Below, piece by piece: positions 1 to 64,000 of a DNA stretch of 64,000 nucleotides; position 1 is the first letter of the stretch; the number at the start of each line of letters is the position of its first letter. The notes under the pieces were generated by a model. It worked only from the letters and a program-made list of their open reading frames with translations. It was not told where the DNA came from and searched no databases. Both the position numbers and the translations under genes were made by a program. The DNA is taken from positions 1 through 64,000 of the forward strand of contig NZ_VKAC01000013.1 in NCBI RefSeq assembly GCF_008041935.1. The letters run 5' to 3'. This stretch comes from Quadrisphaera setariae. Lineage in GTDB: Bacteria > Actinomycetota > Actinomycetes > Actinomycetales > Quadrisphaeraceae.

Positions 1-121
1 TGACACCCACGCCCACGGGACCGAGGGTGTGCACTTCTTCACCCGCGGCAAGGTCGTCACCTCCCGCTGGCTGGACCCGAGCCACGCGGGCCTGAACCTG
101 GGCTTCCCCACCAACGCCTGA
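1..121 (+). CDS. mmsA: C-terminal end of CoA-acylating methylmalonate-semialdehyde dehydrogenase (partial)
   Basis: Only the last 39 codons are present; the reading frame begins at base 2 and stops with TGA at 119-121. The tail contains the motif GVHFFTRGKVVTSRW, which is typical of the C terminus of the CoA-acylating (methyl)malonate-semialdehyde dehydrogenases. These oxidise malonate or methylmalonate semialdehyde to acetyl-CoA or propionyl-CoA with NAD in the cytoplasm. The neighbour 95 bases downstream is a class III omega-aminotransferase, which would produce the semialdehyde, so the two fit one catabolic route. The catalytic part lies outside the window, so the call rests on the tail and the context. 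Confidence 0.75.
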   Translation, partial: DTHAHGTEGVHFFTRGKVVTSRWLDPSHAGLNLGFPTNA

Positions 122-135
122 CCCGCCGCTGGGCC

Positions 136-185
136 GGCCAGCGCCCGTGATCACGGGGACGCGTTCGTGATCACGGGCGCTGGCC
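136..185. repeat. Perfect 20-bp-arm hairpin, TGATCA-core palindrome family
   Basis: Bases 136-155 and 166-185 are perfect reverse complements, with a 10-base loop. Each arm carries CGTGATCACG. It sits between mmsA and the aminotransferase gene. It may act as a terminator or mRNA-stabilising hairpin, although there is no T run. The same core recurs at 16351-16423, 16842-16884, 23986-24000, 56963-56984, 58601-58648, 62814-62844 and 63931-63982. Confidence 0.85.
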
Positions 186-216
186 ACCCTCGACCACCTG
201 AGACGAGGACACCGCC

Positions 217-1599
217 ATGAGCCTGCTCGAGAGCCCCACCAGCTCCACCACCCCGACCGGTGACCTGCTCTCCCCGGAGGAGACCTACCGCCTGGACCGG
301 GAGCACGTCTTCCACTCCTGGTCCGCCCAGGGCCCCCTGCAGCCGATGGTCATCACCAGAGCCGAGGGCTCCCACGTCTGGGACGGCGACGGGAAGCGCT
401 ACCTGGACCTGTCCTCCCAGCTGGTGAACACCAACATCGGCCACCAGCACCCGGCAGTGGTCGCCGGCATCGTGGAGCAGGCCCAGCGGCTGTGCACCAT
501 CGCCCCCCAGCACGCCAACGCCGCGCGCTCGCGCGCCGCCCAGCTCGTCGCCGAGGTCGCCCCCGAGGGGCTGGACACGGTGTTCTTCACCAACGGCGGT
601 GCTGACGCCATCGAGCACGCCGTCCGCATGGCCCGGCTGCACACCGGCAGGTACAAGGTGCTGTCGGCCTACCGCAGCTACCACGGCGGCACCGCCACCG
701 CGGTCAACCTCACCGGCGACCCGCGCCGCTGGCCCAACGACTACGGCAGCGCCGGCGCGGTGCACTTCTTCGGCCCGTTCCTGTACCGCTCGGCCTTCCA
801 CGCCACCACCGAGGCCGAGGAGACCGAGCGCGCCCTGGCGCACCTCGAGCAGCTCATCACCTTCGAGGGCCCCGGCACCATCGCCGCCCTGGTGCTGGAG
901 ACGGTGCCGGGCACCGCCGGGATCATGCCGCCGCCGCCGGGCTACCTGGCGGGCGTGCGCGAGCTGTGCGACAGGTTCGGCATCGTCTACATCGCCGACG
1001 AGGTCATGGCCGGGTTCGGTCGCACCGGGCGCTGGTTCGCCGTGGAGCACTTCGACGTCGTCCCCGACCTGATCACCTTCGCCAAGGGCGTCAACTCCGG
1101 GTACGTGCCCCTGGGCGGGGTCGTCATCAGCGACGCCATCGCCGCGACCTTCCGCGACCGTCCCTTCCCCGGCGGCCTGACGTACTCCGGTCACCCGCTG
1201 GCGTGCGCGGCGGCCGTGGCGACGATCACCGCGATGCACGACGAGGGCATCGTCGAGAACGCGGACCGCCTCGGGCGCGAGGTGCTCGGCCCTGGGCTGC
1301 GCGAGCTGGCCGAGCGCCACCCCGTCATCGGCGAGGTCCGCGGCCTGGGCGTCTTCTGGGCCCTGGACCTGGTCAGCGACCGCGAGACCAGGGAGCCGAT
1401 CGCGCCCTACGGCGGCACCAGCGAGGCGATGGGCGTGCTGGTGAAGGCCCTGAAGGCGAACGGGGTGCTGCCGTTCACCAACTACCACCGCTTGCACGTC
1501 GTGCCGCCGTGCACGACCACCGACGACGAGGCCCGTGAGGGGCTGACCGCGCTGGACGCCGCGCTGACCGCGGTCGAGGAGCACCTGCACCTCGCCTGA
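217..1599 (+). CDS. Class III (omega) aminotransferase, aspartate aminotransferase family
   Basis: 460 residues, the usual length for class III PLP aminotransferases. The cofactor-binding Asp lies in DEVMAGFGRTG near residue 262, and the Schiff-base Lys is K290 in FAKGVNSGYVPLGG. The enzyme should move the amino group of an omega-amino acid (for example beta-alanine or 3-aminoisobutyrate) or a diamine to a keto acid, giving a semialdehyde. With mmsA just upstream and an FAD amine oxidase and cupin downstream, a role in beta-amino-acid or polyamine breakdown is likely. The ATG at 217 follows a purine-rich GACGAGGAC ribosome site. The exact substrate cannot be read from the sequence. Confidence 0.9.
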   Translation: MSLLESPTSSTTPTGDLLSPEETYRLDREHVFHSWSAQGPLQPMVITRAEGSHVWDGDGKRYLDLSSQLVNTNIGHQHPAVVAGIVEQAQRLCTIAPQHANAARSRAAQLVAEVAPEGLDTVFFTNGGADAIEHAVRMARLHTGRYKVLSAYRSYHGGTATAVNLTGDPRRWPNDYGSAGAVHFFGPFLYRSAFHATTEAEETERALAHLEQLITFEGPGTIAALVLETVPGTAGIMPPPPGYLAGVRELCDRFGIVYIADEVMAGFGRTGRWFAVEHFDVVPDLITFAKGVNSGYVPLGGVVISDAIAATFRDRPFPGGLTYSGHPLACAAAVATITAMHDEGIVENADRLGREVLGPGLRELAERHPVIGEVRGLGVFWALDLVSDRETREPIAPYGGTSEAMGVLVKALKANGVLPFTNYHRLHVVPPCTTTDDEAREGLTALDAALTAVEEHLHLA

Positions 1600-1706
1600 G
1601 GCCGGCAGGAACCGCGCGCACGTCGTCGTCGGCCCACCGAGGGACGACACTGGCCGAGCGACCCCCGACGAGACCCGACGAGACCCGCGACGAGAGGGAC
1701 AGCCGC

Positions 1707-3161
1707 ATGAGCAGGACCCGGACGGTGTGGGAGCGCAGCGCACCGGACCCCGCGCTGGTGGTCAAGGCCCTGGAGGGCAGCGAGCAGCGGGTGTTCTGGC
1801 TCGACGAGGCACCTCCCGCGCCCACCGCCGACCAGCTGACGGCCAGCACGTCGGCCGACCTGGTGGTGGTCGGTGGTGGGTACCTGGGCCTGTGGACCGC
1901 GGTGCTGGCGAAGCGTCGCGACCCCGGCCGCAGCGTGGTGGTGCTGGAGGCCGAGACCGTCGGGTGGGCGGCCTCGGGGCGCAACGGCGGCTTCTGCGAG
2001 GCGAGCACCACCCACGGCGAGGAGAACGGGCGCAACCGCTGGCCCGCCGAGTACGACCAGCTGGAGAGGCTGGGGCGCGAGAACCTCGACGCCTTCGCCC
2101 GCGACGTGGACGAGCTCGGCCTGGACTGCCACTTCGAGCGCACGGGCAGCCTGGCTGTGGCCGTCGAGCCGCACCAGGTGCCGTGGCTGTCCGAGGCCCC
2201 GGCCGCAGAGGCGGACGGGGCCGCGCACGAGGTGATGGACGCCGCTGCGACCCGTGCGCAGATCGACTCCCCGATCTTCCTGGCCGGGCGGTGGGACCGC
2301 GACGACGTCGCCCTGCTCCAGCCCGCCCGCCTGGCCCGGGAGCTGGCCCGGGCAGCTCGCGAGCTGGGGGTGCGCGTCTTCGAGCACTCCGCCGTCACCG
2401 GGATCGACAAGCCCGCTGGGGGCTCGGGCAAGGGCGGCCCCCAGGTGGTCCGCACCGCCCGCGCGGCGGTCTCCGCGCGGCAGGTGGTGCTGGCCACCGG
2501 CGTCTTCCCCGCGCTGCTGCGGCGTGACCGCCTCATGACCGTGCCCGTCTACGACTACGTGGTCATGACCGAGCCGCTGACCGCGGAGCAGAAGCGGGCC
2601 GTGGGGTGGCAGAACCGCCAGGGGCTGACCGACCTCGCCAACCAGTTCCACTACATCCGCCTGTCCGCGGACGACCGGGTGCTCTTCGGCGGGTACGACG
2701 CGGTCCACCACGCCGGCGGGCGCGTCGACTCGCGCTACGAGGACCGTCCCGAGACCTACGAGCGCCTCGCCAGCCACTTCTTCACGATGTTCCCGCAGCT
2801 GGAGGACGTGCGCTTCAGCCACCGCTGGGCCGGGGCGATCGACACCTGCACCCGCTTCGCCGCCTACTACGGCACCGCGCGCAGGGGTGACCTGGCCTAC
2901 GCGCGCGGGTTCACCGGTCTGGGGGTGGGGGCCACGCGCTTCGCCGCGGAGGTGCTGCTGGACCTGCTGGCCGGGGTGCCGACGGAGCGCACCGAGCTGG
3001 AGCTGGTGCGGCGCAAGCCGCTGCCGTTCCCCCCGGAGCCGGCGACGGCGGTGGGGGTGGCGCTGACGAAGGCCTCCCTGGACAGCGCCGACCACCACCA
3101 GGGCCGGCGCAACCTGTTCCTCAAGGCGCTGGACGCCGCCGGCCTGGGGTTCGACTCGTGA
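1707..3161 (+). CDS. FAD-dependent amine/D-amino-acid oxidase (DAO family)
   Basis: 484 residues. The dinucleotide-binding motif VVVGGGYLGLWTA lies near residues 53-65, followed by the ExxxxGWAASGRNGG segment typical of DAO-family flavoenzymes such as gamma-glutamylputrescine oxidase or glycine/D-amino acid oxidases. The C terminus has the usual FAD-contacting GFTGLGVGATRF segment. It should oxidise an amine or amino acid, releasing ammonia and peroxide. It lies about 107 bases after the aminotransferase gene and overlaps the cupin gene by 4 bases (GTGA), so those two are translationally coupled. The substrate is inferred only from its place beside mmsA and the aminotransferase. Confidence 0.85.
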   Translation: MSRTRTVWERSAPDPALVVKALEGSEQRVFWLDEAPPAPTADQLTASTSADLVVVGGGYLGLWTAVLAKRRDPGRSVVVLEAETVGWAASGRNGGFCEASTTHGEENGRNRWPAEYDQLERLGRENLDAFARDVDELGLDCHFERTGSLAVAVEPHQVPWLSEAPAAEADGAAHEVMDAAATRAQIDSPIFLAGRWDRDDVALLQPARLARELARAARELGVRVFEHSAVTGIDKPAGGSGKGGPQVVRTARAAVSARQVVLATGVFPALLRRDRLMTVPVYDYVVMTEPLTAEQKRAVGWQNRQGLTDLANQFHYIRLSADDRVLFGGYDAVHHAGGRVDSRYEDRPETYERLASHFFTMFPQLEDVRFSHRWAGAIDTCTRFAAYYGTARRGDLAYARGFTGLGVGATRFAAEVLLDLLAGVPTERTELELVRRKPLPFPPEPATAVGVALTKASLDSADHHQGRRNLFLKALDAAGLGFDS

Positions 3162-3517
3162 GGGCGCCCCGCAGGCTGCTGTGCGCCGACGCGCTCAGCG
3201 CTGACCTGCCCGAGCCGCTCCCGGCGGGAGAGGCGGTCATCGCCGGCGCCCCCACCGCGCGGTACCTCGAGCTCGCCGGACCGGAGGGCGTCGAGGTGGG
3301 TCTGTGGGAGATGACGCCGGGCTCAGCACGCGACACGGAGGCCGAGGAGGTCTTCGTCGTCCTGGCCGGTCGCGCCACCGTCACCGTCGCGGTCGACGGG
3401 GACGACGACGAGGTGCTCGAGCTGGCTGCCGGATCCGTGGTGCACCTGCACGCCGGTGACCGCACCACCTGGACCGTGCACGAGCCGCTGCGCAAGCTCT
3501 ACCTGCAGCTGCCCTGA
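3158..3517 (+). CDS. Small cupin-domain protein
   Basis: 119 residues, a single cupin barrel with segments VFVVLAGRATVTV and LAAGSVVHLHAGDRTTWTVHE near residues 66-108. The GTG start at 3158 overlaps the stop of the oxidase by 4 bases, so it is co-translated with it. Such cupins often follow DAO-type oxidases in actinobacterial amine-catabolism clusters, where they may bind a metal or ligand. The histidine content (HLHAGD) would allow metal binding, but the barrel lacks the full set of ligands of classic dioxygenases. The function is therefore unassigned. Confidence 0.8.
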   Translation: MRAPRRLLCADALSADLPEPLPAGEAVIAGAPTARYLELAGPEGVEVGLWEMTPGSARDTEAEEVFVVLAGRATVTVAVDGDDDEVLELAAGSVVHLHAGDRTTWTVHEPLRKLYLQLP

Positions 3518-3555
3518 CCTCCTCCGGCAGCGGCTGGCCCGGCCCGCGCCGGGTG

Positions 3556-3561
3556 TAGCGT
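3556..3561 (+). promoter_or_regulatory. -10 box TAGCGT for a leaderless leader-peptide transcript
   Basis: TAGCGT is followed by exactly 7 bases and then GTG at 3569. This is the same geometry as at many other genes here (for example 5018, 16446, 55958). It puts the transcription start at or next to the GTG and leaves about 149 bases of leader before the methyltransferase gene. Confidence 0.6.
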
Positions 3562-3568
3562 CGCCGTC

Positions 3569-3610
3569 GTGATCAGCGCTGCACGCCGCCTGTGGTGGCC
3601 GCCCTCGTAG
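3569..3610 (+). CDS. Candidate 13-residue leader peptide with tandem Trp codons
   Basis: The reading frame GTG...TAG encodes MISAARRLWWPPS. It begins 7 bases after a TAGCGT -10 box, so it should be translated from the first base of the message. Adjacent Arg-Arg and Trp-Trp codons are typical of attenuator leader peptides. A 6-bp hairpin (3599-3604 with 3610-3615) overlaps its last codons and stop. The next gene, a SAM methyltransferase, begins at 3718 with its own GGAG site. A role in sensing charged tRNA-Trp is inferred; no U-rich terminator is visible. Confidence 0.45.
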   Translation: MISAARRLWWPPS

Positions 3611-3615
3611 GGCGG
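3599..3615 (+). promoter_or_regulatory. Small hairpin at the end of the leader peptide
   Basis: CCGCCC (3599-3604) pairs with GGGCGG (3610-3615) around the loop TCGTA. It covers the last two sense codons and the stop of the leader peptide, so ribosome position on the Trp codons at 3593-3598 could decide whether it forms. Further downstream is the short palindrome CGCACGCGTGCG. This is a possible attenuator element; the mechanism is not demonstrated by sequence alone. Confidence 0.35.
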
Positions 3616-3717
3616 GCACTCCGCAGCGCACCAGCGCCTCGCAGTCCCTCAGCCCCCACCGGCTGACGGACGCACGCGTGCGGTCCTCCAGGCCGGTCCG
3701 ACCTCGGAGCACCTCCC

Positions 3718-4467
3718 GTGACCACACCCGAACCACCCCAGCAGGGCTCGTCCGGCTTCGGCGACGTGCTCGTCAGCGCCCGGTCCCTCGCCGAGTACCG
3801 CGCGATGTTCGACCTCGCCGACGCCGACCTCGCGGGCAGCGTCCTCGACTGCCCCGGCGGAGCGGCCTCCTTCACGGCCGAGGCCCGCCGGGCCGGCGTC
3901 GACGTCGTCGCCGTCGACCCCACCTACCCACCGGCAGGGCCCGCCGCGGAGCGCGGTCGAGCGCTGCGGGCGCTCGGCGAGCACGCGGCGGCCGAGGCGG
4001 AGCGCGGCTCGGCCTGGGCGCGCGAGCGCGCCGCCGACTTCGCGTGGACCTTCTTCCCCACCCCGGAGGACCACCTCGCCGAGCGCCTCCGTGCCGCGGC
4101 CGCGTTCGCGGCCCACGCCTCGTCGGAGCCGGACCACTACGTGCAGGCGTCCCTGCCGCGGCTGCCGTTCGCCGACGGCGCCGTCGACCTGGTGCTGTGC
4201 TCCCACCTGCTCTTCACCTACGCCGACCGCCTCGACGACGCCTTCCACCTCGCGGCCCTGCGGGAGCTCGTGCGCGTCGCGCGCCGCGAGGTGCGCGTGT
4301 TCCCGCTCGTCGTCGTCGGGGGAGGGGGAGAGCACGCCGGTCTGGGGGCGCTGCTCGAGCAGCTGGCCGCTGAGGCCGTCACCGCTGAGCTCAGGCCGAC
4401 CGACTACAGGTTCCAGCGCGGAGCCGACCGCGTGCTGGTGCTGCGGCCGAGGATGATCGACGGGTGA
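3718..4467 (+). CDS. Class I SAM-dependent methyltransferase-like protein
   Basis: 249 residues. A glycine-containing SAM-binding loop appears as VLDCPGGAASF near residue 42, followed by the acidic VVAVDPTYP strand end, and a later motif IV-like VDLVLCSHLLF near residue 156. The middle part has an unusual alpha-helical insertion. The GTG start at 3718 has GGAG about 8 bases upstream. Its stop overlaps the GTG of the kinase gene, so the two form a coupled pair, preceded by a leader region with a Trp-Trp peptide. The methyl acceptor is unknown. The GG loop is shorter than the usual GxGxG, so SAM binding is probable rather than certain. Confidence 0.7.
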   Translation: MTTPEPPQQGSSGFGDVLVSARSLAEYRAMFDLADADLAGSVLDCPGGAASFTAEARRAGVDVVAVDPTYPPAGPAAERGRALRALGEHAAAEAERGSAWARERAADFAWTFFPTPEDHLAERLRAAAAFAAHASSEPDHYVQASLPRLPFADGAVDLVLCSHLLFTYADRLDDAFHLAALRELVRVARREVRVFPLVVVGGGGEHAGLGALLEQLAAEAVTAELRPTDYRFQRGADRVLVLRPRMIDG

Positions 4468-5000
4468 GCGTCCTCGTCGTCATCGCGGGTCCGCAGGCCT
4501 CGGGCAAGAGCACCCTGGCGCCTGCTCTGGCGGAGCGGCTGCGCGCGCAGGGGGAGGTCGTCGCCGTCGTCGAGCTCGACGCGCTCGCCGCGATGGCGCT
4601 GCCGACGCTGCCCGGCTGGGACGTCGCGCACCGGATCTTCGAGACCGTCACGGGTCTGTGGCTCCGCTCGGGGACCACGTGCGTCGTCGCCGAGGGGAGC
4701 GGCTCGGCGGCGGAGGTGGCGAGCGTCGTCCGCCAGGCGCCCGCCGGCACCGCCGTGCTGACGGTCGGGGTGACGACCACGCTGGACGTCGCCTACGAGC
4801 GCGCCCGGGCCGACCCGACCCGCGGCCTCTCGAAGGAGCTCGGCTTCCTCACCGGCGTCTACGAGAGGTGGCCGGACGAGCTGCGGCGGCTCGCCCCCGA
4901 CGTCGTCCTCGACACCAGCGAGCGCGGCGTCGAGGACTGCGTGTCGACCCTGGTGCGAGAGGTCGAGCGACGGCACGTCGAGGCGTCCTCCAACGGGTGA
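4464..5000 (+). CDS. P-loop kinase-like ATPase
   Basis: 178 residues. The Walker A motif GPQASGKST lies at residues 9-17, after the strand VLVVIA. The size and the later DPTRGLSKE helix resemble small actinobacterial AAA/zeta-type kinases that phosphorylate small molecules. The GTG start overlaps the stop of the methyltransferase gene (GTGA), so both are made from one message. The substrate is unknown. No second domain is visible. Confidence 0.75.
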   Translation: MSVLVVIAGPQASGKSTLAPALAERLRAQGEVVAVVELDALAAMALPTLPGWDVAHRIFETVTGLWLRSGTTCVVAEGSGSAAEVASVVRQAPAGTAVLTVGVTTTLDVAYERARADPTRGLSKELGFLTGVYERWPDELRRLAPDVVLDTSERGVEDCVSTLVREVERRHVEASSNG

Positions 5001-5017
5001 GCTCTGCGGGGCGTGGC

Positions 5018-5023
5018 TAGCGT
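5018..5023 (+). promoter_or_regulatory. -10 box TAGCGT, leaderless start of the aldo/keto reductase
   Basis: TAGCGT, then 7 bases, then GTG at 5031. This spacing favours 5031 over the in-frame GTG codons at 5013 and 5022, which would lie inside the promoter. Confidence 0.6.
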
Positions 5024-5030
5024 GACGCCC

Positions 5031-5906
5031 GTGGACACCTTTGCTCTGGGCAACCTGTCGGTGCACCGCGTCGGGTTCGGGGCGATGCAGCTCCCCGGTC
5101 CAGGCGTCATGGGTCCTCCGCGCGACCGCGACGCGGCGATCGCGGTGCTGCGGCGGGCCGTCGAGCTGGGCGTCGACCACATCGACACCGCGCAGTTCTA
5201 CGGGCCCGACGTCGCCAACGAGCTCATCCGCGCGGCGCTGCACCCGTACCCCGACCACCTCGTGCTGGTCTCCAAGGTCGGTGCGACCCGCGACGCCGAC
5301 GGTGGCTGGCTGCCCGCGCAGCGACCCGAGCAGCTGCGCTCGGCCGTCGAGGAGAACCTCCGCTCGCTGGGGGTGGAGCAGCTCGGCGCGGTGAACCTGC
5401 GCCTGCACGACGGTCAGGGGCACGGCGACGAGCACGACGAGCAGCCCGTGGCGCTCGAGGACCAGCTGGGCGAGATGGTCGCGCTGCGCGACGAGGGCAA
5501 GATCGCTGGCGTCGGCATCTCCACCGCCACGCGCGCGCAGGTCCAGCAGGCCGTCGACCAGGCCGGGATCGTGTGCGTGCAGAACGCCTTCAGCCTGCTG
5601 GACCAGTCCGACGCCGACGTGCTGGACCTCTGCCACGAGGCGGGTGTCGCGTACGTGCCCTACTTCCCGCTCGGCTCGGCCTTCCCTGGCACGCCGAAGG
5701 TGGTGGAGGACCCCGCGGTGCTCGCCGTCGCCGCCCGCACCGGCGCCACCCCGGCGCAGGTCGGTCTGGCCTGGCTGCTGGCCCACCGGCCCAACGTGCT
5801 GCTCATCCCCGGCACCTCGAGCCTCGCGCACCTGGAGGAGAACGTGGCGGTGGCGGAGGTCGGGCTGTCACCGGAGGACGTCGCACAGCTCGAGCGCGAG
5901 CGCTGA
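5031..5906 (+). CDS. Aldo/keto reductase
   Basis: 291 residues, typical for the family. The catalytic tetrad is visible: Asp and Tyr in DTAQFYGP, Lys in VLVSKVG and His in LRLHDGQ. The C-terminal NADP-binding segment reads LLIPGTSSLAHLEENV. It should reduce aldehydes or ketones with NADPH in the cytosol; the substrate is unknown. The start at GTG 5031 is chosen because a TAGCGT -10 box ends 7 bases upstream. The gene converges on the HTH gene with only 3 bases between the stop codons, leaving no room for a separate terminator. Confidence 0.9.
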   Translation: MDTFALGNLSVHRVGFGAMQLPGPGVMGPPRDRDAAIAVLRRAVELGVDHIDTAQFYGPDVANELIRAALHPYPDHLVLVSKVGATRDADGGWLPAQRPEQLRSAVEENLRSLGVEQLGAVNLRLHDGQGHGDEHDEQPVALEDQLGEMVALRDEGKIAGVGISTATRAQVQQAVDQAGIVCVQNAFSLLDQSDADVLDLCHEAGVAYVPYFPLGSAFPGTPKVVEDPAVLAVAARTGATPAQVGLAWLLAHRPNVLLIPGTSSLAHLEENVAVAEVGLSPEDVAQLERER

Positions 5907-5909
5907 CCC

Positions 5910-6437
5910 TCACCACCGCGCCAGGACGACGAAAGCCGCGGCGGGGCGGCCCAGCCACTGCGTGACCCGCAGCACCAGCTCCGCGTCCGCCAGGCGCGCC
6001 CGCCGGAGGTCGGTCAGCCGCGACGGAGTGCATCTCAGCTCCTCCGCCAGGGCGGTCCACGTCAGACCGCGCTCGCGGCGACGCTGGTCGAGCGCCCCGT
6101 GCAGGAGCGGCAGGTCGAAGCGCAGACGGTGGCCCGGACCCGCCACCGGCAGAGCGGTGGTGCCGACGTCGACGGCGGGTCCGACGAGGAACTCCTCCGG
6201 GGTGCGCCCGATCCAGCGCAGGAGCACGAGCGCGTACTGGCAGGTCATGGTGCCGCGCCTCGCCGTCCGCACGAGAGCGCCGGAGCACAGGCAGTCGTCA
6301 GCCAGCCCGAGGTTGAGGTCGTGCGACTGGTCCCACAGCTCGTCCGCCAGCTGCGCCCAGTCGAGCCCGGGCTCCGCGCGCTGCGCGTCGAGCGCGGCGA
6401 TGCGTGCGGCCCCGTCGAAGGACGCCAGCGCGGGCAT
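5910..6437 (-). CDS. Tandem helix-turn-helix-like protein
   Basis: 175 residues from ATG at 6437. The protein reads as two halves of similar plan. Residues about 10-75 (ALDAQRAEPGLDWAQLADEL to LLRWIGRTPEEFLV) and about 108-172 (ALDQRRRERGLTWTALAEEL to TQWLGRPAAAFVV) both look like lambda-repressor/XRE helices. The second copy has the better HTH (TWTALAEELRCTPSRLTDL). The gene is divergent from the SRPBCC gene, which it may regulate. DNA binding is inferred from the fold pattern only. Confidence 0.7.
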   Translation of the reverse strand: MPALASFDGAARIAALDAQRAEPGLDWAQLADELWDQSHDLNLGLADDCLCSGALVRTARRGTMTCQYALVLLRWIGRTPEEFLVGPAVDVGTTALPVAGPGHRLRFDLPLLHGALDQRRRERGLTWTALAEELRCTPSRLTDLRRARLADAELVLRVTQWLGRPAAAFVVLARW

Positions 6438-6545
6438 GCGGCGAGTCGAGCACTGCAGTTCCGGTCTGTCTGCCCCCTGGCGCGATGAGTCCTGGCGGGT
6501 CGGGCGGTCACTCCACCACCACCGGCACGACGAGGGAGACCCGCC

Positions 6546-7001
6546 ATGACCGCCCGACCGATCGACAAGACCATCGACATCGCCGCCCCGCCGCAGCGCG
6601 TGTGGGAGGTGCTGTTCGGCGACGCCACCTACCGGGAGTGGACCTCCGTCTTCGCGGAGGGCTCCTACGCCGACACCGACTGGCGGGAGGGCAGCACCGT
6701 CCGCTTCCTCGGTCCCGAGGGCGGCGGCATGCTCGGTCGCATCGTCGTGGGCCGCCCTCACGAGCTGCTCGACGTCGAGTACGACGGCTTCGTCTCGCAG
6801 GGCCGTGTCGACACCGACAGCGACGCCGCCCGCGAGTACCGCGGGACCCACGAGTCCTACCGCCTGGAGGCGGTGGACGCCGGCACGCACCTCGCCGTGT
6901 CAGCGCCCGTGGGGGAGGAGCACTACGACGCCATGGTCGGCGCCTGGGACGACGCGCTGACACGCGTCAAGCAGCTCGCCGAGGCCGACCCGCGCGGCTG
7001 A
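6546..7001 (+). CDS. SRPBCC-family (START-like) small-ligand protein
   Basis: 151 residues. It starts with the typical strand/helix opening of SRPBCC proteins (DKTIDIAAPPQRVWEVLFGD) and the WREGSTVRF strand, and ends with the long C-terminal helix DALTRVKQLAEA. These proteins form a hydrophobic cavity and act in stress responses, antibiotic biosynthesis or ligand transport. The ATG at 6546 follows GAGGGAGACCCGCC, a good ribosome site. It is divergent from the tandem-HTH gene, an arrangement common for a regulator and its target. Confidence 0.8.
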   Translation: MTARPIDKTIDIAAPPQRVWEVLFGDATYREWTSVFAEGSYADTDWREGSTVRFLGPEGGGMLGRIVVGRPHELLDVEYDGFVSQGRVDTDSDAAREYRGTHESYRLEAVDAGTHLAVSAPVGEEHYDAMVGAWDDALTRVKQLAEADPRG

Positions 7002-7153
7002 ACCGGCCGCGGCCGCTGGTCACCACCGGTCGGGTGCCACCTCGAGCCGGGTCCGGTGGTCCCAGGAGGCGTCGACCTCCGTGCGGGAGGCGAACACCGA
7101 GTCGACCACCAGCGGAGGCGCCCGGGGCGCCTGTCGGTCCCGGCGGTGCCAGC
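7002..7153. other. Intergenic stretch with a short minus-strand coding-like frame
   Basis: Between the SRPBCC and VOC genes. A minus-strand frame ending at a TGA near 7016-7018 reads VVDSVFASRTEVDASW and then a charged tail, about 29 residues, with coding-like composition. It could be a gene remnant or a tiny peptide gene. It has no convincing start signal, so no gene is called. Confidence 0.3.
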
Positions 7154-7546
7154 ATGCCTCCTGTGGTCTCCCGCACGGCGAACTCCTGCATCGACTCCCG
7201 CGACCCGCAGGCCCAGGTGGCCTGGTGGGCCCAGGTGCTCGACGACTACGAGCCTGACGAGGACGGCGGTGACGACGAAGCCGGCCTCGTGGGTCCGGCC
7301 GGGCGGAGCCTCATCTTCTTGCGGGTGCCCGAGCCGAAGACGGTGAAGAACCGCATGCACCTGTGCCTGCGTCCCGTCGACCGCAGCCGCGACGAGGAGG
7401 TCGACCGCCTCCTGGGTCTGGGGGCGACCCTCCTCGACGACCTCCGCACTCCCGACGCCGGGTGGGCGGTGCTCGCCGACCCCGAGGGCAACGAGTTCTG
7501 CGTGCTCACCACGAACGCCGACGAGGCGGGCGTCTCCCGGAGGTAG
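7154..7546 (+). CDS. VOC-family (glyoxalase-like) protein
   Basis: 130 residues, one glyoxalase/bleomycin-resistance fold: the opening CIDSRDPQAQVAWWAQVL, a middle MHLCLRP strand with a likely metal-ligand His, and the closing signature VLADPEGNEFCVL. Such proteins are metal-dependent lyases, isomerases or binding proteins; the ligand is unknown. An alternative start is GTG 7163, which has CAGCAT 7 bases upstream like the leaderless genes elsewhere here. I keep ATG 7154 but the choice is open. Confidence 0.8.
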   Translation: MPPVVSRTANSCIDSRDPQAQVAWWAQVLDDYEPDEDGGDDEAGLVGPAGRSLIFLRVPEPKTVKNRMHLCLRPVDRSRDEEVDRLLGLGATLLDDLRTPDAGWAVLADPEGNEFCVLTTNADEAGVSRR

Positions 7547-7593
7547 CCGCGCCTCGTCCTCAGCCGGTCGGGGAGCGCCGACGGACGGGAGGC

Positions 7594-7621
7594 TCAAGTC
7601 CTGGGCCCCACATGCCGAAGT
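7594..7621 (+). promoter_or_regulatory. Candidate FliA (sigma-28) promoter
   Basis: TCAAG at 7594-7598 and GCCGAAGT at 7614-7621, with 16 bases between TCAA and GCCG. This resembles flagellar sigma-factor promoters (TCAA/TAAA with about 15 bases to GCCGATAA). A second copy with 15-base spacing precedes the chemotaxis receptor at 49396. It would drive the PilX-type gene from a start near 7630. Confidence 0.45.
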
Positions 7622-7706
7622 GCTCTCGTCGCCGACTGACGTCGTCGACGTCGCGCCGACCTGCAACCCCTGGGTGCGCGCTTCTCCCGAGGAGCGGTCA
7701 GCACCT

Positions 7707-9785
7707 GTGACCCCCTTCCCCCGCGCGTCCTTCGTCGAAGTCGTGGCGCGCCACCTCCGTCACCCTTCCCCCGTCGCTGCAGCCCGTCGACGCTGCCCGC
7801 GGCGCTCCGAGCGCTGGGCGCCCGCGCGCGGCGACTCCGGGATGGCGCTGCCCGTCGTCGTCGCCCTGGTGGTGGTGGGCGCGCTGCTCGTCGCTGGAGT
7901 GACCGCCACCTCCCTGAGCTCGATCGGCAGCGCCACGAGCTTGCGCGCATCGGTGCAGTCGCAGGCCGCCGCCGAGGCCGGCCTCGCCGCAGCGCAGGCC
8001 GCGATCGTGGCGGCCCCGGTGGGCGGCCCCCTGCTCTGCACCTACTCGTCCTCCGCACCGCCGGTCTTCAGCGTGCAGGTGGCCTACGGCGCGGGCGTCG
8101 CCGGTGCACCGGCGTGCCCCGCGCCCGCAGGTGCGCTGGGCGGCGTCGGTGCCGGTGCGGCGCTGCTCGTGTCCACCGGACGCGCCGCCACCGGCGGCAG
8201 CCAGGGGGTCACCGCGGGAGACGTCCGTCGGCTGCAGGCGGTGCTCACCGCGCCAGCGGCCGGGGCGCCGCCGGCGGCGTCGTCAGGAGGCGCTGGAGGA
8301 GCCGGCACCACCGCCCTGGCGCTCTTCGGCCAGCGCGGGGTCACCGCGCAGAACCTCCTGGAGGTCGCCGCGAGCGCCCCGGGCGCCGAGGACGGTGACG
8401 TCTACGCAGACTCCGGTGGCGTCTCCTGCCTGAGCAGCGCCTCCGTGGAGGGGACCGTCCTGTCGCAGAGCGACATCACCCTGCCCAACCGCTGCACGGT
8501 GTCCGCCGTCTGGTCAGCGGGGCGGGTCGCGGTGCAGGACGCCACCGTGCGCGGCGACGTCTTCGCCGCGTCGACCAGCACGGACGCCGGCGCACCGGCC
8601 GTCCGCCTCACGAACAGCTCCGCGAGGGTCGGCGGGAACGTCTACACCAACGGCGCCGTGCGCGTCAGCGACGCCTCGGTGGGCGGCAGCGTGCTGTCCA
8701 CCGCCAGCACCATCACCATGACCAACCGACCTGCCGTCGGTGGCAGCACCTACGGCGCCCTCGGCATCTTGCTCGACCAGGGCTCGGTCGGGATGGACGC
8801 CGTGTCCACGCGGGGGTCCCTGCCCGACCCGCAGAACCCGGGCGCCGTGGTGGGTGGTGACGCAGTCGCTGCGGGCTGCATCTCCAGCCGGGTGACCGTG
8901 CGCGGCACCACCTCCCCGCCCGCCAGCCGCACCGGCGCTGCGTGCGGCGCGAACGCTCCCGCCACCAGCGCTCCCGTGCTCCCCGAGCGACCGCACAACC
9001 CCGCAGGCGTCCCCACCACCGCCCTGCCCACCGCAGTGGCGGCCCCGCCGCGACTGGCGTTCCCGACGCTGCCCTCGCGCCCCGTCGGCGGCCGCGACCC
9101 CCTGGACGCCTGGCGAGCTGCCGGTTGGCAGGTCGAGGTCTTCTCCGGCGCCGGCTCGTGCACCGCCGCTTTCGACCACCTGGCGCGCGCCGTGCAGCCC
9201 GCCACCGCGGAAGGCGCGGCGTGGGCCGCTGCGCCGCTGGCCGTGGTGGTCCGCGACTGCTCCCAGCCCCTGCAGCTGGACGGCGGCAACAAGGCCCTGC
9301 TGCGGGGGTCGGACACGCTGACCCTGCTCAACGACCTGGCGGTCATCTCCGACGCCGGCATCACCAACCAGAACGCGAGCGGCATCGCGAGCTCCGCGGC
9401 CGGTCACGACCGAGACCTCTACTGGATCGTCCCCTCGGACAGCCCCGCGGTGAGCGCCTCCGCGTTCCCCTCCTGCTCCGGGACGGGTTCGCTCGTGCCC
9501 TCGGGCCTGCGCAACCTCAAGGACGTGCGCTGGTTCCTCTACACCCCCTGCGCGGTGAGCGGCTCCAACCCCGTCGGGGCCGCGACCACCCCTCTGCGCG
9601 GGTCGGTCTACGGGGGCTCGGTGTCGCTCTCCAGCCTGAGCATGCGCTTCACGCCCCTGGCGGTGCCCGGGCTGAGCGGCGGTGGCGTGACGAGCAGCGC
9701 CAACAGCCCGGTGTCCGCCACCGCGCCCCCCACCAGCAGCGGGGGCTGGATCCTCGCTGACGTGCGGGACGTCTCGAACCGCTGA
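7707..9785 (+). CDS. PilX-type pilus-associated protein with polymer-forming repeat region
   Basis: 692 residues from GTG 7707. A type IV pilin-like N terminus, GDSGMALPVVVALVVVGALL, lies at about residues 41-60, followed by a long helix (ATSLRASVQSQAAAEAGLAA) as in PilX-type minor pilins. Residues about 200-380 hold short beta-helical repeats (GTVLSQSDITL, ATVRGDVFA, ARVGGNVYT, ASVGGSVLS) like polymer-forming or bactofilin-type domains. The C-terminal part is unrecognised. It is probably membrane-anchored and outward-facing, as part of a pilus-like assembly. The longer frame from 7620 would start inside a FliA-like promoter, so I prefer 7707, which has GAGGAG upstream. No prepilin peptidase or other pilus gene is in the window. 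Confidence 0.65.
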   Translation: MTPFPRASFVEVVARHLRHPSPVAAARRRCPRRSERWAPARGDSGMALPVVVALVVVGALLVAGVTATSLSSIGSATSLRASVQSQAAAEAGLAAAQAAIVAAPVGGPLLCTYSSSAPPVFSVQVAYGAGVAGAPACPAPAGALGGVGAGAALLVSTGRAATGGSQGVTAGDVRRLQAVLTAPAAGAPPAASSGGAGGAGTTALALFGQRGVTAQNLLEVAASAPGAEDGDVYADSGGVSCLSSASVEGTVLSQSDITLPNRCTVSAVWSAGRVAVQDATVRGDVFAASTSTDAGAPAVRLTNSSARVGGNVYTNGAVRVSDASVGGSVLSTASTITMTNRPAVGGSTYGALGILLDQGSVGMDAVSTRGSLPDPQNPGAVVGGDAVAAGCISSRVTVRGTTSPPASRTGAACGANAPATSAPVLPERPHNPAGVPTTALPTAVAAPPRLAFPTLPSRPVGGRDPLDAWRAAGWQVEVFSGAGSCTAAFDHLARAVQPATAEGAAWAAAPLAVVVRDCSQPLQLDGGNKALLRGSDTLTLLNDLAVISDAGITNQNASGIASSAAGHDRDLYWIVPSDSPAVSASAFPSCSGTGSLVPSGLRNLKDVRWFLYTPCAVSGSNPVGAATTPLRGSVYGGSVSLSSLSMRFTPLAVPGLSGGGVTSSANSPVSATAPPTSSGGWILADVRDVSNR

Positions 9786-9794
9786 CACCGGAGC

Positions 9795-9839
9795 GGGGGG
9801 GGGGGGGGCACCGCGCCCTGGTCGGGGAGGTGCCCCCCC
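9795..9839 (+). terminator. Strong hairpin after a 14-base G run
   Basis: Fourteen G in a row (9795-9808) open the element. GGGGGGGCACC (9802-9812) pairs perfectly with GGTGCCCCCCC (9829-9839) around a 16-base loop. It follows the PilX-type gene by about 10 bases and faces a convergent gene remnant, so it is probably a terminator without a U tract. The G run is also a likely site of length errors or slippage. Confidence 0.65.
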
Positions 9840-9841
9840 GT

Positions 9842-10262
9842 TCACGGGGTCAGCGGCACGTCGAGCCCGGTGAGGGCGCGCAGCGGCGCACCACCCTGGC
9901 GGCCGTGCTCGTCGCTGGAGGCCGAGCTCGGGGCGTCGTAGCCGCTGCGCTCGAGGAGCGTGCAGGTCCACGCCACGTCGAAGCGGGCGTCGCCGACCTG
10001 CCAGCCCCCGTCGAGGACCCGCACCTCACCGTCGTCCTCAGCTGACGCGCAAGCGGACCAGAGCGAGCGACCGGGGACGACCTCCACGAGGAGGTACGGC
10101 CGCCCCCTTGACCGACGGGTCGGGCTCGAAGGTCAGAACGGCCGGGACGCGGCACTCGGTGCCGGCCAGGAAGGTGAGGGCGCGCTGCTCGCGCGTCGCG
10201 TGCTCAGTGCCGGCGTCGGCGCCGTCGGCGGCGTAGAGCTCGAGCCGGGGCGGCAGCGCCGC
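9842..10262 (-). pseudogene. Frameshifted gene remnant, unknown family
   Basis: Two minus-strand frames read as one protein. The upstream frame gives LELYAADGADAGTEHATREQ and then ALTFLAGTECRVPAVLTFEPD, ending in DPSVKG. The downstream frame continues RPYLLVEVVPGRSLWSACAS to a stop at 9842. The join falls in a run of five G (plus strand CCCCC near 10108-10112), where one extra base would explain the shift. No good start codon is visible in the first frame before it meets the divergent phosphoesterase gene. This is either a true pseudogene or a one-base sequence error. The family is not recognised. Confidence 0.55.
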
Positions 10263-10285
10263 GGGGCGTGCGAGAAGGTGGGGGC

Positions 10286-11071
10286 GTGGTGCGCATCGCC
10301 GTCGTCTCGGACGTCCACGGCAACCTCACCGCCTACCGCGCGGTGCTCGAGGACGCCGAGCGCCGCGGCGCCGACGTCGTCCTCAACCTCGGTGACGTCG
10401 CCGGCAAGGGGCCGCGCGGCTCGGAGTGCGTGGCGCTCACGCGGGAGCGCTGTTCGGTGACGGTGATGGGCAACTGGGAGGTCGTGCTCTCGGACCTGTC
10501 CCGCCGCATGACGCACCCCGGCATGCAGTGGTGGCGCGCGGAGCTGACCGACGACGACCGCGCCTGGATGCGCTCCCTGCCCGTCGCTCACCACCTGCTG
10601 CTGTCGGGGCGGCAGGTGCGGTTCGTGCACGCCTCCACCGACAGCCCGTTCACGCGGATCTGGCGGCACCACAGCAAGGAGGAGTTCGACTCCTTCTTCG
10701 CGGCCACGCCGCTGACCGAGCGCGACGGACCGAGCCCCACCCCCGACGTCGCCGTCTACGGCGACCTCCACCACGCGTACAGCGAGGTCATCGACGGGCG
10801 GACGCTCATCAACTGCGGCTCGGCGGGCAACCCCCTCGACGAGGACCCGCAGCTCAGCTACCTCCTGCTGGAGGGCGAGCTGGGCTCCGCGGAGGCCGCG
10901 CCCTTCGCCTACCAGTTCGTGCGGGTGCCGTACGACGTCGACGCCGAGGTGGCGGTCGCACGCGACCTGGCGATGCCCCTGGCGCTCGAGTACGAGGTGG
11001 AGCTGCGCACCGGGGTCTACCGCTCGCTGCACGTGGAGCGAGGCCTGCGAACCCCTCCCGTGGAGCGCTGA
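10286..11071 (+). CDS. YfcE-like metallophosphoesterase
   Basis: 261 residues. The metal-binding motifs of the calcineurin-like phosphoesterase fold are in order: DVHGN near residue 9, GDVAGKGP near 36, GNWE near 62, and C-terminal YGDLHHAY and NCGSAGNP. It should be a cytosolic phosphodiesterase or phosphatase using two metal ions. The GTG at 10286 (or 10289) is preferred because AAGGTGGGGG lies just upstream. The frame can be extended to GTG 10268, but that would include the ribosome site. It is divergent from the frameshifted remnant. Confidence 0.85.
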   Translation: MVRIAVVSDVHGNLTAYRAVLEDAERRGADVVLNLGDVAGKGPRGSECVALTRERCSVTVMGNWEVVLSDLSRRMTHPGMQWWRAELTDDDRAWMRSLPVAHHLLLSGRQVRFVHASTDSPFTRIWRHHSKEEFDSFFAATPLTERDGPSPTPDVAVYGDLHHAYSEVIDGRTLINCGSAGNPLDEDPQLSYLLLEGELGSAEAAPFAYQFVRVPYDVDAEVAVARDLAMPLALEYEVELRTGVYRSLHVERGLRTPPVER

Positions 11072-11108
11072 CGGGGCGCTTTGCGGTCGATCGTGGATCA
11101 CCCCTAGG

Positions 11109-11127
11109 TTAGGCGTGCCTCACCTAA
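11109..11127 (+). promoter_or_regulatory. Iron box (IdeR/DmdR operator)
   Basis: TTAGGCGTGCCTCACCTAA matches the actinobacterial 19-bp iron box (TTAGGTTAGGCTAACCTAA) at 14 of 19 positions, including both TTAGG/CCTAA ends. It lies 16 bases before the start of the siderophore-binding lipoprotein gene, so iron-loaded IdeR/DmdR1 would repress the operon. Confidence 0.8.
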
Positions 11128-11143
11128 CTCCTGGGAGACTGCT

Positions 11144-12103
11144 GTGACCACCCCTGCCCTCCTCCGCCCGGCTGCCCTCGCGGCCGCGCTCCTCTCCGCG
11201 ACCCTCCTGGCGGGCTGCTCTGCCGCAGGTGCCAGCTCGTCGAGCGCCGGGTCGGCATCCGAGGCCGCACCTGCCGTGAGCGAGTCCGGCGTCCGTGCCG
11301 TGACGCACGCCCGCGGCACCACCGAGGTGCCCGACCACCCGCAGCGCGTCGTGGTGCTCGAGCCCGTGCAGCTCGACACCGCCGTGGCGCTCGACGTGGT
11401 GCCCGTCGGCGCGGCCGTCGTCAGCGCCACCGCCGGTGTGCCCGCCTACCTGGGCGTCGGAGGCCGCGTGGAGCCCGTCGGCACCGTGAGCGAGCCCGAC
11501 CTCGAGGCCATCGCCGCGCTCGCGCCGGACCTCATCCTCGGCACCGAGGCGCGGCACTCGAAGCTGTACGACCAGCTGTCGCAGATCGCCCCGACCGTCT
11601 TCCAGAAGTCCCAGACCGACCCCTGGCAGGACAGCGTCCGTCTGGTCGGCGAGGCCCTGGGCGAGCCGGACGCCGCCACCGCTGCGCTGGCGGAGTACAC
11701 CGACCGCTGCGAGCAGGTCCGCGCCGCGCACCCCACCGACGGCATGACCGCGCAGCTCGTCCGCCCGCGTGACGAGACCACGCTCAGCCTCTACAGCCCG
11801 ACCTCCTTCGCGGGCAGCACCATCGAGTGCGTCGGGCTGACGATCCCGCAGCGCGAGTGGGCGCAGACCATCCAGACGGACATCTCCCCGGAGCAGATCA
11901 CCCAGGCGAAGGCCGACCTCGTGCTGGTCACCGCCTCTGACCCGGCCGACCCGGCCGCCATCCCCGCGGCCATCACCGCGAACGCCGCGGACTTCCCGCG
12001 CGTGGTGCCCGTCGACACCAGCTGGTGGATCTCCGGTGTGGGGCCGCTGGGGGGCCAGAAGGTCCTCGACGACCTCGACAGGATCCTCAGCGCCGGCTCC
12101 TGA
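11144..12103 (+). CDS. Iron-siderophore ABC transporter substrate-binding lipoprotein
   Basis: 319 residues. A lipoprotein signal with the lipobox LLAGC is at residues 20-24, then a small Ser/Ala-rich linker. The mature part has the FepB/FhuD-type pattern: TEVPDHPQRVVVLEPVQLDT, then IAALAPDLILG and the C-terminal WWISGVGPLGGQKVLDDL. It should capture a ferric siderophore outside the membrane and pass it to the two permeases that follow without a gap (TGATG overlap). The GTG start at 11144 follows CTGGGAGA. An iron box lies just upstream. The siderophore type is unknown. Confidence 0.92.
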   Translation: MTTPALLRPAALAAALLSATLLAGCSAAGASSSSAGSASEAAPAVSESGVRAVTHARGTTEVPDHPQRVVVLEPVQLDTAVALDVVPVGAAVVSATAGVPAYLGVGGRVEPVGTVSEPDLEAIAALAPDLILGTEARHSKLYDQLSQIAPTVFQKSQTDPWQDSVRLVGEALGEPDAATAALAEYTDRCEQVRAAHPTDGMTAQLVRPRDETTLSLYSPTSFAGSTIECVGLTIPQREWAQTIQTDISPEQITQAKADLVLVTASDPADPAAIPAAITANAADFPRVVPVDTSWWISGVGPLGGQKVLDDLDRILSAGS

Positions 12104-13173
12104 TGCCCGTCCGCTCGTCGGAGGCCGCTGCGCCGTCGTCGCCCGGGGCTGACCGCGGACGACGACGACGTGCGCCGCTGCTCGTGGTCCTGCTGGCGGG
12201 GCTCGCCGCGCTGGGAGCTGCCGTGGTGCTGTCGCTGGCGGTGGGCGCCAAGCCGCTGGCGCCGGCGGTGGTGCTGGACGCGCTGGCCGGGCGGGGCGGC
12301 GCGGACGCTCAGTACGTCATGGGGCTGCGGCTGCCCCGGACGGCCGCCGCCGTGCTCGCCGGCGCCGCGCTCGCGGTGGCCGGCGCGCTCGTGCAGGCCC
12401 TCACGCGCAACCCCCTGGCCGACCCGGGGCTGCTGGGCGTCAACGCGGGCGCCGCGTTCGCCGTCGCGCTCGGGGTGGCGCTGCTCGGCCTGCACGACCC
12501 GTGGTCGGTGCTGTGGCTCGCCCTCGCGGGAGCGCTGGTGCTCAGCACGGCGGTGGTGGTGGTCGGCGGCGTGGGGTCGGCAGGTGGCGCCGGCCGTGGG
12601 AGCCGAGGAGGAGACCCGCTGCGGCTGGTGCTCGCGGGGGTGGCGCTCGGAGCGGCGCTGTCCGGCATCACGACCGGGCTCGTGCTCAGCGACCCCGACG
12701 CCTTCGACGCGATGCGCAGCTGGCACGCCGGCTCCGTGCTCGGCCGCGGCTGGGACGTGCTGGGGCCGGCGCTGCCGTTCGTGGTCGCGGGCCTGGTGGT
12801 CGCCGCCGTGTGCGCTCGCGGGCTCGACGCGCTCTCCCTCGGCGACGACCTCGCACGCTCCCAGGGGGTGCGGGTCGCGCCCCTGCGCCTGGCCGTCGTG
12901 GCCGCGGTGACGCTGCTCGCCGGTGCTGCCACCGCGGTGGCCGGGCCGCTGGTGTTCGTCGGGCTCGTGGCGCCGCGCGTGGCCCGGTGGCTCGTGGGTC
13001 CGGCGCTCGGCCGGCTCCTGCCGACGTGCCTGCTGCTCGGACCGGTGCTCGTGCTCCTGTCCGACGTGCTCGGCCGCGTGGTCATCACCCCCGCCGAGGT
13101 GCCGGTGGGCGTGGTGATCGGAGTGGTCGGCGCACCGCTGCTCATCGCCGTCGTGCGGCGGAGCACCCGGTGA
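12103..13173 (+). CDS. FecCD-family iron-siderophore permease 1
   Basis: 356 residues. After an N-terminal charged tail come about nine to ten hydrophobic segments. FecCD hallmarks are GLRLPRTAAAVLAGAALAVAG and LTRNPLADPGLLGVNAGAA, and later GPLVFVGLVAPRVARWLVG. It forms half of the membrane channel for ferric-siderophore uptake, paired with the next gene. The ATG start overlaps the stop of the binding-protein gene by one base. Regulation is presumably by the iron box at 11109. Confidence 0.92.
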   Translation: MPVRSSEAAAPSSPGADRGRRRRAPLLVVLLAGLAALGAAVVLSLAVGAKPLAPAVVLDALAGRGGADAQYVMGLRLPRTAAAVLAGAALAVAGALVQALTRNPLADPGLLGVNAGAAFAVALGVALLGLHDPWSVLWLALAGALVLSTAVVVVGGVGSAGGAGRGSRGGDPLRLVLAGVALGAALSGITTGLVLSDPDAFDAMRSWHAGSVLGRGWDVLGPALPFVVAGLVVAAVCARGLDALSLGDDLARSQGVRVAPLRLAVVAAVTLLAGAATAVAGPLVFVGLVAPRVARWLVGPALGRLLPTCLLLGPVLVLLSDVLGRVVITPAEVPVGVVIGVVGAPLLIAVVRRSTR

Positions 13174-14192
13174 CCGCTCTCGCTGGGCGTGTCGCTGCCG
13201 CGGTCCGGCCTCGGCGCCGGCGCTCGCGGGAGGCGGCGGTGGGCGCGGCGCTCGTCGTCGTCGTCCTGGTCCTGGTGGTGGCGAGCCTGGGGCTGGGGCA
13301 GTTCCGGCTCACCCCGGGGGAGGTCCTGCGGGCGCTGGCGGGTGACGGCCTCGGGCACGTGGTGGTGGTGCAGTGGAGGCTGCCGCGGGCGCTGGCGGCG
13401 GTGGTGCTCGGGTTCGGGCTGGCCGTGTCGGGGGCGCTGTTCCAGACCGTGACGCGCAACCCGCTGGCCAGCCCCGACGTGGTCGGGCTCGCGCACGGGG
13501 CGTTCACCGGCGTGCTCGTGGCGCTCGTGCTCGGAGCCGGGAGCTGGACGGTGCTCACGGCGAGCGCGGTGGCCGGCGGGCTGGCCGCGGCGCTGGCGGT
13601 GTGGCTGCTGGCCAGCGGGGGAGCGGTCGGCGGGCTGCGACTGGTGGTGGTCGGCATCGGGGTCTCGGCGCTGCTGGCGTCGGTGAACACGTGGCTGCTG
13701 CTGCAGGTGGAGCTCGACGTGGCGATGTTCGCCTCCGCGTGGGGCGCTGGGTCGCTCAACGGCGTCACCGCGGTGCAGGCCCTGCCCGCCGGGGTGCTCG
13801 TGGCGGTGCTGGTGCTGGGGGCGCTGGCGCTGGCTCGATCGCTGCGGCAGCTGGACCTCGGCGACGACGTGGCCGCCGCCACCGGCGTGCGCGTGGCGCG
13901 CGTGCGGGCGGTGGCGCTGGTGCTCGGCGTGCTGCTCGTGTGCGTGGCCACCGCCGTGGTCGGGCCGGTGGCGTTCGTGGCGCTGGTCTCGCCGCACGTC
14001 GCGCGACGGCTGGCGCGCACGCCCCACCAGCCGCTGCTGCTGTCCGGGGCGGTGGGGTCACTGCTGCTGCTCGCCTCCGACGTGGTGGCCCAGCACCTGC
14101 TGCCGGTGCCGCTGCCTGCCGGCGTGGTGACGGTCTCCCTCGGCGGCGCCTACCTCGTGCACCTCGTGGCCCGCGAGGTGCGGCGGCGCTGA
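13170..14192 (+). CDS. FecCD-family iron-siderophore permease 2
   Basis: 340 residues with the same family plan as the previous gene: QWRLPRALAAVVLGFGLAVSG, TRNPLASPDVVGL and PVAFVALVSPHVARRL. It should form the second half of a heterodimeric channel. The GTG start overlaps the previous stop (GTGA). The expected FecE-type ATP-binding gene does not follow; the next gene is a HIT-family hydrolase. The transporter must therefore borrow an ATPase encoded elsewhere. Confidence 0.92.
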   Translation: MTALAGRVAAAVRPRRRRSREAAVGAALVVVVLVLVVASLGLGQFRLTPGEVLRALAGDGLGHVVVVQWRLPRALAAVVLGFGLAVSGALFQTVTRNPLASPDVVGLAHGAFTGVLVALVLGAGSWTVLTASAVAGGLAAALAVWLLASGGAVGGLRLVVVGIGVSALLASVNTWLLLQVELDVAMFASAWGAGSLNGVTAVQALPAGVLVAVLVLGALALARSLRQLDLGDDVAAATGVRVARVRAVALVLGVLLVCVATAVVGPVAFVALVSPHVARRLARTPHQPLLLSGAVGSLLLLASDVVAQHLLPVPLPAGVVTVSLGGAYLVHLVAREVRRR

Positions 14193-14234
14193 CCAGGTGG
14201 CGGCTGCGGCGGCCGGCGCTGGTTGGATCGACGC

Positions 14235-14690
14235 GTGGAGGGCTGGCGCGAGGACCGGGTCGGATCAGCGCTGAGGGGCGAGAACCCCAGGGTCTTCGCG
14301 CGGCTGCCCGGGGCCTTCGCCGCCATGGGCGACGCGCAGTTCCTGCCCGGCTACTGCGTGCTGCTCACCGATGACCCGACCGCCACGAGGCTGTCCGACC
14401 TGGACGTCGGTGCGCGGCGCGACTACCTGGACAGCGCGGCGGCCTTGGCCGCAGCGGTGGAGGGCGCGTGCGCGGCGGCCGACCCGGCGTTCCGGCGCGT
14501 CAACATCGAGATCCTCGGGAACGCGAGCCCGTTCCTGCACACCCACGTCTGGCCCCGCTACGACTGGGAGCCGGACGACGTGGTCCGGCGCCCGGTGTGG
14601 ATCCACCCCCTGGAGCGCTGGCACGACCCGGCCACCGCCCTCGGCCCCCAGCACGACGCACTCCGGCAGGCGATCGCGGACCGGCTCTGA
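14235..14690 (+). CDS. HIT-family (histidine triad-like) hydrolase
   Basis: 151 residues. The segment NIEILGNASPFLHTHVWPRYDWE (residues about 94-116) carries the HIT-type strand and a HTHVWPR histidine cluster, and upstream PGYCVLLTDD resembles the HIT N-terminal half. HIT proteins hydrolyse or transfer nucleotidyl groups, for example from dinucleoside polyphosphates. The triad is shortened here compared with HxHxHxx, so activity is uncertain. I chose GTG 14235; TTGGAT ends 6 bases upstream. It is not part of the iron operon by overlap (42-base gap). Confidence 0.7.
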   Translation: MEGWREDRVGSALRGENPRVFARLPGAFAAMGDAQFLPGYCVLLTDDPTATRLSDLDVGARRDYLDSAAALAAAVEGACAAADPAFRRVNIEILGNASPFLHTHVWPRYDWEPDDVVRRPVWIHPLERWHDPATALGPQHDALRQAIADRL

Positions 14691-14711
14691 CCGCTGTCGT
14701 CGTCCTGCGCG

Positions 14712-15338
14712 TCAGAGGCCGAGGAGCAGGGTGACGGCCAGCGCGGCCATGACCACGGCGATCACCCCGTCCAGCACCCGCCACGCGACGGGCCTGGCGA
14801 ACAGCGGCCGCAGCAGGCGGGCGCCGAAGCCGAGGGCGGTGAACCAGACCACGCTGCCGGCACCGGCGCCGGCGGCGAACCACCAGCGCTCGTCCCCGTG
14901 GGTGCTGGCGACGGAGCCGAGGAGCACCACCGTGTCGAGGTAGACGTGGGGGTTGAGCCACGTCAGCGCCAGGCACGTGGCGAGCGCGGAGGTCAGGGCG
15001 GTGCCCGTGCCGCTGGTCTCCGTGCGCAGCGCAGCGCTGTCCGACGGGCGCAGGGCGCGGCGGGCCGCGAGCAGCGCGTATCCGCTCAGGAACAGCGCCC
15101 CGGCCACCCTGACGACCACCAGCGCCGGGGGCCAGGCCTCCAGCGCCGCCCCCGCGCCAGCGACCCCCGCGACGATGAGCACGAGGTCCGACAGGGCGCA
15201 CACCGCGACGACGGCCAGCACGTGCTCCCCGCGCAGGCCCTGGCGCAGCACGAAGGCGTTCTGGGCGCCGATGGCCACGATGAGGGACAGGCCGAGGCCG
15301 AGCCCGGAGGCCGCAGCGAGGAGGTGCGCGTCGATCAC
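14712..15338 (-). CDS. lysE: LysE/ArgO-family amino-acid exporter
   Basis: 208 residues, six hydrophobic segments. The N terminus has the family signature [20 protein letters not shown], and the middle has [17 protein letters not shown]. It exports basic amino acids (Lys, Arg) across the inner membrane when they accumulate. It is divergent from a LysR regulator of the ArgP/LysG type, the textbook lysE/lysG layout. The GTG start at 15338 lies 7 bases after TAGCGT on the minus strand (plus 15346-15351), so the message is probably leaderless. Confidence 0.92.
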
Positions 15339-15345
15339 GCAGGTG

Positions 15346-15351
15346 ACGCTA
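15346..15351 (-). promoter_or_regulatory. -10 box TAGCGT of lysE (leaderless)
   Basis: Minus-strand TAGCGT, 7 bases before the lysE GTG. Together with TAACGT at 15407-15412 (6 bases before the lysG ATG) it leaves about 55 bases between the two promoters for LysG binding. Confidence 0.6.
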
Positions 15352-15418
15352 GGTGCGGCCTCGGGTGAAGTCGATCGACATCTGCTGCACGAGGTGAAGC
15401 AGCGCTTAACGTCGAGTC

Positions 15419-16354
15419 ATGGACCTCGACCTCGGGCAGCTGCGGGCCCTGGCCGCCGTCGTCGACGCCGGCACGCTCGAGGCGGGAGCGCGCCAGCTGC
15501 ACATCACCACCTCCGCGGTGAGCCAGCGGCTGCGGGCGCTGGAGTCCGCCACCGGCCGGGTGCTGCTCGTGCGCTCTCGGCCCGTGCGCCCGACGGCGTC
15601 GGGGGAGCGGGTGCTGCAGCTGGCGCGGCAGGTGTCGCTGCTGGTCGCCGATGCGTCCGCTGCCCTCGGGGCGCCTGACGACGACGGCGGCGCGTCTGCG
15701 GCTGACGGGAGGTGGGTGCGGCCGCCGGTGCTCCCCATTGCGGTGAACGCCGACTCCCTCGCCACGTGGGTGCTGCCCGCCCTCGCCCACCTCGCTGGTC
15801 CCGAGGCGGAGGTCTGCCTGGACCTGCGACGCGAGGACCAGTCGTACACCGCGCGACTGCTGCGCGACGGGTCCGTGGTGGGCGCCATCACCTCCGACGC
15901 CGAGGTGGTGCCCGGGTGCTCGGTGCAGCCGCTGGGGGCGCTCCGCTACCTGGCGGTGGCGACTCCCGAGGTGGCAGACCGGTGGTTCGCCGGAGGTGTG
16001 ACGGCGGCGGCGCTGGGGCGGGCGCCCGTCGTCGTCTTCGACCGCGACGACGAGCTGCAGGACGCGTGGCTCTCCGACCATTCCGGCGCAGAGGAGCGGC
16101 TCGACCCGCCGCGCCACCACGTCCCGGCGTCCGTGGACTTCTCCGAGGCGGTGCGGCTGGGCTGGGGGTGGGCGCTGCTGCCGCAGGTGCACGCGACCGC
16201 CGACCTGGAGGCCGGGCGCCTGGTGCTGCTCGACGACGCGCCGGTGGACGTGCCGCTGTACTGGCAGCAGTGGAAGCTGCGCAGCCCGGCTCTCGACGCG
16301 GTGGCGGCAGCGCTCACCTCCGCCGCGCGCAGCGCCCTCGTCCCCCCCTCGTGA
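15419..16354 (+). CDS. lysG: LysR-family regulator, ArgP/LysG type
   Basis: 311 residues. The N-terminal winged HTH reads LRALAAVVDAGTLEAGARQLHITTSAVSQRLRALES (the typical LysR pattern), and the C-terminal ligand domain has SLATWVLPALA and DFSEAVRLGWGWALLP as in ArgP/LysG. It should sense Lys/Arg-type effectors and activate the divergent exporter gene. The ATG at 15419 follows TAACGT by 6 bases, a leaderless arrangement. Its TGA stop is supplied by a TGATCA-core repeat (16351-16360), so the repeat reaches into the coding end. Confidence 0.9.
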   Translation: MDLDLGQLRALAAVVDAGTLEAGARQLHITTSAVSQRLRALESATGRVLLVRSRPVRPTASGERVLQLARQVSLLVADASAALGAPDDDGGASAADGRWVRPPVLPIAVNADSLATWVLPALAHLAGPEAEVCLDLRREDQSYTARLLRDGSVVGAITSDAEVVPGCSVQPLGALRYLAVATPEVADRWFAGGVTAAALGRAPVVVFDRDDELQDAWLSDHSGAEERLDPPRHHVPASVDFSEAVRLGWGWALLPQVHATADLEAGRLVLLDDAPVDVPLYWQQWKLRSPALDAVAAALTSAARSALVPPS

Positions 16355-16423
16355 TCATGGGGGGTTGCGTACGCCAACTCCCGTGATCATGGACTTCGCG
16401 TACGTCAGTTTCCGCGATCATGG
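16351..16423 (+). repeat. Three direct copies of a GTGATCATGG repeat, about 31-32 bases apart
   Basis: GTGATCATGG at 16351 and 16383, and GCGATCATGG at 16414. The spacers share a GCGTACG core (TTGCGTACGCC and TTCGCGTACGTC). The first copy provides the TGA stop of the LysR gene. Two copies in the opposite orientation lie at 16842-16884, so the repeats bracket the small membrane gene between them. Confidence 0.8.
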
Positions 16424-16445
16424 AAGTCGAGATCACCTGCGGCGC

Positions 16446-16451
16446 TACCGT
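16446..16451 (+). promoter_or_regulatory. -10 box TACCGT (leaderless)
   Basis: TACCGT, 7 bases, then GTG at 16459. This sets the start of the small membrane protein and excludes the longer frame from 16420, which would be translated from a repeat. Confidence 0.6.
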
Positions 16452-16458
16452 CCCGCTC

Positions 16459-16794
16459 GTGAGCGAGCGGCGCTTCCAGCTGGTGAGCGCCCTGCTCGCG
16501 GGGGGCGTCCTGGTGCTCCTGCTCGCCGTCGCCCTGCTCTGGTACGTGCCGATCAACGCTGGAAACACCGTCTGCGGTCGTGCCGTCGAGAGTCACGCGG
16601 GTGTCGAGTGGCACTACCTCGACGGTCCCCTGAGTCCCGAGGAGCAGGAGCAGAACGACGCCTGCAACGCCGCGGGGGAGCCCCTGTGGGTCGCCGGCCT
16701 CGCTGCGGCCGCGGCGGGAGGGACGTCGCTGGTGGCCGCGCTCGTCGTCGTCACCGGCACCTGGGCGTGCGACCGGCGCACTGCCAGGCCCTGA
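16459..16794 (+). CDS. Small two-segment membrane protein, unknown
   Basis: 111 residues. One membrane segment is near residues 9-30 (LVSALLAGGVLVLLLAVALLW) and another near 80-103 (AGLAAAAAGGTSLVAALVVV). Between them is an outside-facing loop with two Cys (TVCGRAVES and NDACNAAG) that could form a disulfide. The protein resembles many actinobacterial small membrane proteins of unknown function. It stands alone between two arrays of TGATCA-core repeats in opposite orientations. No homologue with known function is recognised. Confidence 0.75.
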   Translation: MSERRFQLVSALLAGGVLVLLLAVALLWYVPINAGNTVCGRAVESHAGVEWHYLDGPLSPEEQEQNDACNAAGEPLWVAGLAAAAAGGTSLVAALVVVTGTWACDRRTARP

Positions 16795-16841
16795 TGCTCC
16801 GCTTCGTCCTGACACTGCGAGTGCGTGAGTGCGCACAACGC

Positions 16842-16884
16842 CCATGATCACGGGCGGTCGTGTGCGCAACTCCCATGATCACGG
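16842..16884. repeat. Two direct copies of CCATGATCACGG, 31 bases apart
   Basis: CCATGATCACGG at 16842-16853 and 16873-16884, each preceded by a GTGCGCAAC-like segment (GTGCGCACAACG and TGTGCGCAACT). The orientation is opposite to the array at 16351-16423. They lie just before the hisD promoter. Confidence 0.8.
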
Positions 16885-16904
16885 GGAGAGGTCGGGGGCG
16901 CCCG

Positions 16905-16910
16905 TAGGCT
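16905..16910 (+). promoter_or_regulatory. -10 box TAGGCT of hisD (leaderless)
   Basis: TAGGCT followed after 8 bases by GTG 16919. It excludes the upstream in-frame start at 16829, which lies in the repeat. Confidence 0.55.
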
Positions 16911-16918
16911 TGCCCCCT

Positions 16919-18271
16919 GTGAGCAGCACGACGAGCGCCCCCGTGACGATGCGACGCCTGGACCTGCGCGGGCAGCACGTCGACGCGCGCGAGCTCCGCA
17001 GCCGCATGCCGCGGGCCGAGGTGGACGTCGAGGCGGCTCTCGCCGTCGTCCGGCCCGTGGTCGACCAGGTCCGCGAGGGAGGCGCCGACGCCGTCCGTGC
17101 GCTCGGCGAGAGGTTCGACGGCGTCCGCGTCGACGACCTCCGGGTCCCGGCGGCGGCGCTGAGCGAGGCGCTGGAGTCCCTCGACCCCGCCGTCCGCGCA
17201 GCGCTCGAGGAGTCGATCCGGCGCAGCCGCCTCGTCCACGCCGACCAGCGCCGCACCGACGTCGTGACGCAGGTGGTCGAGGGCGGCACCGTCACCGAGC
17301 GCTTCGTGCCCGTGCAGCGCGTGGGCCTCTACGTGCCCGCCGGCGTCGCCCCGCTGCCCAGCAGCGTGGTGATGAACGTCGTCCCGGCGCAGGAGGCCGG
17401 CGTGGAGAGCCTCGCGGTCGCCACCCCGCCGCGCCGCGGCGACGGGCCCGACGCCGCCCTGCCCGACCCGACCATCCTCGCCGCGTGCGCCCTGCTCGGC
17501 GTGGAGGAGGTCTACGCCGTCGGCGGGGCGCAGGCCATCGCGATGTTCGCCCTCGGCGCCCGCGAGGCCGACGGCTCGCAGAGCTGCCCCCCGGTCGACC
17601 TGGTCACGGGCCCCGGCAACATCTACGTCACCGCCGCCAAGCGCCTGCTGCGCGGCGTCATCGGCACCGACGCCGAGGCCGGCCCGTCCGAGGTGGCCGT
17701 GCTCGCCGACGACACCGCCGACCCCGAGCACGTCGCCGCCGACCTCGTCAGCCAGGCCGAGCACGGCGAGGCCTCCGCCGCGGTGCTCGTCACCGACAGC
17801 GCGGACCTGGCCGACGCGGTCGACGCCGCCCTCGCCCGCCGCGTCCCGGCGACGCGCCACGGCGCGCGCATCGCCGTCGCGCTCGCCGGACCGCAGTCCC
17901 TCGTGGTGCTGGTCGACGACGTCGAGGCGGGTCTCGCCGTCGTCGACGCGTACGGCAGCGAGCACCTGGAGATCCAGACCCGGGACGCCGCCGCCGTGGC
18001 CGCGCGCGTGCGCAACGCCGGCGCCGTCTTCGTGGGGCCGTACGCCCCGGTGTCGCTGGGCGACTACTGCGCCGGCTCCAACCACGTGCTGCCCACCGGC
18101 GGCACCTGCTCGCACACCGCCGGGCTGAGCGTCGCGACGTTCCTGCGCGGCATCCACGTGGTCGAGTACTCCCAGCAGGCGCTGGCCGACGTCGCACCGC
18201 ACGTGCTGGCCCTCGCGGGCGCGGAGGACCTCCCCGCCCACGGCGAGGCCGTCTCCGCCCGCCTGCCCTGA
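16919..18271 (+). CDS. hisD: Histidinol dehydrogenase
   Basis: 450 residues, normal length. It oxidises L-histidinol to L-histidine in two NAD-dependent steps, the last reactions of histidine synthesis. Hallmarks are [33 protein letters not shown], the catalytic Glu-His pair E348/H349 in [12 protein letters not shown], and [11 protein letters not shown]. The GTG at 16919 is chosen from a TAGGCT -10 box. In many actinobacteria hisD heads a hisDCB operon; here it is followed by a VOC gene 58 bases later and no other his gene is in the window. Confidence 0.97.
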
Positions 18272-18329
18272 CCCCGTCCGGCGCCGCCGGGTCTCGACGG
18301 GTGTCGGTGGCGGGTGCTGGGATCGGGGC

Positions 18330-19115
18330 ATGAGCCGCCGCTCCCGTCCGTGGCCCGCGGGCCTGCCGTGCTGGACCGATCTCGCCTCGCCCGACCCCGC
18401 CGCGGCGCGCGACTTCTACGCCGCCGTGCTCGGGTGGGAGTTCCGCCTGCGCGGTGACGGGCCCGGGGCCTACGCGCACGTCGTCGTGGACGGTGAGGTG
18501 GCAGCGGGGCTCGGGCCCGTGAACGACGCCCAGCCGGGCGGCTGGACGGTCTACCTCGCCACCGACGACGCGGCGGCCACCGCCCGCGCGGCCGTCGACG
18601 CGGGGGGCCGGGTGGTGGCCGGGCCCGAGGCCATGGGCCCGCAGGGCCACGTGCTCTTCGTGGCCGACCCCTCCGGTGCCGTCACGGGTGCGTGGCAGGC
18701 GGGGGCGCTGATCGGCGCGGGCGTGGTCAACGAGCCTGGCGCCGTGGTCTGGGAGGACCTGCGCTCCGCCGATCCCGACGCCTCGCGCGCCTTCCTGCGG
18801 GCGGTGTTCGGCCTCGAGGCGGACACCTTCGACGGAGCCCCCGGCGGCTACACCACGCTGCGCCTGGCCGACGAGCAGGTCCCGTGCGGCGGCGCCGGGC
18901 CGCTGTTCGGCGCGCCGGAACCGGGCTGGCTCGTCTACTTCCTCGTGCCCGACGCCGACGCCGCCGTGGCGGCCGCCACCGGCGCCGGCGGGAGCGTGAC
19001 GAGCCCGCCGGAGGACACCCCGTTCGGCCGCATGGCGGTGCTCACCGACCCGCACGGCGCCCGGTTCGCGGTGATGCGCGCGCCCGACGGGGCTCCGCAG
19101 CCGGACAGGTCGTGA
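18330..19115 (+). CDS. Two-domain VOC (glyoxalase-like) protein
   Basis: 261 residues with two glyoxalase-type halves: LPCWTDLASPDPAAARDFYAAVLGWEF opens the first (residues about 11-125), and VVWEDLRSADPDASRAFLRAVFG opens the second (about 137-250), closing with VLTDPHGARFAVM. This is the layout of actinobacterial CFP-30B-like VOC proteins. No enzymatic activity can be named. Its stop overlaps the GTG of the XRE-cupin gene, so the two are co-translated. Confidence 0.85.
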   Translation: MSRRSRPWPAGLPCWTDLASPDPAAARDFYAAVLGWEFRLRGDGPGAYAHVVVDGEVAAGLGPVNDAQPGGWTVYLATDDAAATARAAVDAGGRVVAGPEAMGPQGHVLFVADPSGAVTGAWQAGALIGAGVVNEPGAVVWEDLRSADPDASRAFLRAVFGLEADTFDGAPGGYTTLRLADEQVPCGGAGPLFGAPEPGWLVYFLVPDADAAVAAATGAGGSVTSPPEDTPFGRMAVLTDPHGARFAVMRAPDGAPQPDRS

Positions 19116-19735
19116 CGGAGCCGTCGCAGCCGGAGCCGCTCGCGGACGACCCCGGCGCGCTGGTCGGAGCTGCCGTGCGCGCCCGGCGCACGGCCGCGGG
19201 GCTCTCGGTGGCCGAGCTCGCCCGCCGCGCGCAGGTGTCGGGACCGTTCGTCAGCCAGCTCGAGGGCGGCCGTTCGTCGGTGAGCATCCCGGTGCTCTAC
19301 CGGCTCGCCTCGGCGCTCGGCTGCGCCGCCAACGACCTCCTGCCGCTCACCGGAGAGGCCCGCCGCACCACGCGCGCGGGCGAGGGCCCCCGCTACCGGG
19401 TCAGCGACGACGACGACGAGGGTCGCCCGCCCCAGCGCTCCCGGCTGCTGACGCGCACGGGGGAGGGCGTGCTGCTGGAGGCGCACCACTACGTCATCGA
19501 CCCCGGCGACGCCGAGCAGGACTGGTTCTCCCAGCCGGGCGAGGTGTTCGTGCACGTGCTGCGCGGTGCCCTGGCCGTCGAGTTCGTAGACGGCACGAGC
19601 ACCGACCTCGGCGCGGGCGACTCGCTGCACCACGAGGGCGACGTCCCGCACCGCTGGGTGCTGCGCCCCGGCCCCGGCGGCAGCGTCCAGCCGGTGGAGG
19701 CCCTCGCCGTCGTCACCGCCGCGAGGAAGCCGTAA
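19112..19735 (+). CDS. XRE-family regulator with C-terminal cupin domain
   Basis: 207 residues. The HTH at about residues 20-75 reads VRARRTAAGLSVAELARRAQVSGPFVSQLE, with a cupin barrel at about 120-200 (EVFVHVLRGALAVEF and LGAGDSLHHEGDVPHRW). This is the PuuR/SutR-like architecture in which a small ligand binds the cupin. The GTG overlaps the VOC stop. The dioxygenase gene follows after 46 bases that contain the dyad CCGTAAG-N5-CTTACGG, a plausible operator for this regulator. Confidence 0.88.
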   Translation: MTEPSQPEPLADDPGALVGAAVRARRTAAGLSVAELARRAQVSGPFVSQLEGGRSSVSIPVLYRLASALGCAANDLLPLTGEARRTTRAGEGPRYRVSDDDDEGRPPQRSRLLTRTGEGVLLEAHHYVIDPGDAEQDWFSQPGEVFVHVLRGALAVEFVDGTSTDLGAGDSLHHEGDVPHRWVLRPGPGGSVQPVEALAVVTAARKP

Positions 19736-19754
19736 CACCGGCGTCACCCACGGG

Positions 19755-19773
19755 CCGTAAGCAGCACTTACGG
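19755..19773 (+). promoter_or_regulatory. Operator-like dyad upstream of the dioxygenase gene
   Basis: CCGTAAG (19755-19761) and CTTACGG (19767-19773) are perfect 7-bp inverted repeats around CAGCA. It is AT-richer than its surroundings, follows the XRE-cupin gene and ends 8 bases before the dioxygenase start. It is the best candidate binding site for that regulator. Confidence 0.55.
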
Positions 19774-19781
19774 TCAGGAGC

Positions 19782-20840
19782 ATGAGTGCAGCCTTCGAGG
19801 TGCCCGTCGTCGACATCTCCTCCTACGTCGCTCGAGGAACGGCGGAGGCGCGCGCCGCCACCGCCACCGCCATGGACGCCGCCTGCCGCACCGTCGGCTT
19901 CGTGCAGGTGGTCGGCCACGGGGTGCCCGAGCAGACCGCGGCGGGGCTGGCGAGCGCGGTCGACGACTTCTTCGGACTGCCGCTGGAGACCAAGAAGCGG
20001 CTGCGCGCACCGAAAGGCGTCAACCGCGGGTACACCCCGCCCAAGAGCGAGAACCTGTCGCTCTCGCTCGGGGTCGAGGCCGCCAGCCGCATGAACGACT
20101 TCTTCGAGGCGTTCAACACGGGCGCCGCGGTCAGCGACTACCCGGACGCGCCCGTGCCGCTCGACCCCGCCCACTACCCCGAGGACCTGTGGCCCGGCGA
20201 GGACCTCGTGCCGGGCTTCCGGGAGCGCGTCCAGGCCTGGGAGGCCGAGGCCGGCCGCGTCGCCCGAACCCTCACCGACGTCTTCGCCGACGCCCTCGGC
20301 CTCGAGCCGGGGTGGTTCCGCGGCGTCACCGGCCACAGCCTCGACGTGCTCCGCATGAACAACTACGCGCTGCCGCCGGGCACGGTCGACCTCGACGGCG
20401 ACCTCACCGGCATGGGCGAGCACACCGACTACGGCATCGTGACCGTGCTGTGGGCCGACCAGGTGCCCGGCCTGCAGGTGCTCGGCGCCGACGGCGCCTG
20501 GCACGACGTGATGCCCGCCGACGGCGCGCTGCTCGTCAACCTCGGCGACGTCATGGCCCGCTGGACGAACGAGCGGTGGATGTCGACGCTGCACCGGGTG
20601 AAGCCGCCGATCGTCGACGGCACCATCGAGCGGCGGCGCTCGGCGGCGTTCTTCCACGACGGCGACGTCGACGCCGTCATCACCGCCCTGCCCGGGACGG
20701 TCGAGGACGGCGAGGTGCCGCTCTACCCGCCGATGACCGTGGGCGAGCACATCGCGGCGAAGCTCGCGGGCTCCCGCGACCTGCAGAAGAACGCCGACGC
20801 GGAGCGCGAGGCCGCCCGGGTGCTCGCCTCCACCCGCTGA
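19782..20840 (+). CDS. 2-oxoglutarate/Fe(II) dioxygenase, isopenicillin-N-synthase-like family
   Basis: 352 residues. The N-terminal DIOX_N half (VPVVDISSYVARG and VQVVGHGVPEQTAAGL) is followed by the Fe/2OG core. The iron ligands are His and Asp in GEHTDYGIVTVLW and the distal His in STLHRVKPP; the 2OG-binding Arg is in ERRRSAAFF. It should hydroxylate or desaturate an unknown small molecule using O2 and 2-oxoglutarate. AGGAG lies just before the ATG. It is probably controlled by the XRE-cupin protein encoded upstream. Confidence 0.9.
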   Translation: MSAAFEVPVVDISSYVARGTAEARAATATAMDAACRTVGFVQVVGHGVPEQTAAGLASAVDDFFGLPLETKKRLRAPKGVNRGYTPPKSENLSLSLGVEAASRMNDFFEAFNTGAAVSDYPDAPVPLDPAHYPEDLWPGEDLVPGFRERVQAWEAEAGRVARTLTDVFADALGLEPGWFRGVTGHSLDVLRMNNYALPPGTVDLDGDLTGMGEHTDYGIVTVLWADQVPGLQVLGADGAWHDVMPADGALLVNLGDVMARWTNERWMSTLHRVKPPIVDGTIERRRSAAFFHDGDVDAVITALPGTVEDGEVPLYPPMTVGEHIAAKLAGSRDLQKNADAEREAARVLASTR

Positions 20841-20845
20841 CCTCC

Positions 20846-20915
20846 ACCGCAACCGGGCGCTCGGTCGCGGTTCCCGGACCCCTGCGAACCGCAACCAGGC
20901 GCTCGGCTGCGGTTC
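20846..20915. repeat. Two palindromes of the GAACCGCAACC family between convergent genes
   Basis: 20846-20871 has arms ACCGCAACCG/CGGTCGCGGT with one mismatch. 20886-20915 has arms GAACCGCAACC/GGCTGCGGTTC with one mismatch. Both share GGCGCTCGG in the centre. They fill the gap between the convergent dioxygenase and SDR genes and may act as a two-way terminator. A perfect copy lies at 44407-44436. Confidence 0.75.
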
Positions 20916-20928
20916 GCACCGGGGGACG

Positions 20929-21768
20929 TCAGAGGATCGGGCGGCCTCCGGTGACCGCGATGCGAGCGCCGCTGATGTAGCTGCCCTCGTCCGAGGCGAG
21001 CAGCACGTAGACGGGCGCGAGCTCCGCCGGCTGCCCGACCCGGCCCAGCGGGGTCTCCTCTCCGAAGTGCTCCACCTTCTCGGTGGGCATGGTCGACGGG
21101 ATGAGCGGCGTCCAGATCGGGCCAGGTGCCACGGAGTTGGCCCGGATCCCGCGGTCACCCAGCAGCTGCGCCATCGACGCCGTCATGTTCGCGATCGCCG
21201 ACTTGGTGGCCGCGTACGGCAGCAGCTGCGGCGAGGGGCTGTCGGAGTTCACGCTGGACGAGCCGATGATCGACGAGCCCGGCCCCATGTGCGGCAGCGC
21301 CGCCTTGGTGAGGTGGAAGAACGCCGAGAGGTTGGTGGCGATGGTGCGGTCCCACTCCTCGTCCGGCGTCTCCTCCAGGGAGTCGCGGCTCATCTGGAAC
21401 GCCGCGTTGCTCACCAGCACGTCGACGCGCCCGAACTCCTCGACGGCCTTCGCGATGACGGCGCGGCAGTGCGCTGGGTCGCCCAGGTCTCCCGGGACCA
21501 GCACGCACCGCTGACCCGCCTCCTCCACCCAGCGCCGGGTCTCGGCGGCGTCCTCGTGCTCGCTCAGGTAGGAGACCAGCACGTCGGCCCCCTCGCGGGC
21601 GTAGGCGATGGCCACGGCGCGGCCGATGCCGCTGTCGCCGCCGGTGACGACGGCCTTCTTGCCGGCCAGGCGCCCGCTGCCGCGGTAGCTGGTCTCGCCG
21701 TGGTCAGGGGTGGGGTCCATGGCGGAGGTGGTTCCGGGCACGGACTGCTGCTGGGGGGGCTGGGACAC
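20929..21768 (-). CDS. SDR-family oxidoreductase (YhdG/YghA-like)
   Basis: 279 residues from GTG 21768, which has GAGGAG 8 bases upstream. Features are the Rossmann motif TGGDSGIGRAVA, the NAG-like VSNAAFQ, a catalytic Ser in IIGSSSVNS, and Tyr/Lys in YAATKSAI. The PGPIWTPLIPST and GRVGQPAELAPVYVLLAS segments are typical of the short-chain dehydrogenases with an N-terminal Pro/Gln-rich tail often linked to general stress. It should act on an alcohol or ketone with NAD(P); the substrate is unknown. Confidence 0.92.
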   Translation of the reverse strand: MSQPPQQQSVPGTTSAMDPTPDHGETSYRGSGRLAGKKAVVTGGDSGIGRAVAIAYAREGADVLVSYLSEHEDAAETRRWVEEAGQRCVLVPGDLGDPAHCRAVIAKAVEEFGRVDVLVSNAAFQMSRDSLEETPDEEWDRTIATNLSAFFHLTKAALPHMGPGSSIIGSSSVNSDSPSPQLLPYAATKSAIANMTASMAQLLGDRGIRANSVAPGPIWTPLIPSTMPTEKVEHFGEETPLGRVGQPAELAPVYVLLASDEGSYISGARIAVTGGRPIL

Positions 21769-21924
21769 GAGCGGGCTCCTCGGGGGAGTCGGCGGACCGG
21801 GCCGTCGCGCTCGACCCGCTAGCGCGGCACTACCCCGCGACTGCGCTGTGACACACGGCTGTGACACACCGCGACGACCGTCCGCCTCGCCGGACGCGTG
21901 TCGCTGGCAGTCGCCTGAGCACGG

Positions 21925-21930
21925 CAGAAT
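21925..21930 (+). promoter_or_regulatory. -10 box CAGAAT (leaderless) of the purine permease
   Basis: CAGAAT, 8 bases, GTG 21939. It supports the shorter protein start. Confidence 0.45.
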
Positions 21931-21938
21931 CGCCCCAC

Positions 21939-23429
21939 GTGGCAGATGCAGCACCCACGCCCACCAGCGCCCGCGAGGGGCGCTCTCCCGGTCCGGGACG
22001 CCTGGGCGGTCTCGACAGGTACTTCTCGATCTCGGCCCGCGGGTCGACGGTCGGGCGGGAGGTCCGCGGTGGCTTCGCCACCTTCTTCACGATGGCGTAC
22101 ATCGTCGTCCTGAACCCCCTCATCATCGGGACGGCCGCCGACGTCGACGGCCGCGTCCTGGGCGTGCCGGCGGTCGCCGCGGCCACAGCGCTCGTGGCGG
22201 GGGTGATGACCCTGCTGATGGGCGTGGTCGGCAAGTACCCCTTCGCCATCGCGGCGGGCCTCGGGCTCAACGCGTTCGTGACGTTCTCCGTGGCCTCGCA
22301 GATGACGTGGGCCGAGGCCATGGGCCTGGTGGTCGTCGAGGGCATCGTCATCACGGTGCTCGTGCTGACCGGCTTCCGCACCGCGGTCTTCCGGGCCGTG
22401 CCGTCGCAGCTCAAGACCGCCATCGGCGTGGGCATCGGCCTCTTCATCGCGCTCATCGGCTTCGTCGACTCCGGCTTCGTCCGCACCCCCGCCGGCGGCG
22501 GCACGCCCCTGGAGCTGGGCGTCGGCGGCAGCCTCACCGGCTGGCCGACGGTCACCTTCGTGGTGGGCCTGCTGCTGACGCTCGTGCTGATCGCCCGCAA
22601 GGTCAAGGGCGCGATCCTCATCGGGATCATCTCCGCCACGGTGTTCGCCGTCGTCGTCGAGGCCGTCACGGGCGTCGGTCCGCGCACCGCCGCCGACGGC
22701 GCCACCAACCCCTCGGGCTGGAGCCTCGTGGTGCCGAAGCTGCCCGAGCAGCTGGTCGGCACCCCCGACCTGTCGATCGTCGGCGCCGTCGACCTGTTCG
22801 GCGGCTTCGCCCGCGTCGGCGTGGTCGCCGCGGTGCTCATCATCTTCACGCTGGTGCTGGCCGACTTCTTCGACACCGTCGGCACGGTCACCGGCGTGAC
22901 CGCCGAGGCCGGACTGCTCGACGCCGACGGCCAGGTCCCCGGCGTGCAGCGGGTGCTGCTCGTCGACTCGGTGGCCGCCGCGGCCGGTGGCATCGGCTCG
23001 GTCTCCTCCAACACGACCTTCGTCGAGTCCGCCGCGGGGGTCGGAGAAGGGGCTCGCACCGGCCTGGCGAGCGTGGTCACCGGGGTGCTCTTCCTGCTGG
23101 CGGTCTTCTTCACGCCGCTCGTGGAGATCGTGCCGTTCGAGGCCGCGTCGCCGGCGCTCGTCGTCGTCGGGTTCCTCATGGCCACGCAGATCCGGTCCCT
23201 GGACTGGAGCGACGTGACCATCGCCGTCCCGGCGTTCCTCACCGTGGTGGTCATGCCGTTCACGTACTCGATCAGCAACGGCATCGGGGCGGGGCTCGTC
23301 TCCTACGCGCTGCTCATGGCGGTGACCGGGCGGGCGCGGAAGGTGCACCCGCTGCTGTGGCTGCTGGCGGCGCTGTTCGTCGTGTACTTCGCCATCGCGC
23401 CCATCGAGGCCGCCCTCGGCGTCCGCTGA
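21939..23429 (+). CDS. NCS2/AzgA-family adenine-guanine (purine) permease
   Basis: 496 residues with about 12 to 14 hydrophobic segments. Family signatures are GGFATFFTMAYIVVLNPLI near the N terminus, AIAAGLGLNAFVTF, VLADFFDTVGTVTGVTAEAG and GGIGSVSSNTTFVESAAGVGEGARTG. AzgA-type proteins import adenine, guanine or hypoxanthine with protons. The GTG start at 21939 is chosen from the -10 spacing; an upstream in-frame ATG at 21861 would add 26 residues with no membrane role. thpR follows after 12 bases. Confidence 0.9.
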   Translation: MADAAPTPTSAREGRSPGPGRLGGLDRYFSISARGSTVGREVRGGFATFFTMAYIVVLNPLIIGTAADVDGRVLGVPAVAAATALVAGVMTLLMGVVGKYPFAIAAGLGLNAFVTFSVASQMTWAEAMGLVVVEGIVITVLVLTGFRTAVFRAVPSQLKTAIGVGIGLFIALIGFVDSGFVRTPAGGGTPLELGVGGSLTGWPTVTFVVGLLLTLVLIARKVKGAILIGIISATVFAVVVEAVTGVGPRTAADGATNPSGWSLVVPKLPEQLVGTPDLSIVGAVDLFGGFARVGVVAAVLIIFTLVLADFFDTVGTVTGVTAEAGLLDADGQVPGVQRVLLVDSVAAAAGGIGSVSSNTTFVESAAGVGEGARTGLASVVTGVLFLLAVFFTPLVEIVPFEAASPALVVVGFLMATQIRSLDWSDVTIAVPAFLTVVVMPFTYSISNGIGAGLVSYALLMAVTGRARKVHPLLWLLAALFVVYFAIAPIEAALGVR

Positions 23430-23441
23430 CCCGCTGCCGCG

Positions 23442-23990
23442 ATGAGGCTCTTCGTCTCCCTCGAGCCCCCGGTGGAGGCGTGGGCGCCGGTGGCCGACGC
23501 CGTCACCGAGCTCGGCCAGGTGCCGGGGGTGCGGTGGTCGCCGCCGACCCGCTGGCACGTGACGCTCGCGTTCCTCGGTGAGCTCGACGACGACGACGCC
23601 CGCCGCCTCGCGCCTCCCCTGCGCTCCGCGGTGGCGGCAGCCGGGCCGGTGCGGCTGCGGCTGGCCGGTACGGGCACCTTCGGCACGAGCGTGCTGTGGG
23701 CGGGGGTCGCCGGCGACGTCGAGCGGCTGTCGTCGCTGGTCGCCGGCGTCGCCGGGGCGGCCCGGGCGGCCGGGGTGGGGCTCGAGGAGCGTCCGTACCG
23801 GCCGCACGTCACGCTGGCCCGCGCCGCAGGGCGGGGTGGGGCCGGTGCGCTGGGGCAGCTCGCCGACCAGCTGGCGAGCGTCAGCGGGCCGACGTGGACG
23901 GCTACCGAGGCGCGCCTGGTGCGCAGCCACGCCTCCGACGGGCGCTACGAGGTGCTGGAGCACCTGCCGCTGGGGGCCGGCTCCCCGTGA
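23442..23990 (+). CDS. thpR: RNA 2',3'-cyclic phosphodiesterase
   Basis: 182 residues, a 2H phosphoesterase. The two HxT motifs are in WHVTLAFLGEL (about residue 38) and YRPHVTLARA (about residue 121). It opens 2',3'-cyclic phosphates on RNA to 2'-phosphates in the cytosol. It lies 12 bases after the permease gene. Its TGA (23988-23990) is the left half of a TGATCA whose right half is the stop of the convergent diguanylate cyclase gene. Confidence 0.92.
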   Translation: MRLFVSLEPPVEAWAPVADAVTELGQVPGVRWSPPTRWHVTLAFLGELDDDDARRLAPPLRSAVAAAGPVRLRLAGTGTFGTSVLWAGVAGDVERLSSLVAGVAGAARAAGVGLEERPYRPHVTLARAAGRGGAGALGQLADQLASVSGPTWTATEARLVRSHASDGRYEVLEHLPLGAGSP

Positions 23991-24000
23991 TCACGCGGGG
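23986..24000. repeat. TGATCA-core palindrome supplying both stop codons of convergent genes
   Basis: CCGTGATCACG: TGA at 23988-23990 ends thpR on the plus strand, and TCA at 23991-23993 is the TGA of the diguanylate cyclase on the minus strand. CCCC before and GGGG after would extend a short hairpin. Confidence 0.75.
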
Positions 24001-25640
24001 GGTGCGGTGACCGCTGAGACCGGGGTCCTCGCCGCGGGCACCGGACCACCGGCTGCGTCGCCCGCCTCGGCCGCGTCGACGGCGGTGGTGGGCTCGGCGT
24101 CGGACCGCACCTGGTCGCGGCCGGCGGTCTTCGCCTCGTAGAGGAGGCCGTCGGCCCGCGTCAGCAGCGCGTGGAACTCCTCGTCCGGGAGCCGTCGCGC
24201 CAGCCCCGCGGAGACCGTGTGCGGTCCCGGCACGGCCCGGCGCACGTCGTCGAGGAGGTCCTCCGAGCGCTCTGCGTCGTCACCGGCGAGGAGCACGACG
24301 AACTCCTCGCCTCCCCACCGGTAGAGCCCCGCCGTGGCGGGCAGCACGCGGCGCCAGGCCGCGGTCGCGTCCCGCAGCAGCGCGTCACCGGCGTCGTGGC
24401 CGAGGGTGTCGTTCACGGCCTTGAACCGGTCCAGGTCCAGCAGCGCGAGCGCCACCGCGCCGGTGCCGGAGGCGAGCAGCGCCTGGGCGGCGGTGCTGCA
24501 GCGACGTCGGTTGGGCAGGTCGGTCAGCTCGTCGCGGTGCGCCAGCCGCTCCAGCCGCACCGCCTGCTCCGCCGAGACGCGCAGCGCCGTGTGCAGGCGC
24601 AGCGTGCTCAGCACCGCGGTGAGCACCGCGCCGGCCCCGAGCACCTGCCAGTCGGGGGTGTGCCCGCTGACCCCCTGGACCACGAGCGCTACAGCGGGCA
24701 GGCAGGCAGCCGTGGGCAGCAGCACGAGCACGGTGCGCGAGGTGCCGCCAGGGACCTTGTGCGCCGTGCGCCAGTCCTGGCCGGTCGCGTCCGGTGACGA
24801 GCTCGCCGCGGCCTGGTAGCCCCGGTGCGACGAGAGCGCGCACTCGGAGGCCAGGAGCGCGTAGGCGACGGAGAAGGGCACGGCGAGCCACGGCAGGAGC
24901 GACGGCGGCACCCACACCATCTGCAGGAGGAAGGCCAGGTTGCCGCCCAGCAGCAGCACGGCCGCCACCAGCTTGAGGAACGCCGGCAGCCGGGGCGTGG
25001 CCCCGGCCAGCGCCCCGCGGACCACCAGCAGCAGGAGCCCGAGGTCGAGGCCCACGTACACCAGCGACACGGCGCTGGCGAAGGTCAGGTCCTGCACGAG
25101 CAGCGGGCGTGCGAGCGTCGAGAGCACCACCAGGGCGGGACCGCTGACGACGATCAGCGCGTCGAGGACCACACCCCGTCGTCCACCCCGGGAGCGCAGG
25201 CCCGCGGACCGCAGCAGAGCGGTGTACCCCAGCACGTAGCCGACGTGGAGCAGCGGCGAGCTGCTGGGGGCGCCGCCGATGATCCACGTCCCGTAGAACA
25301 GCACGTTCGCCGCGGCGATGAGGCTGCCACCGGCGGACGCCCACCAGCGCTGGCGCCACCCGGCCACCACGCCCAGCAGCGCAGGCGGCGCGACGGCGAT
25401 GGCCGCCACCACCGGCAGCGGGACGGACGCCGCCGGAGCCGCCGCCACCGAGACCGCGGCCACGACCGCCGAGGCGGTGGCGCAGACCGCAGCGGCGCTC
25501 AGCGCTGCGGCCGTCCCCGCCGTCCGATGGCCCACCTCGTGCTCGTCGGCGTGCAGCCGCCCGCACTTGACGGCAGCCGCCCGGTCGGGCGTGCGCCTCC
25601 CGCGTCGGGGACGGCGGTCGGGGCGGGAGTCAGCGGCCAC
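23991..25640 (-). CDS. Membrane-bound diguanylate cyclase (GGDEF domain)
   Basis: 549 residues. Eight to ten membrane segments span about residues 40-370, and a cytosolic GGDEF domain covers about 380-520. The active-site motif is intact as RWGGEEFVVLL near residue 440, with the substrate-binding DLDRFKAVNDTLGHDAGD upstream. It should make cyclic di-GMP, in response to an unknown signal felt by the membrane part. No inhibitory RxxD site is obvious. The GTG start at 25640 overlaps the ABC ATPase stop by 11 bases, so it is probably transcribed with that operon. A later GTG before GHRTAGTAAAL is an alternative. Confidence 0.85.
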   Translation of the reverse strand: MAADSRPDRRPRRGRRTPDRAAAVKCGRLHADEHEVGHRTAGTAAALSAAAVCATASAVVAAVSVAAAPAASVPLPVVAAIAVAPPALLGVVAGWRQRWWASAGGSLIAAANVLFYGTWIIGGAPSSSPLLHVGYVLGYTALLRSAGLRSRGGRRGVVLDALIVVSGPALVVLSTLARPLLVQDLTFASAVSLVYVGLDLGLLLLVVRGALAGATPRLPAFLKLVAAVLLLGGNLAFLLQMVWVPPSLLPWLAVPFSVAYALLASECALSSHRGYQAAASSSPDATGQDWRTAHKVPGGTSRTVLVLLPTAACLPAVALVVQGVSGHTPDWQVLGAGAVLTAVLSTLRLHTALRVSAEQAVRLERLAHRDELTDLPNRRRCSTAAQALLASGTGAVALALLDLDRFKAVNDTLGHDAGDALLRDATAAWRRVLPATAGLYRWGGEEFVVLLAGDDAERSEDLLDDVRRAVPGPHTVSAGLARRLPDEEFHALLTRADGLLYEAKTAGRDQVRSDAEPTTAVDAAEAGDAAGGPVPAARTPVSAVTAPPA

Positions 25641-26595
25641 GGGACAGGTAGACCCTGCGGACGACGTCCTCCACGTCGGGCTCCTCCACGGACAGGTCGC
25701 GCACCTCCACGCGGTCGCTCACCGCCGACAGCACCGCGGCGGCGGTGGTGGCGGAGTCGTCGAAGGCCAGCCGCTGGCGCAGGCCGCCGGCCTCGCTGCC
25801 GAGGTGCTCGGCGTGCGGCACGCCCACGAGGTCCGCTGACGGCTCCGCCAGGTCCACGACGAGCACGCGGCGCGCTCCCACCTCCCTCGAGAGGCCGGCG
25901 AGCGACCCGTCGTAGGCGAGGCGCCCTCGGTCGACCAGCAGCACCCGCTCGCAGAGCCGGGAGACGTCGCCCATGTCGTGCGTGGTGAGCAGCAGCGTGG
26001 TCCCGTGCGCGGCCCGTTCGGCCAGCAGGAACTCCCGCAGCCGCTGCTTGCTCAGCACGTCCAGCCCGATGGTCGGCTCGTCGAGCACCAGGAGGTCGGG
26101 GGAGTGCAGCAGCGCCGCGGCCACCTCCCCGCGCATCCGCTGGCCGAGCGACAGCTGGCGCACGGGTGTGGCCAGGAAGGAGCCCAGCTCGAGGCGCTCG
26201 ACCAGCTCGGCGGTCCGCTCGCGCTCGCGCGCGGCGCTGAGGCCGTGCACCGCGGCGAGGATCCGGTAGCTCTCGGCCAGCGGCAGGTCCCACCACAGCT
26301 GCGAGCGCTGCCCGAACACCACGCCGAGCCTCCGGGCCAGGGCCCTGCGCTGCGCGACGGGCTCCAGCCCGCACGTCCTCACGGTCCCGGCGCTGGGCAC
26401 GAGGATGCCGGCGAGCATCTTGATGGTGGTCGACTTGCCCGCGCCGTTCGCGCCGATGTACCCCACCGACTCACCGGCGGCGATGGTCAGCGTCAGCTCG
26501 TCGACGGCGGTCACCTCGCGCCGCCCGAGCACCCCCGAACGCACGCGGAACCTCCGCGTCAGCCCCTCCACCTGCACGGCCGGCGTCGTCGTCAT
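25630..26595 (-). CDS. ABC transporter ATP-binding protein (ABC-2 exporter)
   Basis: 321 residues. Walker A is GANGAGKST, the Q-loop region is VVFGQRSQLWWDLP, the signature is LSLGQRMRGEVAAALL, Walker B is LLVLDEPTIGLD, and the H-loop is LLTTHD. The WWDLP segment after the Q-loop is typical of the group that works with DUF990/ABC2_membrane_6 permeases. The ATG overlaps the permease stop (ATGA). With the two permeases upstream it makes an exporter of unknown substrate. Confidence 0.92.
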   Translation of the reverse strand: MTTTPAVQVEGLTRRFRVRSGVLGRREVTAVDELTLTIAAGESVGYIGANGAGKSTTIKMLAGILVPSAGTVRTCGLEPVAQRRALARRLGVVFGQRSQLWWDLPLAESYRILAAVHGLSAARERERTAELVERLELGSFLATPVRQLSLGQRMRGEVAAALLHSPDLLVLDEPTIGLDVLSKQRLREFLLAERAAHGTTLLLTTHDMGDVSRLCERVLLVDRGRLAYDGSLAGLSREVGARRVLVVDLAEPSADLVGVPHAEHLGSEAGGLRQRLAFDDSATTAAAVLSAVSDRVEVRDLSVEEPDVEDVVRRVYLSRGR

Positions 26596-27407
26596 CCTCC
26601 GCCCCCCTGGTAGTGCCTGACCCCGCTGCGCCACGCCAGCAGCGCCACACCCCACATCCACACCGCGGCGAGCGGCGCCAGCCAGCCCGCCCACCCCGGC
26701 AGCCACCCCGGCCCGGGCAGGTCGAGCAGGGCCACCACCGGCAGGTAGGCGGTGAACGCGATCGGGATGGCGAAGCCGAAGACCGCCACCAGCGGCCCGG
26801 TCCACACCGACGCCGGCTGCGTGGCGGCGTACCGGCCGCCGTAGACGGCGGCGGCCGTCGCCTCGGCGGCGTCGACGAGGAAGAACTGCACGCCCGCCGC
26901 CGCCACGAACACCGCCGCGAACGTCAGCGCGCTCGTGAGCACGACGAGCACGAGGAAGGCCACGTGCAGCGGCGTCCACGCGATGTCGTTGACCGCCACG
27001 CCCACCCCGAGCGCCACGGCGGCCACCACGATGCGCGTCACCCGGCGCAGGCTGATGTCGCTGGTCACCAGCTGCGCGAGCAGCGGCTGGGGGCGCAGGT
27101 AGAAGACGTCGAGGGTGCCCGAGCGCAGGTAGACCGGGAGGGTGTCGAGGTGCCCGACGACGAGGTCGGCCAGGCTGAACGACAGGTCGGCGATGCCGAA
27201 GACCAGGACGACGGCGGCGAGGTCGAGCCCGCCGAGGGAGTCGACCGAGTGGAACAGCACGAGCACCTCGGCCAGCTGGACGACGCCGACCAGCAGCGAG
27301 CTGACCAGGTCGAGCGCGAAGCCGCCGCGGTAGCTGGTCTGGCTCCGCACCCGGCTGGCCACCACGGCGCGGTAGGGCCCCCACCTCGCCGAGAGCGGCT
27401 CAGCCAC
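26592..27407 (-). CDS. ABC-2 family permease (COG3694-like) 2
   Basis: 271 residues, six hydrophobic segments. Motifs shared with the ABC2_membrane_6 group are SYRGGFALDLVSSLL and LRSGTLDVFYLRPQPLLAQL. It forms a channel half with the neighbouring permease. The GTG at 27407 overlaps the end of that gene by 8 bases, and its stop overlaps the ATPase start. Confidence 0.85.
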   Translation of the reverse strand: MAEPLSARWGPYRAVVASRVRSQTSYRGGFALDLVSSLLVGVVQLAEVLVLFHSVDSLGGLDLAAVVLVFGIADLSFSLADLVVGHLDTLPVYLRSGTLDVFYLRPQPLLAQLVTSDISLRRVTRIVVAAVALGVGVAVNDIAWTPLHVAFLVLVVLTSALTFAAVFVAAAGVQFFLVDAAEATAAAVYGGRYAATQPASVWTGPLVAVFGFAIPIAFTAYLPVVALLDLPGPGWLPGWAGWLAPLAAVWMWGVALLAWRSGVRHYQGGGG

Positions 27408-28266
27408 CCTGGACCTCCAGGCGCCGGCGCCCCGCGCGGGTCATGAGCTGCCCGAGCGCCAGCGCCCCGGCGAGCCAGGCGAGCTGCACGAGCAGCGCGA
27501 CCGCGGCGTCGCCGCCGACCACGCGCCCGGACAGCAGGTCCACCGGCGTCTGGAGCATGGAGGGGAACGGCGTGGCTTGCGCCAGCGCGAACAACCAGCC
27601 GGGGAAGATCGACACCGGCACGAACAGGCCGGCGAAGAAGCCCGCGAGCACCATGTAGAAGACCTGCAGGCCGCGGGTCTCGACGGTCCAGAAGCCGGTG
27701 ACCGCGACCAGGTAGACCACCAGGTGCGACACGACGACCGCCAGCAGCGCGCTGAGGAGCCCAGCCCCCAGCACCGCCGGGTCCGTGGGAAGCCGCATGC
27801 CGCCGACCGCCAGCGCGAGCACGACGATCGGCACCCCGCGCGGCAGCAGCGAGAAAAGCGCCCGGCCCACCTCCTGCGCCGTGGTGGACGTCTGCAGGTC
27901 GATCGGGCGCAGGAGGTCGACGGCGACGCTGCCGTCCTTCATGCGCCCCGCGAGGTCGATGCGCCCGAAGAGGTTGACCGACCCGAGCAGCGCCTGGCTG
28001 AGCCAGGCGTAGGCGATGACGGCGCGGGTGTCGTACCCGGCCAGCTCGCCACCGCCCGCGGCGACGGCGGCGGTGAGCACGCTGACCTTGAGGAAGCCGA
28101 ACGTCACGTTGGCCACCAGGCCGCCCAGCGCCGCAGCCCGGTAGGTGGACCCGCGGCGCCAGCCCGCGGCGACCAGGCGCCCGTGGACGCGGAACCAGGT
28201 CGCGGCACCGGGCGTGGGGGTGGTGGGGTGCGGGGCCGCCTGCACCGGCTGCCCGTCGTCACGCAC
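27400..28266 (-). CDS. ABC-2 family permease (COG4587-like) 1
   Basis: 288 residues, six hydrophobic segments. The family pattern YRAAALGGLVANVTFGFLK and GRMKDGSVAVDLLRPIDLQ is seen, as in the first permease of such exporters. It is the first gene of a minus-strand operon (permease, permease, ATPase, possibly the diguanylate cyclase). The GTG at 28266 follows a TAAGTT box (minus strand, plus 28276-28281) by 9 bases. The substrate is unknown. Confidence 0.85.
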   Translation of the reverse strand: MRDDGQPVQAAPHPTTPTPGAATWFRVHGRLVAAGWRRGSTYRAAALGGLVANVTFGFLKVSVLTAAVAAGGGELAGYDTRAVIAYAWLSQALLGSVNLFGRIDLAGRMKDGSVAVDLLRPIDLQTSTTAQEVGRALFSLLPRGVPIVVLALAVGGMRLPTDPAVLGAGLLSALLAVVVSHLVVYLVAVTGFWTVETRGLQVFYMVLAGFFAGLFVPVSIFPGWLFALAQATPFPSMLQTPVDLLSGRVVGGDAAVALLVQLAWLAGALALGQLMTRAGRRRLEVQGG

Positions 28267-28336
28267 GGTCGCAGGAACTTACTCCCGCCACCCCCGTGCG
28301 CCAAGTCCCGCGCCGTGGCCACCGGGGTCCGTGGGG

Positions 28337-28798
28337 TCAGAGCTCCAGGGCGTAGGTCCGGTAGGTGGTGTCGCGCACCCAGCCCTCGCTCTCGTACAGG
28401 GCCTGCGCCCCGGTGTTGGTGTGCGCGGTCTCCAGCACGGCCGTCGTCGCGCCCGCGGCGCGGGCCCGCTCGGCGACGGCGCGCAGCAGCACCCGGCCGA
28501 CCCCGCGGCCCCGGGCGGCCGGGTCGACGAACAGGTCGTACAGCACCCACGCGGGAGCCAGCTCCAGCGACGCCCAGGTGGGGTAGCACTGCGCGAAGCC
28601 CACCGCTGCGCCGTCCACCTCGGCGAGCAGGACGACGCTGTCCCCGTTCCCGATCCGCGCCGACAGGTACCCGGTCACGTCGTCGGGCTCGCGGGGGTGC
28701 TCGTAGGAGTCGAGGTACCCGGCGAACAGGCGCGCGACCTCCTCGACGTCGTCGACGGTCGCCGTCCGCACCACCGCGTCGCTGGTCACGGAGGTCAT
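28337..28798 (-). CDS. GNAT-family N-acetyltransferase
   Basis: 153 residues. The acetyl-CoA motif A reads LFVDPAARGRGVGRVLLRAV (residues about 88-107), followed by HTNTGAQALYESEGW, a common GNAT ending. It should acetylate a small molecule or protein amine; the substrate is unknown. It starts at ATG 28798, 76 bases from the divergent DUF6412-like gene. Confidence 0.88.
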   Translation of the reverse strand: MTSVTSDAVVRTATVDDVEEVARLFAGYLDSYEHPREPDDVTGYLSARIGNGDSVVLLAEVDGAAVGFAQCYPTWASLELAPAWVLYDLFVDPAARGRGVGRVLLRAVAERARAAGATTAVLETAHTNTGAQALYESEGWVRDTTYRTYALEL

Positions 28799-28874
28799 CC
28801 TGGCGCTCGGGTCGCGGCCGCAGAAGGGGGTGTCGGTGTTGCGCCGCCGGGGCGCCGGACCGCACAGTGGGCCG

Positions 28875-29222
28875 GTGAGCAGCCAGCGCGGAGCCGTCCA
28901 CCGGCTCGTCGTCGCGCTGGCCGTGGTGCTCGGCCCGCTGCTGCTCCTCGGCCCGTCGGCCCTCTCCGGCCACGGGCTGCCGCAGGCGCTGGCCGGCGGC
29001 GCTCTGGTCGCGGCCGTGCTCGCCGGGTCCGCCGTGGCCGCGGGCCTCGCGGTGGCGACCGCCCTCGCCGTCCTGCTCATCACCGGCTCACCGCGCGCGC
29101 CCGCCGCGGTGCGCTGGCAGGCGGACGTCGTCGTCCGCCTCGACGACAGGCCGGGGCGCCCCGGGCGCACGCGCTCGCGGGCACCGGGCGCGGGGACCTC
29201 CCCGCGCCGCCCCGCCCTCTGA
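28875..29222 (+). CDS. Small membrane protein (DUF6412-like) next to a YidC paralogue
   Basis: 115 residues with two hydrophobic helices (LVVALAVVLGPLLLLGPSAL and AGGALVAAVLAGSAVAAGLA) and an Arg/Pro-rich tail. Small proteins of this plan often precede a second yidC-like gene in actinobacteria. The GTG at 28875 is chosen because CACAGT ends 6 bases upstream; the frame extends back to 28830. The 3' end contains a 9-bp hairpin repeat. The function is unknown; it may assist the insertase. Confidence 0.65.
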   Translation: MSSQRGAVHRLVVALAVVLGPLLLLGPSALSGHGLPQALAGGALVAAVLAGSAVAAGLAVATALAVLLITGSPRAPAAVRWQADVVVRLDDRPGRPGRTRSRAPGAGTSPRRPAL

Positions 29223-29268
29223 CGACCGCTCCCGCGGCCCGCCCGGCGACCCGGCGCGGGGACCTCCC
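29187..29268. repeat. GGCGCGGGGACCT repeats, two copies 66 bases apart
   Basis: 29187-29208 is a perfect hairpin (GGCGCGGGG, loop ACCT, CCCCGCGCC) at the end of the DUF6412-like gene. 29253-29268 repeats its first 16 bases in the gap before the YidC paralogue. This is possibly another small palindrome family. Confidence 0.6.
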
Positions 29269-29300
29269 GTCCCCGTCCCCGTGCCGTCTGGAGCATCCGC

Positions 29301-30173
29301 ATGCCGTCGTCCTGGTCCCTGCTCAACCCCCTCGCCTGGCTGGAGTCCGCCGTCTCCGGCGTCCTCGTCACCGCGCACGCGCTCCTCGGTGCGCTCGGGC
29401 TCGACCCCGCCTCCGGTGGCGCGTGGGTCGGCGCCGTCGTGGTCCTCGTGGTGGTGGTCCGCCTCGCGCTGCTGCCGCTGGTGCTCCGGCAGGTCCGCGC
29501 GTCGCACCGGCTGGCGCGCATCGCCCCTCAGCTGCGCGCCCTGCAGGGCCGCTACTCCCGCCCCGCACGACCCGGCGGGCGCCAGCAGCTCACCCGCGAC
29601 CCCGCCGAGCTGGCCCGGTGGCGCGCCGAGCAGAAGGCGCTGCACGCCGAGGCCGGTGCGTCGCCGCTGTCGCTCCTCCCGGTGCTGCTGCAGGTCCCGG
29701 TGATGATCGCCCTGGCGCGCGTGCTCGACGGCGCCGCCCGCGGGCACGCCGTCGGGCTGCTGTCCCCGCTGCTCGCGGTGCAGGCCGGGGCGGCGACGGT
29801 GCTGGGGGCGCCGCTGTCCGGCTCGCTGGTCGGCGGGGGCGGCGCCGCGGGGGCGGTGCTGGCGGTCGGGCTGGTCGTCGTCGTCGCGGTGGCGACCTGG
29901 GCCACCACCCACCTGCAGCTCACCCGGGGCACCGCCCCCGAGGCGCTCGAGGGGCCGGTCGGGCAGGCCCAGCGGATGACGGTGTGGCTGGTGCCGCTGG
30001 TCATGGCCGCGACGAGCGCCGCCGTGCCGCTGGGTCTGCTCCTGTACTGGGCCAGCTCCGCGGTGTGGTCGCTCGGGCAGGGGCTGGCGCTGCTGCGGTG
30101 GCTCCCGACGCCGGGCACGCCCGCCGCCGCGGCGCGGGAGAGGCGCCTGGCCGAGCGCGTCAGCACCCCGTGA
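29301..30173 (+). CDS. YidC/Oxa1-family membrane insertase paralogue
   Basis: 290 residues. The YidC core is visible: VVVVRLALLPLVLRQVRASHRLARIAPQL (first core helix plus cytoplasmic hairpin), SLLPVLLQVPVMIALARVL, and late VWLVPLVMAATSAAVPLGLLLYWASSAVWSLGQ. The core Arg in the groove is present in the first helix. It lacks the long tail and conserved context (rpmH, rnpA, jag) of the main yidC, so it is probably a specialised second insertase. ATG 29301 is preferred over GTG 29281. Confidence 0.85.
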   Translation: MPSSWSLLNPLAWLESAVSGVLVTAHALLGALGLDPASGGAWVGAVVVLVVVVRLALLPLVLRQVRASHRLARIAPQLRALQGRYSRPARPGGRQQLTRDPAELARWRAEQKALHAEAGASPLSLLPVLLQVPVMIALARVLDGAARGHAVGLLSPLLAVQAGAATVLGAPLSGSLVGGGGAAGAVLAVGLVVVVAVATWATTHLQLTRGTAPEALEGPVGQAQRMTVWLVPLVMAATSAAVPLGLLLYWASSAVWSLGQGLALLRWLPTPGTPAAAARERRLAERVSTP

Positions 30174-30184
30174 CGCCGAGGACG

Positions 30185-32530
30185 TCAGCGGCCCACGTCG
30201 AGGATCCGCACCTGCCCCTGGTCCAGCAGCGTCACGTAGGCCTGCTTCCCGTCGGGGCGCACGGAGATGCTGGTCGGGCCACCGCCCACGGGGATGCTCG
30301 CGGTGACGGTGTTGGTCGCGGTGTCGATGACGTCGACGGTGCCGGCGTCGACGTTGGCCGTGTACATGTAGCGGCCGTCGGGCGCGTAGGCGATGTCCTG
30401 CGGCTTGGCGTCGACGGGAACCGTGGCCACGACGGTCTCCGAGGCCGTGTCGATGACCGAGACCTCGTCGCTGTCGTAGTTCACCACCGCCACCCGTGAC
30501 CCGTCCGGGGAGACCGCGGTGCTGTGCGGCGACTTCCCGACGGCGATCTCCTTGATCGTGGAGCGCGTGGCCGCGTCGATGACGGTCACGACACCGGACT
30601 CGTGGTTGGCCGTGTAGACGTGCTTCCCGTCCCTGCCGAAGGCCACCCAGTGCGGGTTGGGCGCCACCGGCTTCTCGCCGACCACGCTGGCGCTGGCGGT
30701 GTCGATGATGTCGAGCCGCCCGGTGTCGTGGGACGGCACCCACAGCTGGGTGCCGTCCGGGGTGGTCGCCGAGGCGAAGGGGCGCTGCCCGACGGGCACG
30801 ACCTGCGTGATCTTGTTGGTGGCGGTGTCGAGGAAGACCACGTCGTTGTCGTCGTAGGTGGTGTCGCCGGTCTTGCGGTACGTGCTGATGTAGGCGGTCC
30901 CGCCGTCGGGGGAGAAGGACAGGAACTGCGGTGGCCCCGCCTCCACGGGGACCCGCGCGGTGACCTGGTTGACGGCGGTGTCGATCACCGTCACCACGCC
31001 GGCGTCTCGGTTGGCGATGTACGCGAAGCGGCCGTCGGGCGTGACCTCCACGAAACCGGGGGTGTCTCCGACGGGGATCGTCGGCCCCACCGCGGGGATC
31101 GCCACGCTCGCCGCGGGCGCCACCGAGGCCGGCGCGCTCGGCGCGGCCGAGGCGCTCGGCGACTGCGGCCCGGGCTGAGGAGCGCCGGTGGCGGCCGGGG
31201 ACGCGTCGTCCGGCCGCAGCAGCCACCACGCTCCCGCGCCGAGCCCGCCCACCAGGACCAGTGCGACGACGACGAGCGCGGCCACGCCCCTGCGGCGCCT
31301 CCGGCGCTGCTCGTGCGGGGCGTGCCCGGGGGGCTGGGCGTGCGGTGCGGCCCCGGGGGAGACCGTCGGCTGGTCGGCGAGGTCCCGCCCGCCGGCGTCG
31401 GGAGCCGCCGTGCGGGCAGCCGTGGTGGAGGTGGAGGACGGGGCGGGGACCACGGTGAGCGGGTCGTCGGCGGTGGCGGCCGCCGCCGCGGGCAGCGGGT
31501 CCGTCGTGCGGTGCGCCCCGCCCGCCACCACGAGTCCCACCCCGCCGGCCGCCGTGGTGGCCGGCCTGGCGGCCGTCGCGCGGTCGCGCTCGTCGTCGTC
31601 CTGGTCGGGACCCCGGGTGGGCGGGGCGTCGCGCAGGTCGATCACATCGCCGACACTGCGCGGCTGACCGGCCGGTGAGGGCTGCGACCAGCGGGCCGGG
31701 GCCGAGCCGCCGAGCGCCTCCTGCGCCGCCGCGGCCAGCTCGCCGGCGGTCGCGAAGCGGTCGGCCGGGCTCTTCGCCATGCCCCGCAGCACCACGGCGT
31801 CGAGGGCGGGCGGCAGGGCGGGCGCCACGGCGGACGGTGGCTCGGGCTCGGTGTAGAAGTGCGCGTACATGAGCGACGGCAGGTCGTGGCCGGGGAAGGG
31901 CCGCCGAGCGGTGAGGAACTCGTAGAGCATGCAGGCCAGGGAGTAGACGTCGGCGCGGGCGTCGATCGGCTGCGTGGTGAAGCGCTCCGGCGCCATGTAG
32001 TCGAGCGTCCCCACCGTGGCGCCCGTGACCGTCAGCGACGTCCGCGTGGTGCCCACCTGGCGGGCGATGCCGAAGTCGACCACGTAGACGAACCCGCTCG
32101 GGGTCACCAGGAGGTTGGACGGCTTCACGTCTCGGTGCACCAGCCCCTCGGCGTGCGCGGCGTCCAGGGCCTGCGCCGTCTGCTCCACGAGGTGCACCGC
32201 CTGCGCCGGTGACAGCTCGCCGGCCGCCAGCAGACCCGCGGCGTCGCGGCCGTCCACCAGGCGCATGTCGATGAAGAGGCGGCCGTCGACCTCGCCGAAG
32301 TCGTGGATGGGGATGATGTGGGGGTCGCGCAGGCGAGCGGCGATGTGCTGCTCCCGGCGGAACCTGGAGCTGTACTCGCTGTCGTGGCTGAACGCCTCGG
32401 GCAGCACCTTCAGCGCCACGCGGCGGTCGCGGACGGTGTCGTGGGCGCGGTGGACCTCGCCCATCCCGCCCGCGCCCAGCAGCGCCTCCAGCACGTACGG
32501 ACCGAGCGAGCGCTGCCCCATGGCGTCCAC
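30185..32530 (-). CDS. PknD-like Ser/Thr protein kinase with extracellular seven-blade propeller
   Basis: 781 residues. The kinase domain covers residues about 10-275 (GAGGMGEV, VALKVL, HRDVKPSN, VDFGIA, MAPE). A Pro/Ala-rich linker leads to one membrane helix near 405-430 (VAALVVVALVLVGGLGAGAWWLL). Outside, seven YVTN-type repeats (each with a TPDGRFAYIAN-like strand and an IDTA turn) fill residues about 475-780, enough for one seven-bladed propeller. It is likely a sensor that binds a ligand outside and phosphorylates cytosolic proteins, as PknD does. ATG 32521 is an alternative start. Confidence 0.93.
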   Translation of the reverse strand: MDAMGQRSLGPYVLEALLGAGGMGEVHRAHDTVRDRRVALKVLPEAFSHDSEYSSRFRREQHIAARLRDPHIIPIHDFGEVDGRLFIDMRLVDGRDAAGLLAAGELSPAQAVHLVEQTAQALDAAHAEGLVHRDVKPSNLLVTPSGFVYVVDFGIARQVGTTRTSLTVTGATVGTLDYMAPERFTTQPIDARADVYSLACMLYEFLTARRPFPGHDLPSLMYAHFYTEPEPPSAVAPALPPALDAVVLRGMAKSPADRFATAGELAAAAQEALGGSAPARWSQPSPAGQPRSVGDVIDLRDAPPTRGPDQDDDERDRATAARPATTAAGGVGLVVAGGAHRTTDPLPAAAAATADDPLTVVPAPSSTSTTAARTAAPDAGGRDLADQPTVSPGAAPHAQPPGHAPHEQRRRRRRGVAALVVVALVLVGGLGAGAWWLLRPDDASPAATGAPQPGPQSPSASAAPSAPASVAPAASVAIPAVGPTIPVGDTPGFVEVTPDGRFAYIANRDAGVVTVIDTAVNQVTARVPVEAGPPQFLSFSPDGGTAYISTYRKTGDTTYDDNDVVFLDTATNKITQVVPVGQRPFASATTPDGTQLWVPSHDTGRLDIIDTASASVVGEKPVAPNPHWVAFGRDGKHVYTANHESGVVTVIDAATRSTIKEIAVGKSPHSTAVSPDGSRVAVVNYDSDEVSVIDTASETVVATVPVDAKPQDIAYAPDGRYMYTANVDAGTVDVIDTATNTVTASIPVGGGPTSISVRPDGKQAYVTLLDQGQVRILDVGR

Positions 32531-32634
32531 CTCCGCGCCAGGACGCTACTCGCGGTGAGCGCCTCCCGACAGGGTGCAGAGGCGGGTCCCGCGCGGCGCG
32601 CACGCGAGCGGCGCCACTGCGAGCAGTCCTGTTC

Positions 32635-32655
32635 ATGCATCGCGTACCGATGTAT
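32635..32655 (+). promoter_or_regulatory. PadR operator-like dyad
   Basis: ATGCATCG (32635-32642), CGTAC, CGATGTAT (32648-32655): 8-bp arms with one mismatch, AT-richer than the surroundings, ending 8 bases before the PadR start and overlapping a TATCGT -10 box (32653-32658). This fits self-regulation by PadR. Confidence 0.6.
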
Positions 32656-32663
32656 CGTCAGGC

Positions 32664-32984
32664 ATGGCATTGACCGAGCCGGCGGTGCTCGTGCTCACCG
32701 CGCTGGTGGGGGAGCCGCGGCACGGTTACGCGCTCATCGCAGAGGTGCAGGAGCTGTCCGACGGCCGCGTGACCCTGTCGGTGGGCACGCTCTACGGCCT
32801 GCTCGACAGGCTCACCGGTGAGGGGCTCATCGCGCGTGACCGCGACGAGGTCCACGCGGGGCGCACCCGGCGCTACTACCGACTCACCGACGACGGCGCC
32901 GCTGCCCTGTCCACCGAGGCGGAGCGGCTGGCGCAGCTGGCCCGCGCGGCGTCGACCCGGCTGCGCGCCGCTCGGGCGGTGTGA
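32664..32984 (+). CDS. PadR-family transcriptional regulator
   Basis: 106 residues: a winged HTH with VLTALVGEPRHGYALIAEVQEL, LSVGTLYGLLDRLTGEGLI and RYYRLTDDG, the classic PadR pattern, without the long C-terminal domain (PadR-s2 type). The ATG at 32664 sits just after a dyad and -10 box. The GTG of the next gene overlaps its stop, so regulator and membrane protein are coupled. It presumably represses its own operon until a ligand binds. Confidence 0.92.
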   Translation: MALTEPAVLVLTALVGEPRHGYALIAEVQELSDGRVTLSVGTLYGLLDRLTGEGLIARDRDEVHAGRTRRYYRLTDDGAAALSTEAERLAQLARAASTRLRAARAV

Positions 32985-34051
32985 GGACCGTGCCGTCGAG
33001 CGCTTCGGCCGCCGCACCGCCTCCGCCGCTGGAGCGCAGCTACCGCCGCCTGCTGCGGGTCCTGCCGCGCGGGTACCGCGAGCGGTGGGAGGACGACGTG
33101 GTCGCCGTCCTGCTCGACACCGAGCAGGAGGCGGCGGCGCGGGCGGTGGTCTCCGAGGGCCCGCAGCGGCAGGACGAGGAGCGCGAGCTGGTGCTGCTGC
33201 AGCGGCCGCGGCTGCGCGAGGTGGTCGGCGTGCTGGGGCTCGCGGTGCGGCTCCACCTCGCGGCGCCGTCGACGCCGGGTGCGTCGGCGAGGAGCAGGGC
33301 GGTGGGTGACGCGGCGCGGCTGACCGCCCTGCTGGGGCTGCTGCCCGCCGCCTACGGCGTCGTGGACCTCGCACTCCTGCCGTGGCAGTCGCGGCAGCCG
33401 GGCTGGTCGCAGCTCACGCCGGCAGACGGCGTCGAGTGGGTCGCGGGGTGCCTCGCGGCGCTCCTGACGTGGACGCTGCTCGTGGCGGGACACCGCCGGA
33501 CTGCGGTCGGTGTGGCGGTGGCGGGGATGGTGGTGCCGTGGCTCATCTCGGGAGCGCAGCTGTCGCCGTGGGCGCTGCAGCCGCGGGAGCTCGTGGTCTG
33601 GCTGGTGCTGCTCGTCCCGCTGCTGTCGGTGGCCGCGTGGCACCGGGACGCGCCGGCGCCGTCGCCGAGGTGGTGGTGGGCGCTTCCGGCCGCCGTCGCC
33701 GTGGTCTTCGGCCTCTGGGGTCTCGAGACGGCCCACGCCACGGGTGCGTCCTTCGCGGCCGACCCGCTCGTGGCGGGTGCGGCGCTGGCTGCCGGCTGGC
33801 GGCGCCCTCACAGCGGGTGGCTGGGTGCGGCTGGGCTGCTCGGGCTGGTCGCACTGGTGTGGGGGGTGGTGACGCTCGGCTACCTCGCGGGCACGCCGCT
33901 CGGAGAGGGCATGGCCGCGGCGACGGTGCTGGCGGCGGTGACGACAGCGGCATCCGGGTTGGTCGTGCTCCTGGCGGTGGTCCGGCTGAGGGTGCTGGCG
34001 CGGGCTGGGCGTCTCGTCGAGCATGCAGAAGTCGGGCCGGAGGCCTGCTGA
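32981..34051 (+). CDS. Multi-pass membrane protein coupled to PadR
   Basis: 356 residues. The N-terminal cytosolic part resembles proteins found beside PadR genes (LERSYRRLLRVLPRGYRERWEDDVVAVLLD, residues about 16-45). Then come about eight hydrophobic helices from residue 105. The function is unknown; it is probably controlled with the coupled PadR. The last residues, EHAEVGPEAC, are encoded by the left arm and loop of an ACTTCTGCA-type palindrome, so the original C terminus may have been replaced by repeat sequence. Confidence 0.75.
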   Translation: MRTVPSSASAAAPPPPLERSYRRLLRVLPRGYRERWEDDVVAVLLDTEQEAAARAVVSEGPQRQDEERELVLLQRPRLREVVGVLGLAVRLHLAAPSTPGASARSRAVGDAARLTALLGLLPAAYGVVDLALLPWQSRQPGWSQLTPADGVEWVAGCLAALLTWTLLVAGHRRTAVGVAVAGMVVPWLISGAQLSPWALQPRELVVWLVLLVPLLSVAAWHRDAPAPSPRWWWALPAAVAVVFGLWGLETAHATGASFAADPLVAGAALAAGWRRPHSGWLGAAGLLGLVALVWGVVTLGYLAGTPLGEGMAAATVLAAVTTAASGLVVLLAVVRLRVLARAGRLVEHAEVGPEAC

Positions 34052-34080
34052 CGGCTTTCTGCGGAACTTCTGCATGCTCG
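34018..34080. repeat. Hairpin with perfect 15-bp arms, ACTTCTGCA family, copy 1
   Basis: 34018-34032 and 34066-34080 are perfect reverse complements (arm CGAGCATGCAGAAGT), with a 33-base loop that contains the stop codon (34049-34051) of the PadR-linked membrane protein. Confidence 0.85.
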
Positions 34081-34114
34081 GCGGGACGATGTGCGGACGA
34101 GGGTGTGACCACCG

Positions 34115-34171
34115 ACGTGCAGAAGTCCGCCGCGAACCCGTCAGGCGGGGTCTCGGCGGACTTCTGCACGT
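34115..34171. repeat. Hairpin with perfect 18-bp arms, ACTTCTGCA family, copy 2
   Basis: 34115-34132 and 34154-34171 are perfect reverse complements (arm ACGTGCAGAAGTCCGCCG). The 21-base loop contains the stop codon (34141-34143, minus strand) of the aldehyde dehydrogenase gene. With copy 1 it fills the gap between two convergent genes. Confidence 0.85.
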
Positions 34172-35703
34172 CCGGCGTCACACGCCGGCTGGGGGGGGCA
34201 GGCCCAGGGGTCGGCGATGCCGGCGTAGAGCGTCTCGAGGTACTCCTCGATGCCCTCCTCGCCGCCCTCGCGGCCCAGACCCGACTGCTTCACCCCGCCG
34301 AACGGCGCCGCCGGGTTGGAGATGACGCCGGCGTTGATGCCGAGCATCCCCGTCTCCAGCCGCTCGGTCAGCCGCAGTGCACGCGCCGTGGAAGCCGTGT
34401 ACGCGTAGGCGATGAGGCCGAACTCGGTGTCGTTGGCGAGCGCCACGGCCTCGTCCTCGGTGTCGAACGTCGTCACGGGGGCGACCGGGCCGAAGATCTC
34501 CTCCTTGAGCAGCCGTGAGCCCAGGGGCACGTCGGCCAGCACGGTGGGGGAGAAGAAGTAGCCCGGACCGTCCACGGGGCCACCGCCGGTGAGCACGCGG
34601 GCGCCGCGGGAGACGGCGTCCTCGACGAGGTCGGTGATCTTGGTGCGCCCCTTCTCGTTGATGATCGGGCCCACCTGCGCGCCGTCCTCGGTGCCGCGCG
34701 CCACCTTCATCGCGCCGATGCGCGCCGCCAGCTTCTCCGAGAAGGCGGCGGCCACCGAGGAGTGCACGTAGAACCTGTTGGCGGAGGTGCAGGCCTCCCC
34801 GCCGTTGCGCATCTTCGCCAGGAGCGCGCCCTCCACGGCGGCGTCGAGGTCGGCGTCCTCGAAGACGAGGAACGGGGCGTTGCCGCCCAGCTCCATCGAC
34901 GTCCGCAGCACCTGCTCGGAGGCCTGCTTGAGCAGCGTCTTGCCCACCGGGGTGGAGCCGGTGAAGGACAGCTTGCGCAGGCGCGGGTCGGCGATGAGGG
35001 GCCCGGTGACGTCACCGGCCGCGGTGCAGGGGATGACGTTGACCACGCCGTCCGGCAGGCCCGCGTCGAGGAGGATCTGCGCGAACAGCAGCGCCGTCAG
35101 CGGCGTCTCGGCGGCGGGCTTGAGCACGACGGTGCAGCCCGCCGCCAGCGCCGGCGCGATCTTGCGCGTGGCCATGGCCAGCGGGAAGTTCCACGGCGTG
35201 ATGAACAGGCACGGGCCCACGGGCTTCTTCACCACGAGCAGGCGCTGCTTGCCGTCGGGCGCGGGCAGGTAGCGGCCCGCGACGTGCGCCGCCTGCTCGC
35301 CGGACCAGCGGAGGAACTCCGCGCCGTAGGCGACCTCGCCGCGGGCCTCGGCCACGGACTTGCCCATCTCCAGGGTCATGAGCAGCGCGAGGTCGTCGGC
35401 GCGGGCGATCACGGCGTCGAAGGCCCGGCGCAGCAGCTCCGCACGCTCGCGCGGCGCGGTGCGGCCCCAGGAGGCCTGCGCGGCCACGGCGGCGTCGAGC
35501 GCGGCGGCGCCGTCCTCCACCGACGCGTCGGCGACCGTGGTGAGCACGGCGCCGGTGGCCGGGTCCTCCACGTCGAAGCGCGCTCCGGTGGAGGCGGGCA
35601 CCCAGTGGCCGGCGATGAGGAGGTCGGTGGGGACGCTCGCGACGAGCGCCTCCTCGCGCGCCGCCTGCTCCGGCGACCGGTTCGTCGAGGTGTCGGTGGT
35701 CAT
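34141..35703 (-). CDS. Succinate-semialdehyde dehydrogenase-type aldehyde dehydrogenase
   Basis: 520 residues. ALDH hallmarks are ITPWNFPLAMATRKIAPALA, FTGSTPVGKTLL, the general-base Glu in MELGGNAPFLV, and the catalytic Cys in GGEACTSANRFYV; the ending GVKQSGLGREGGEEGIEEYLE is typical of GabD-type enzymes. It should oxidise succinate semialdehyde to succinate with NAD(P). It is the last gene of a four-gene operon with a lactonase and an alcohol dehydrogenase. The final residues (GRAEVRRDPA) come from the arm of a palindromic repeat. Confidence 0.9.
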   Translation of the reverse strand: MTTDTSTNRSPEQAAREEALVASVPTDLLIAGHWVPASTGARFDVEDPATGAVLTTVADASVEDGAAALDAAVAAQASWGRTAPRERAELLRRAFDAVIARADDLALLMTLEMGKSVAEARGEVAYGAEFLRWSGEQAAHVAGRYLPAPDGKQRLLVVKKPVGPCLFITPWNFPLAMATRKIAPALAAGCTVVLKPAAETPLTALLFAQILLDAGLPDGVVNVIPCTAAGDVTGPLIADPRLRKLSFTGSTPVGKTLLKQASEQVLRTSMELGGNAPFLVFEDADLDAAVEGALLAKMRNGGEACTSANRFYVHSSVAAAFSEKLAARIGAMKVARGTEDGAQVGPIINEKGRTKITDLVEDAVSRGARVLTGGGPVDGPGYFFSPTVLADVPLGSRLLKEEIFGPVAPVTTFDTEDEAVALANDTEFGLIAYAYTASTARALRLTERLETGMLGINAGVISNPAAPFGGVKQSGLGREGGEEGIEEYLETLYAGIADPWACPPQPACDAGRAEVRRDPA

Positions 35704-36884
35704 GCCTGCGATCCTCCTCCCGCCGCGCCCGCCCCGCTGTCGGGGGCCTCCTCGCGGTCGAACAGCAGCACCTGGCGCACGGCGCGACCCTCGGCGAGCG
35801 CGTCCATCGCCTCGTTGACGCCGTCCAGCGTGGTCCGCGAGGAGATCAGCGCGTCGACGGGCAGCCGGCCCTCGCGCCACATCTGCGCGTAGGTGGGGAT
35901 GTGGCGCGCGGGCACCGCCGACCCCAGGTAGCTGCCGACGATGGTGCGGGCCTCCGCGGTGATGCCGAGGGGCTTGATGGTGGCCTCGGCGGTCGGCGCG
36001 GGCAGCCCCACGGTGACGGTGGTGCCGCCGACGCCGGTGAGCGCCACCGCCGTCTCGAAGGCCCTGGCGCTGCCCGCGGCCTCCACCACCACGGGCGCCT
36101 TGAGGCCTGATGAGAGCGCCTCGGCGGGGGTGAACACCGCCGAGGCGCCCAGCTCGCGGGCGCGGGCCAGCTTCTCCGGCACCGCGTCGACACCGATGAC
36201 GTCACCCAGGCGCAGTGACACCGCGGTGATGAGGGCGGCCATGCCCACGCCGCCCAGGCCGACCACCACCACGGTGTCGCCCTGCTGCGGCCTGCCGGCG
36301 TTGAGCACGGCCCCGCCGCCGGTCAGCACCGCGCAGCCGAGGACGGCCGCCACCTCGGGCGGCACGTCGTCGTCGACGGGGACCACGGAGCGGCGGTCGA
36401 CGACGGCGTGCGTCGCGAACCCGCTGACGCCCAGGTGGTGGTGCAGCTCGCCTCCGGCCCCGACGGTCCCGACACCGTCGACGGCGTGCAGGCGCCGTCC
36501 GCCGCCGAGCAGCTCACCGGCGTTGTTCGCGGCCGAGCCGGGCGTGCAGGGCAGCCGCCCCTCGGTGCGGCAGCCGGCGCACTCCCCGCAGCGGGGCAGG
36601 AACGCCATGACCACGCGCTGCCCGACGGCGACGTCCTCGACGCCCTCGCCCACCTGCTCCACGCGGCCGGCGGCCTCGTGGCCGAGCAGCATCGGCACGG
36701 GGCGCACCCGGTTGCCGTCCACCACGGACAGGTCGGAGTGGCAGACGCCCGCCGCCTCCATGCGCACCAGCAGCTCACCGGGCCCGGGCGGGTCGAGCTC
36801 CACGTCGACCACCTCGATCGGCCGGCTGCTCGCGTACGGCCGCTCCCGGCCGATCTCCACCAGGACGGCGCCGCGCGCCCTCAC
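35700..36884 (-). CDS. Zinc-dependent alcohol dehydrogenase (MDR family)
   Basis: 394 residues. The catalytic zinc site is GVCHSDLS and LLGHEAAGRVEQVG; the structural zinc loop has four Cys in CGECAGCRTEGRLPC; the Rossmann motif is VVVGLGGVGMAAL. It is similar to the class III/NDMA-type alcohol dehydrogenases. In the operon it lies between a lactonase and a succinate-semialdehyde dehydrogenase, so 4-hydroxybutyrate is the likely substrate. The GTG start overlaps the zinc-ribbon gene and the stop overlaps the aldehyde dehydrogenase ATG. Confidence 0.9.
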   Translation of the reverse strand: MRARGAVLVEIGRERPYASSRPIEVVDVELDPPGPGELLVRMEAAGVCHSDLSVVDGNRVRPVPMLLGHEAAGRVEQVGEGVEDVAVGQRVVMAFLPRCGECAGCRTEGRLPCTPGSAANNAGELLGGGRRLHAVDGVGTVGAGGELHHHLGVSGFATHAVVDRRSVVPVDDDVPPEVAAVLGCAVLTGGGAVLNAGRPQQGDTVVVVGLGGVGMAALITAVSLRLGDVIGVDAVPEKLARARELGASAVFTPAEALSSGLKAPVVVEAAGSARAFETAVALTGVGGTTVTVGLPAPTAEATIKPLGITAEARTIVGSYLGSAVPARHIPTYAQMWREGRLPVDALISSRTTLDGVNEAMDALAEGRAVRQVLLFDREEAPDSGAGAAGGGSQA

Positions 36885-37357
36885 GACGCCGCTCCGCCCG
36901 AGCCGGTGCTCCGGGCCGCTCCCGTGCTCGCCGCCCGTGGTGAGGCCGACGGGGACTCCCCAGCGGCGGCGGCCTTCGCGGCCTTCGCCGCAGCCAACGA
37001 GACGGCGACGTCGTCCCCGGCGCGCAGCGGCCGGCCCGCGAAGAAGCCCTCGTGCGCGAGCACCGGGCGGCGGTCACCGGCGAGCTCGGGGTGCCTCTCC
37101 TCGAGCTCCTCCCGGTGCTGGGCGACCTGGCGCCAGTGCTTGATCGTCTCCCGGTCACCCCGGCCGACGCCCTCCCAGCTGCGCGGCATCCGCTCGCGCG
37201 GCACGCCCGTCGAGGCCCGCCCGCCGATGTTGAGGCGCGACGGGCGGCGACGGGTCGCGGAGCCGCACGCCGGGCACGCCGGGTCCGGCGAGGTCATGGA
37301 CGCCACGCCCGCCTCGAACCGGTGCCCCTGCTCGCAGGTGAAGTCGTGAAGGACCAT
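36881..37357 (-). CDS. FmdB-like zinc-ribbon protein
   Basis: 158 residues. The N terminus has a Cys-pair zinc ribbon (HDFTCEQGHRFE, then CPACGS) of the FmdB/regulatory type, followed by a charged helix (DRETIKHWRQVAQHREELEE) and an Ala-rich tail of low complexity. The function is unknown; it may help regulate or assemble the neighbouring enzymes. The ATG overlaps the lactonase stop by one base, so it belongs to the operon. Confidence 0.75.
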   Translation of the reverse strand: MVLHDFTCEQGHRFEAGVASMTSPDPACPACGSATRRRPSRLNIGGRASTGVPRERMPRSWEGVGRGDRETIKHWRQVAQHREELEERHPELAGDRRPVLAHEGFFAGRPLRAGDDVAVSLAAAKAAKAAAAGESPSASPRAASTGAARSTGSGGAAS

Positions 37358-38181
37358 CAGCGGTACACCCCGTCGGGGGCGTAGCGCAGCTGGGCGGCCT
37401 GCTCGCCGTCGTGCCCGAAGATGACCTCAGCGCCGGTCTCCTCGGCGATCTTCCGCAGCTTCTCCACGCTCTCCAGCCACGCCAGGTTGTTCCAGACGAT
37501 GGCGGCGCCCACGGCCGGCGGACCCCAGGAGTCGCGCAGGTACACCGCGTCGGAGGTGAAGATCTTGGTGCCCTCCTGCGGGAGGTCCACCTTCAGCGAC
37601 ATGGTCCCCCACGTGTGCCCGGGGGTCTCGATCACCGAGATGCCCGGGAGGATCTCCACGTCGCCGCTGACCGTCTCGATGGGCAGGCCCTGGTAGTCGC
37701 TGACGATGTGCGCCCCCGCGCTGTACCCCTGGATCTGCGAGGCGCCCTCGACCTCCTTGTCGTTGGCGATGATGCGCGTCTTCCCGCCCGCGAAGTCGCG
37801 GGCGTTGGCGGCGTGGTCGAAGTGCAGGTGGCTCAGCACGAGGATGTCGACGTCGTCCGGGGTCAGCTCCAGCGAGGCCAGCGAGGAGTCGAGGTAGCCG
37901 GGGCCGTCGACCGGCTCCTTGACGGGGAAGAAGTCGTGGAAGCCGGTGGGCGCCCAGCGCTCCTCCCAGTCGCGCGGCACGCCCGTGTCCCACAGCACCC
38001 GGCCCTCGGGGTGCTCGATGAGCACCGCGTGGGTGGGGCAGTCCCCCCAGACCACCGGGTCGTCCTTGTGGTGGCGGTCGCGGATGGTGCGACCGCCCTT
38101 GAGCAGCAGCCAGGTCAGGTCGGTCTCCATCACGCCGGTGGACAGCACGTGGAGCTTCATCTCGGGAGCGGCACCAGTCAC
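37357..38181 (-). CDS. Metallo-beta-lactamase-fold lactonase (AttM/AiiA-like)
   Basis: 274 residues from GTG 38181, chosen because GAGGGG lies 6 bases upstream; an ATG 7 codons later (38160) is the alternative. The di-metal motif is SHLHFDHA near residue 125, with further ligands in [15 protein letters not shown] and FGHDG. This is the pattern of the N-acyl-homoserine lactonase/gamma-butyrolactonase group. As the first gene before an alcohol dehydrogenase and a succinate-semialdehyde dehydrogenase it fits opening of gamma-butyrolactone to 4-hydroxybutyrate. Confidence 0.88.
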
Positions 38182-38321
38182 GTCGGACCCCTCGTCTCGC
38201 GTCATCGCGGGCGCCGCCGGAGGTGCGGCGCACGACCACCCTGCGACGGACGCGGCTGCGGTGACCATGGAGCCGGCGCACACACTGGCGACCCTCGGGT
38301 GTGGGCGGTAGACACCTGTCC

Positions 38322-40090
38322 GTGACCACCCTCGAGGGCGCGGGGACGACGACGACGGCGACGGCGGCGCTCGGCTCCTTCGCCGCGCCGACACCGGCGG
38401 CCCTGCTGCGCGCCGTCCACGACTCCGCCACCGACCTCGCCAGCGTGCGCGACCGCACGGTGATCCTGCGGGCCCTCGTGCGGCGGACCCGCGCCCTGCT
38501 CGGCGCCGACATGGCCTACCTGTCCCTCAACGACCTCGACGCCGGCGAGACCTGGATCCACGTCACCGACGGCGTGCGGACCCGCGCCTACGCCGAGATC
38601 CGGATGCCGCTGGGCACCGGCATCCTCGGCTCCGTCGCGGCCGGCGGGACCTCCGTGCACACCGACGACTACCTCGCCGACGCCGACCTCAACCACCTCG
38701 GCCACATCGACGAGGTGGTCGCCGGTGAGGGCGTGCGCGCCATCAGCGGCGAGCCGCTGCGCGTGGACGGCCACGTGGTCGGTGCGCTCCTCGTGGCCCA
38801 CCGCGCGCCCGTGGCCATGCCGCCCGCCGGCCTCGACGCGCTGCGGCTGCTGGCGCTGCAGGCCGCCGTCGCGCTGGAGCAGACCCGCCGCGCCACGGAG
38901 ATCGCCGCGCTGCGCTCCGCGGAGGTCGCCGCGCGCGCCGCCGCCGCCCGCAGCACCCGCGACGTCGCCGACGCCGCGGCTCTGCTGGCCCTCGACGCGC
39001 GCCTGCTCGCCGCCCTCGGCGGCGGGGGTGGCTGCCGCGCCGTGGTCGAGGAGCTGGCCGACGCGCTGGACGCCCCGGTCCGGCTGGTCGACGCCGACGG
39101 GCGCCCGCGCTGCAGCGCCCGCAGCGGCACCGCGGGGACCGAGGACGACGACGGGGGCACGCGGGCGCTCGTCGTCGTCCCCAGCCGCACCACCAGCCAC
39201 CAGGGCGAGCTGGTGAGCCCGGCGACCGGCGAGCGCGCCCGCGCCGCGCTCGACCGCGGGGCGCTCGCGGTGGCCCTGGCGCTGCAGGTGGAGCACGAGC
39301 TCGCCGAGGCGGCCGACAGGTCGCCGTCGGCGCTGCTGGACGACCTCCTGGACGAGCGCGGTGACCGCGGCGGCTCCAGCGACGACGACCGCGGGCGCGC
39401 CGCGAGGTGCTCGAGGCGCGGGCGCTGGCCCAGGGGCTCGACCTCAGGGCCCCGGCCTCGTCGCTGGTGGCGCTGGTGCCGGCGTCGGACCGCCAGCGGA
39501 GCGTCGCCGCCGTGCGGCCGCTGCTGGGCGGCCGGGGCCTGGTGGCCGTGCACGCCGGGCACGTCTGCGTGGTGTGCACGGGCGGCGCCGCGGCCGCCGA
39601 CGAGCTGGGCGGGGCGGTGGAGGCCGCGCTCGGCGAGGTGGGGGTGCGGGCCGTGGTCGGGTGCGCCGACGCGGACGGGCGCGGCGCCGGTCCGCTCGGG
39701 CGCGCCCACGCCGAGGCCGCGCAGGTGGCGCGGGCGGCCCAGGTGCTCGGCTGGCGCACCGGCCACGCCGACCGGGCGCGCCTGGGCGTCGCCGGGCTGC
39801 TGCTGGGCGGCGCCGACGAGGGGGTGGTCGACGCGATGGTCGAGCGCCTGCTGGGCCCGGTCCTCGCCTACGACGCCGAGCACGGCACGCACCTGGAGCA
39901 GACCGCGGTGGCCGTGCTGGAGGAGGGCTCGCGCAGCGCCGCGGCCGCGCGCCTGTACGTGCACGTCAACACGGTGCGGCAGCGCGTCGACCGGCTCGAC
40001 GCCCTGCTGGGGGCGGGGTGGGACGCGCCTCCTCGCAGCCTCGACGTGCAGGCCGCGCTGCGTCTGCGGGCGCTGCGCCGCGACGGCTGA
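38322..40090 (+). pseudogene. GAF/PucR-type HTH regulator interrupted by a frameshift
   Basis: The first frame (from GTG 38322, 7 bases after TAGACA) encodes a GAF-like domain: [24 protein letters not shown] and MPLGTGILGSVAAGG up to SALLDDLLDERGD. Near 39375-39405 the coding frame shifts; the second frame continues EVLEARALAQGLDLRAPASS and ends with a PucR/CdaR-type HTH (RLYVHVNTVRQRVDRLDALL). Joined, the protein would be about 589 residues, a standard size for GAF-PucR activators. One missing base (or two extra) explains the break. It is divergent from the lactonase operon and is its obvious regulator. Either the regulator is dead or the sequence has an error. Confidence 0.75.
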
Positions 40091-40093
40091 GGG

Positions 40094-40831
40094 TCAGCCG
40101 GCGGCGCGGGCCCGGCGGGCGGCGACGAGGCCGTGCAGCCCCACCACCAGGAGGAGCAGCGCTGACGTGCCCACGCCGGCGCCGATGTGCATCCGCAGCA
40201 GCAGCGCCCCGACCATCGCCCCCACGAGCATCGAGGCGACGGCACCGGCTCGCCGCAGCAGGACGGCGCGGTCGTGGGTGCGGCCGCTCCAGCGGTGGTC
40301 GGCGGACAGGCCGACGATCGCCGACGTCACCACGACCGTCGGGACGTCGGGCACGCCGACCCTCCGCGCGGCCACGGCCTGGGCGCCCATCGCCGCCGAG
40401 ATGACCGCTGTCACGGCGTCGAGCCCACGGGCGGACAGGTCTCCCGCGGACAGGAGCACCGCCATCGCGGTGATGACCAGCGACACCACCACCAGCGTCC
40501 AGGACGAGAACACGTCGGCGTGCTGGTGGACGGTGCGTCCGCGAGCCGCGCGGCCGACCACCACCGCGCCGGCCATGAAGCCGGCGAGGGCCAGCCCGGC
40601 GCGCAGCAGCACCTGCGTCTCGAAGCCGGCGAGCCCGAGGCCGATGAAGATGACGTTGCCGGTCATGTTGGCGGTGAAGACCCCGTGCAGACCGAGGTAG
40701 GTGGCGGCGTCGAGCACCCCGGTGCCGAAGGTCAGCACGAGCATGGGCACCAGGGCCGAGGTCGCCTCCAGCGACCGGCGCTGCGCCGCCGGCTGCGGTG
40801 GCGCGTCCGGCGCCGCGGGCCTGCTCGTCAT
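40094..40831 (-). CDS. YoaK-family membrane protein (DUF1275)
   Basis: 245 residues, six to seven hydrophobic segments. The signature of the family is LTFGTGVLDAATYLGLHGVFTANMTGNVIFIGLGLA. The function is unknown; some members are linked to stress or transport. The ATG overlaps the stop of benE (ATGA), making it the third gene of the MocR-benE-DUF1275 operon. It converges with the GAF/PucR gene with 3 bases between stop codons. Confidence 0.85.
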   Translation of the reverse strand: MTSRPAAPDAPPQPAAQRRSLEATSALVPMLVLTFGTGVLDAATYLGLHGVFTANMTGNVIFIGLGLAGFETQVLLRAGLALAGFMAGAVVVGRAARGRTVHQHADVFSSWTLVVVSLVITAMAVLLSAGDLSARGLDAVTAVISAAMGAQAVAARRVGVPDVPTVVVTSAIVGLSADHRWSGRTHDRAVLLRRAGAVASMLVGAMVGALLLRMHIGAGVGTSALLLLVVGLHGLVAARRARAAG

Positions 40832-42150
40832 CGTCGTCCTCCCTCGGGGGCGGTGCGGGGGCGGAGCCATGCGTAGCAGAGGGCGCCTGCGAGCAGGCCC
40901 CAGACGGCGCTGCCGATGCCCGCCACGCTGACGCCGCTGGCCACCACGAGGAAGGCCAGGAGCGCGGCGGTGCGGTGCTCGGCGGGCTGCCCCTCCTGCA
41001 CCGCCGACGCCAGGCCCCCGAGGAACGCCCCCAGCAGCGCGAGCCCCGCCACGGCCTGCACGAGCAGGGGCGGCGCCGAGGAGACCAGAGCCGCGGCCGC
41101 CGTCGACAGCGCCGCCAGCCCGAGGTACGCCACCCCGCCGGTGACGGCCGCCGGCCAGCGGCGGCGGGGGTCGGGGTGGACGTCCGGGCCGGCCATGATC
41201 GCCGCGGACAGGGCGGCGAGGTTGAGGGCGTGCACGCCGAAGGGCGCCCCGACCAGCGTCCCGCCGCCGGAGCCGACGAGAGCCGCGCGGGCGGGCGGGT
41301 CGGGGTAGCCGGCGCCGCGCAGCACCGCCAGGCCGGGGACGTTCTGGCTGGCCATGGTCACGAGGTACAGCGGCACGCCGATGCTCAGCAGCACCAGCGG
41401 GTCGAGCTGCGGCGTGGTCCAGGTGAGCACGGGCGCCCAGCCGAGGCCGGAGGTCCCCGAGGTGGCGGCCCCAGCTCCGCCGTCGATCGTCAGCGTCAGC
41501 ACCAGGGCGACGACGAGCGCCGCCGGCACCGCCCACGCCGCGGCCAGGCGCCGGAGCACCAGCCACACGACGACGACGGCACCCCCGGCCAGCGGCTCGC
41601 GGGCCACGGCCGTCACCGGCGCCAGGCAGAGGGGGAGGAGCACCCCCGCCAGCAGCGCCCCCGACAGGGGAGCGGGGACCCGGGTGACCAGCCGCGACAG
41701 CGCGGGCCAGGCCCCGGTGAGCACCACGAGCGCGCCGCACAGGAGGAACGCGCCGACAGCCTCGGGGAACGTCACGCCGCCCGCACCGGCCGCCACGAGG
41801 ACGGCGGCGCCCGGTGTCGACCAGGCGAAGGAGACCGGGATCCGGGTGCGCCAGGAGAGGGCGATGGCGAGCACGCCCTGCAGCGCGCACATCACGACCA
41901 GGCCGGAGGCGGCCTGCGCCGGGGTGGCGCCGACGGCCGCCAGGCCGGTCAGGACGACCGTGAAGGAGCTGGCGTACCCGGTGACGGCGCCCACGACGCC
42001 GGCCGCCACCTGGCGTCCGATCCCCTCCCGCGGCCCGCCTTCCCTTTCCCGCACTTTCCGCGGCAAGTGCGCGTCGGGAGCCCCCTCTTGGCGCACTCTC
42101 CTCGGCAAGTGCGAGGAGGAGGGGGACGACGACGGGGGCGGGGTGCTCAT
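40828..42150 (-). CDS. benE: BenE-family benzoate/H+ symporter-like transporter
   Basis: 440 residues, about 12 hydrophobic segments starting near residue 50. BenE patterns are VGAVTGYASSFTVVLTGLAAVGA, IPVSFAWSTPGAAVL, GVPLYLVTMASQNVPGLAVL and GAPFGVHALNLAALSAAI. It should import an aromatic acid or similar anion with a proton. The ATG overlaps the MocR stop. Residues about 14-37 (HLPRRVRQEG and HLPRKVRERE) are translated from two CGCACTT-type palindromes, an unusual repeat-encoded N-terminal extension; GTG 42024 region starts are possible but would lack the coupling overlap. Confidence 0.85.
   Translation of the reverse strand: MSTPPPSSSPSSSHLPRRVRQEGAPDAHLPRKVREREGGPREGIGRQVAAGVVGAVTGYASSFTVVLTGLAAVGATPAQAASGLVVMCALQGVLAIALSWRTRIPVSFAWSTPGAAVLVAAGAGGVTFPEAVGAFLLCGALVVLTGAWPALSRLVTRVPAPLSGALLAGVLLPLCLAPVTAVAREPLAGGAVVVVWLVLRRLAAAWAVPAALVVALVLTLTIDGGAGAATSGTSGLGWAPVLTWTTPQLDPLVLLSIGVPLYLVTMASQNVPGLAVLRGAGYPDPPARAALVGSGGGTLVGAPFGVHALNLAALSAAIMAGPDVHPDPRRRWPAAVTGGVAYLGLAALSTAAAALVSSAPPLLVQAVAGLALLGAFLGGLASAVQEGQPAEHRTAALLAFLVVASGVSVAGIGSAVWGLLAGALCYAWLRPRTAPEGGRR
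42050..42113. repeat. Two CGCACTT...AAGTGCG palindromes inside the benE coding region
   Basis: 42050-42071 (CGCACTT, 8-base loop, AAGTGCG) and 42092-42113 (the same with a one-base change in each arm) are 19 of 22 identical. Read on the minus strand they encode HLPRKVR and HLPRRVR near the benE N terminus. Confidence 0.8.
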
Positions 42151-43598
42151 GCGGTCCACCGCGCCGGGGTGCGCGACGTCGGGGCGCTCGCCACCGCGCG
42201 CGCCCGCGCCTCGCGCAGCACCGACACGAGCGCGGGGGCGTCCTCGGGAGCGACCGTCAGCGGCAGCCGCAGCCACCGGTCGCCCGTGCCGTCCACCGTG
42301 AACCGCGGCCCGGGCACCAGGCGCACGCCGAGGTCGAGCGCGTGGGACACCAGCTGCGTCGCGCTCGGCGTGGGCAGCCCCACCCAGAGCACCAGCCCGG
42401 CCTGCGCCGGGCGCACGGTCCAGTCGGGCACACCGGCGGCGAGCGCCGCGAGCATCCCGGCCCGGCGCTCTGACAGCAGCGTGCGCCGCTCGGCGAGGAG
42501 CTCCGGCGCCCGCGCCAGCAGGTGCACGGTCACCAGCTGGTCGAGCACGGGGGAGGTGATGTCCAGCCCCGCTCTCACCTGGGCGAGACGCGACACCAGC
42601 TCCGGAGACGCCCGCACCCAGCCCACGCGCAGCCCGGCCCAGAAGCTCTTGCCCACCGAGCCCAGCGTCACCACCTCGTCGCCGCGACGCGCCTCGGCGA
42701 GCGCCGCCAGCGGCGTCTGCGCCTCCTCCGGAGCCACGAGGTCGGCGAAGGTCTCGTCGACGGCGACGACCGGGTTGCCGCCCGGTCCGCCCGACAGCGC
42801 CGACAGCAGCTCGACGCGCTGGTCGTCGTCCTGCACCAGGCCCGTGGGGTTCTGCGCGTCCGGGGTGACGTGCGCCAGCACAGCCTGCGCCATCGACCGC
42901 CGTCCGGCCGGGGAGGCCGGCAGCTCCCACCCGGCCTCACCGAGCGGCAGCGCCACCGGGCGCACGTGGTGGGCGCGCACCGCGTCGACGACGGCGGGGT
43001 ACGTCGGCTGCTCCACCAGCGCCCGCTGGCCCGGGCGCGACAGCGCCCGCAGCAGCAGGTTCCAGCCCTGCAGCGCCCCGCTGGTGACGAGCACCTGCTC
43101 CGGCGTGGTCGCCAGCCCCCGGGCGCTGAGGTGCCGCGCCACCGCGTCGCGCAGCACCGGCAGCCCGAAGGCGTGCATGCCGTGGTGCGCCAGCTGCAGC
43201 GGCAGGTCGGCGCTCGCGGCGGTCACGGCGTCGAGCACCGCTGCCGGCGCCGGGAGCGCGGCCATGGTCAGGTCGAGGACGCCCTCCGGCTCTCGCTCGC
43301 CGCCGGGGTCGACGTCGGGCCGCTCCACCGGGCTGCCGCTGCTCGGCAGCGCCACGCGGCTGCCCGCTCCGTGGGCGCTGCGCAGGTACCCCTCGGAGCG
43401 CAGGACGTCGTACGCCGCGCTCACCGTGGTCCGGCTCACGCCGAGCGCTGCGGCCAGCGCGCGCTCGCTGGGCACACGGGCGCCCACGGGCAGGCGGCCG
43501 TCGAGCGCGAGCCCGCGCACGCCGTCGGCGACGGCGGTGTAAGCGGCGCCCGCGCCGAGCCAGGGCGCGAGCAGAGAGGAGAGACGGCCGGGGTCCAC
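42147..43598 (-). CDS. MocR-type regulator (GntR HTH + aminotransferase domain)
   Basis: 483 residues. The GntR winged HTH is at about residues 20-80 (LPVGARVPSERALAAALGVSRTTVSAAYDVLRSEGYL), then a fold-type-I PLP domain (PTYPAVVDAVR, VTPDAQNPTG and the Schiff-base Lys in GSVGKSFWAGLRVGW). It probably needs PLP as a cofactor for ligand sensing, not catalysis. It is divergent from a yczE-like gene, as in the YczR/YczE pairs described in other bacteria. GTG 43598 is chosen because the longer frame begins inside a palindrome and CACGAT lies 6 bases upstream. Confidence 0.88.
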   Translation of the reverse strand: MDPGRLSSLLAPWLGAGAAYTAVADGVRGLALDGRLPVGARVPSERALAAALGVSRTTVSAAYDVLRSEGYLRSAHGAGSRVALPSSGSPVERPDVDPGGEREPEGVLDLTMAALPAPAAVLDAVTAASADLPLQLAHHGMHAFGLPVLRDAVARHLSARGLATTPEQVLVTSGALQGWNLLLRALSRPGQRALVEQPTYPAVVDAVRAHHVRPVALPLGEAGWELPASPAGRRSMAQAVLAHVTPDAQNPTGLVQDDDQRVELLSALSGGPGGNPVVAVDETFADLVAPEEAQTPLAALAEARRGDEVVTLGSVGKSFWAGLRVGWVRASPELVSRLAQVRAGLDITSPVLDQLVTVHLLARAPELLAERRTLLSERRAGMLAALAAGVPDWTVRPAQAGLVLWVGLPTPSATQLVSHALDLGVRLVPGPRFTVDGTGDRWLRLPLTVAPEDAPALVSVLREARARAVASAPTSRTPARWTA

Positions 43599-43614
43599 CC
43601 GTCCATCGTGGCGG

Positions 43615-43642
43615 ACTTGGCCCTGTTGCAGAAGGGCCAAGT
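43615..43642. promoter_or_regulatory. Operator-like palindrome between the MocR and yczE-like genes
   Basis: ACTTGGCCCT (43615-43624) and AGGGCCAAGT (43633-43642) are perfect inverted repeats with an 8-base spacer (GTTGCAGA). It lies between two divergent starts, 17 bases from each, and overlaps the expected -35 regions of both. It is a strong candidate MocR site. Confidence 0.6.
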
Positions 43643-43659
43643 GGCAGACAGTGGCTGAC

Positions 43660-44349
43660 GTGTCGAAGACCTCGCCCTCCCGCCTGGTGTCCCGGGTGCT
43701 GCTCCCCGTCGTCCCCGACCGCCGGCCGCTGCGAGCGCTCGTCCTGGTGGCGGGTCTGGTCGCCTACGGCGCGAGCATCGCCCTCATGCTGCGCTCCGAC
43801 CTGGGCGTCATGCCGTGGAGCGTGCTCGACCAGGGCCTGTCGCGGACGTTCGGCGGCGAGGTCGGCACGTGGTCGATCCTCACCGGCGTCGTCGTCCTGG
43901 CGTGCTGGATCCCGCTGCGGCAGCGCCCCGGGGTCGGCACGCTCGCCAACGTCGTCCTCGTCGGCCTGTCCATCAACGCGACGCTCGCCCTGGTCCCGGC
44001 CGGCGCGGGCGACGGTGCCGCGGCGGCCTGGGCGCTGCTGCTCGCCGGCGTCGTCCTCAACGCCCTCGCCACGGGCGTCTACGTCGGGGCCGGTCTCGGC
44101 CCGGGCCCCCGCGACGGCCTCAGCATCGGCCTGGCGGCCAAGGGCCTGCCGCTGCGGGTGGCGCGCACGGGGGTGGAGCTGCTGGTGCTGGGGATCGGCT
44201 TCGCCCTGGGCGGCACGGTCGGGTGGGGCACGCTCGTGTACGCCCTGGCCATCGGCCCGATGGTGCACCGCACCATCCCGGCGTTCCGCCTGCGCACCCC
44301 CGCGGAGCGCGCCGGCACCGCGGCTCCGGCCGCCGCTGCCGCCCACTGA
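43660..44349 (+). CDS. YczE/YitT-like membrane protein
   Basis: 229 residues, five to six hydrophobic segments. The pattern VAYGASIALMLRSDLGVMPWSVLDQGL and ATGVYVGAGLGPGPRDGLSIGL is that of YczE-type proteins often encoded beside a MocR regulator. The role is unknown, perhaps export. The GTG at 43660 lies 7 bases after GACAGT; GTG 43651 is the longer alternative. Expression is probably controlled by the divergent MocR protein. Confidence 0.85.
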   Translation: MSKTSPSRLVSRVLLPVVPDRRPLRALVLVAGLVAYGASIALMLRSDLGVMPWSVLDQGLSRTFGGEVGTWSILTGVVVLACWIPLRQRPGVGTLANVVLVGLSINATLALVPAGAGDGAAAAWALLLAGVVLNALATGVYVGAGLGPGPRDGLSIGLAAKGLPLRVARTGVELLVLGIGFALGGTVGWGTLVYALAIGPMVHRTIPAFRLRTPAERAGTAAPAAAAAH

Positions 44350-44406
44350 GACCTCCTCGCGGCCTGTTCGCAGCCGAGCGCCCCGTTGCTGTCTGCACCC
44401 CCTGGG

Positions 44407-44436
44407 GAACCGCAGCCGGGCGCCCGGCTGCGGTTC
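44407..44436. repeat. Perfect 30-bp palindrome, GAACCGCAGCC family
   Basis: GAACCGCAGCCGGGC followed directly by its reverse complement GCCCGGCTGCGGTTC. A partial copy (GCAGCCGAGCGCC) lies at 44371-44383. Both lie between the yczE-like and YjbR genes. Related to 20846-20915. Confidence 0.85.
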
Positions 44437-44483
44437 GGGTGAGGCCCTGTCGCAGAGCGCTGCCGTGGAGCACCCTGCTCCCC

Positions 44484-44819
44484 GTGGCTGATGACGACGA
44501 CGTCCGGCGCCTCGCGCTCGCGCTCCCCGACACGGTGGAGAAGCCCTCCTGGGGCACGCCCGGCTTCCGGGTGCACGACAAGCTGTTCGCCCGCCTGCAC
44601 GACCAGCCCGGCGTCCTGGTGCTGCGGCGCCCCAGCGTCGAGGACGCCGAGGAGCTCGCCGCCGCCGACCCGGTGGCGTTCTTCCGGACGCCCCACTACG
44701 CCGCGCACCCGTACGTGCTGGCGCGGCTGGCCGAGCTGGAGGTGGACGAGCTGGCGGAGGTGCTCCGCGAGGCCTGGGAGGTGCAGGCGCCTCCGCGCCT
44801 GCGCGAGCAGAGCTGCTGA
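44484..44819 (+). CDS. MmcQ/YjbR-family protein
   Basis: 111 residues. The family pattern is VRRLALALPDTVEKPSWGTPGFRVHDKLFARL followed by RTPHYAAHPYVLARL. It has a CyaY-like or DNA-binding-like fold of unknown role. The GTG at 44484 follows CACCCT by 7 bases, consistent with a leaderless message. It is not coupled to its neighbours; the esterase gene converges on it. Confidence 0.82.
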   Translation: MADDDDVRRLALALPDTVEKPSWGTPGFRVHDKLFARLHDQPGVLVLRRPSVEDAEELAAADPVAFFRTPHYAAHPYVLARLAELEVDELAEVLREAWEVQAPPRLREQSC

Positions 44820-44827
44820 GCCTCTCG

Positions 44828-45688
44828 TCAGACGGCGGCGAGCGCGCTGCCGAGGAAGTGCAGCTGGCCGGCAGCGGTCGCGCGCCAGTAGCCGCGGGTG
44901 TGGGCGCCGGGCCCGAAGTCGGTGCCGGTCAGGTCAGGCACCCTCGGCGCGAAGGCGTGGGTGGCGGGGGCGAACGGGTCGTCGCCGCCGCACGCCAGGC
45001 GCACCGGCACCCCCGCCAGGCGCGCGGCGTGACCGACGACGTCGTGGGCGGTGAAGTCCGCGGCGTCGTCGAAGGCGCCGTCGGCGGTGTCGCGAGCGCG
45101 GCTCCACAGCGCCGGGCTGCTCGCCGCCACCGCTGCCACGCGCTCCGGCCCGGTGGTCTGCGCGAGCAGCAGTGCGCCGTACCCGCCCATCGACCAGCCG
45201 AACGCCCCGAAGCGGTCGGTGCGCAGACCGCGCTCCGCGAGCAGCGGCAGGTACTCCTCGAGGAGCATCGTCTGCGGGTCCTCGCCGCTGACGCGCCGGT
45301 GCCAGTAGCTGCGGTCGCCACCGTCCACCGACGCCAGCGCGAACGGAGGTGCGCCGGCGGCGACCACCTCGGCGAGGAACCCGTCGAGGTGCAGCTTCCC
45401 GAACGCGTCCGTGGCGTCACCACCACGCCCGTGGAGCACCAGCGCCACGGGCAGCGAGGCGCCCTCGGTGGTCCCCGGCGGCAGCGCCAGCTGCCACGCC
45501 ACCTCGCGGCCGCAGGCGCGAGAGCCGAACGTCCCGCTGGCCAGCGATCCGGGGCTCGTGGCCGGCGGGGCGTCGGGCCCGGGGCCGGGGTCCGGGCGCA
45601 GCTCGTGCCACGCGACCCCGGCCCCCGCAGCGGTGACCACCGCTCCGCCGGCGAGCAGCCCCAGCACGCGCCGCCGCGAGATCACCAC
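44828..45688 (-). CDS. Secreted alpha/beta-hydrolase (esterase D-like), Tat signal
   Basis: 286 residues. The N terminus VVISRRRVLGLLAGGAVVTA is a twin-arginine export signal. The mature part has VALVLHGRGGDATDAFG (oxyanion region) and the nucleophile elbow GWSMGGYGALL near residue 155, with a late His in GAHTRGYW. It is similar to S-formylglutathione hydrolase/antigen-85-like esterases. It should act outside the membrane on an ester. The GTG at 45688 follows a minus-strand TACCGT (plus 45695-45700) by 6 bases. Confidence 0.85.
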   Translation of the reverse strand: MVISRRRVLGLLAGGAVVTAAGAGVAWHELRPDPGPGPDAPPATSPGSLASGTFGSRACGREVAWQLALPPGTTEGASLPVALVLHGRGGDATDAFGKLHLDGFLAEVVAAGAPPFALASVDGGDRSYWHRRVSGEDPQTMLLEEYLPLLAERGLRTDRFGAFGWSMGGYGALLLAQTTGPERVAAVAASSPALWSRARDTADGAFDDAADFTAHDVVGHAARLAGVPVRLACGGDDPFAPATHAFAPRVPDLTGTDFGPGAHTRGYWRATAAGQLHFLGSALAAV

Positions 45689-45899
45689 GAGCGGACGGTA
45701 GCCGCTCGCAGGAGCCCGCGTGGTGGCGCTGAGGCCCGTGATCGCCAGGGAGGGGGAGGGCGGTGACGAGTCCTGCTCCCGCACGGGGGTCTTGCGGCGA
45801 GGCCCCTTCGTCGCGGTACGTTCGTCGTGGCGGGACGACGACGATGACGTCTCGCCGCCCCCCTCCGGAGGTCCGTGGACGGCGCAGCGCGCCGGTCCC

Positions 45900-45905
45900 T
45901 ACGGT
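45900..45905 (+). promoter_or_regulatory. -10 box TACGGT (leaderless)
   Basis: TACGGT, 7 bases, GTG 45913. It excludes the upstream starts at 45763 and 45720. Confidence 0.6.
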
Positions 45906-45912
45906 GCCCGCC

Positions 45913-47055
45913 GTGACCGACGAGACGCCCGCCGTGTGGTGGCTGACCGGACCTCCCTGCGCGGGCGGGTCGGTGACGGCGTGGGAGCTGTTCTCCTCGG
46001 CGCTCGCCGGGAGGCCGCGGGCGTTCGTCGACGTCGACCAGCTCGGCATGTGCTACCCCGCACCCGAGGACGACGACGCGCGCGCCTCCCTGAAGGCGCG
46101 GGCCACAGCCGTGGTGGCACGGCACCACCTCGATGCTGGAGCCGGCCTCGTCGTGGTCTCCGGCGTCCTCGACGACGGCGCGGACGCGCTGGTCCGCGAG
46201 GCCCTCGGCGAGGTGCCGGTGCTGTTCTGCCGCCTCCGCGCCGAGGAGGGGGCGCTGCGCTCGCGGCTCGAGCAGCGGTACGGCGGCGACGACCTCGGGC
46301 GTGCCCTCGCCGACGCCCGCCGCTGGGACGCGAGCGACCTCCCGGCCGTCGACACCACGGCGGTACCGGTGGAGGAGGTGGCGCGGCGCGTGGTGGACCT
46401 CCTCGACGGCCAGCCGCCGCAGCTGGCGGACGGTCCAGCCGCGCCGGTGGAGCAGGACGACGACGGTGGGGCCGACGCCCGTGGAGGGGGGCGGGCGCTG
46501 CTGCTGTGCGGAGCGCCCGGGGTGGGGACGTCGACCGCGGGCTTCGGCCTGGCGGTGCGGTCGTGGCAGCGCGGCGAGACCTGCGCCTACCTCGACGGGC
46601 GGCAGCTGTCCTTCACCGCAGCCCCCGACACCGTGAGCCTCGACGCCCGGGGCACCGCAGACCTGGTCGGGCGCCTGTGGCGGACCTACCGCGCGGCGGG
46701 CGCCGAGGCGCTCGTCGTGCGAGCGGACGTGAGCACCGCCGATGACGTCGAGGCGTTCCGCGACGCCCTGGCGGGTGCGCCGCTGCGGGTCGCTCGCCTG
46801 AGGGCCGGAGAGGAGGCGCTGCGCGAGCGGGTCGCCGCCCGCGCCCGCGGGGAGGGGGCGAACCTCGCCGGTGACGCGCTGCGCGGGTTGGACGAGGCCG
46901 CCCAGCGCCGCGCTGTCGCGGCGGCGCTGGAGCGCCAGGCGCAGCTGGAGCAGGCGGGGGCGGGCGACGTCGTCGTCGACACCGACGGCCTCGACCCGGG
47001 CGACGTCGTCGCGCAGCTGGAGGCGCTCGACGCACGGCGGCCCCGGGGCGCCTGA
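45913..47055 (+). CDS. Tandem P-loop protein with lysine-less Walker A motifs
   Basis: 380 residues, two similar nucleotide-kinase-like halves. The first opens with WWLTGPPCAGGSVTAWELF (residues about 8-26) and the second with LLLCGAPGVGTSTAGFGL (about 196-213). In both, the Walker A Lys is replaced (G and T). Each half also has a DVDQLG- or DGRQLSF-like second motif and a basic lid-like helix. It may bind nucleotide or sulfate-type ligands weakly, or be a regulatory or structural relative of small-molecule kinases. The function is unknown. The start is set by TACGGT 7 bases upstream. Confidence 0.7.
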   Translation: MTDETPAVWWLTGPPCAGGSVTAWELFSSALAGRPRAFVDVDQLGMCYPAPEDDDARASLKARATAVVARHHLDAGAGLVVVSGVLDDGADALVREALGEVPVLFCRLRAEEGALRSRLEQRYGGDDLGRALADARRWDASDLPAVDTTAVPVEEVARRVVDLLDGQPPQLADGPAAPVEQDDDGGADARGGGRALLLCGAPGVGTSTAGFGLAVRSWQRGETCAYLDGRQLSFTAAPDTVSLDARGTADLVGRLWRTYRAAGAEALVVRADVSTADDVEAFRDALAGAPLRVARLRAGEEALRERVAARARGEGANLAGDALRGLDEAAQRRAVAAALERQAQLEQAGAGDVVVDTDGLDPGDVVAQLEALDARRPRGA

Positions 47056-47060
47056 GCCGG

Positions 47061-47921
47061 TCAGCCGGCACGGGTGCGGGCGAGCACCAGCTGGAAGAGG
47101 TAGCGGTGCGTGACGCGGCCGCCGAACCGGCCGTCGGCCAGCAGCCGCAGCCCGTCGAGCAGGCCCTCCCGCGCCTCCGGCGCCAGCACGGCCACCTGCG
47201 AGTACGTGCTGATGAGGTCGAGGTACTGCGCCGTCGTGTACTCGACCTCGAGCGGGAACCCCTGGTGGGAGACCTCGGCGAAGGCGTCGCTGCGCTCGAA
47301 CTCCGCCGTGGACGGGTCGGCCTCCGCCTCCGGCGTGAGCGTGGAGCGGGTGCCGCCGCCGCTGTCACGCTGCCCGAACCGCTCCCAGCAGCTGGACGCG
47401 GCGTCGAAGAACTCCTGCGACCCGCCCGCGACGTGGGAGGACCACACCACCCCGAGCACACCGCCGGGCCGCAGCGCAGCGGCTGCCTTGCGCGCGCGGA
47501 GCGCCGGGTCGAGCCAGTGCCACGCGGTGGCGCAGACCACCGCGTCGAACGGCTCCGCCGGCAACGGCCAGTCCTCGAAGGGCGACACGACCACCTCCAC
47601 GTCCGCTGAGGGCACCTCGGCCACCGTCCGGCGGGCCAGCGCTGCCATGTGCGCGCCCAGCTCCACCGCGGTGACCCGCCACCCGCGCTCGGCCATCGAC
47701 ACCGTCGCCTGCCCGGTGCCCGGGGCGACCTCGAGCACCCGCGAGCCCGCGCGCAGACCGGCGGCCCCGGCGAGGACGTCGAACAGCGCGGGAGGGTAGG
47801 TCGGGCGGGTGCGCGCGTAGCGCTCGGCGTCGTCGTCGAACGTCGTCCGCCGGTGCAGGCGCAGGTCGGTCGGCAGGGCCTGGACAGCGCCGGCCTCGTG
47901 GACGTCGTCGCGCTCGCTCAC
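47061..47921 (-). CDS. Class I SAM-dependent methyltransferase
   Basis: 286 residues. The SAM motif VLEVAPGTGQATVSMAERG is near residue 55, followed by VTAVELG, and the motif AVVCATAWHWLDP is typical of the UbiE/COQ5-like methyltransferase_11 group. The start GTG 47921 has GGGGGAGG just upstream; the frame extends to 48065. It converges with the tandem P-loop gene, 5 bases between stops. The substrate is unknown. Confidence 0.85.
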   Translation of the reverse strand: MSERDDVHEAGAVQALPTDLRLHRRTTFDDDAERYARTRPTYPPALFDVLAGAAGLRAGSRVLEVAPGTGQATVSMAERGWRVTAVELGAHMAALARRTVAEVPSADVEVVVSPFEDWPLPAEPFDAVVCATAWHWLDPALRARKAAAALRPGGVLGVVWSSHVAGGSQEFFDAASSCWERFGQRDSGGGTRSTLTPEAEADPSTAEFERSDAFAEVSHQGFPLEVEYTTAQYLDLISTYSQVAVLAPEAREGLLDGLRLLADGRFGGRVTHRYLFQLVLARTRAG

Positions 47922-48018
47922 GGCCTCCCCCCTGCGTCGCCGGCTCCTCTGACGTCCAGCGGTGGCAGCATGGGGCCCGTCGAGGCAGCTGCCCGGCCGC
48001 ACCGAGACGTCCGTCCGC

Positions 48019-49386
48019 GTGAGCAGTGCTCCGCGGTCCGGCCGCGAGAGGACCCTCGTGCCCACGGGGACGACGGGCGCGCCGCAGCGCCCGCTGACAG
48101 CACCGCAGACCTACCGCCAGCTGCTCGCACTCCGGGGAGCCGCTGCCTTCTTCGCCGCCGCCAGCACGGGCCGGACCGGGGTCGCCGCCACCGGCCTGGG
48201 CCTGGTGTGGCTCGTCCACGGCGCGAGCGGGTCCTTCGGCGCCGCGGGAGCGGCCGTCGCGGCGTTCGCGGTGGCCGAGGCCGTGGCCGGCCCGCAGGTC
48301 GCCCGCGCCGTGGACCGGTGGGGCCAGACGGCGGTGCTCCCGGCGGCGCTCGGCGTGCACGCGGTCGCCGTCCTCGTCCTCGTCACCCTGGTGACCGGAG
48401 CAGCGCCGGGCGCAGCGGTGGTGGCTGCGGCGGCGCTCGCGGGCGCGAGCGCGCCGCAGCTCGGGGCCATGTCATCCGTGCGCTGGGCGCTGCTGCTCCG
48501 CGACCACCGCGACGCCCTGCCTCGGGCGTTCGCGCTGGAGTCGCTGGCGAACGCGCTGGCGTTCCTCGCCGGTCCGGTGCTCGTGAGCGCGCTCGCTGCC
48601 GCCGGTCGGCCGTGGGCGGGCAGCGCTGGAGCACTGGTGCTGGTGGTGGGCGGAGGTCTCGCGCTGTCGCTGCAGCGCCGCACCGCCCCACCCGGGAGAG
48701 GAGCAGGACGACGACGAGCGGTCGAGGAGCGCCCGGCTGCGCCGACGCCCGCGGCAGCACCGGGACGACGGGCCCTGAGGCGGCCGGTGCCGCTGCTCCT
48801 CGTCGGCGCGAGCGGGCTGCTCGGCGTCCACTTCGGCGGGGTGCCGCTCGTCACGGCCGCGTGGGGAGAGCAGCTGGGCGGTCCGGCAGCCGCGGCGCCG
48901 CTCGTCGCCGCCTCCAGCTTCGCGGGGCTGGCGGGTGCGTGGGCGTTCGGGCTGCGCACGTGGCGGACGGCGCCCCTGGCCCAGGTGGCCGGCGCGGGGG
49001 GCTTCCTCGCCCTGGGGTGCGGCCTCGTCGCAGCCGCCGGCGCCATCGACGTGCGCGGTGGCGCGACGGGGACCTCCGTGGCGCTGCTGGTGGGCGGGCT
49101 GGTGCTGGCCAGCGTCGTCGTCCCGGTGGTGGTCGTGCAGGTGGGTGTGGTGCTGGAGCGGGAGGTGCCCCGCGGCGTGCTCACGGAGGCGCTGGCGTGG
49201 ACCGGGTCGGCCAGCGCCGCGGGGAGCGCCGTGGGGGCTGCGGTGGTCGGGCGGGTCGTGGACGGGGCTGGGGCGGGGACGGGCGCGGTGGTGCTCGTCG
49301 TCGTCGCGGGGCTGCTCACCGGGCTCGCCACGTGGGCGCACCGCGTCGTTTCACTCGATCGGGGACGTTTGATGAAGCACCTGTGA
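48019..49386 (+). CDS. MFS-type transporter
   Basis: 455 residues, about 12 hydrophobic segments, with a cytosolic Arg-rich loop in the middle (PGRGAGRRRAVEERP). The second loop carries a VDRWGQTAVLP segment like the MFS motif A region (D-R-x-G). It is probably an exporter of small molecules; the substrate is unknown. The start is uncertain: GTG 48019 or GTG 48058. Its last codons abut the candidate FliA promoter of the chemotaxis receptor. Confidence 0.75.
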   Translation: MSSAPRSGRERTLVPTGTTGAPQRPLTAPQTYRQLLALRGAAAFFAAASTGRTGVAATGLGLVWLVHGASGSFGAAGAAVAAFAVAEAVAGPQVARAVDRWGQTAVLPAALGVHAVAVLVLVTLVTGAAPGAAVVAAAALAGASAPQLGAMSSVRWALLLRDHRDALPRAFALESLANALAFLAGPVLVSALAAAGRPWAGSAGALVLVVGGGLALSLQRRTAPPGRGAGRRRAVEERPAAPTPAAAPGRRALRRPVPLLLVGASGLLGVHFGGVPLVTAAWGEQLGGPAAAAPLVAASSFAGLAGAWAFGLRTWRTAPLAQVAGAGGFLALGCGLVAAAGAIDVRGGATGTSVALLVGGLVLASVVVPVVVVQVGVVLEREVPRGVLTEALAWTGSASAAGSAVGAAVVGRVVDGAGAGTGAVVLVVVAGLLTGLATWAHRVVSLDRGRLMKHL

Positions 49387-49395
49387 AGCGTTCGG

Positions 49396-49422
49396 TCAAG
49401 GTCGGTCGCGCACGGCCGATGC
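49396..49422 (+). promoter_or_regulatory. Candidate FliA (sigma-28) promoter of the chemotaxis receptor
   Basis: TCAAG (49396-49400) and GCCGATGC (49415-49422) with exactly 15 bases between TCAA and GCCG, the spacing of flagellar promoters. It lies 55 bases before the receptor start. This implies that flagellar genes exist elsewhere in the genome. Confidence 0.6.
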
Positions 49423-49476
49423 AGGTTGTCGCCGCGCGCTGCCGACGCGGCCGACGCGACCCGAGGAGCGACCACC

Positions 49477-51075
49477 ATGACCGACGCCGAGCCGACCACT
49501 GCCGTCCAGCGGTGGACCATCGGACGCACCCTCGGCGCCCTGCTGCTGACGATCGGTCTGGCCGTCGCGCTGCTCGTGACCGGGGCGGTGACCACCCAGC
49601 ACCGGCTGTCCGTCGCCAACGACAGGGTGGACCACACCCACCGGGTGCTGGAGGGCGTGGAGCACACCTCCGAGCTGCTCGCGACGGCCGAGTCGAGCCA
49701 GCGCGGCTTCATCATCACCGGCCGTGACCAGTACCTCACCGGCTTCTCCGCCGCCTCGGCGGAGGTCACCGAGGCCCTGGCGGGGCTGCGCACCCTGACG
49801 GCGGACAACGCTGACCAGCAGGGCCGGTTGGGTCAGCTCGAGCCCCTCGTGAGCGCCAAGCTCACCGAGATGCAGTCGACCATCGACGCGCGCCGGGGCG
49901 AGGGCGGCTTCGCCGCCGCCCAGGCCATCGTGCTCACCGACGCGGGCGCCGCCTCCGGCGAGCAGATCGCCCGGCTGCTGGGCGACGTCGCTGCCGAGGA
50001 GGAGTCGCTGCTGGCGGTGCGCGCCGAGCAGAGCGACAGGTCCGCCGTCCTCGCGGAGGCGCTGCAGATCGGTGGCGGCGCGGCGCTCCTCGCCCTCATG
50101 GCGGTCAGCGGCGCGGTGGTCATCCGCAAGGTCACGCGCCCGGTGCGCGAGGTCACCGCAGCGCTGGGGGCGCTCGCCGAGGGCGACCTCACCCGCACCG
50201 TCACCGTGCGGACCACCGACGAGACCGCGCTGATGGCCGCCTCGCTCAACCGCGCCACCGCCGCGCTGCGCACGAGCATGGCGCAGGTGCGCAGCTCGGC
50301 GCAGTCGCTCGCGACCGCCTCGGCCCAGCTCACCGCCACCTCGGAGGCCATCGCCGAGTCCGCGGAGGCCACCACCGGCCAGGCGGTCGAGCTCACCGAC
50401 AGCGCCTCCGGGGTGGCCCGCGAGGTGAGCAGCGTGTCCGCGGGCAGCGAGCAGATGGGCGCCTCCATCCTGGAGATCAGCACGAGCGCGCAGGACGCCG
50501 CCCGCGTGGCCGGAGAGGCCGTGGGGCTGGCGGCGTCCTCGTCGGCGGCGGTGGACCGCCTCGGCCGCTCCTCCGCCGAGATCGGTGCGGTGGTCAAGGT
50601 CATCACCTCCATCGCCGAGCAGACCAACCTCCTCGCCCTGAACGCGACCATCGAGGCGGCCCGCGCCGGTGAGGCCGGCAAGGGCTTCGCCGTGGTCGCC
50701 ACGGAGGTCAAGGAGCTGGCCCAGGGCACCGCCCGGGCCACCGAGGACATCGCCCGGCGCGTCGAGGCCATCCAGGGCGACACGAGCAGCGCCGTCGAGA
50801 CCATCACGCGCATCTCGGAGGTCATCGCCACCATCAGCGACTTCCAGACCACCATCGCCTCGGCGGTGGAGGAGCAGTCGGTGGTCACCCAGGAGATGAC
50901 GCGGGGAGCGGCGCAGGCCGCCGGTGGCACCGACGACATCGCCGCCACCACCCGGGCCGTGGCCGCCGGGGCGCGTAGCACCACCGCGAGCGTGAAGGAG
51001 TCGCAGGCGGCAGCGGTGGAGCTGGCGAGGATGTCGCGCGAGCTGGACGGGCTGGTCGCGGCCTTCCGGCTCTGA
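49477..51075 (+). CDS. Methyl-accepting chemotaxis protein (CHASE3-type sensor)
   Basis: 532 residues. Membrane helix 1 ([20 protein letters not shown]) is near residue 20 and helix 2 near 195-215. The outer domain has the CHASE3 signature [20 protein letters not shown] follows ([22 protein letters not shown]). The signalling tip reads [30 protein letters not shown]. It senses an unknown signal and controls CheA. ATG 49477 has AGGAG upstream. It is probably transcribed by FliA from 49396, the typical mode for receptor genes. Confidence 0.95.
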
Positions 51076-51128
51076 CAGCGGCCCCGCTGGACGGGCGGGG
51101 CAGCGCGCGGCCCGTCGGACCCGGCACC

Positions 51129-51134
51129 CAGACT
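51129..51134 (+). promoter_or_regulatory. -10 box CAGACT (leaderless) of the polymerase-like gene
   Basis: CAGACT, 6 bases, GTG 51141. Confidence 0.45.
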
Positions 51135-51140
51135 GTCGGG

Positions 51141-52841
51141 GTGTCGGGTCCGCGCCAGGTGCTGCTGCAGCGGCTGGCGCCCGATGTCGTCGTCGCCCAG
51201 CTCGGCGACGACGGCGACCGCGGCGAGGTGGTGCGGCTCCGCGAGGACGAGCTGCCGGCCTTCGTGGGTGGGCTCGAGGGGACGGGCGCCGGCTCGGGCC
51301 CGCGCTGGGTGTGGGACGACACCACCCGCTGGTACCCGCAGGTCCTCGCCGCGGGCGGCCGCGTGCGGCGGTGCACCGACCTGCGCCTCGTGCACCGGGT
51401 GCTGCGGCGCTCGCCGGTGGTCGACCAGGCGCTCCTGACCGGCCCGGACACGGCCGCGTGGGACGAGGCGCAGCCGCTGCTGCTCAGCGGGACCGCGCTG
51501 GGCGGCAGCGCACCGGCACCGGAGGGGCTCTTCGAGCTGCACCCGCCGGCCGGGCTCCTCGACGCCGCCGCGGAGCTCGCCCGGCAGGAGGCTGCGCTCG
51601 CGGCCTCCCCGGCGCGCGGCCACCTGCAGCTTCTCGCCGCCGCGGAGAGCGCTGCCGCCCTGGCCGCCGCGGAGATGACGCACGCCGGACTGCCGTGGCG
51701 CGCCGACGTCCACGACCGCCTCCTGGTGACCCACCTCGGCCCGCAGCCGGCGGCGGGGGAGGCGCCGGCGGCGCTGGCCGCGGCGCTCGCGCGGACGCGG
51801 CAGGCGCTCGACGCCCCGTCGCTGAACCCCGACAGCCCCGCTGACCTGCAGCGCGCCCTGCGGCGTGCGGGCCTGGAGCTGCCGGACACGCGCTCGGGCA
51901 CGCTGTCGCAGGTGGAGCACCCCGCGGTGGCTCCGCTGCTGGAGCACCGCAGGCTCTCGCGCCTGCACGCCGCCAACGGCTGGCGCTGGCTGCGCGAGTG
52001 GGTGCGCGAAGGCCGCTACCGCCCCGACCACCTGCCCGGCGGCGTGGTCAGCGGACGCTGGGCGGCGCAGGGAGGGGGAGCGCTGTCGGTCCCGGCGGTG
52101 CTGCGGCCGGCGGTGGTGGCCGACGACGGGTGGCGGCTCGTCGTGGCCGACGTCGCCCAGCTGGAGCCGCGCGTGCTGGCCGCGGTCAGCGGGGACGTCG
52201 ACCTGGCCCGCGCCGCGGCCGGCGGCGACCTGTACCAGGGCGTCGTGGACAGCGGCGCGGTCGCCACCCGGTCCGACGCCAAGCTCGCCGTGCTCGGCGC
52301 GATGTACGGGGCCACCGCCGGCAGCGGCGGCCGCATGGTCGAGCACCTCGCGCGCCGCTACCCGCGGGCGGTCGAGCACCTGGAGACCGCCGCGGCGGCG
52401 GGGGAGCGCGGCGAGGTGGTGCGCACGTGGCTGGGGCGCGGGTCGCCGCGGCCGAGCGGGTCCTGGACGCAGCAGGCCCCCGACGTGCCCGCCACGGACG
52501 CCGAGCTGCGCGAGCGCCGCTCGTGGGGGCGCTTCACGCGCAACTTCGTGGTGCAGGGCTCGGCGGCGGAGTGGGCCTCGAGCTGGGTGGCGCTGCTCCG
52601 CGAAGAGCTGTGGCGCCTCGGCGGTGCTGGTGCGGGTCGGGTGGAGCAGCGTCCGCACCTGGTGCTCTTCCTCCACGACGAGGTGCTTGTGCACACCCCG
52701 GCCGCCCTGGCCGACGAGGTCGTCGGCGCGGTGCGCACGGCTGCCGAGAGGGCGGGGCGGCTGTTGTACGGCGGCTTCCCCATCACGTTCCCCTTGGACG
52801 TGCACGTGTGCCGGTCCTGGGCCGACGCCGACGACGGCTGA
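51141..52841 (+). CDS. Polymerase-A-like bifunctional 3'-5' exonuclease/DNA polymerase
   Basis: 566 residues. The C-terminal half is family-A polymerase: motif A is VVADVAQLEPRVLAA (canonical DYSQIELR changed), the O-helix region is SDAKLAVLGAMYGAT, and motif C is VLFLHDEVLVHTP. The N-terminal part has an exonuclease-like fold with weak acidic motifs. Such shortened enzymes are a recognised actinobacterial group separate from PolA, probably for repair. The catalytic Asp of motif A (VVAD) and the Asp-Glu of motif C are present, so polymerase activity is plausible. The start follows CAGACT by 6 bases. Confidence 0.85.
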   Translation: MSGPRQVLLQRLAPDVVVAQLGDDGDRGEVVRLREDELPAFVGGLEGTGAGSGPRWVWDDTTRWYPQVLAAGGRVRRCTDLRLVHRVLRRSPVVDQALLTGPDTAAWDEAQPLLLSGTALGGSAPAPEGLFELHPPAGLLDAAAELARQEAALAASPARGHLQLLAAAESAAALAAAEMTHAGLPWRADVHDRLLVTHLGPQPAAGEAPAALAAALARTRQALDAPSLNPDSPADLQRALRRAGLELPDTRSGTLSQVEHPAVAPLLEHRRLSRLHAANGWRWLREWVREGRYRPDHLPGGVVSGRWAAQGGGALSVPAVLRPAVVADDGWRLVVADVAQLEPRVLAAVSGDVDLARAAAGGDLYQGVVDSGAVATRSDAKLAVLGAMYGATAGSGGRMVEHLARRYPRAVEHLETAAAAGERGEVVRTWLGRGSPRPSGSWTQQAPDVPATDAELRERRSWGRFTRNFVVQGSAAEWASSWVALLREELWRLGGAGAGRVEQRPHLVLFLHDEVLVHTPAALADEVVGAVRTAAERAGRLLYGGFPITFPLDVHVCRSWADADDG

Positions 52842-52873
52842 GGCTGGGTGAGCGCCCGCACCGCTCGCGGCGA

Positions 52874-53644
52874 TCAGCGGACGGACGCGCGCCGCAGCAG
52901 GGCGAGCTCACCGGCGCACGCCGCGGCCGTGACGAGCACGCCCAGCGCCGCGAGCCACCACAGCTGGAAGCCAGCCGCGAGGTCCCCCAGGTGCGGGGCG
53001 AGGAGCAGGGCGCTGGCCGCCAGCAGCGCGCCGCACCCCAGCCCCAGGAGCAGCGGCCCCCGCGCTCCGAACCTCACCCACGCCGCCGCGAACAGCGCCC
53101 CGAGCGACAGCAGGGTGAGGCTGCCGAGGAACAGCACCGAGACCAGCCGCAGCGGGTCACCGCCGCCCAGCACGACCACGTCGATGAGGTACAGCCCGAC
53201 GAACCACTGCCCGGTCAGCCGCTCCACTCCCAGCAGCGCCAGCCCGACGACGGCGACGTACGCCGCCAGCAGCCCGTGGAACGCCAGCGTGCCCGTGGTG
53301 AAGGCGCGCCGCCCGGTGCCGAGGGCCAGCGCCAGCGGGAAGGTGGTGGCCACCGACTGGACGCCGTAGTACCCCAGGAAGCCGGGCAGCGCCCACAGCA
53401 CGCCGGGGTTGTTGCGGCTGTTGCTGACCCACTCGGGAGTGCCCGGCCGCGAGCCCAGCTGGTAGAAGAACCCGGCGACCACCGCCGAGACGACGAGCAC
53501 CAGCCCGAGCGTCACGAGCGGCACCGCGAAGGTCATGAAGCGCTTGGTGGTCTGCAGGGCCACCACGTCGAGCGCGGAGACCGCGCGCACCGCGGTCGGG
53601 GTCTCCGCAGGCGCGTCGAGGTCGGGGGCTGCCGTGGTGGTCAT
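52874..53644 (-). CDS. ABC transporter permease (YtrC/D-like)
   Basis: 256 residues, six hydrophobic segments (first near residue 38, FMTFAVPLVTLGLVLVVSAVVAGFFYQ). It shows no catalytic motif. The ATG overlaps the stop of the ATP-binding gene (ATGA), so it is the membrane partner of that protein. The substrate is unknown; YtrA-linked ABC systems often respond to cell-wall antibiotics, which is an inference from context. Confidence 0.8.
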   Translation of the reverse strand: MTTTAAPDLDAPAETPTAVRAVSALDVVALQTTKRFMTFAVPLVTLGLVLVVSAVVAGFFYQLGSRPGTPEWVSNSRNNPGVLWALPGFLGYYGVQSVATTFPLALALGTGRRAFTTGTLAFHGLLAAYVAVVGLALLGVERLTGQWFVGLYLIDVVVLGGGDPLRLVSVLFLGSLTLLSLGALFAAAWVRFGARGPLLLGLGCGALLAASALLLAPHLGDLAAGFQLWWLAALGVLVTAAACAGELALLRRASVR

Positions 53645-54582
53645 GCGCGGGCTCCTGCCGTCTCGAGGGTCGGGTGTGCGGTGCGGTGGGCGGTGTCGTC
53701 GTCGTCCCGGTCGGCACCGTGGGCGGCGACCACGTCCTGGAGGCTCGCCTGCTCGACCTGCGCCCCCACCGCGCGGGCGGCTGCTGCTGCCTCCGGCGTG
53801 AGCGGTGCCTCGACGGTGGTGGAGCGCAGCCCGCCCAGCCGGCGGCTCGTGAGCACCGGCAGCCCCGCGGTGAGGCCGTCGACCACGACGGCGGGGCCGC
53901 TGACGGTGTACGCGGCGCTGCGCGCCTCGTCGAGGCTGCAGTCGCGCACCACGCGGCCGCCCTCGAGCACCACCACGTGGTCGAGCAGCGCCTCCATCTC
54001 GTCCACCAGGTGGGTGGAGACCAGCACCGTGCGCGGGTGCTCGGCGAGGTCGGCCACCAGCTGCGCGTAGAAGGTCCGCCGCGCGCTGGCGTCCAGGCCC
54101 AGGTACGGCTCGTCGAAGACCGTCAGCGGCGCCCGCGAGCACAGCCCCAGCACGATGCCCAACGCGGACAGCTGGCCGCGGGAGTACTTCTTGACGTCGG
54201 TGCGCGCCGGCAGCCGGAAGGCGTCGACCAGCTCGGCGGCGCGCTCGCGGTCCCACCGCGCGTGGAAGCGCGGGGCCACGGCCAGGAGGTGCCGCAGGCG
54301 GAAGTCGTCGGGGTAGCGCTGGTCGTCCCGGACCAGGCTCACCGCGCTGGTGGTGGGTGCGTGCGTGAACGGGTCTCGCCCGAACACCTCGACCCGTCCG
54401 CCCGTGGGCCGGTCGTGGCCGGCGGCCAGCGACATGAGCGTGGTCTTGCCGGCGCCGTTGCGCCCGAGCAGGCCGCAGACCGTGCCGTGCGGCACCTCCA
54501 GGCTGACGTCGCTCAGGGCTGCGGTCTGGCCGAAGGTCCGGCTGACGCCGTGGAGGCGGAGGGCTGGCTCGTCGGTGGTCAC
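53641..54582 (-). CDS. ABC transporter ATP-binding protein (YtrB-like)
   Basis: 313 residues. Walker A is GRNGAGKTT, the Q-loop region is VSLVRDDQRYPDDFRL, the signature is KYSRGQLSALGIVLGL, Walker B is LTVFDEPYLGLD, and the switch is VLVSTH. The sequence KKYSRGQ and the long C-terminal extension match the ATPases of GntR/YtrA operons. The GTG at 54582 overlaps the GntR stop, so regulator, ATPase and permease are co-translated in that order. Confidence 0.9.
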   Translation of the reverse strand: MTTDEPALRLHGVSRTFGQTAALSDVSLEVPHGTVCGLLGRNGAGKTTLMSLAAGHDRPTGGRVEVFGRDPFTHAPTTSAVSLVRDDQRYPDDFRLRHLLAVAPRFHARWDRERAAELVDAFRLPARTDVKKYSRGQLSALGIVLGLCSRAPLTVFDEPYLGLDASARRTFYAQLVADLAEHPRTVLVSTHLVDEMEALLDHVVVLEGGRVVRDCSLDEARSAAYTVSGPAVVVDGLTAGLPVLTSRRLGGLRSTTVEAPLTPEAAAAARAVGAQVEQASLQDVVAAHGADRDDDDTAHRTAHPTLETAGARA

Positions 54583-55022
54583 AGGGGACTCCTCTCACGG
54601 GTGGTGGCGGGCCCTCGCTGCTGGGGCGCTCCTGAGGACGGCGGGACCGGCGGCGCTGCGGCGGGCTGCGCGGCGCGCTCGGTGATGAGCCGCTGGACCT
54701 CGTCGAGGCCCAGGCCCAGCGCTCGGGCCTCGTCGAGCAGCGGTGCGACGAAGGCGTCGGAGAACCGGGCGGTGCGGTCGGCCAGGAGCGCTGCGCGCGC
54801 GCCCTCGCTGACGAACATCCCTAGCCCTCGGCGCTTGTGCAGCAGCCCCTTCTCCACCAGCAGGTTCACGCCCTTGCCGACGGTGGCGGGGTTGATGCGG
54901 TGGAACGCCGCGAGCTCGGTGGTGGAGGGCACCTGCGCGCCCTCGGGGTAGGCGCCGGCGGCGATGCCGGCGGCGATCTGGTCGGCGATCTGCTGGAAGA
55001 TCGGTCGCCCGTCGTCGATCAC
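54579..55022 (-). CDS. GntR-family regulator, YtrA subfamily
   Basis: 147 residues: an N-terminal winged HTH (IFQQIADQIAAGIAAGAYPEGAQVPSTTELAAFHRINPATVGKGVNLLVEKGL) and the short two-helix C-terminal tail of YtrA-type repressors. GTG 55022 is chosen because AAGGAGG is 5 bases upstream; ATG 55040 is possible but overlaps the operator dyad. It heads the operon with the ABC ATPase and permease and should repress it until an inducer, often a cell-envelope stressor, is present. Confidence 0.9.
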   Translation of the reverse strand: MIDDGRPIFQQIADQIAAGIAAGAYPEGAQVPSTTELAAFHRINPATVGKGVNLLVEKGLLHKRRGLGMFVSEGARAALLADRTARFSDAFVAPLLDEARALGLGLDEVQRLITERAAQPAAAPPVPPSSGAPQQRGPATTRERSPL

Positions 55023-55039
55023 GCCGCCTCCTTGGTTCA

Positions 55040-55078
55040 TTAGTCGAGTAACTAACCAGAGAACCGGTGGCGCGTCAA
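55040..55078 (-). promoter_or_regulatory. Promoter with YtrA-type operator dyad
   Basis: On the minus strand TTGACG (plus 55073-55078) and TAGTTA (plus 55049-55054) are 18 bases apart as -35 and -10. The inverted repeat TTAGT (55040-55044) and ACTAA (55051-55055) overlaps the -10, so bound GntR would block transcription of its own operon. Confidence 0.6.
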
Positions 55079-55279
55079 CGACCTTGGTGCGTCCCTCGCG
55101 GTCCTCACTGCCGCGACGCGCCGGAAGCCTGTCGCGAGGTGTCGGGACTCTGGCCCCGCTTCCGACATGGCGAGGCGGGGTTCCGGCATCTCGTGGCACC
55201 TCCTGTCCGCCCGGCCCGTTCCGCGCAGGGGGCGCAGCGCTGCGCCCCAGCAGCGCGACCCGGTGTCGGCGGTGGGGCC

Positions 55280-55285
55280 TACCGT
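55280..55285 (+). promoter_or_regulatory. -10 box TACCGT (leaderless)
   Basis: TACCGT, 7 bases, GTG 55293. It supports the short start for the methyltransferase. Confidence 0.6.
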
Positions 55286-55292
55286 CACCGCC

Positions 55293-55937
55293 GTGCGCCA
55301 GCCCGACGACCTCGCCGACGTCCGCGCCTCCTACGACCGCGTCGCCGACGCCTACGTGGCCATGGGCGCCGGCCTGCTCGGACCCGAGCCGTGGCTGCGC
55401 GCGGCGCTCGCCGCCTTCACCGAGCACGTGGCCCCGCTGGGACCGGTGCTCGACGTCGGGTGCGGCCCCGGGACCACCACCGCGCACCTGGCGAGCCTCG
55501 GTGTCGACGTCCGGGGCGTCGACCTCTCGTCGGGCATGGTCGGGCACGCGCGCCGGCTGCACCCGGGCCTGTCCTTCGAGGTCGCCTCGGCCACCGACCT
55601 GCGCCTCGCGGACGCCTCCCTCGGCGGTGCGCTGGGGTGGTGGTCGCTGGTCAACCTTCCGCGCGACGTGCTCGCCGCCGTCGTCGCCGACCTCGCCCGC
55701 GCCCTCGTGACCGGCGGCCAGCTGCTCCTGGGCGCCCACGTCGGGGACGAGGACGTGCCCCGCACCAGCGCGTACGGCGTCGACGGGGTGCGCTGGACCA
55801 CGCACCGGTGGCTGCCGGACGCGCTGGTCGACGTCGTCGTGAGCGCCGGGCTGGAGCTGGTCACCGAGCTGCGCTTCCCCGCCCGGGGCTCCCAGCCGCC
55901 GCAGGTGCTGCTGTGCGCGCAGCGGCCGCAGCGGTGA
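55293..55937 (+). CDS. Class I SAM-dependent methyltransferase
   Basis: 214 residues. The SAM motif VLDVGCGPGTTTAHLASLG is at about residues 50-68, then VRGVDLSSGMVGHARRLHP and the LGWWSLVNLPRDVL motif, as in methyltransferase_11/25 enzymes. It starts at GTG 55293, 7 bases after TACCGT, which rules out the longer frame from 55167. The substrate is unknown. The cyclase-like gene follows 33 bases later with its own -10 box. Confidence 0.88.
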   Translation: MRQPDDLADVRASYDRVADAYVAMGAGLLGPEPWLRAALAAFTEHVAPLGPVLDVGCGPGTTTAHLASLGVDVRGVDLSSGMVGHARRLHPGLSFEVASATDLRLADASLGGALGWWSLVNLPRDVLAAVVADLARALVTGGQLLLGAHVGDEDVPRTSAYGVDGVRWTTHRWLPDALVDVVVSAGLELVTELRFPARGSQPPQVLLCAQRPQR

Positions 55938-55957
55938 GCGGTGTCGGTGGCCGGGTC

Positions 55958-55963
55958 TAGCGT
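55958..55963 (+). promoter_or_regulatory. -10 box TAGCGT (leaderless)
   Basis: TAGCGT, 7 bases, GTG 55971. Confidence 0.6.
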
Positions 55964-55970
55964 CCCGGAC

Positions 55971-56972
55971 GTGACCGACGACGAGGTCCTCACGTGGCTG
56001 CTCGACTCCGACCCCGCGCTGCGCTGGCAGGTCCAGCGCGACCTGGCCGGTGAGCCGGCCGACGTGTGGGAGGCCACCCGGGAGCGCACGGCCACCGAGG
56101 GGTTCGGCTCGCGGCTGCTGGCCCTCCAGGACCACGACGGCCAGTGGGCGGGCGGCGCCTACTTCCCCCGGGAGGTCCGCGAGGGGACGTTCCCCGAGGA
56201 GCCCGGCCAGCCGTACACCGCCACCACGTGGTCGCTCAACCAGCTGCGGGGGTGGGGCGTGCCCGCCGCCGCGCTGCGGCCCCGCACCGCCGAGCTGCTG
56301 GCCGAGGTGCGCTGGGAGTACGAGGACCTGCCGTACTGGGGCGGTGAGGTCGACGTCTGCATCAACGCCTTCACCCTCGCCAACGGCGCGTGGCTCGGGG
56401 CCGACGTCTCCGCCGTCGAGGCGTGGTTCCCCGCCCACCAGCTCGAGGACGGCGGGTGGAACTGCGAGTGGGTGGAGGGCTCCACGCGCAGCTCCTTCCA
56501 CTCCACGCTCAACGCGGTGGTCGGCCTGCTCGACCACGAGCAGCGCACCGGAGGATCCGACGTGCTGCGGGCGGCGCGCCACCGCGGTGAGGAGTACCTG
56601 CTGCAGCGCCACCTCCTGCGGCGGTTCAGCACCGGCGAGCCCCACGGACCGTGGGCCACGCACTTCGCCTACCCGTTCCGGTGGACGTACAGCGCCCTGC
56701 GAGCCGCCGACCACGTCCGCGCGGCGTCCCTGCACGACGGGCGCGCGCCCGACCCGCGGCTGGTCGAGGCCGTGGCCCTGGTCCGCGGCGCCCGCGAGGA
56801 GGACGGCACGTGGCACCAGCAGCTGCGTCACGAGGGCCGGGTCTGGTTCGACGTCGACGGCGGGGTGGGTGAGCCGTCGCGGTGGCTGACGTTCCACGCG
56901 CTGAGGCTGCTGCGCTGGTGGGACGGGGCGGGGGCGACGGACGTCCGGCTGGGGGATGACGCGCCGCACTGA
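55971..56972 (+). CDS. Terpenoid-cyclase-like alpha/alpha-toroid protein of unknown role
   Basis: 333 residues. It carries repeats of the squalene-cyclase/prenyltransferase alpha-alpha barrel type (LLALQDHDGQWAGGAYF, AHQLEDGGWNCEWVEG, EEDGTWHQQLRHEG), each a QxxDGxW-like QW element. No DxDD protonation motif is seen, so it is probably not an active terpene cyclase. Such proteins are common in actinobacteria without a named function. The start is set by TAGCGT 7 bases upstream. Its TGA lies in a TGATCA palindrome. Confidence 0.75.
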   Translation: MTDDEVLTWLLDSDPALRWQVQRDLAGEPADVWEATRERTATEGFGSRLLALQDHDGQWAGGAYFPREVREGTFPEEPGQPYTATTWSLNQLRGWGVPAAALRPRTAELLAEVRWEYEDLPYWGGEVDVCINAFTLANGAWLGADVSAVEAWFPAHQLEDGGWNCEWVEGSTRSSFHSTLNAVVGLLDHEQRTGGSDVLRAARHRGEEYLLQRHLLRRFSTGEPHGPWATHFAYPFRWTYSALRAADHVRAASLHDGRAPDPRLVEAVALVRGAREEDGTWHQQLRHEGRVWFDVDGGVGEPSRWLTFHALRLLRWWDGAGATDVRLGDDAPH

Positions 56973-56984
56973 TCACTGCGGCGA
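56963..56984. repeat. TGATCA-core palindrome at the end of the cyclase-like gene
   Basis: CGCCGCA and TGCGGCG flank CTGATCAC. The TGA of the preceding gene (56970-56972) is part of the core. The right arm abuts the -10 region (GACCAT, 56983-56988) of the AAA gene. Confidence 0.6.
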
Positions 56985-56994
56985 CCATGGCGCG

Positions 56995-58593
56995 GTGACC
57001 GACACCGGACGTCCGCACGCTGGATCGCCAGTCCCCACCGACGCCCTGGGCAGCGGCGAGGGCCGCGACGAGCGGCTGGCGCTGGCACGCGCCGTCACCG
57101 GGCTGCTCGACTGGGCGCAGGAGACCACCGCGCAGCGGGTCCCAGCGCTGGTGACCCGCCTGCGCGAGCACCTCGGGGAGGGAGCTGCTGACGCCACCGT
57201 CGTCAGTCGCGAGTTCGCGGTGTTCGACAGGGTCAACCTCCAGCTGGCCCTCGAGGCGTGGGCCGCGGAACCGGGTCGCTCGGTGGAGGTGGTCGGCTAC
57301 ACCATCCCGCCGCACTTCGGCACCGTCGACGTCGCGCAGATGCTGCAGGGCACGCACCTGCCGCCGCTGCGCGTCACCTCACCGCCGGTCGACGACCTGC
57401 CCTCCGGCCCGACCAGCACCACCGCCGTGTGGCGGGCGGTGCTCCTGCTCGTCACCGACCCGCGAGGTCGGCACGCGCTGCACGTCCGCGGCCCCGCCGA
57501 CCAGCACGGGCACAGCGGGCTGACCGTGGAGGCCGCTGGCCTCGAGACCGCGGCGGCCCAGGAGCTGCTCGGCGAGCTCGAGGCGCTGCGCTCGGCGAAG
57601 AACGTCTACCGCGGCCAGGTGCTGGAGATCAGCGCCAACGACCACGGCGGCGTCGCCCTGCGCTTCCCCGACCTGCCCCGCACCGACCGCGACGACGTCG
57701 TGCTGCCCGAGGCCGTGCTCGCCCGCGTGGAGCGGCACACCCTCGCCGTCGCCGCCCGCCGCGAGGTGCTGCGCGCCAGCGGCCAGCACCTCAAGCGGGG
57801 CCTGCTGCTCTACGGCCCGCCCGGCACCGGCAAGACCCACACCACCCGGTACGTCGTCACGCACCTGCCCCAGACCACCGCGCTGCTGCTGTCGGGCCGC
57901 TCGCTGCACCTCATCGGCGCCGTCGCGGCGATGGCGCGCGAGCTGCAGCCCGCCGTCGTCGTCCTCGAAGACGTCGACCTGGTCGCCGAGGACCGCTCCT
58001 TCGGCCACGGGATGAACCCGGTCCTGTTCGAGCTGCTCGACGCCATGGACGGCGCCGCCGCCGACGCCGACCTGCTCTTCCTGCTCACCACCAACCGCGC
58101 CGAGGCCCTCGAGCGGGCGCTCGCGGCGCGCCCCGGACGGGTGGACGTGGCGCTGGAGATCGGCCTGCCGGACGCTGATGCGCGCCGCCGGCTCCTCCGG
58201 CTGTACTCGCGGGCGGTACCGCTGACCGCCAGCGACGAGGTGGTCGAGGAGGTCGTGGCGCGCAGCGAGGGCGTGACCGCGTCGTTCGTCAAGGAGCTCG
58301 TGCGCCGCGCGGTGCTGGAGGCGGCGATGGCTCAGGACGACGGTGCGAGCAGTGCCGGCGAGGCCGTCCGCGAGGTGACCGGGGAGCACCTGCGGCACGC
58401 GCTCGACGACCTGCTCGACTCCACGCAGGCGCTGACGCGCGCCCTGCTGGGCGTGCCCGCCGACCAAGGCGCCGACAGGGGTGACGACGAGGTCGTGAGC
58501 TACGAGGGGAGCTACGAGCCGGGCGTCCAGGTGGTCCAGACCGCTGAGCAGTACCGGTCCGGTGGCGGCTGGTTCCGCCACAGCCCGCGCTGA
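56995..58593 (+). CDS. AAA-family ATPase with unknown N-terminal domain
   Basis: 532 residues. The first 250 residues are of unknown fold. The AAA core follows: Walker A GPPGTGKT near residue 285, Walker B VVVLEDVDLV near 325, sensor-like LLFLLTTNRAEALERAL, and the arginine-finger region AARPGRVDVALEIGLPD. This resembles BCS1/CDC48-like ATPases that remodel proteins. The partner is unknown. The GTG at 56995 follows GACCAT by 6 bases. A strong TGATCA hairpin follows the gene. Confidence 0.85.
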   Translation: MTDTGRPHAGSPVPTDALGSGEGRDERLALARAVTGLLDWAQETTAQRVPALVTRLREHLGEGAADATVVSREFAVFDRVNLQLALEAWAAEPGRSVEVVGYTIPPHFGTVDVAQMLQGTHLPPLRVTSPPVDDLPSGPTSTTAVWRAVLLLVTDPRGRHALHVRGPADQHGHSGLTVEAAGLETAAAQELLGELEALRSAKNVYRGQVLEISANDHGGVALRFPDLPRTDRDDVVLPEAVLARVERHTLAVAARREVLRASGQHLKRGLLLYGPPGTGKTHTTRYVVTHLPQTTALLLSGRSLHLIGAVAAMARELQPAVVVLEDVDLVAEDRSFGHGMNPVLFELLDAMDGAAADADLLFLLTTNRAEALERALAARPGRVDVALEIGLPDADARRRLLRLYSRAVPLTASDEVVEEVVARSEGVTASFVKELVRRAVLEAAMAQDDGASSAGEAVREVTGEHLRHALDDLLDSTQALTRALLGVPADQGADRGDDEVVSYEGSYEPGVQVVQTAEQYRSGGGWFRHSPR

Positions 58594-58600
58594 CCCTGTT

Positions 58601-58648
58601 GTGATCATGGGCGTTGTGCGCAGGAGTGTGCACAACGCCCATGATCAC
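58601..58648. repeat. Perfect 19-bp-arm hairpin, TGATCA-core family
   Basis: 58601-58619 and 58630-58648 are perfect reverse complements (arm GTGATCATGGGCGTTGTGC) with a 10-base loop. It lies between the convergent AAA ATPase and old yellow enzyme genes, so it probably terminates both. Confidence 0.88.
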
Positions 58649-58664
58649 GGCCGGGTCCTTCGCC

Positions 58665-59768
58665 TCAGAGAGCGAGTCGCGGGTAGTCGGTGTAGCCCTT
58701 CGCGCCGTCGCTGTAGAACGTCGAGGCGTCGGGCTCGTTCTCGTCGGCACCCACGCGCCAGCGCTCGGCGAGGTCGGGGTTGGCGATGGCCGGGCGGCCC
58801 ACGGCCACGGCGTCGGCGACCCCGTCGGCCACCAGCTGCTGAGCCAGCTCGCGCGTGCTCGGCGCGGCGAAGCCGTTGTTGGCCACGAGCGGGGCGCCGA
58901 CGCGGCGGCGCAGGTCCTGGACGAGGTGGCCGCCGAGGTCGGCGTGCAGCACGGAAAGGTACGCCAGGTCGAGGTCGGCGATGCCGGTGGCGAGCGCCGC
59001 GTAGGTGGCGGCGACGTCGTCGGCGTCCTTCTCCCAGGCGTCCTGGATGTTGTGGGCGGGGCTGATGCGCAGCCCGGTGCGGCCGGCGCCGACGGCCTCG
59101 GCCACGGCGCGGACCGTCTCCACCACGAAGCGCGCGCGGGCCTCCGGTGAGCCGCCGTAGAGGTCGGTGCGGAGGTTGGCGGCGGGGGAGAGGAACTCGT
59201 GGAGCAGGTAGCCGTTGGCCCCGTGCACCTCCACGCCGTCCAGTCCGGCGGCCACGGCGCGCTTCGCGCCGGCGACGAACTGCTCGCGGACCTCCTCGAG
59301 CTCGTCGAGGGTGAGGGCGTGCGGGGTCTCGTACGGCTCCTTGCCGCGGGGCGTGCGCACCTCGCCGTCGATGGCGACGGCGCTGGGCGCCACGGTGCGG
59401 GTGCTGCCGGTGACGCCGGTGTGCGTGACCCGCCCCGCGTGCATGACCTGCATGACGATCGTGCCGCCGGCGTCGTGGACGGCCTCGGCGACGCGGCCCC
59501 AGGCGTCCTGCTGCTCGTCGGTGGTGATGCCCGGCTGGCCGACCCAGCCCTGCCCCTCCTCGACGGGGTAGGTGCCCTCGGTGACGAGCAGGCCGAGACC
59601 TGCTCGCTGCGCGTACATCTCGGCCACGAGCTCACCGGGCACGCCGCGCTCCCCGGAGCGCAGGCGCGTCAGGGGTGCCATGACGATGCGGTTGGAGAGC
59701 TTGAGGTCGCCGAACACGGCGGGGGTGAAGAGGTCCACGGAGGGTGCCAACGGCGCGGGCAGCGCCAC
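58665..59768 (-). CDS. Old yellow enzyme-family alkene reductase (NemA-like)
   Basis: 367 residues, an FMN barrel. Family motifs are LSNRIVMAPLTRLRS, a substrate-binding pair in VEVHGANGYLLHEFLSP, and late GRPAIANPDLAERW. It should reduce activated C=C bonds or nitro compounds with NAD(P)H. GTG 59768 is preferred: it is 8 bases after GAAACT, while the TTG at 59777 is weak. A MarR/OhrR-type gene lies just upstream in the same direction, so electrophile or peroxide stress control is likely. Confidence 0.9.
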   Translation of the reverse strand: MALPAPLAPSVDLFTPAVFGDLKLSNRIVMAPLTRLRSGERGVPGELVAEMYAQRAGLGLLVTEGTYPVEEGQGWVGQPGITTDEQQDAWGRVAEAVHDAGGTIVMQVMHAGRVTHTGVTGSTRTVAPSAVAIDGEVRTPRGKEPYETPHALTLDELEEVREQFVAGAKRAVAAGLDGVEVHGANGYLLHEFLSPAANLRTDLYGGSPEARARFVVETVRAVAEAVGAGRTGLRISPAHNIQDAWEKDADDVAATYAALATGIADLDLAYLSVLHADLGGHLVQDLRRRVGAPLVANNGFAAPSTRELAQQLVADGVADAVAVGRPAIANPDLAERWRVGADENEPDASTFYSDGAKGYTDYPRLAL

Positions 59769-59789
59769 CTGTTCCAAGTTTCAACGACA

Positions 59790-59803
59790 GTGGCGAGCGC
59801 CAC
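59790..59803 (-). promoter_or_regulatory. Short palindrome GTGGCG-AG-CGCCAC upstream of the alkene reductase gene
   Basis: Perfect 6-bp arms in the 47-base gap between the OhrR-like gene and the reductase gene. It could be the end hairpin of the regulator gene or an operator for the reductase promoter. Confidence 0.4.
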
Positions 59804-59815
59804 AGATCGCCGTCG

Positions 59816-60301
59816 TCACGTTTGACGCGGCTCTCCCGGGGGAGGGACGGCCACCGTCGCGGCGGCGATGACCGACGTGAGCGAGTCGCGCAGGGCCACG
59901 AGGTCGCCGACGTCCATCCCCAGCCGCGCCATCACCGCGCGCGGCACGGCCAGCGCCTGCTCGCGCAGCGCCGCCCCCCGCTCCGTCAGCTCGACGACGA
60001 CGACGCGCTCGTCGCGGTCGTCGCGGGCCTTGGTGACCAGGCCCGTGCTCACCAGGCGCTTGAGCAGCGGTGACAGCGTGCCCGAGTCGAGCTGGAGCAG
60101 GCCGCCGATCTCCTTGACGCTCAGGCGGCGGTGCTGCCAGAGCGCCAGCATCACGAGGTACTGCGGGTGCGTCAGGCCCAGCGGCTCGAGCACCGGCCGG
60201 TACAGCGCGATGACGCTGCGCGCCGCGACGGCCAGGGCGAAGCAGACCTGCTGGTCGAGCGCCAGGAGGTCGGGCTCGGCGTCGTGCGTGGCGGCGGTCA
60301 C
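59816..60301 (-). CDS. MarR-family regulator, OhrR-like with conserved N-terminal Cys
   Basis: 161 residues. The opening LLALDQQVCFALAVAARSV matches the OhrR pattern in which the Cys (here near residue 16) is oxidised by organic peroxides. The winged HTH covers about 45-110 (TVKEIGGLLQLDSGTLSPLLKRL type). It should release DNA on oxidation. The GTG at 60301 is 7 bases after a minus-strand TACGCT (plus 60309-60314). No ohr gene is next to it; the old yellow enzyme gene downstream is the obvious target. Confidence 0.88.
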   Translation of the reverse strand: MTAATHDAEPDLLALDQQVCFALAVAARSVIALYRPVLEPLGLTHPQYLVMLALWQHRRLSVKEIGGLLQLDSGTLSPLLKRLVSTGLVTKARDDRDERVVVVELTERGAALREQALAVPRAVMARLGMDVGDLVALRDSLTSVIAAATVAVPPPGEPRQT

Positions 60302-60308
60302 GGCTGAC

Positions 60309-60350
60309 AGCGTAGCGTCTCGTGGCGTACCATTCGATTGCACACAACCG
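60309..60350 (-). promoter_or_regulatory. OhrR-like promoter and operator region
   Basis: Minus-strand -10 box TACGCT (60309-60314), 7 bases before the GTG. Upstream at 60335-60350, CGATTG-CACA-CAACCG is a dyad with one mismatch in a locally AT-rich stretch, a candidate self-operator that also precedes the divergent small gene. Confidence 0.5.
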
Positions 60351-60373
60351 ATGATGTCGAGGGGCGAGCTGAC

Positions 60374-60616
60374 GTGTCGTTCATGCGCAGGGTGTTCGGC
60401 AGGCTCGACCGCGCCGTGGGGTCGGTCGAGCAGAACCTCAAGGCCGTCTACGGCGGCGCCCAGGTGGACGAGCAGCAGGCCGGCACGCAGGCCGCCCGCG
60501 CCGAGCACCGCCTCTCCGGCGTGCAGGGCCAGTACGAGATGCACAAGGACGCCACCGGGCGCACCTACCTCGTCTCGAAGCCCCCCGCACGCGACGACGC
60601 GCGCGACGAGGGCTAG
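60374..60616 (+). CDS. Small conserved-looking hypothetical protein
   Basis: 80 residues, hydrophilic, predicted mostly helical (FMRRVFGRLDRAVGSVEQNL and QAARAEHRLSGVQGQYEMHK), no membrane segment. GTG 60374 follows a GAGGGG site by 8 bases; ATG 60383 is an alternative. It is divergent from the OhrR-like gene and may share its operator. The function is unknown. Confidence 0.6.
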   Translation: MSFMRRVFGRLDRAVGSVEQNLKAVYGGAQVDEQQAGTQAARAEHRLSGVQGQYEMHKDATGRTYLVSKPPARDDARDEG

Positions 60617-60622
60617 CAGCGC

Positions 60623-60922
60623 TCAGGGGGTGTCCGGCACCTCGAACTGCACCCGGACGATCTGCTCGCACAGCGGTGCGAAGAGCTCCCGGCGGATGCG
60701 GTCGTGCTCCTCGTCGAGGTCGTAGGCGCGGTAGCTGGCCTCGTCCGCCCAGTCGTTGGTGATGGCGAAGTCCCACGGCTGCTCGCGCAGCCGCAGGTCC
60801 GTGCCGACCCGGCACGCCAGGCGGCCGGGGGACTCGAGGGCGGCGATGGCGTCGAGCCCGGGCCGCACCGTCGCCAGGGCCACGCCGTCGAGGAGCTTGC
60901 CGACCACCACGTTGCGGATCAC
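60623..60922 (-). CDS. Dabb-family stress-responsive alpha/beta barrel protein
   Basis: 99 residues. The ferredoxin-like Dabb pattern is visible: IRNVVVGKLLDG, a central CRVGTDLRLREQPWDFAITNDWADEASYRAY and the ending HDRIRRELFAPLCEQIVRVQFE. These proteins dimerise; many are of unknown function. The GTG at 60922 is 6 bases after GAAGAT. It converges with the small hypothetical gene, 6 bases apart. Confidence 0.85.
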   Translation of the reverse strand: MIRNVVVGKLLDGVALATVRPGLDAIAALESPGRLACRVGTDLRLREQPWDFAITNDWADEASYRAYDLDEEHDRIRRELFAPLCEQIVRVQFEVPDTP

Positions 60923-60948
60923 CCGCCCATCTTCCGCCGTCAGCGCCA

Positions 60949-61899
60949 TCAGGCGCAGGCGACCCCGTCGCCGTCGCGGTCCAGGCGCGGGTTCCACCCC
61001 GGGTCTCCGCTGTGCAGCGGTGTGGCCCCGGCGGCCTTCGCGGCCGAGCAGCTGGCGTAGGGCGCGGTCGACGTCGCTGCGCCTGAGGGCTCGCCGCTCG
61101 GTGCGCCGGACGGTGCTGCGCCGGAGGGGGCCGGCTGGGGGCCCACCCCGCCGTCGTCGCGGGGCAGGCGCTGGTCGGGGCAGGTGTCCAGCACGTCGGA
61201 CATGGCGTCGTGCTCGGCCTGCGTGACCCAGGCGCCGTACTTGGTCTTCACGGCGATCTGCCGCGCGACGTACTGGCAGCGGAAGCCCTTGTTCGGCGGC
61301 AGCCACGTGGCGGCGTCGCCGTCTCCCTTCGCCGAGTTCAGGGGGCCGTCCACGGCGAGGAGGTTCAGCGGGTCGTTGGCGAACTGCTCGCGCTCGTCGG
61401 CGGACCACTGCTGCGCGCCGGTCTGCCACGCGTCCGACAGCGCCACGAGGTGGTCGATCTGCACCTCGGAGCTGCGCGGGCCCCGCTGGAAGCGGATCTC
61501 CTTGGGCGTGTACGGGTCCACGAGCACTCCGCTGGCGACCTGGCAGGGGTCGTCGCGGCTGAAGACGACGTCGGTCATGTCCCGGGCCAGCACGTCGTCG
61601 CGGGTGTCGCAGCCGTTGGCGTCGACGTCGTGCCAGGCCTGCCCGAACTGCTCGCGCGAGTACCCGGTCTTGGGGGCCTTGCCCTTCACGGGCAGGCGCT
61701 CCAGCGCGGCCGCCGCCGTGCCGGCGGGGGCCTGCTGCGTGCTGCCCTGGCCGGAGCCGAGCAGCTCTCCGAGCCCGCCGAGGCCGCCGACGGAGCGGGC
61801 GAGGAGCACGAGGAGCACGAGGAGCACGACCACCGCGACGACGACGCCGACGCGTGACCGCACGGGAGCGGATGCCCCCCGGGGGGAAGTCCGGGACAC
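60949..61899 (-). CDS. Secreted/membrane-anchored HNH-type nuclease with Excalibur domain
   Basis: 316 residues. One N-terminal membrane helix (VGVVVAVVVLLVLLVLLARSV) anchors it. The DUF1524/HNH-like domain covers about 65-235 (RSSEVQIDHLVALSDAWQTGA, FANDPLNLLAVDGPLNSAKGD), with the catalytic-type DH in IDHLVALSD. The C terminus is an Excalibur calcium-binding motif, LDRDGDGVAC. This combination is common in actinobacterial extracellular nucleases, probably for DNA nutrition or defence. The GTG at 61899 is the first in-frame start. Confidence 0.88.
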   Translation of the reverse strand: MSRTSPRGASAPVRSRVGVVVAVVVLLVLLVLLARSVGGLGGLGELLGSGQGSTQQAPAGTAAAALERLPVKGKAPKTGYSREQFGQAWHDVDANGCDTRDDVLARDMTDVVFSRDDPCQVASGVLVDPYTPKEIRFQRGPRSSEVQIDHLVALSDAWQTGAQQWSADEREQFANDPLNLLAVDGPLNSAKGDGDAATWLPPNKGFRCQYVARQIAVKTKYGAWVTQAEHDAMSDVLDTCPDQRLPRDDGGVGPQPAPSGAAPSGAPSGEPSGAATSTAPYASCSAAKAAGATPLHSGDPGWNPRLDRDGDGVACA

Positions 61900-62011
61900 G
61901 AGGGCGAGCCTGTCACGTCCACACCACCCGGCGCAGGGCCACCACAGGTGCCTGTGGACAGGCGCTGTCGCGGACGTCGTCCTCCTCTCTGTGGGTGTGG
62001 CGCTGTCCCTC

Positions 62012-62042
62012 TTGAACGAAGCGTTGTATTAATGCTACGAAT
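62012..62042 (+). promoter_or_regulatory. Promoter of the XRE/membrane-protein pair
   Basis: TTGAAC (62012-62017), 18 bases, TACGAA (62036-62041), 7 bases before the XRE start at 62049. The region is AT-rich (TTGTATTAATGCTACGAATAG), unlike its surroundings, and probably contains the XRE operator. Confidence 0.55.
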
Positions 62043-62048
62043 AGAGGC

Positions 62049-62318
62049 ATGGGAAGGACGCCGCGCAGCAGTGAAGATGCGGTGCACGACCGCATCGCCG
62101 TGCTGCGGGCCGAGCGGCGCACCAGCCGCAAGGAGCTCGCCGAGGCCGTCGGCGTGCACCCGCAGACCATCGGGTACCTCGAGCGCGGCGAGTACAGCCC
62201 CTCGCTGGCCCTCGCCCTGCGCATCGCCCGGTACTTCGACCTCCCCGTCGAGGCCGTGTTCAGCCTCGACCCCCTGCCCCCGCTCAGCTCCGAGCTCTAC
62301 GGAAGGACAGCCCGATGA
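62049..62318 (+). CDS. Small XRE-family regulator
   Basis: 89 residues, single HTH: RIAVLRAERRTSRKELAEAVGVHPQTIGYLERGEYSPSLALALRIARYFDLPVEAVF, the YozG/Cro-like pattern of regulators paired with membrane proteins. The ATG at 62049 is 7 bases after a -10 box. Its stop overlaps the ATG of the membrane gene. It presumably controls its own two-gene operon. Confidence 0.9.
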   Translation: MGRTPRSSEDAVHDRIAVLRAERRTSRKELAEAVGVHPQTIGYLERGEYSPSLALALRIARYFDLPVEAVFSLDPLPPLSSELYGRTAR

Positions 62319-62812
62319 ACGCCACGACCCGCTCCCGCACCACCGGCCTGGCCGCCACCTTCGAGGACGAGCGGTACGCCTGGGCGCGCCGCCGCGCGGT
62401 GCGCCGCAGGGCGGTGTCCGTGGAGGCCGCCCTGGTGGGCTTCCTCGTGGGCGTGCCGCTGGTCTCGACGATGAGCGCACTGAGCGGCCTCGTGCCCGTG
62501 GTCCTGTGGGTGGCTGCGTGCCTCGCCTTCATCCCCGTCCACTCCGTGGTGAACCTCGGCGTCCGCGGCGTCTTCGACCGCCGCGAGGCGACGCTCGACG
62601 AGGTGCAGCGGTCGATGCGTGACACCGCCGCGGCGGCCGTCACCCGCTACCGCGACGTGCTCGGGCTGCTGGCCTTCGTGGCTGCGGCGCTCGTCACCTG
62701 GCGCGGGGGTGGGATGGGGTCCGGTCTCGCCGTCGGCTTCGCGCTCTGGTTCACGAGCGGGCTGCTGTCCACCTGGTACCTGGCCTGGACCCTCCCCGAC
62801 GAGGAGGACTGA
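62315..62812 (+). CDS. Four-helix membrane protein paired with XRE regulator
   Basis: 165 residues. The N terminus is a charged helix (FEDERYAWARRRAVRRRAV), followed by four hydrophobic segments (about 33-55, 56-75, 110-130, 133-155). The ATG overlaps the XRE stop (ATGA). Proteins of this plan are common next to small XRE regulators and have no named function. Confidence 0.8.
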   Translation: MNATTRSRTTGLAATFEDERYAWARRRAVRRRAVSVEAALVGFLVGVPLVSTMSALSGLVPVVLWVAACLAFIPVHSVVNLGVRGVFDRREATLDEVQRSMRDTAAAAVTRYRDVLGLLAFVAAALVTWRGGGMGSGLAVGFALWFTSGLLSTWYLAWTLPDEED

Positions 62813-62813
62813 A

Positions 62814-62844
62814 CTCCACCCCTCTCGCGATCACGGTCGGGTGG
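62814..62844. repeat. TGATCA-related palindrome between convergent genes
   Basis: CTCCACCC and GGGTGGAG flank CTCTCGCGATCACGGTC. The stop of the kinase-acetyltransferase gene (TCA, 62831-62833) is the right part of GCGATCACGG. Confidence 0.65.
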
Positions 62845-63916
62845 AGAGGACGACGACCGGCTGGCCGGCCCAGACGTCCTCCTCCTCGACCACCAGGCCG
62901 AGTCGCCGCGCCACCGCGAGCGAGCGCCTGTTCGTCGCGGTGACGTAGCAGGCCACGCGCTCCAGCCCGATCCCCGGCGCCGCCTCCAGCCACGCCCGGC
63001 CCGCCTCCGTGGCGTACCCGTGGCCCCAGGCGTGACGGGCCAGCCGCCACCCCACCTCCACCGCCTCCGGACGGCGGCGGTGCCGGCCGAACCCGCAGAA
63101 GCCGAGGAACGCGCCGTCGTCCGTGCGCTCCACGGCCGCGAGGCCGAACCCGTGCACCTCGAAGCACGCGTCGGCGTACCGGGCCAGTCCGTCGGAGGCG
63201 GCGCGGTCCATCGGTCCGGAGCTGAAGTGCTCCATGACCTCGGGGTCGGCGTTCATCGCGGCGAACGGCTCCAGGTCCGCCTCGCGCCAGCGGCGCAGCA
63301 CCAGCCGCTCGGTCTCGAGCACCACCTCGGGCTCGCCGCGCACGGCCCACGCACCGAACCGGTGGTGAGGCGCCAGCAGCGACGCCGGGACCGCCACCTG
63401 TTCGGGGTGGGCGTCCACGCGGGCGCGCAGCTCGACCACCGCGCGGGCCAGCGCCGTCGTCGCGGTGTCGACGACGACGGCGGCGGGCTCGTCGGCGTCG
63501 CGCCGCCAGGCGGGCCGACCGGTGACGCCCTCCCAGGTGGGGACGACCTGCCCGGGCAGGTCGGCGGTGCGCTCTCGCACCCGGCGCTCGTGCAGTTCCG
63601 GGTCGGAGCAGACGACGTCGACCTCGAGCAGCGGCACCCCGACCTCGCTCGCGAGGGCGCGCCACCCGTCTCGCGCCTCGCGCACGGGGTTGACCGCGTC
63701 GACCACGGCGTGGCGGCCGCTCTGCAACGCGTCACCGGCCACCACGTGGGCGAGGCGGTAGCCCGTGGGGTCACCGTCACGAGCCGAGGTCGCACGCAGG
63801 CCGAGTGCGGTCTCGAACGCGTCGACGCGCACGTGCGGCGCACCGAGGGAGCGGGCCAGCTCCCGGGCGAGCGTCGTCTTGCCGACTCCGGGCAGGCCGC
63901 TGAGCACCACGAGCAC
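62831..63916 (-). CDS. Fusion of P-loop kinase and GNAT acetyltransferase
   Basis: 361 residues. The N-terminal half (about 1-165) is a small-molecule kinase-like domain with Walker A SGLPGVGKTT and a DVVCSDPELHERRVRERTADLPG lid segment. The C-terminal half (about 180-360) is a RimJ/RimL-type GNAT domain: VLETERLVLRRWREADLEPF, then EVGWRLARHAWGHGYATEA and VACYVTATNRRSLAVARRLG. The fusion suggests two consecutive modifications of one substrate, which is unknown. GTG 63916 (6 bases after GAGAGT) is preferred because the ATG at 63940 lies inside a repeat hairpin. Confidence 0.82.
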   Translation of the reverse strand: MLVVLSGLPGVGKTTLARELARSLGAPHVRVDAFETALGLRATSARDGDPTGYRLAHVVAGDALQSGRHAVVDAVNPVREARDGWRALASEVGVPLLEVDVVCSDPELHERRVRERTADLPGQVVPTWEGVTGRPAWRRDADEPAAVVVDTATTALARAVVELRARVDAHPEQVAVPASLLAPHHRFGAWAVRGEPEVVLETERLVLRRWREADLEPFAAMNADPEVMEHFSSGPMDRAASDGLARYADACFEVHGFGLAAVERTDDGAFLGFCGFGRHRRRPEAVEVGWRLARHAWGHGYATEAGRAWLEAAPGIGLERVACYVTATNRRSLAVARRLGLVVEEEDVWAGQPVVVLSTRP

Positions 63917-63930
63917 GCTCCCACTCTCCA

Positions 63931-63982
63931 CCGTGATCATGGGCTTCCGGAACGCGCCTGTTCCGGAAGCCCATGATCACGG
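63931..63982. repeat. Perfect 22-bp-arm hairpin, TGATCA-core family
   Basis: 63931-63952 and 63961-63982 are perfect reverse complements (the arm starts CCGTGATCATGGG and ends CTTCCGGAA) with an 8-base loop. It lies upstream of the kinase-acetyltransferase gene. Confidence 0.9.
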
Positions 63983-64000
63983 ACGGTCGGGTGGGTCAGG

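Follow-up and report, generated by a model that had tools for sequence, protein, structure and literature searches.

REPINs have inverted conserved ends around a variable middle, fold into hairpins and lie outside genes in many copies, and they occur together with singlets and evenly spaced tandem arrays of their repeats (PMC3116915; Bertels and Rainey, 2011); all of these traits are likewise found in the TGATCA family described in this study. Short palindromic repeats with a CGTC tag have been reported without a dedicated transposase (PMC3733652). With regard to transcript ends, U-less (I-shaped) and HS-U-lack stems have been found among the 3′ ends mapped in Streptomyces clavuligerus, and in that Term-seq work U-tract terminators represent a minority of the mapped ends (PMC8269248). 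The preference of stem-loops for convergent spacers is described as general in bacteria (PMC1590033).

A stretch of 64,000 nucleotides (the window, C13:1-64000 of a genome of 4.91 Mb; G+C content 75%) was analysed in this study, in which the original prediction had recognised a dispersed family of hairpins with a fixed TGATCA core. That observation is real and was confirmed in part. Judging from sequence, we slightly favour the reading that these elements are genus-amplified, REPIN-like repeats that act as two-way, U-less hairpins at the 3′ ends of transcripts. Transcript ending in very GC-rich actinobacteria is poorly resolved, and the TGATCA family offers candidate bidirectional 3′-end hairpins that can be recognised with ease across the genome.

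Hairpins, direct arrays and core abundance

The three hairpins predicted at 136-185, 58601-58648 and 63931-63982 are present, with perfect stems of 20, 19 and 23 bp, respectively, and none of them is assigned to a strand. In the first (z −9.7), the palindromic cores (145-156 and 165-176) lie on the loop side of the 20-bp perfect arms and the arms outside. The inverted core pair at 63931-63982 has a 6-nt loop (z −11.5). The inverted core pair at 58592-58657 comprises a left core with two mismatches (58599-58610, TTGTGATCATGG) and a second core at 58639-58650, 40 bp apart, and its 19 perfect base pairs are part of a longer stem (RNA minimum free energy −57.4 kcal/mol, z −11). It is located between the convergent genes 56995-58593 (+) and 58665-59738 (−), toward both stop codons of which the stem extends, and it has orthologues in three of the five same-genus genomes compared with the genome under study, here G000 (G001, G002 and G004 of G001-G005).

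The sites predicted as shorter or tandem forms at 16351-16423 and 16842-16884 are indeed tandem, but they are direct arrays rather than inverted hairpins. The array at 16349-16423 (+ strand) consists of three cores (16349, 16381 and 16412; spacing 32 and 31 bp) at the end of the gene 15419-16354, the stop codon of which is the TGA of the first core, and reads CCGTGATCATGG in the sense of that gene. The array at 16842-16884 (− strand; two cores, spacing 31 bp) has the opposite orientation, and the two arrays flank a small open reading frame (ORF; 16420-16794). Three further sites had been listed. The first, 23985-23996, is a single, near-palindromic core with one mismatch that forms a short hairpin (no strand; z −2.9) at the convergent junction between the called genes 23442-23990 (+) and 23991-25463 (−), and the orthologous junction of G004 is without TGATCA. 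The site at 56963-56984 (CACTGATCACTG) contains TGATCA but not the CC..GG core and folds weakly (z −1.7), and that at 62814-62844 is a degenerate single core without TGATCA (CGCGATCACGG; no strand) with a weak fold (z −1.5) at a convergent junction. Its orthologous junction has a full TGATCA hairpin in G001 and no TGATCA in G004.

The core is strongly over-represented. In the window, 21 core matches (≤1 mismatch) were counted against 0.90 ± 1.19 in 100 shuffles, and TGATCA itself occurs 14 times against 2.9 expected. Genome-wide (4.9 Mb), CCGTGATCAYGG gives 146 strand-matches (a palindromic copy scores once per strand) and the reversed pattern gives none, so the core is far more common than chance allows. 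Five same-genus genomes contain 127-270 matches each, whereas 53 genomes from other genera of the family and order contain at most 14; the amplification is thus limited to the genus. This genus is probably Quadrisphaera, as a scan of named genomes with an exact 16-mer of the unit (best 80 of 117 matches) recovered three contigs of Quadrisphaera granulorum, among which one carries an inverted pair; the remaining matches among those listed are single occurrences. No Rfam family matches the 64-kb window at the gathering score. Another motif, TGATCAWGGAGTTGTSG, was tried and set aside, with five matches in four of 394 class genomes; two of the matches (G078) lie in related inverted repeats.

Position at gene ends and turnover at orthologous junctions

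Gene positions were obtained with a home-made caller in an 864-kb sample of the genome, which combines the window with 40 further stretches (800 kb), 20 contiguous and unselected and 20 picked for cores. Of the 121 cores (≤1 mismatch) in this sample, convergent spacers contain 47, co-directional spacers 53 and divergent spacers 8; the other 13 belong to a "gene" class that includes stretch edges. With 400 kb of the 864 kb selected for cores, the densities per kb are 2.88, 1.18, 0.29 and, in genes, 0.017; the 464 unselected kb contain 9, 23, 0 and 6 cores, respectively, three of the last at stretch edges. The cores in genes (at most 13 per 771 kb) are at about shuffle level (0.90 per 64 kb).

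Of 775 called genes, 67 have a core at the stop codon or up to 60 nt past it, and 19 have one in the 60 nt that precede the start. Taking CCGTGATCATGG in the sense of the gene, the first core at the gene end is sense in 44 cases, anti in 14 and symmetric in 9, an orientation bias (44:14) that is in part automatic for inverted pairs. In 18 called genes of the sample the stop codon is the TGA within the core (13 sense, 1 anti and 4 symmetric), which shows that the core sits tight on the gene end. Genes of this kind (at 16352-16354 of the window and 17 others) often have a Pro/Ser-rich tail before the stop, encoded by the C-rich flank.

Among convergent junctions, strong inverted repeats (score ≥12) occur at 81% of the 21 that have a core and at 48% of the 66 that lack one; the corresponding values are 46% of 26 and 15% of 288 for co-directional junctions, and 0 of 3 and 5% of 113 for divergent junctions. 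Base-shuffled controls (simple shuffles, three each) gave none. With such repeats at core-less junctions as well, the TGATCA family is one of several gene-end hairpin families. A scan of 50000-64000 for terminators with a T run returned nothing at 58601 or 63931, neither of which has the stem-loop plus T run of a canonical intrinsic terminator.

Conservation in place was observed for most syntenic core junctions of G000, with a core also present in the relative at 12 of 13 junctions shared with G004 and at 6 of 8 shared with G003; four syntenic junctions have a core in G004 only. At 30 convergent junctions syntenic between G000 and G004, a strong hairpin is present in both genomes at 15, in one at 4 and in neither at 11, and the 17 junctions shared with G003 divide into 8, 3 and 6. 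At C1:212109, the TGATCA hairpin of G004 has a GGACCGCAGCC-type counterpart in both G000 and G003; this is the one junction with a clear family swap. The stems at C1:38886 and C1:142018 are without TGATCA, and their sequences are unlike between G000 and G003. Hairpins that are kept or swapped in this way are expected if a junction needs a hairpin rather than a particular sequence. C1:321113 was considered as a second swap and rejected, because the ends of the G000 stem resemble a decayed core.

Other hairpin families were noticed at gene ends. A second dispersed family (GGACCGCAGCCGGGCGCCCGGCTGCGGTCC and variants) occurs at 44407-44436 of the window and at C1:212109, C1:295833 and C1:326891 (L036, L040 and L042), and at one orthologous junction it takes the place of the TGATCA family. 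A third (CGCACTTTCCGCGGCAAGTGCG / CGCACTTTCCGCGGAAAGTGCG) is found at C1:70273, C1:142018 and C3:190001-210000 (L059), with about 20 occurrences of its top 12-mers against 0.01 expected, and a fourth, around GTGACGCCGGACGTGCAGAAGTCCG (34010-34183 of the window), forms long inverted repeats of 36-38 nt. A hairpin of G003 (C1:134557) combines TGATCA ends with TGCAGAAG.

The ORF bracketed by cores at 16349-16884 varies between species: in G003 the junction contains one core and lacks the ORF, in G004 a similar ORF (small and membrane-type, as in G000) is bracketed, and in G001 the cores enclose a different gene, located on the opposite strand. A second bracket, C6a:17296/18386, is retained in G001, G004 and G005 and is replaced in G003 by another gene without cores; the contig of G002 stops before its second side. 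In this second case (L050, C6:190001-210000, positions 17296-18460), the gene lies between −−− and +++ core arrays, the arms of which have changed on both sides in G001, G004 and G005, and it adjoins a gene that we take to be purL-like. The names LysR, hisD, AbiEi-like and SnoaL-like are likewise presumed from the look of the proteins, and Pfam assigned no family to the AbiEi-like protein or to the small ORF 16420-16794. A general rule of core-bracketed cassettes was rejected, since gene adjacency is kept at 13 of 17 core junctions against 219 of 293 others in G004, and at 8 of 17 against 163 of 293 in G003.

Anatomy, copying and pairing of the repeat unit

The 91 units aligned as CCATGATCACG(G) consist of an arm of about 13 nt, the core and a G-rich tract, with no U-tract; a G located 11 nt upstream of the core is conserved in 87%. 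Four arrangements of units occur: inverted pairs that enclose the arms (most of them 39-50 bp apart), inverted pairs whose cores lie in the middle (spacing 9 or 20), direct arrays spaced by 31 or 32 bp, and singles. In the 864-kb sample, 41 of 67 neighbour-core distances are 31-32 bp (36 and 5, respectively), and the others are 9, 20-21 and 39-43, with two longer ones.

The prevailing form of the core is asymmetric and contains potential G-U pairs (76 units against 11 symmetric, 10 + 1). As CCGUGAUCAUGG can pair with itself through two G-U pairs, and its complement CCAUGAUCACGG would give two A-C mismatches, the 13 direct arrays fold better as RNA on the strand that allows G-U pairs (mean z −3.0) than on its complement (−1.2; p 0.001). 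Direct and inverted arrangements can thus yield the same kind of RNA hairpin. The sense of the array agrees with the nearest stop codon in 8 of 13 cases and opposes it in 3 (16842, C6a:18386 and C3b:6935); the other 2 have no stop nearby. A large symmetric array (−−−/+++; L048, C7:57287-57557) lies in a divergent spacer with no called gene between its halves. Nested arm pairing within multi-unit symmetric arrays was dropped as an idea (8.85 against 8.35 of 13 positions, taken as no difference).

The 31-32 bp spacing and the near-fixed core exceed the needs of a hairpin. G-U folding leaves the constant spacing unexplained, and it is this constancy that speaks most for a bound protein: the core could be the site of a dimeric DNA-binding protein (of the nucleoid or roadblock type) which, instead of RNA folding, would insulate convergent genes, and arrays at three helical turns would place several dimers on one face. 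The near symmetry of the 12-bp core and the occurrence of unpaired cores, single or in direct arrays, fit this explanation, as do cases such as C1:303165, where cores and spacing are kept in three species and the arms have turned over. However, we regard it as unlikely, given that inverted pairs lie at 39-46 and 49-50 bp, off the helical steps, that protein sites would make the covariation of the arms (below) needless, and that the common core is the asymmetric rather than the symmetric form. Strict helical phasing was dropped for the inverted pairs and retained for direct arrays only.

Capped hairpins number 21-59 per genus genome. G002 has two identical 62-bp hairpins, oppositely oriented and separated by 29 kb. 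They match from CCG to CGG, where the two cores end on the outside, and no further, which points to the capped hairpin as the copied unit, whether it was transposed or spread by conversion by way of the cores. Inspection by eye revealed no direct target-site duplication at these copies, and orthologous sites are mostly both filled. The RAYT-like transposase suggested by the original prediction was searched for as the Y1/RAYT family PF01797 and was not found in any of the six genus genomes, whereas 5 of 14 controls gave matches. This precise copy, the genus-limited amplification and the recurrence of arm types would also suit purely selfish, RAYT-less REPINs or MITEs that survive where they are harmless, after stop codons, and whose pairing serves their own copying. 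Such elements would not be expected to persist at the same syntenic junctions (12 of 13 with G004, 6 of 8 with G003) or to be swapped for another hairpin family at one junction. PF01797 gave no match in the six genus genomes, and phage carriage was rejected, as the viral contigs contain no match to the capped hairpin. Selfish spread as the whole explanation seems improbable to us.

Pairing of the arms was assessed in 49 of 59 hairpins of G002 (9 absent from the listing, 1 too short) and 14 of 21 of G000 (7 too short). Watson-Crick pairs occupy 90% of arm positions in the 49 G002 hairpins, and double changes that keep pairing far exceed those obtained with shuffled partners (109 cells against a mean of 29 and a maximum of 54 in G002; 44 against 16 and 29 in G000). 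At the orthologues of 58592-58657, four species have four different stems, GCGTTGTGCGCA (G000), GCGTCGTGCGCA (G004), GCAGTCGGCCACC (G002) and GCGGTTGGCCACC (G001), each matched by its opposite arm, in some cases with a single G-T or A-C step. Across 24 orthologous unit pairs, identity is 93% in the core, 63% in the arm and 87.7% in the flanking genes, with the units located through their cores (≤2 mismatches), which favours core identity. Among stem mismatches, G-U is no more frequent than A-C (16 and 22 in G002; 11 and 14 in G000), so that the inverted stems by themselves do not favour RNA over DNA.

The proposal that either selection for the hairpin or a symmetry-keeping copying mechanism acts on the family is supported in both halves, by covariation well above shuffles and compensatory change at orthologues and by the precise hairpin copy, and neither half excludes the other. 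The claim that a shared core is joined to paired, locus-specific arms holds for the pairing and was overstated for the specificity, as arms belong to recurring types (23 distinct left arms among the 49 G002 hairpins, the commonest in 18 of 49). In many of the additional copies, which are singles or belong to direct arrays, the arms are not paired, which partly bears out the caution that arms might be unpaired at most other copies.

Symmetry could also be kept without selection on the hairpin by quasi-palindrome correction through template switching at the fork. Arms drift and yet agree best when the inverted pair is close: the 28 one-to-one pairs (two of them 708 bp apart) match at 11.2 of 13 positions, against 8.1 in 52 tandem neighbours and 5.8-8.8 for random unit pairs within one species; in G004 alone, tandem neighbours reach 10.3 (n = 13), close to the 11.4 of inverted pairs. 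Correction leaves the fixed core, the 3′-end position and the conservation of hairpins at syntenic convergent junctions unexplained, and as a sufficient cause it appears quite improbable.

Interpretation and comparison with known systems

According to the favoured reading as 3′-end hairpins, the repeated piece would be the 12-bp quasi-palindrome CCGTGATCATGG with its arm of about 13 bp. Two pieces placed head to head, 39-50 bp apart, would form a long hairpin that can be read from both strands and thus suits convergent genes, and pieces in direct arrays, 31-32 bp apart, would also fold in RNA owing to the two G-U pairs of CCGUGAUCAUGG. The hairpin might end the mRNA through termination without a U-tract (I-shaped, or as the end of Rho-dependent transcripts) or by blocking 3′ exonucleases; pairing may be maintained by selection, by hairpin-templated correction or by both, and new copies would form when the capped unit is copied as a whole. 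Both the role in termination or 3′ protection and the route of copying are proposed here from the arrangement of the repeats. The family contains natural variants, with arms changed and the core kept and with direct or inverted arrays.

Capped hairpins are not confined to the genus. Of 246 class genomes, that under study included, 31 contain the pattern TGATCAWGG-N8..38-CCWTGATCA (four or more copies in 11, one to three in 20), and 1 contains its reversed control. Among the matches listed, three genomes of one genus (G151, G211 and G221) have a spacing of 31 bp, rarely 30, with GGCGTTYGCAG-like arms, and G176, G186 and their kin in another family have 46-50 bp and other arms. G221 also contains direct repeats at 30 bp. 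In stretches picked around such hairpins, those of other lineages lie mainly in convergent and co-directional spacers. Ten hairpin-rich genomes from other families were scanned for PF01797, which was detected in one, G281; among the nine without a match, two are clearly incomplete (68% and 78%). G281 has two Y1 transposase genes (C1:1819737 and 2123557; L300 and L301). The similar caps may reflect either common descent or convergence. We put forward only tentatively, as a rather doubtful generalisation, that actinomycetes share a RAYT-independent spread and upkeep of TGATCA-capped gene-end hairpins, in which one core, recognised by a putative enzyme or RNA/DNA-binding protein, would be kept across families, arms would be lineage-specific and direct arrays would act as sense-RNA hairpins through G-U pairs.

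The family had been described as unlike any known REP or terminator family. This holds for its sequence, and among the open-access articles matched and listed none describes a TGATCA-capped family in its title or the start of its abstract; in position (3′ ends and convergent junctions) and architecture, however, the elements do resemble REPIN-type repeats and U-less terminators. DNA uptake sequences such as the Neisseria DUS and Haemophilus USS share with the TGATCA family a genus-specific, over-represented core and inverted pairs next to genes, and in some species (H. influenzae, P. multocida) are mostly intergenic as well (PMC1590033), but an uptake function is very improbable here, as 146 strand-matches per 4.9 Mb rank near the bottom of the range of hundreds to thousands given in the cited text (PMC2346458), in-gene cores show no excess over chance and the core is near-palindromic.

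The CGTC repeats (PMC3733652) provide a precedent for palindromic repeats reported without a dedicated transposase. They differ from the TGATCA family, whose core is fully paired and in whose 91-unit profile CGTC occurs in some arms only, inside the stem. With its extragenic, multicopy, hairpin-forming inverted doublets of a conserved repeat, the family has the defining structure of a REPIN. It differs from REPINs in that no PF01797 match accompanies it in the six genus genomes, that its core is itself a near-palindrome and that the 91-unit profile contains no consensus GTAG, the tag of REP and REPIN sequences; since neither a RAYT nor this tag was found, we do not file it as a REPIN. A REPIN-like population in which no RAYT was found makes it testable what else can copy such repeats. 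Compared with the U-less terminators of S. clavuligerus, among which the cited text describes no repeated family with a fixed core (PMC8269248), the TGATCA hairpins are candidates recognised from sequence. Like those terminators, they are stable GC-rich stems without a U-tract, located at the 3′ ends of genes in a high-GC actinobacterium (PMC8269248).
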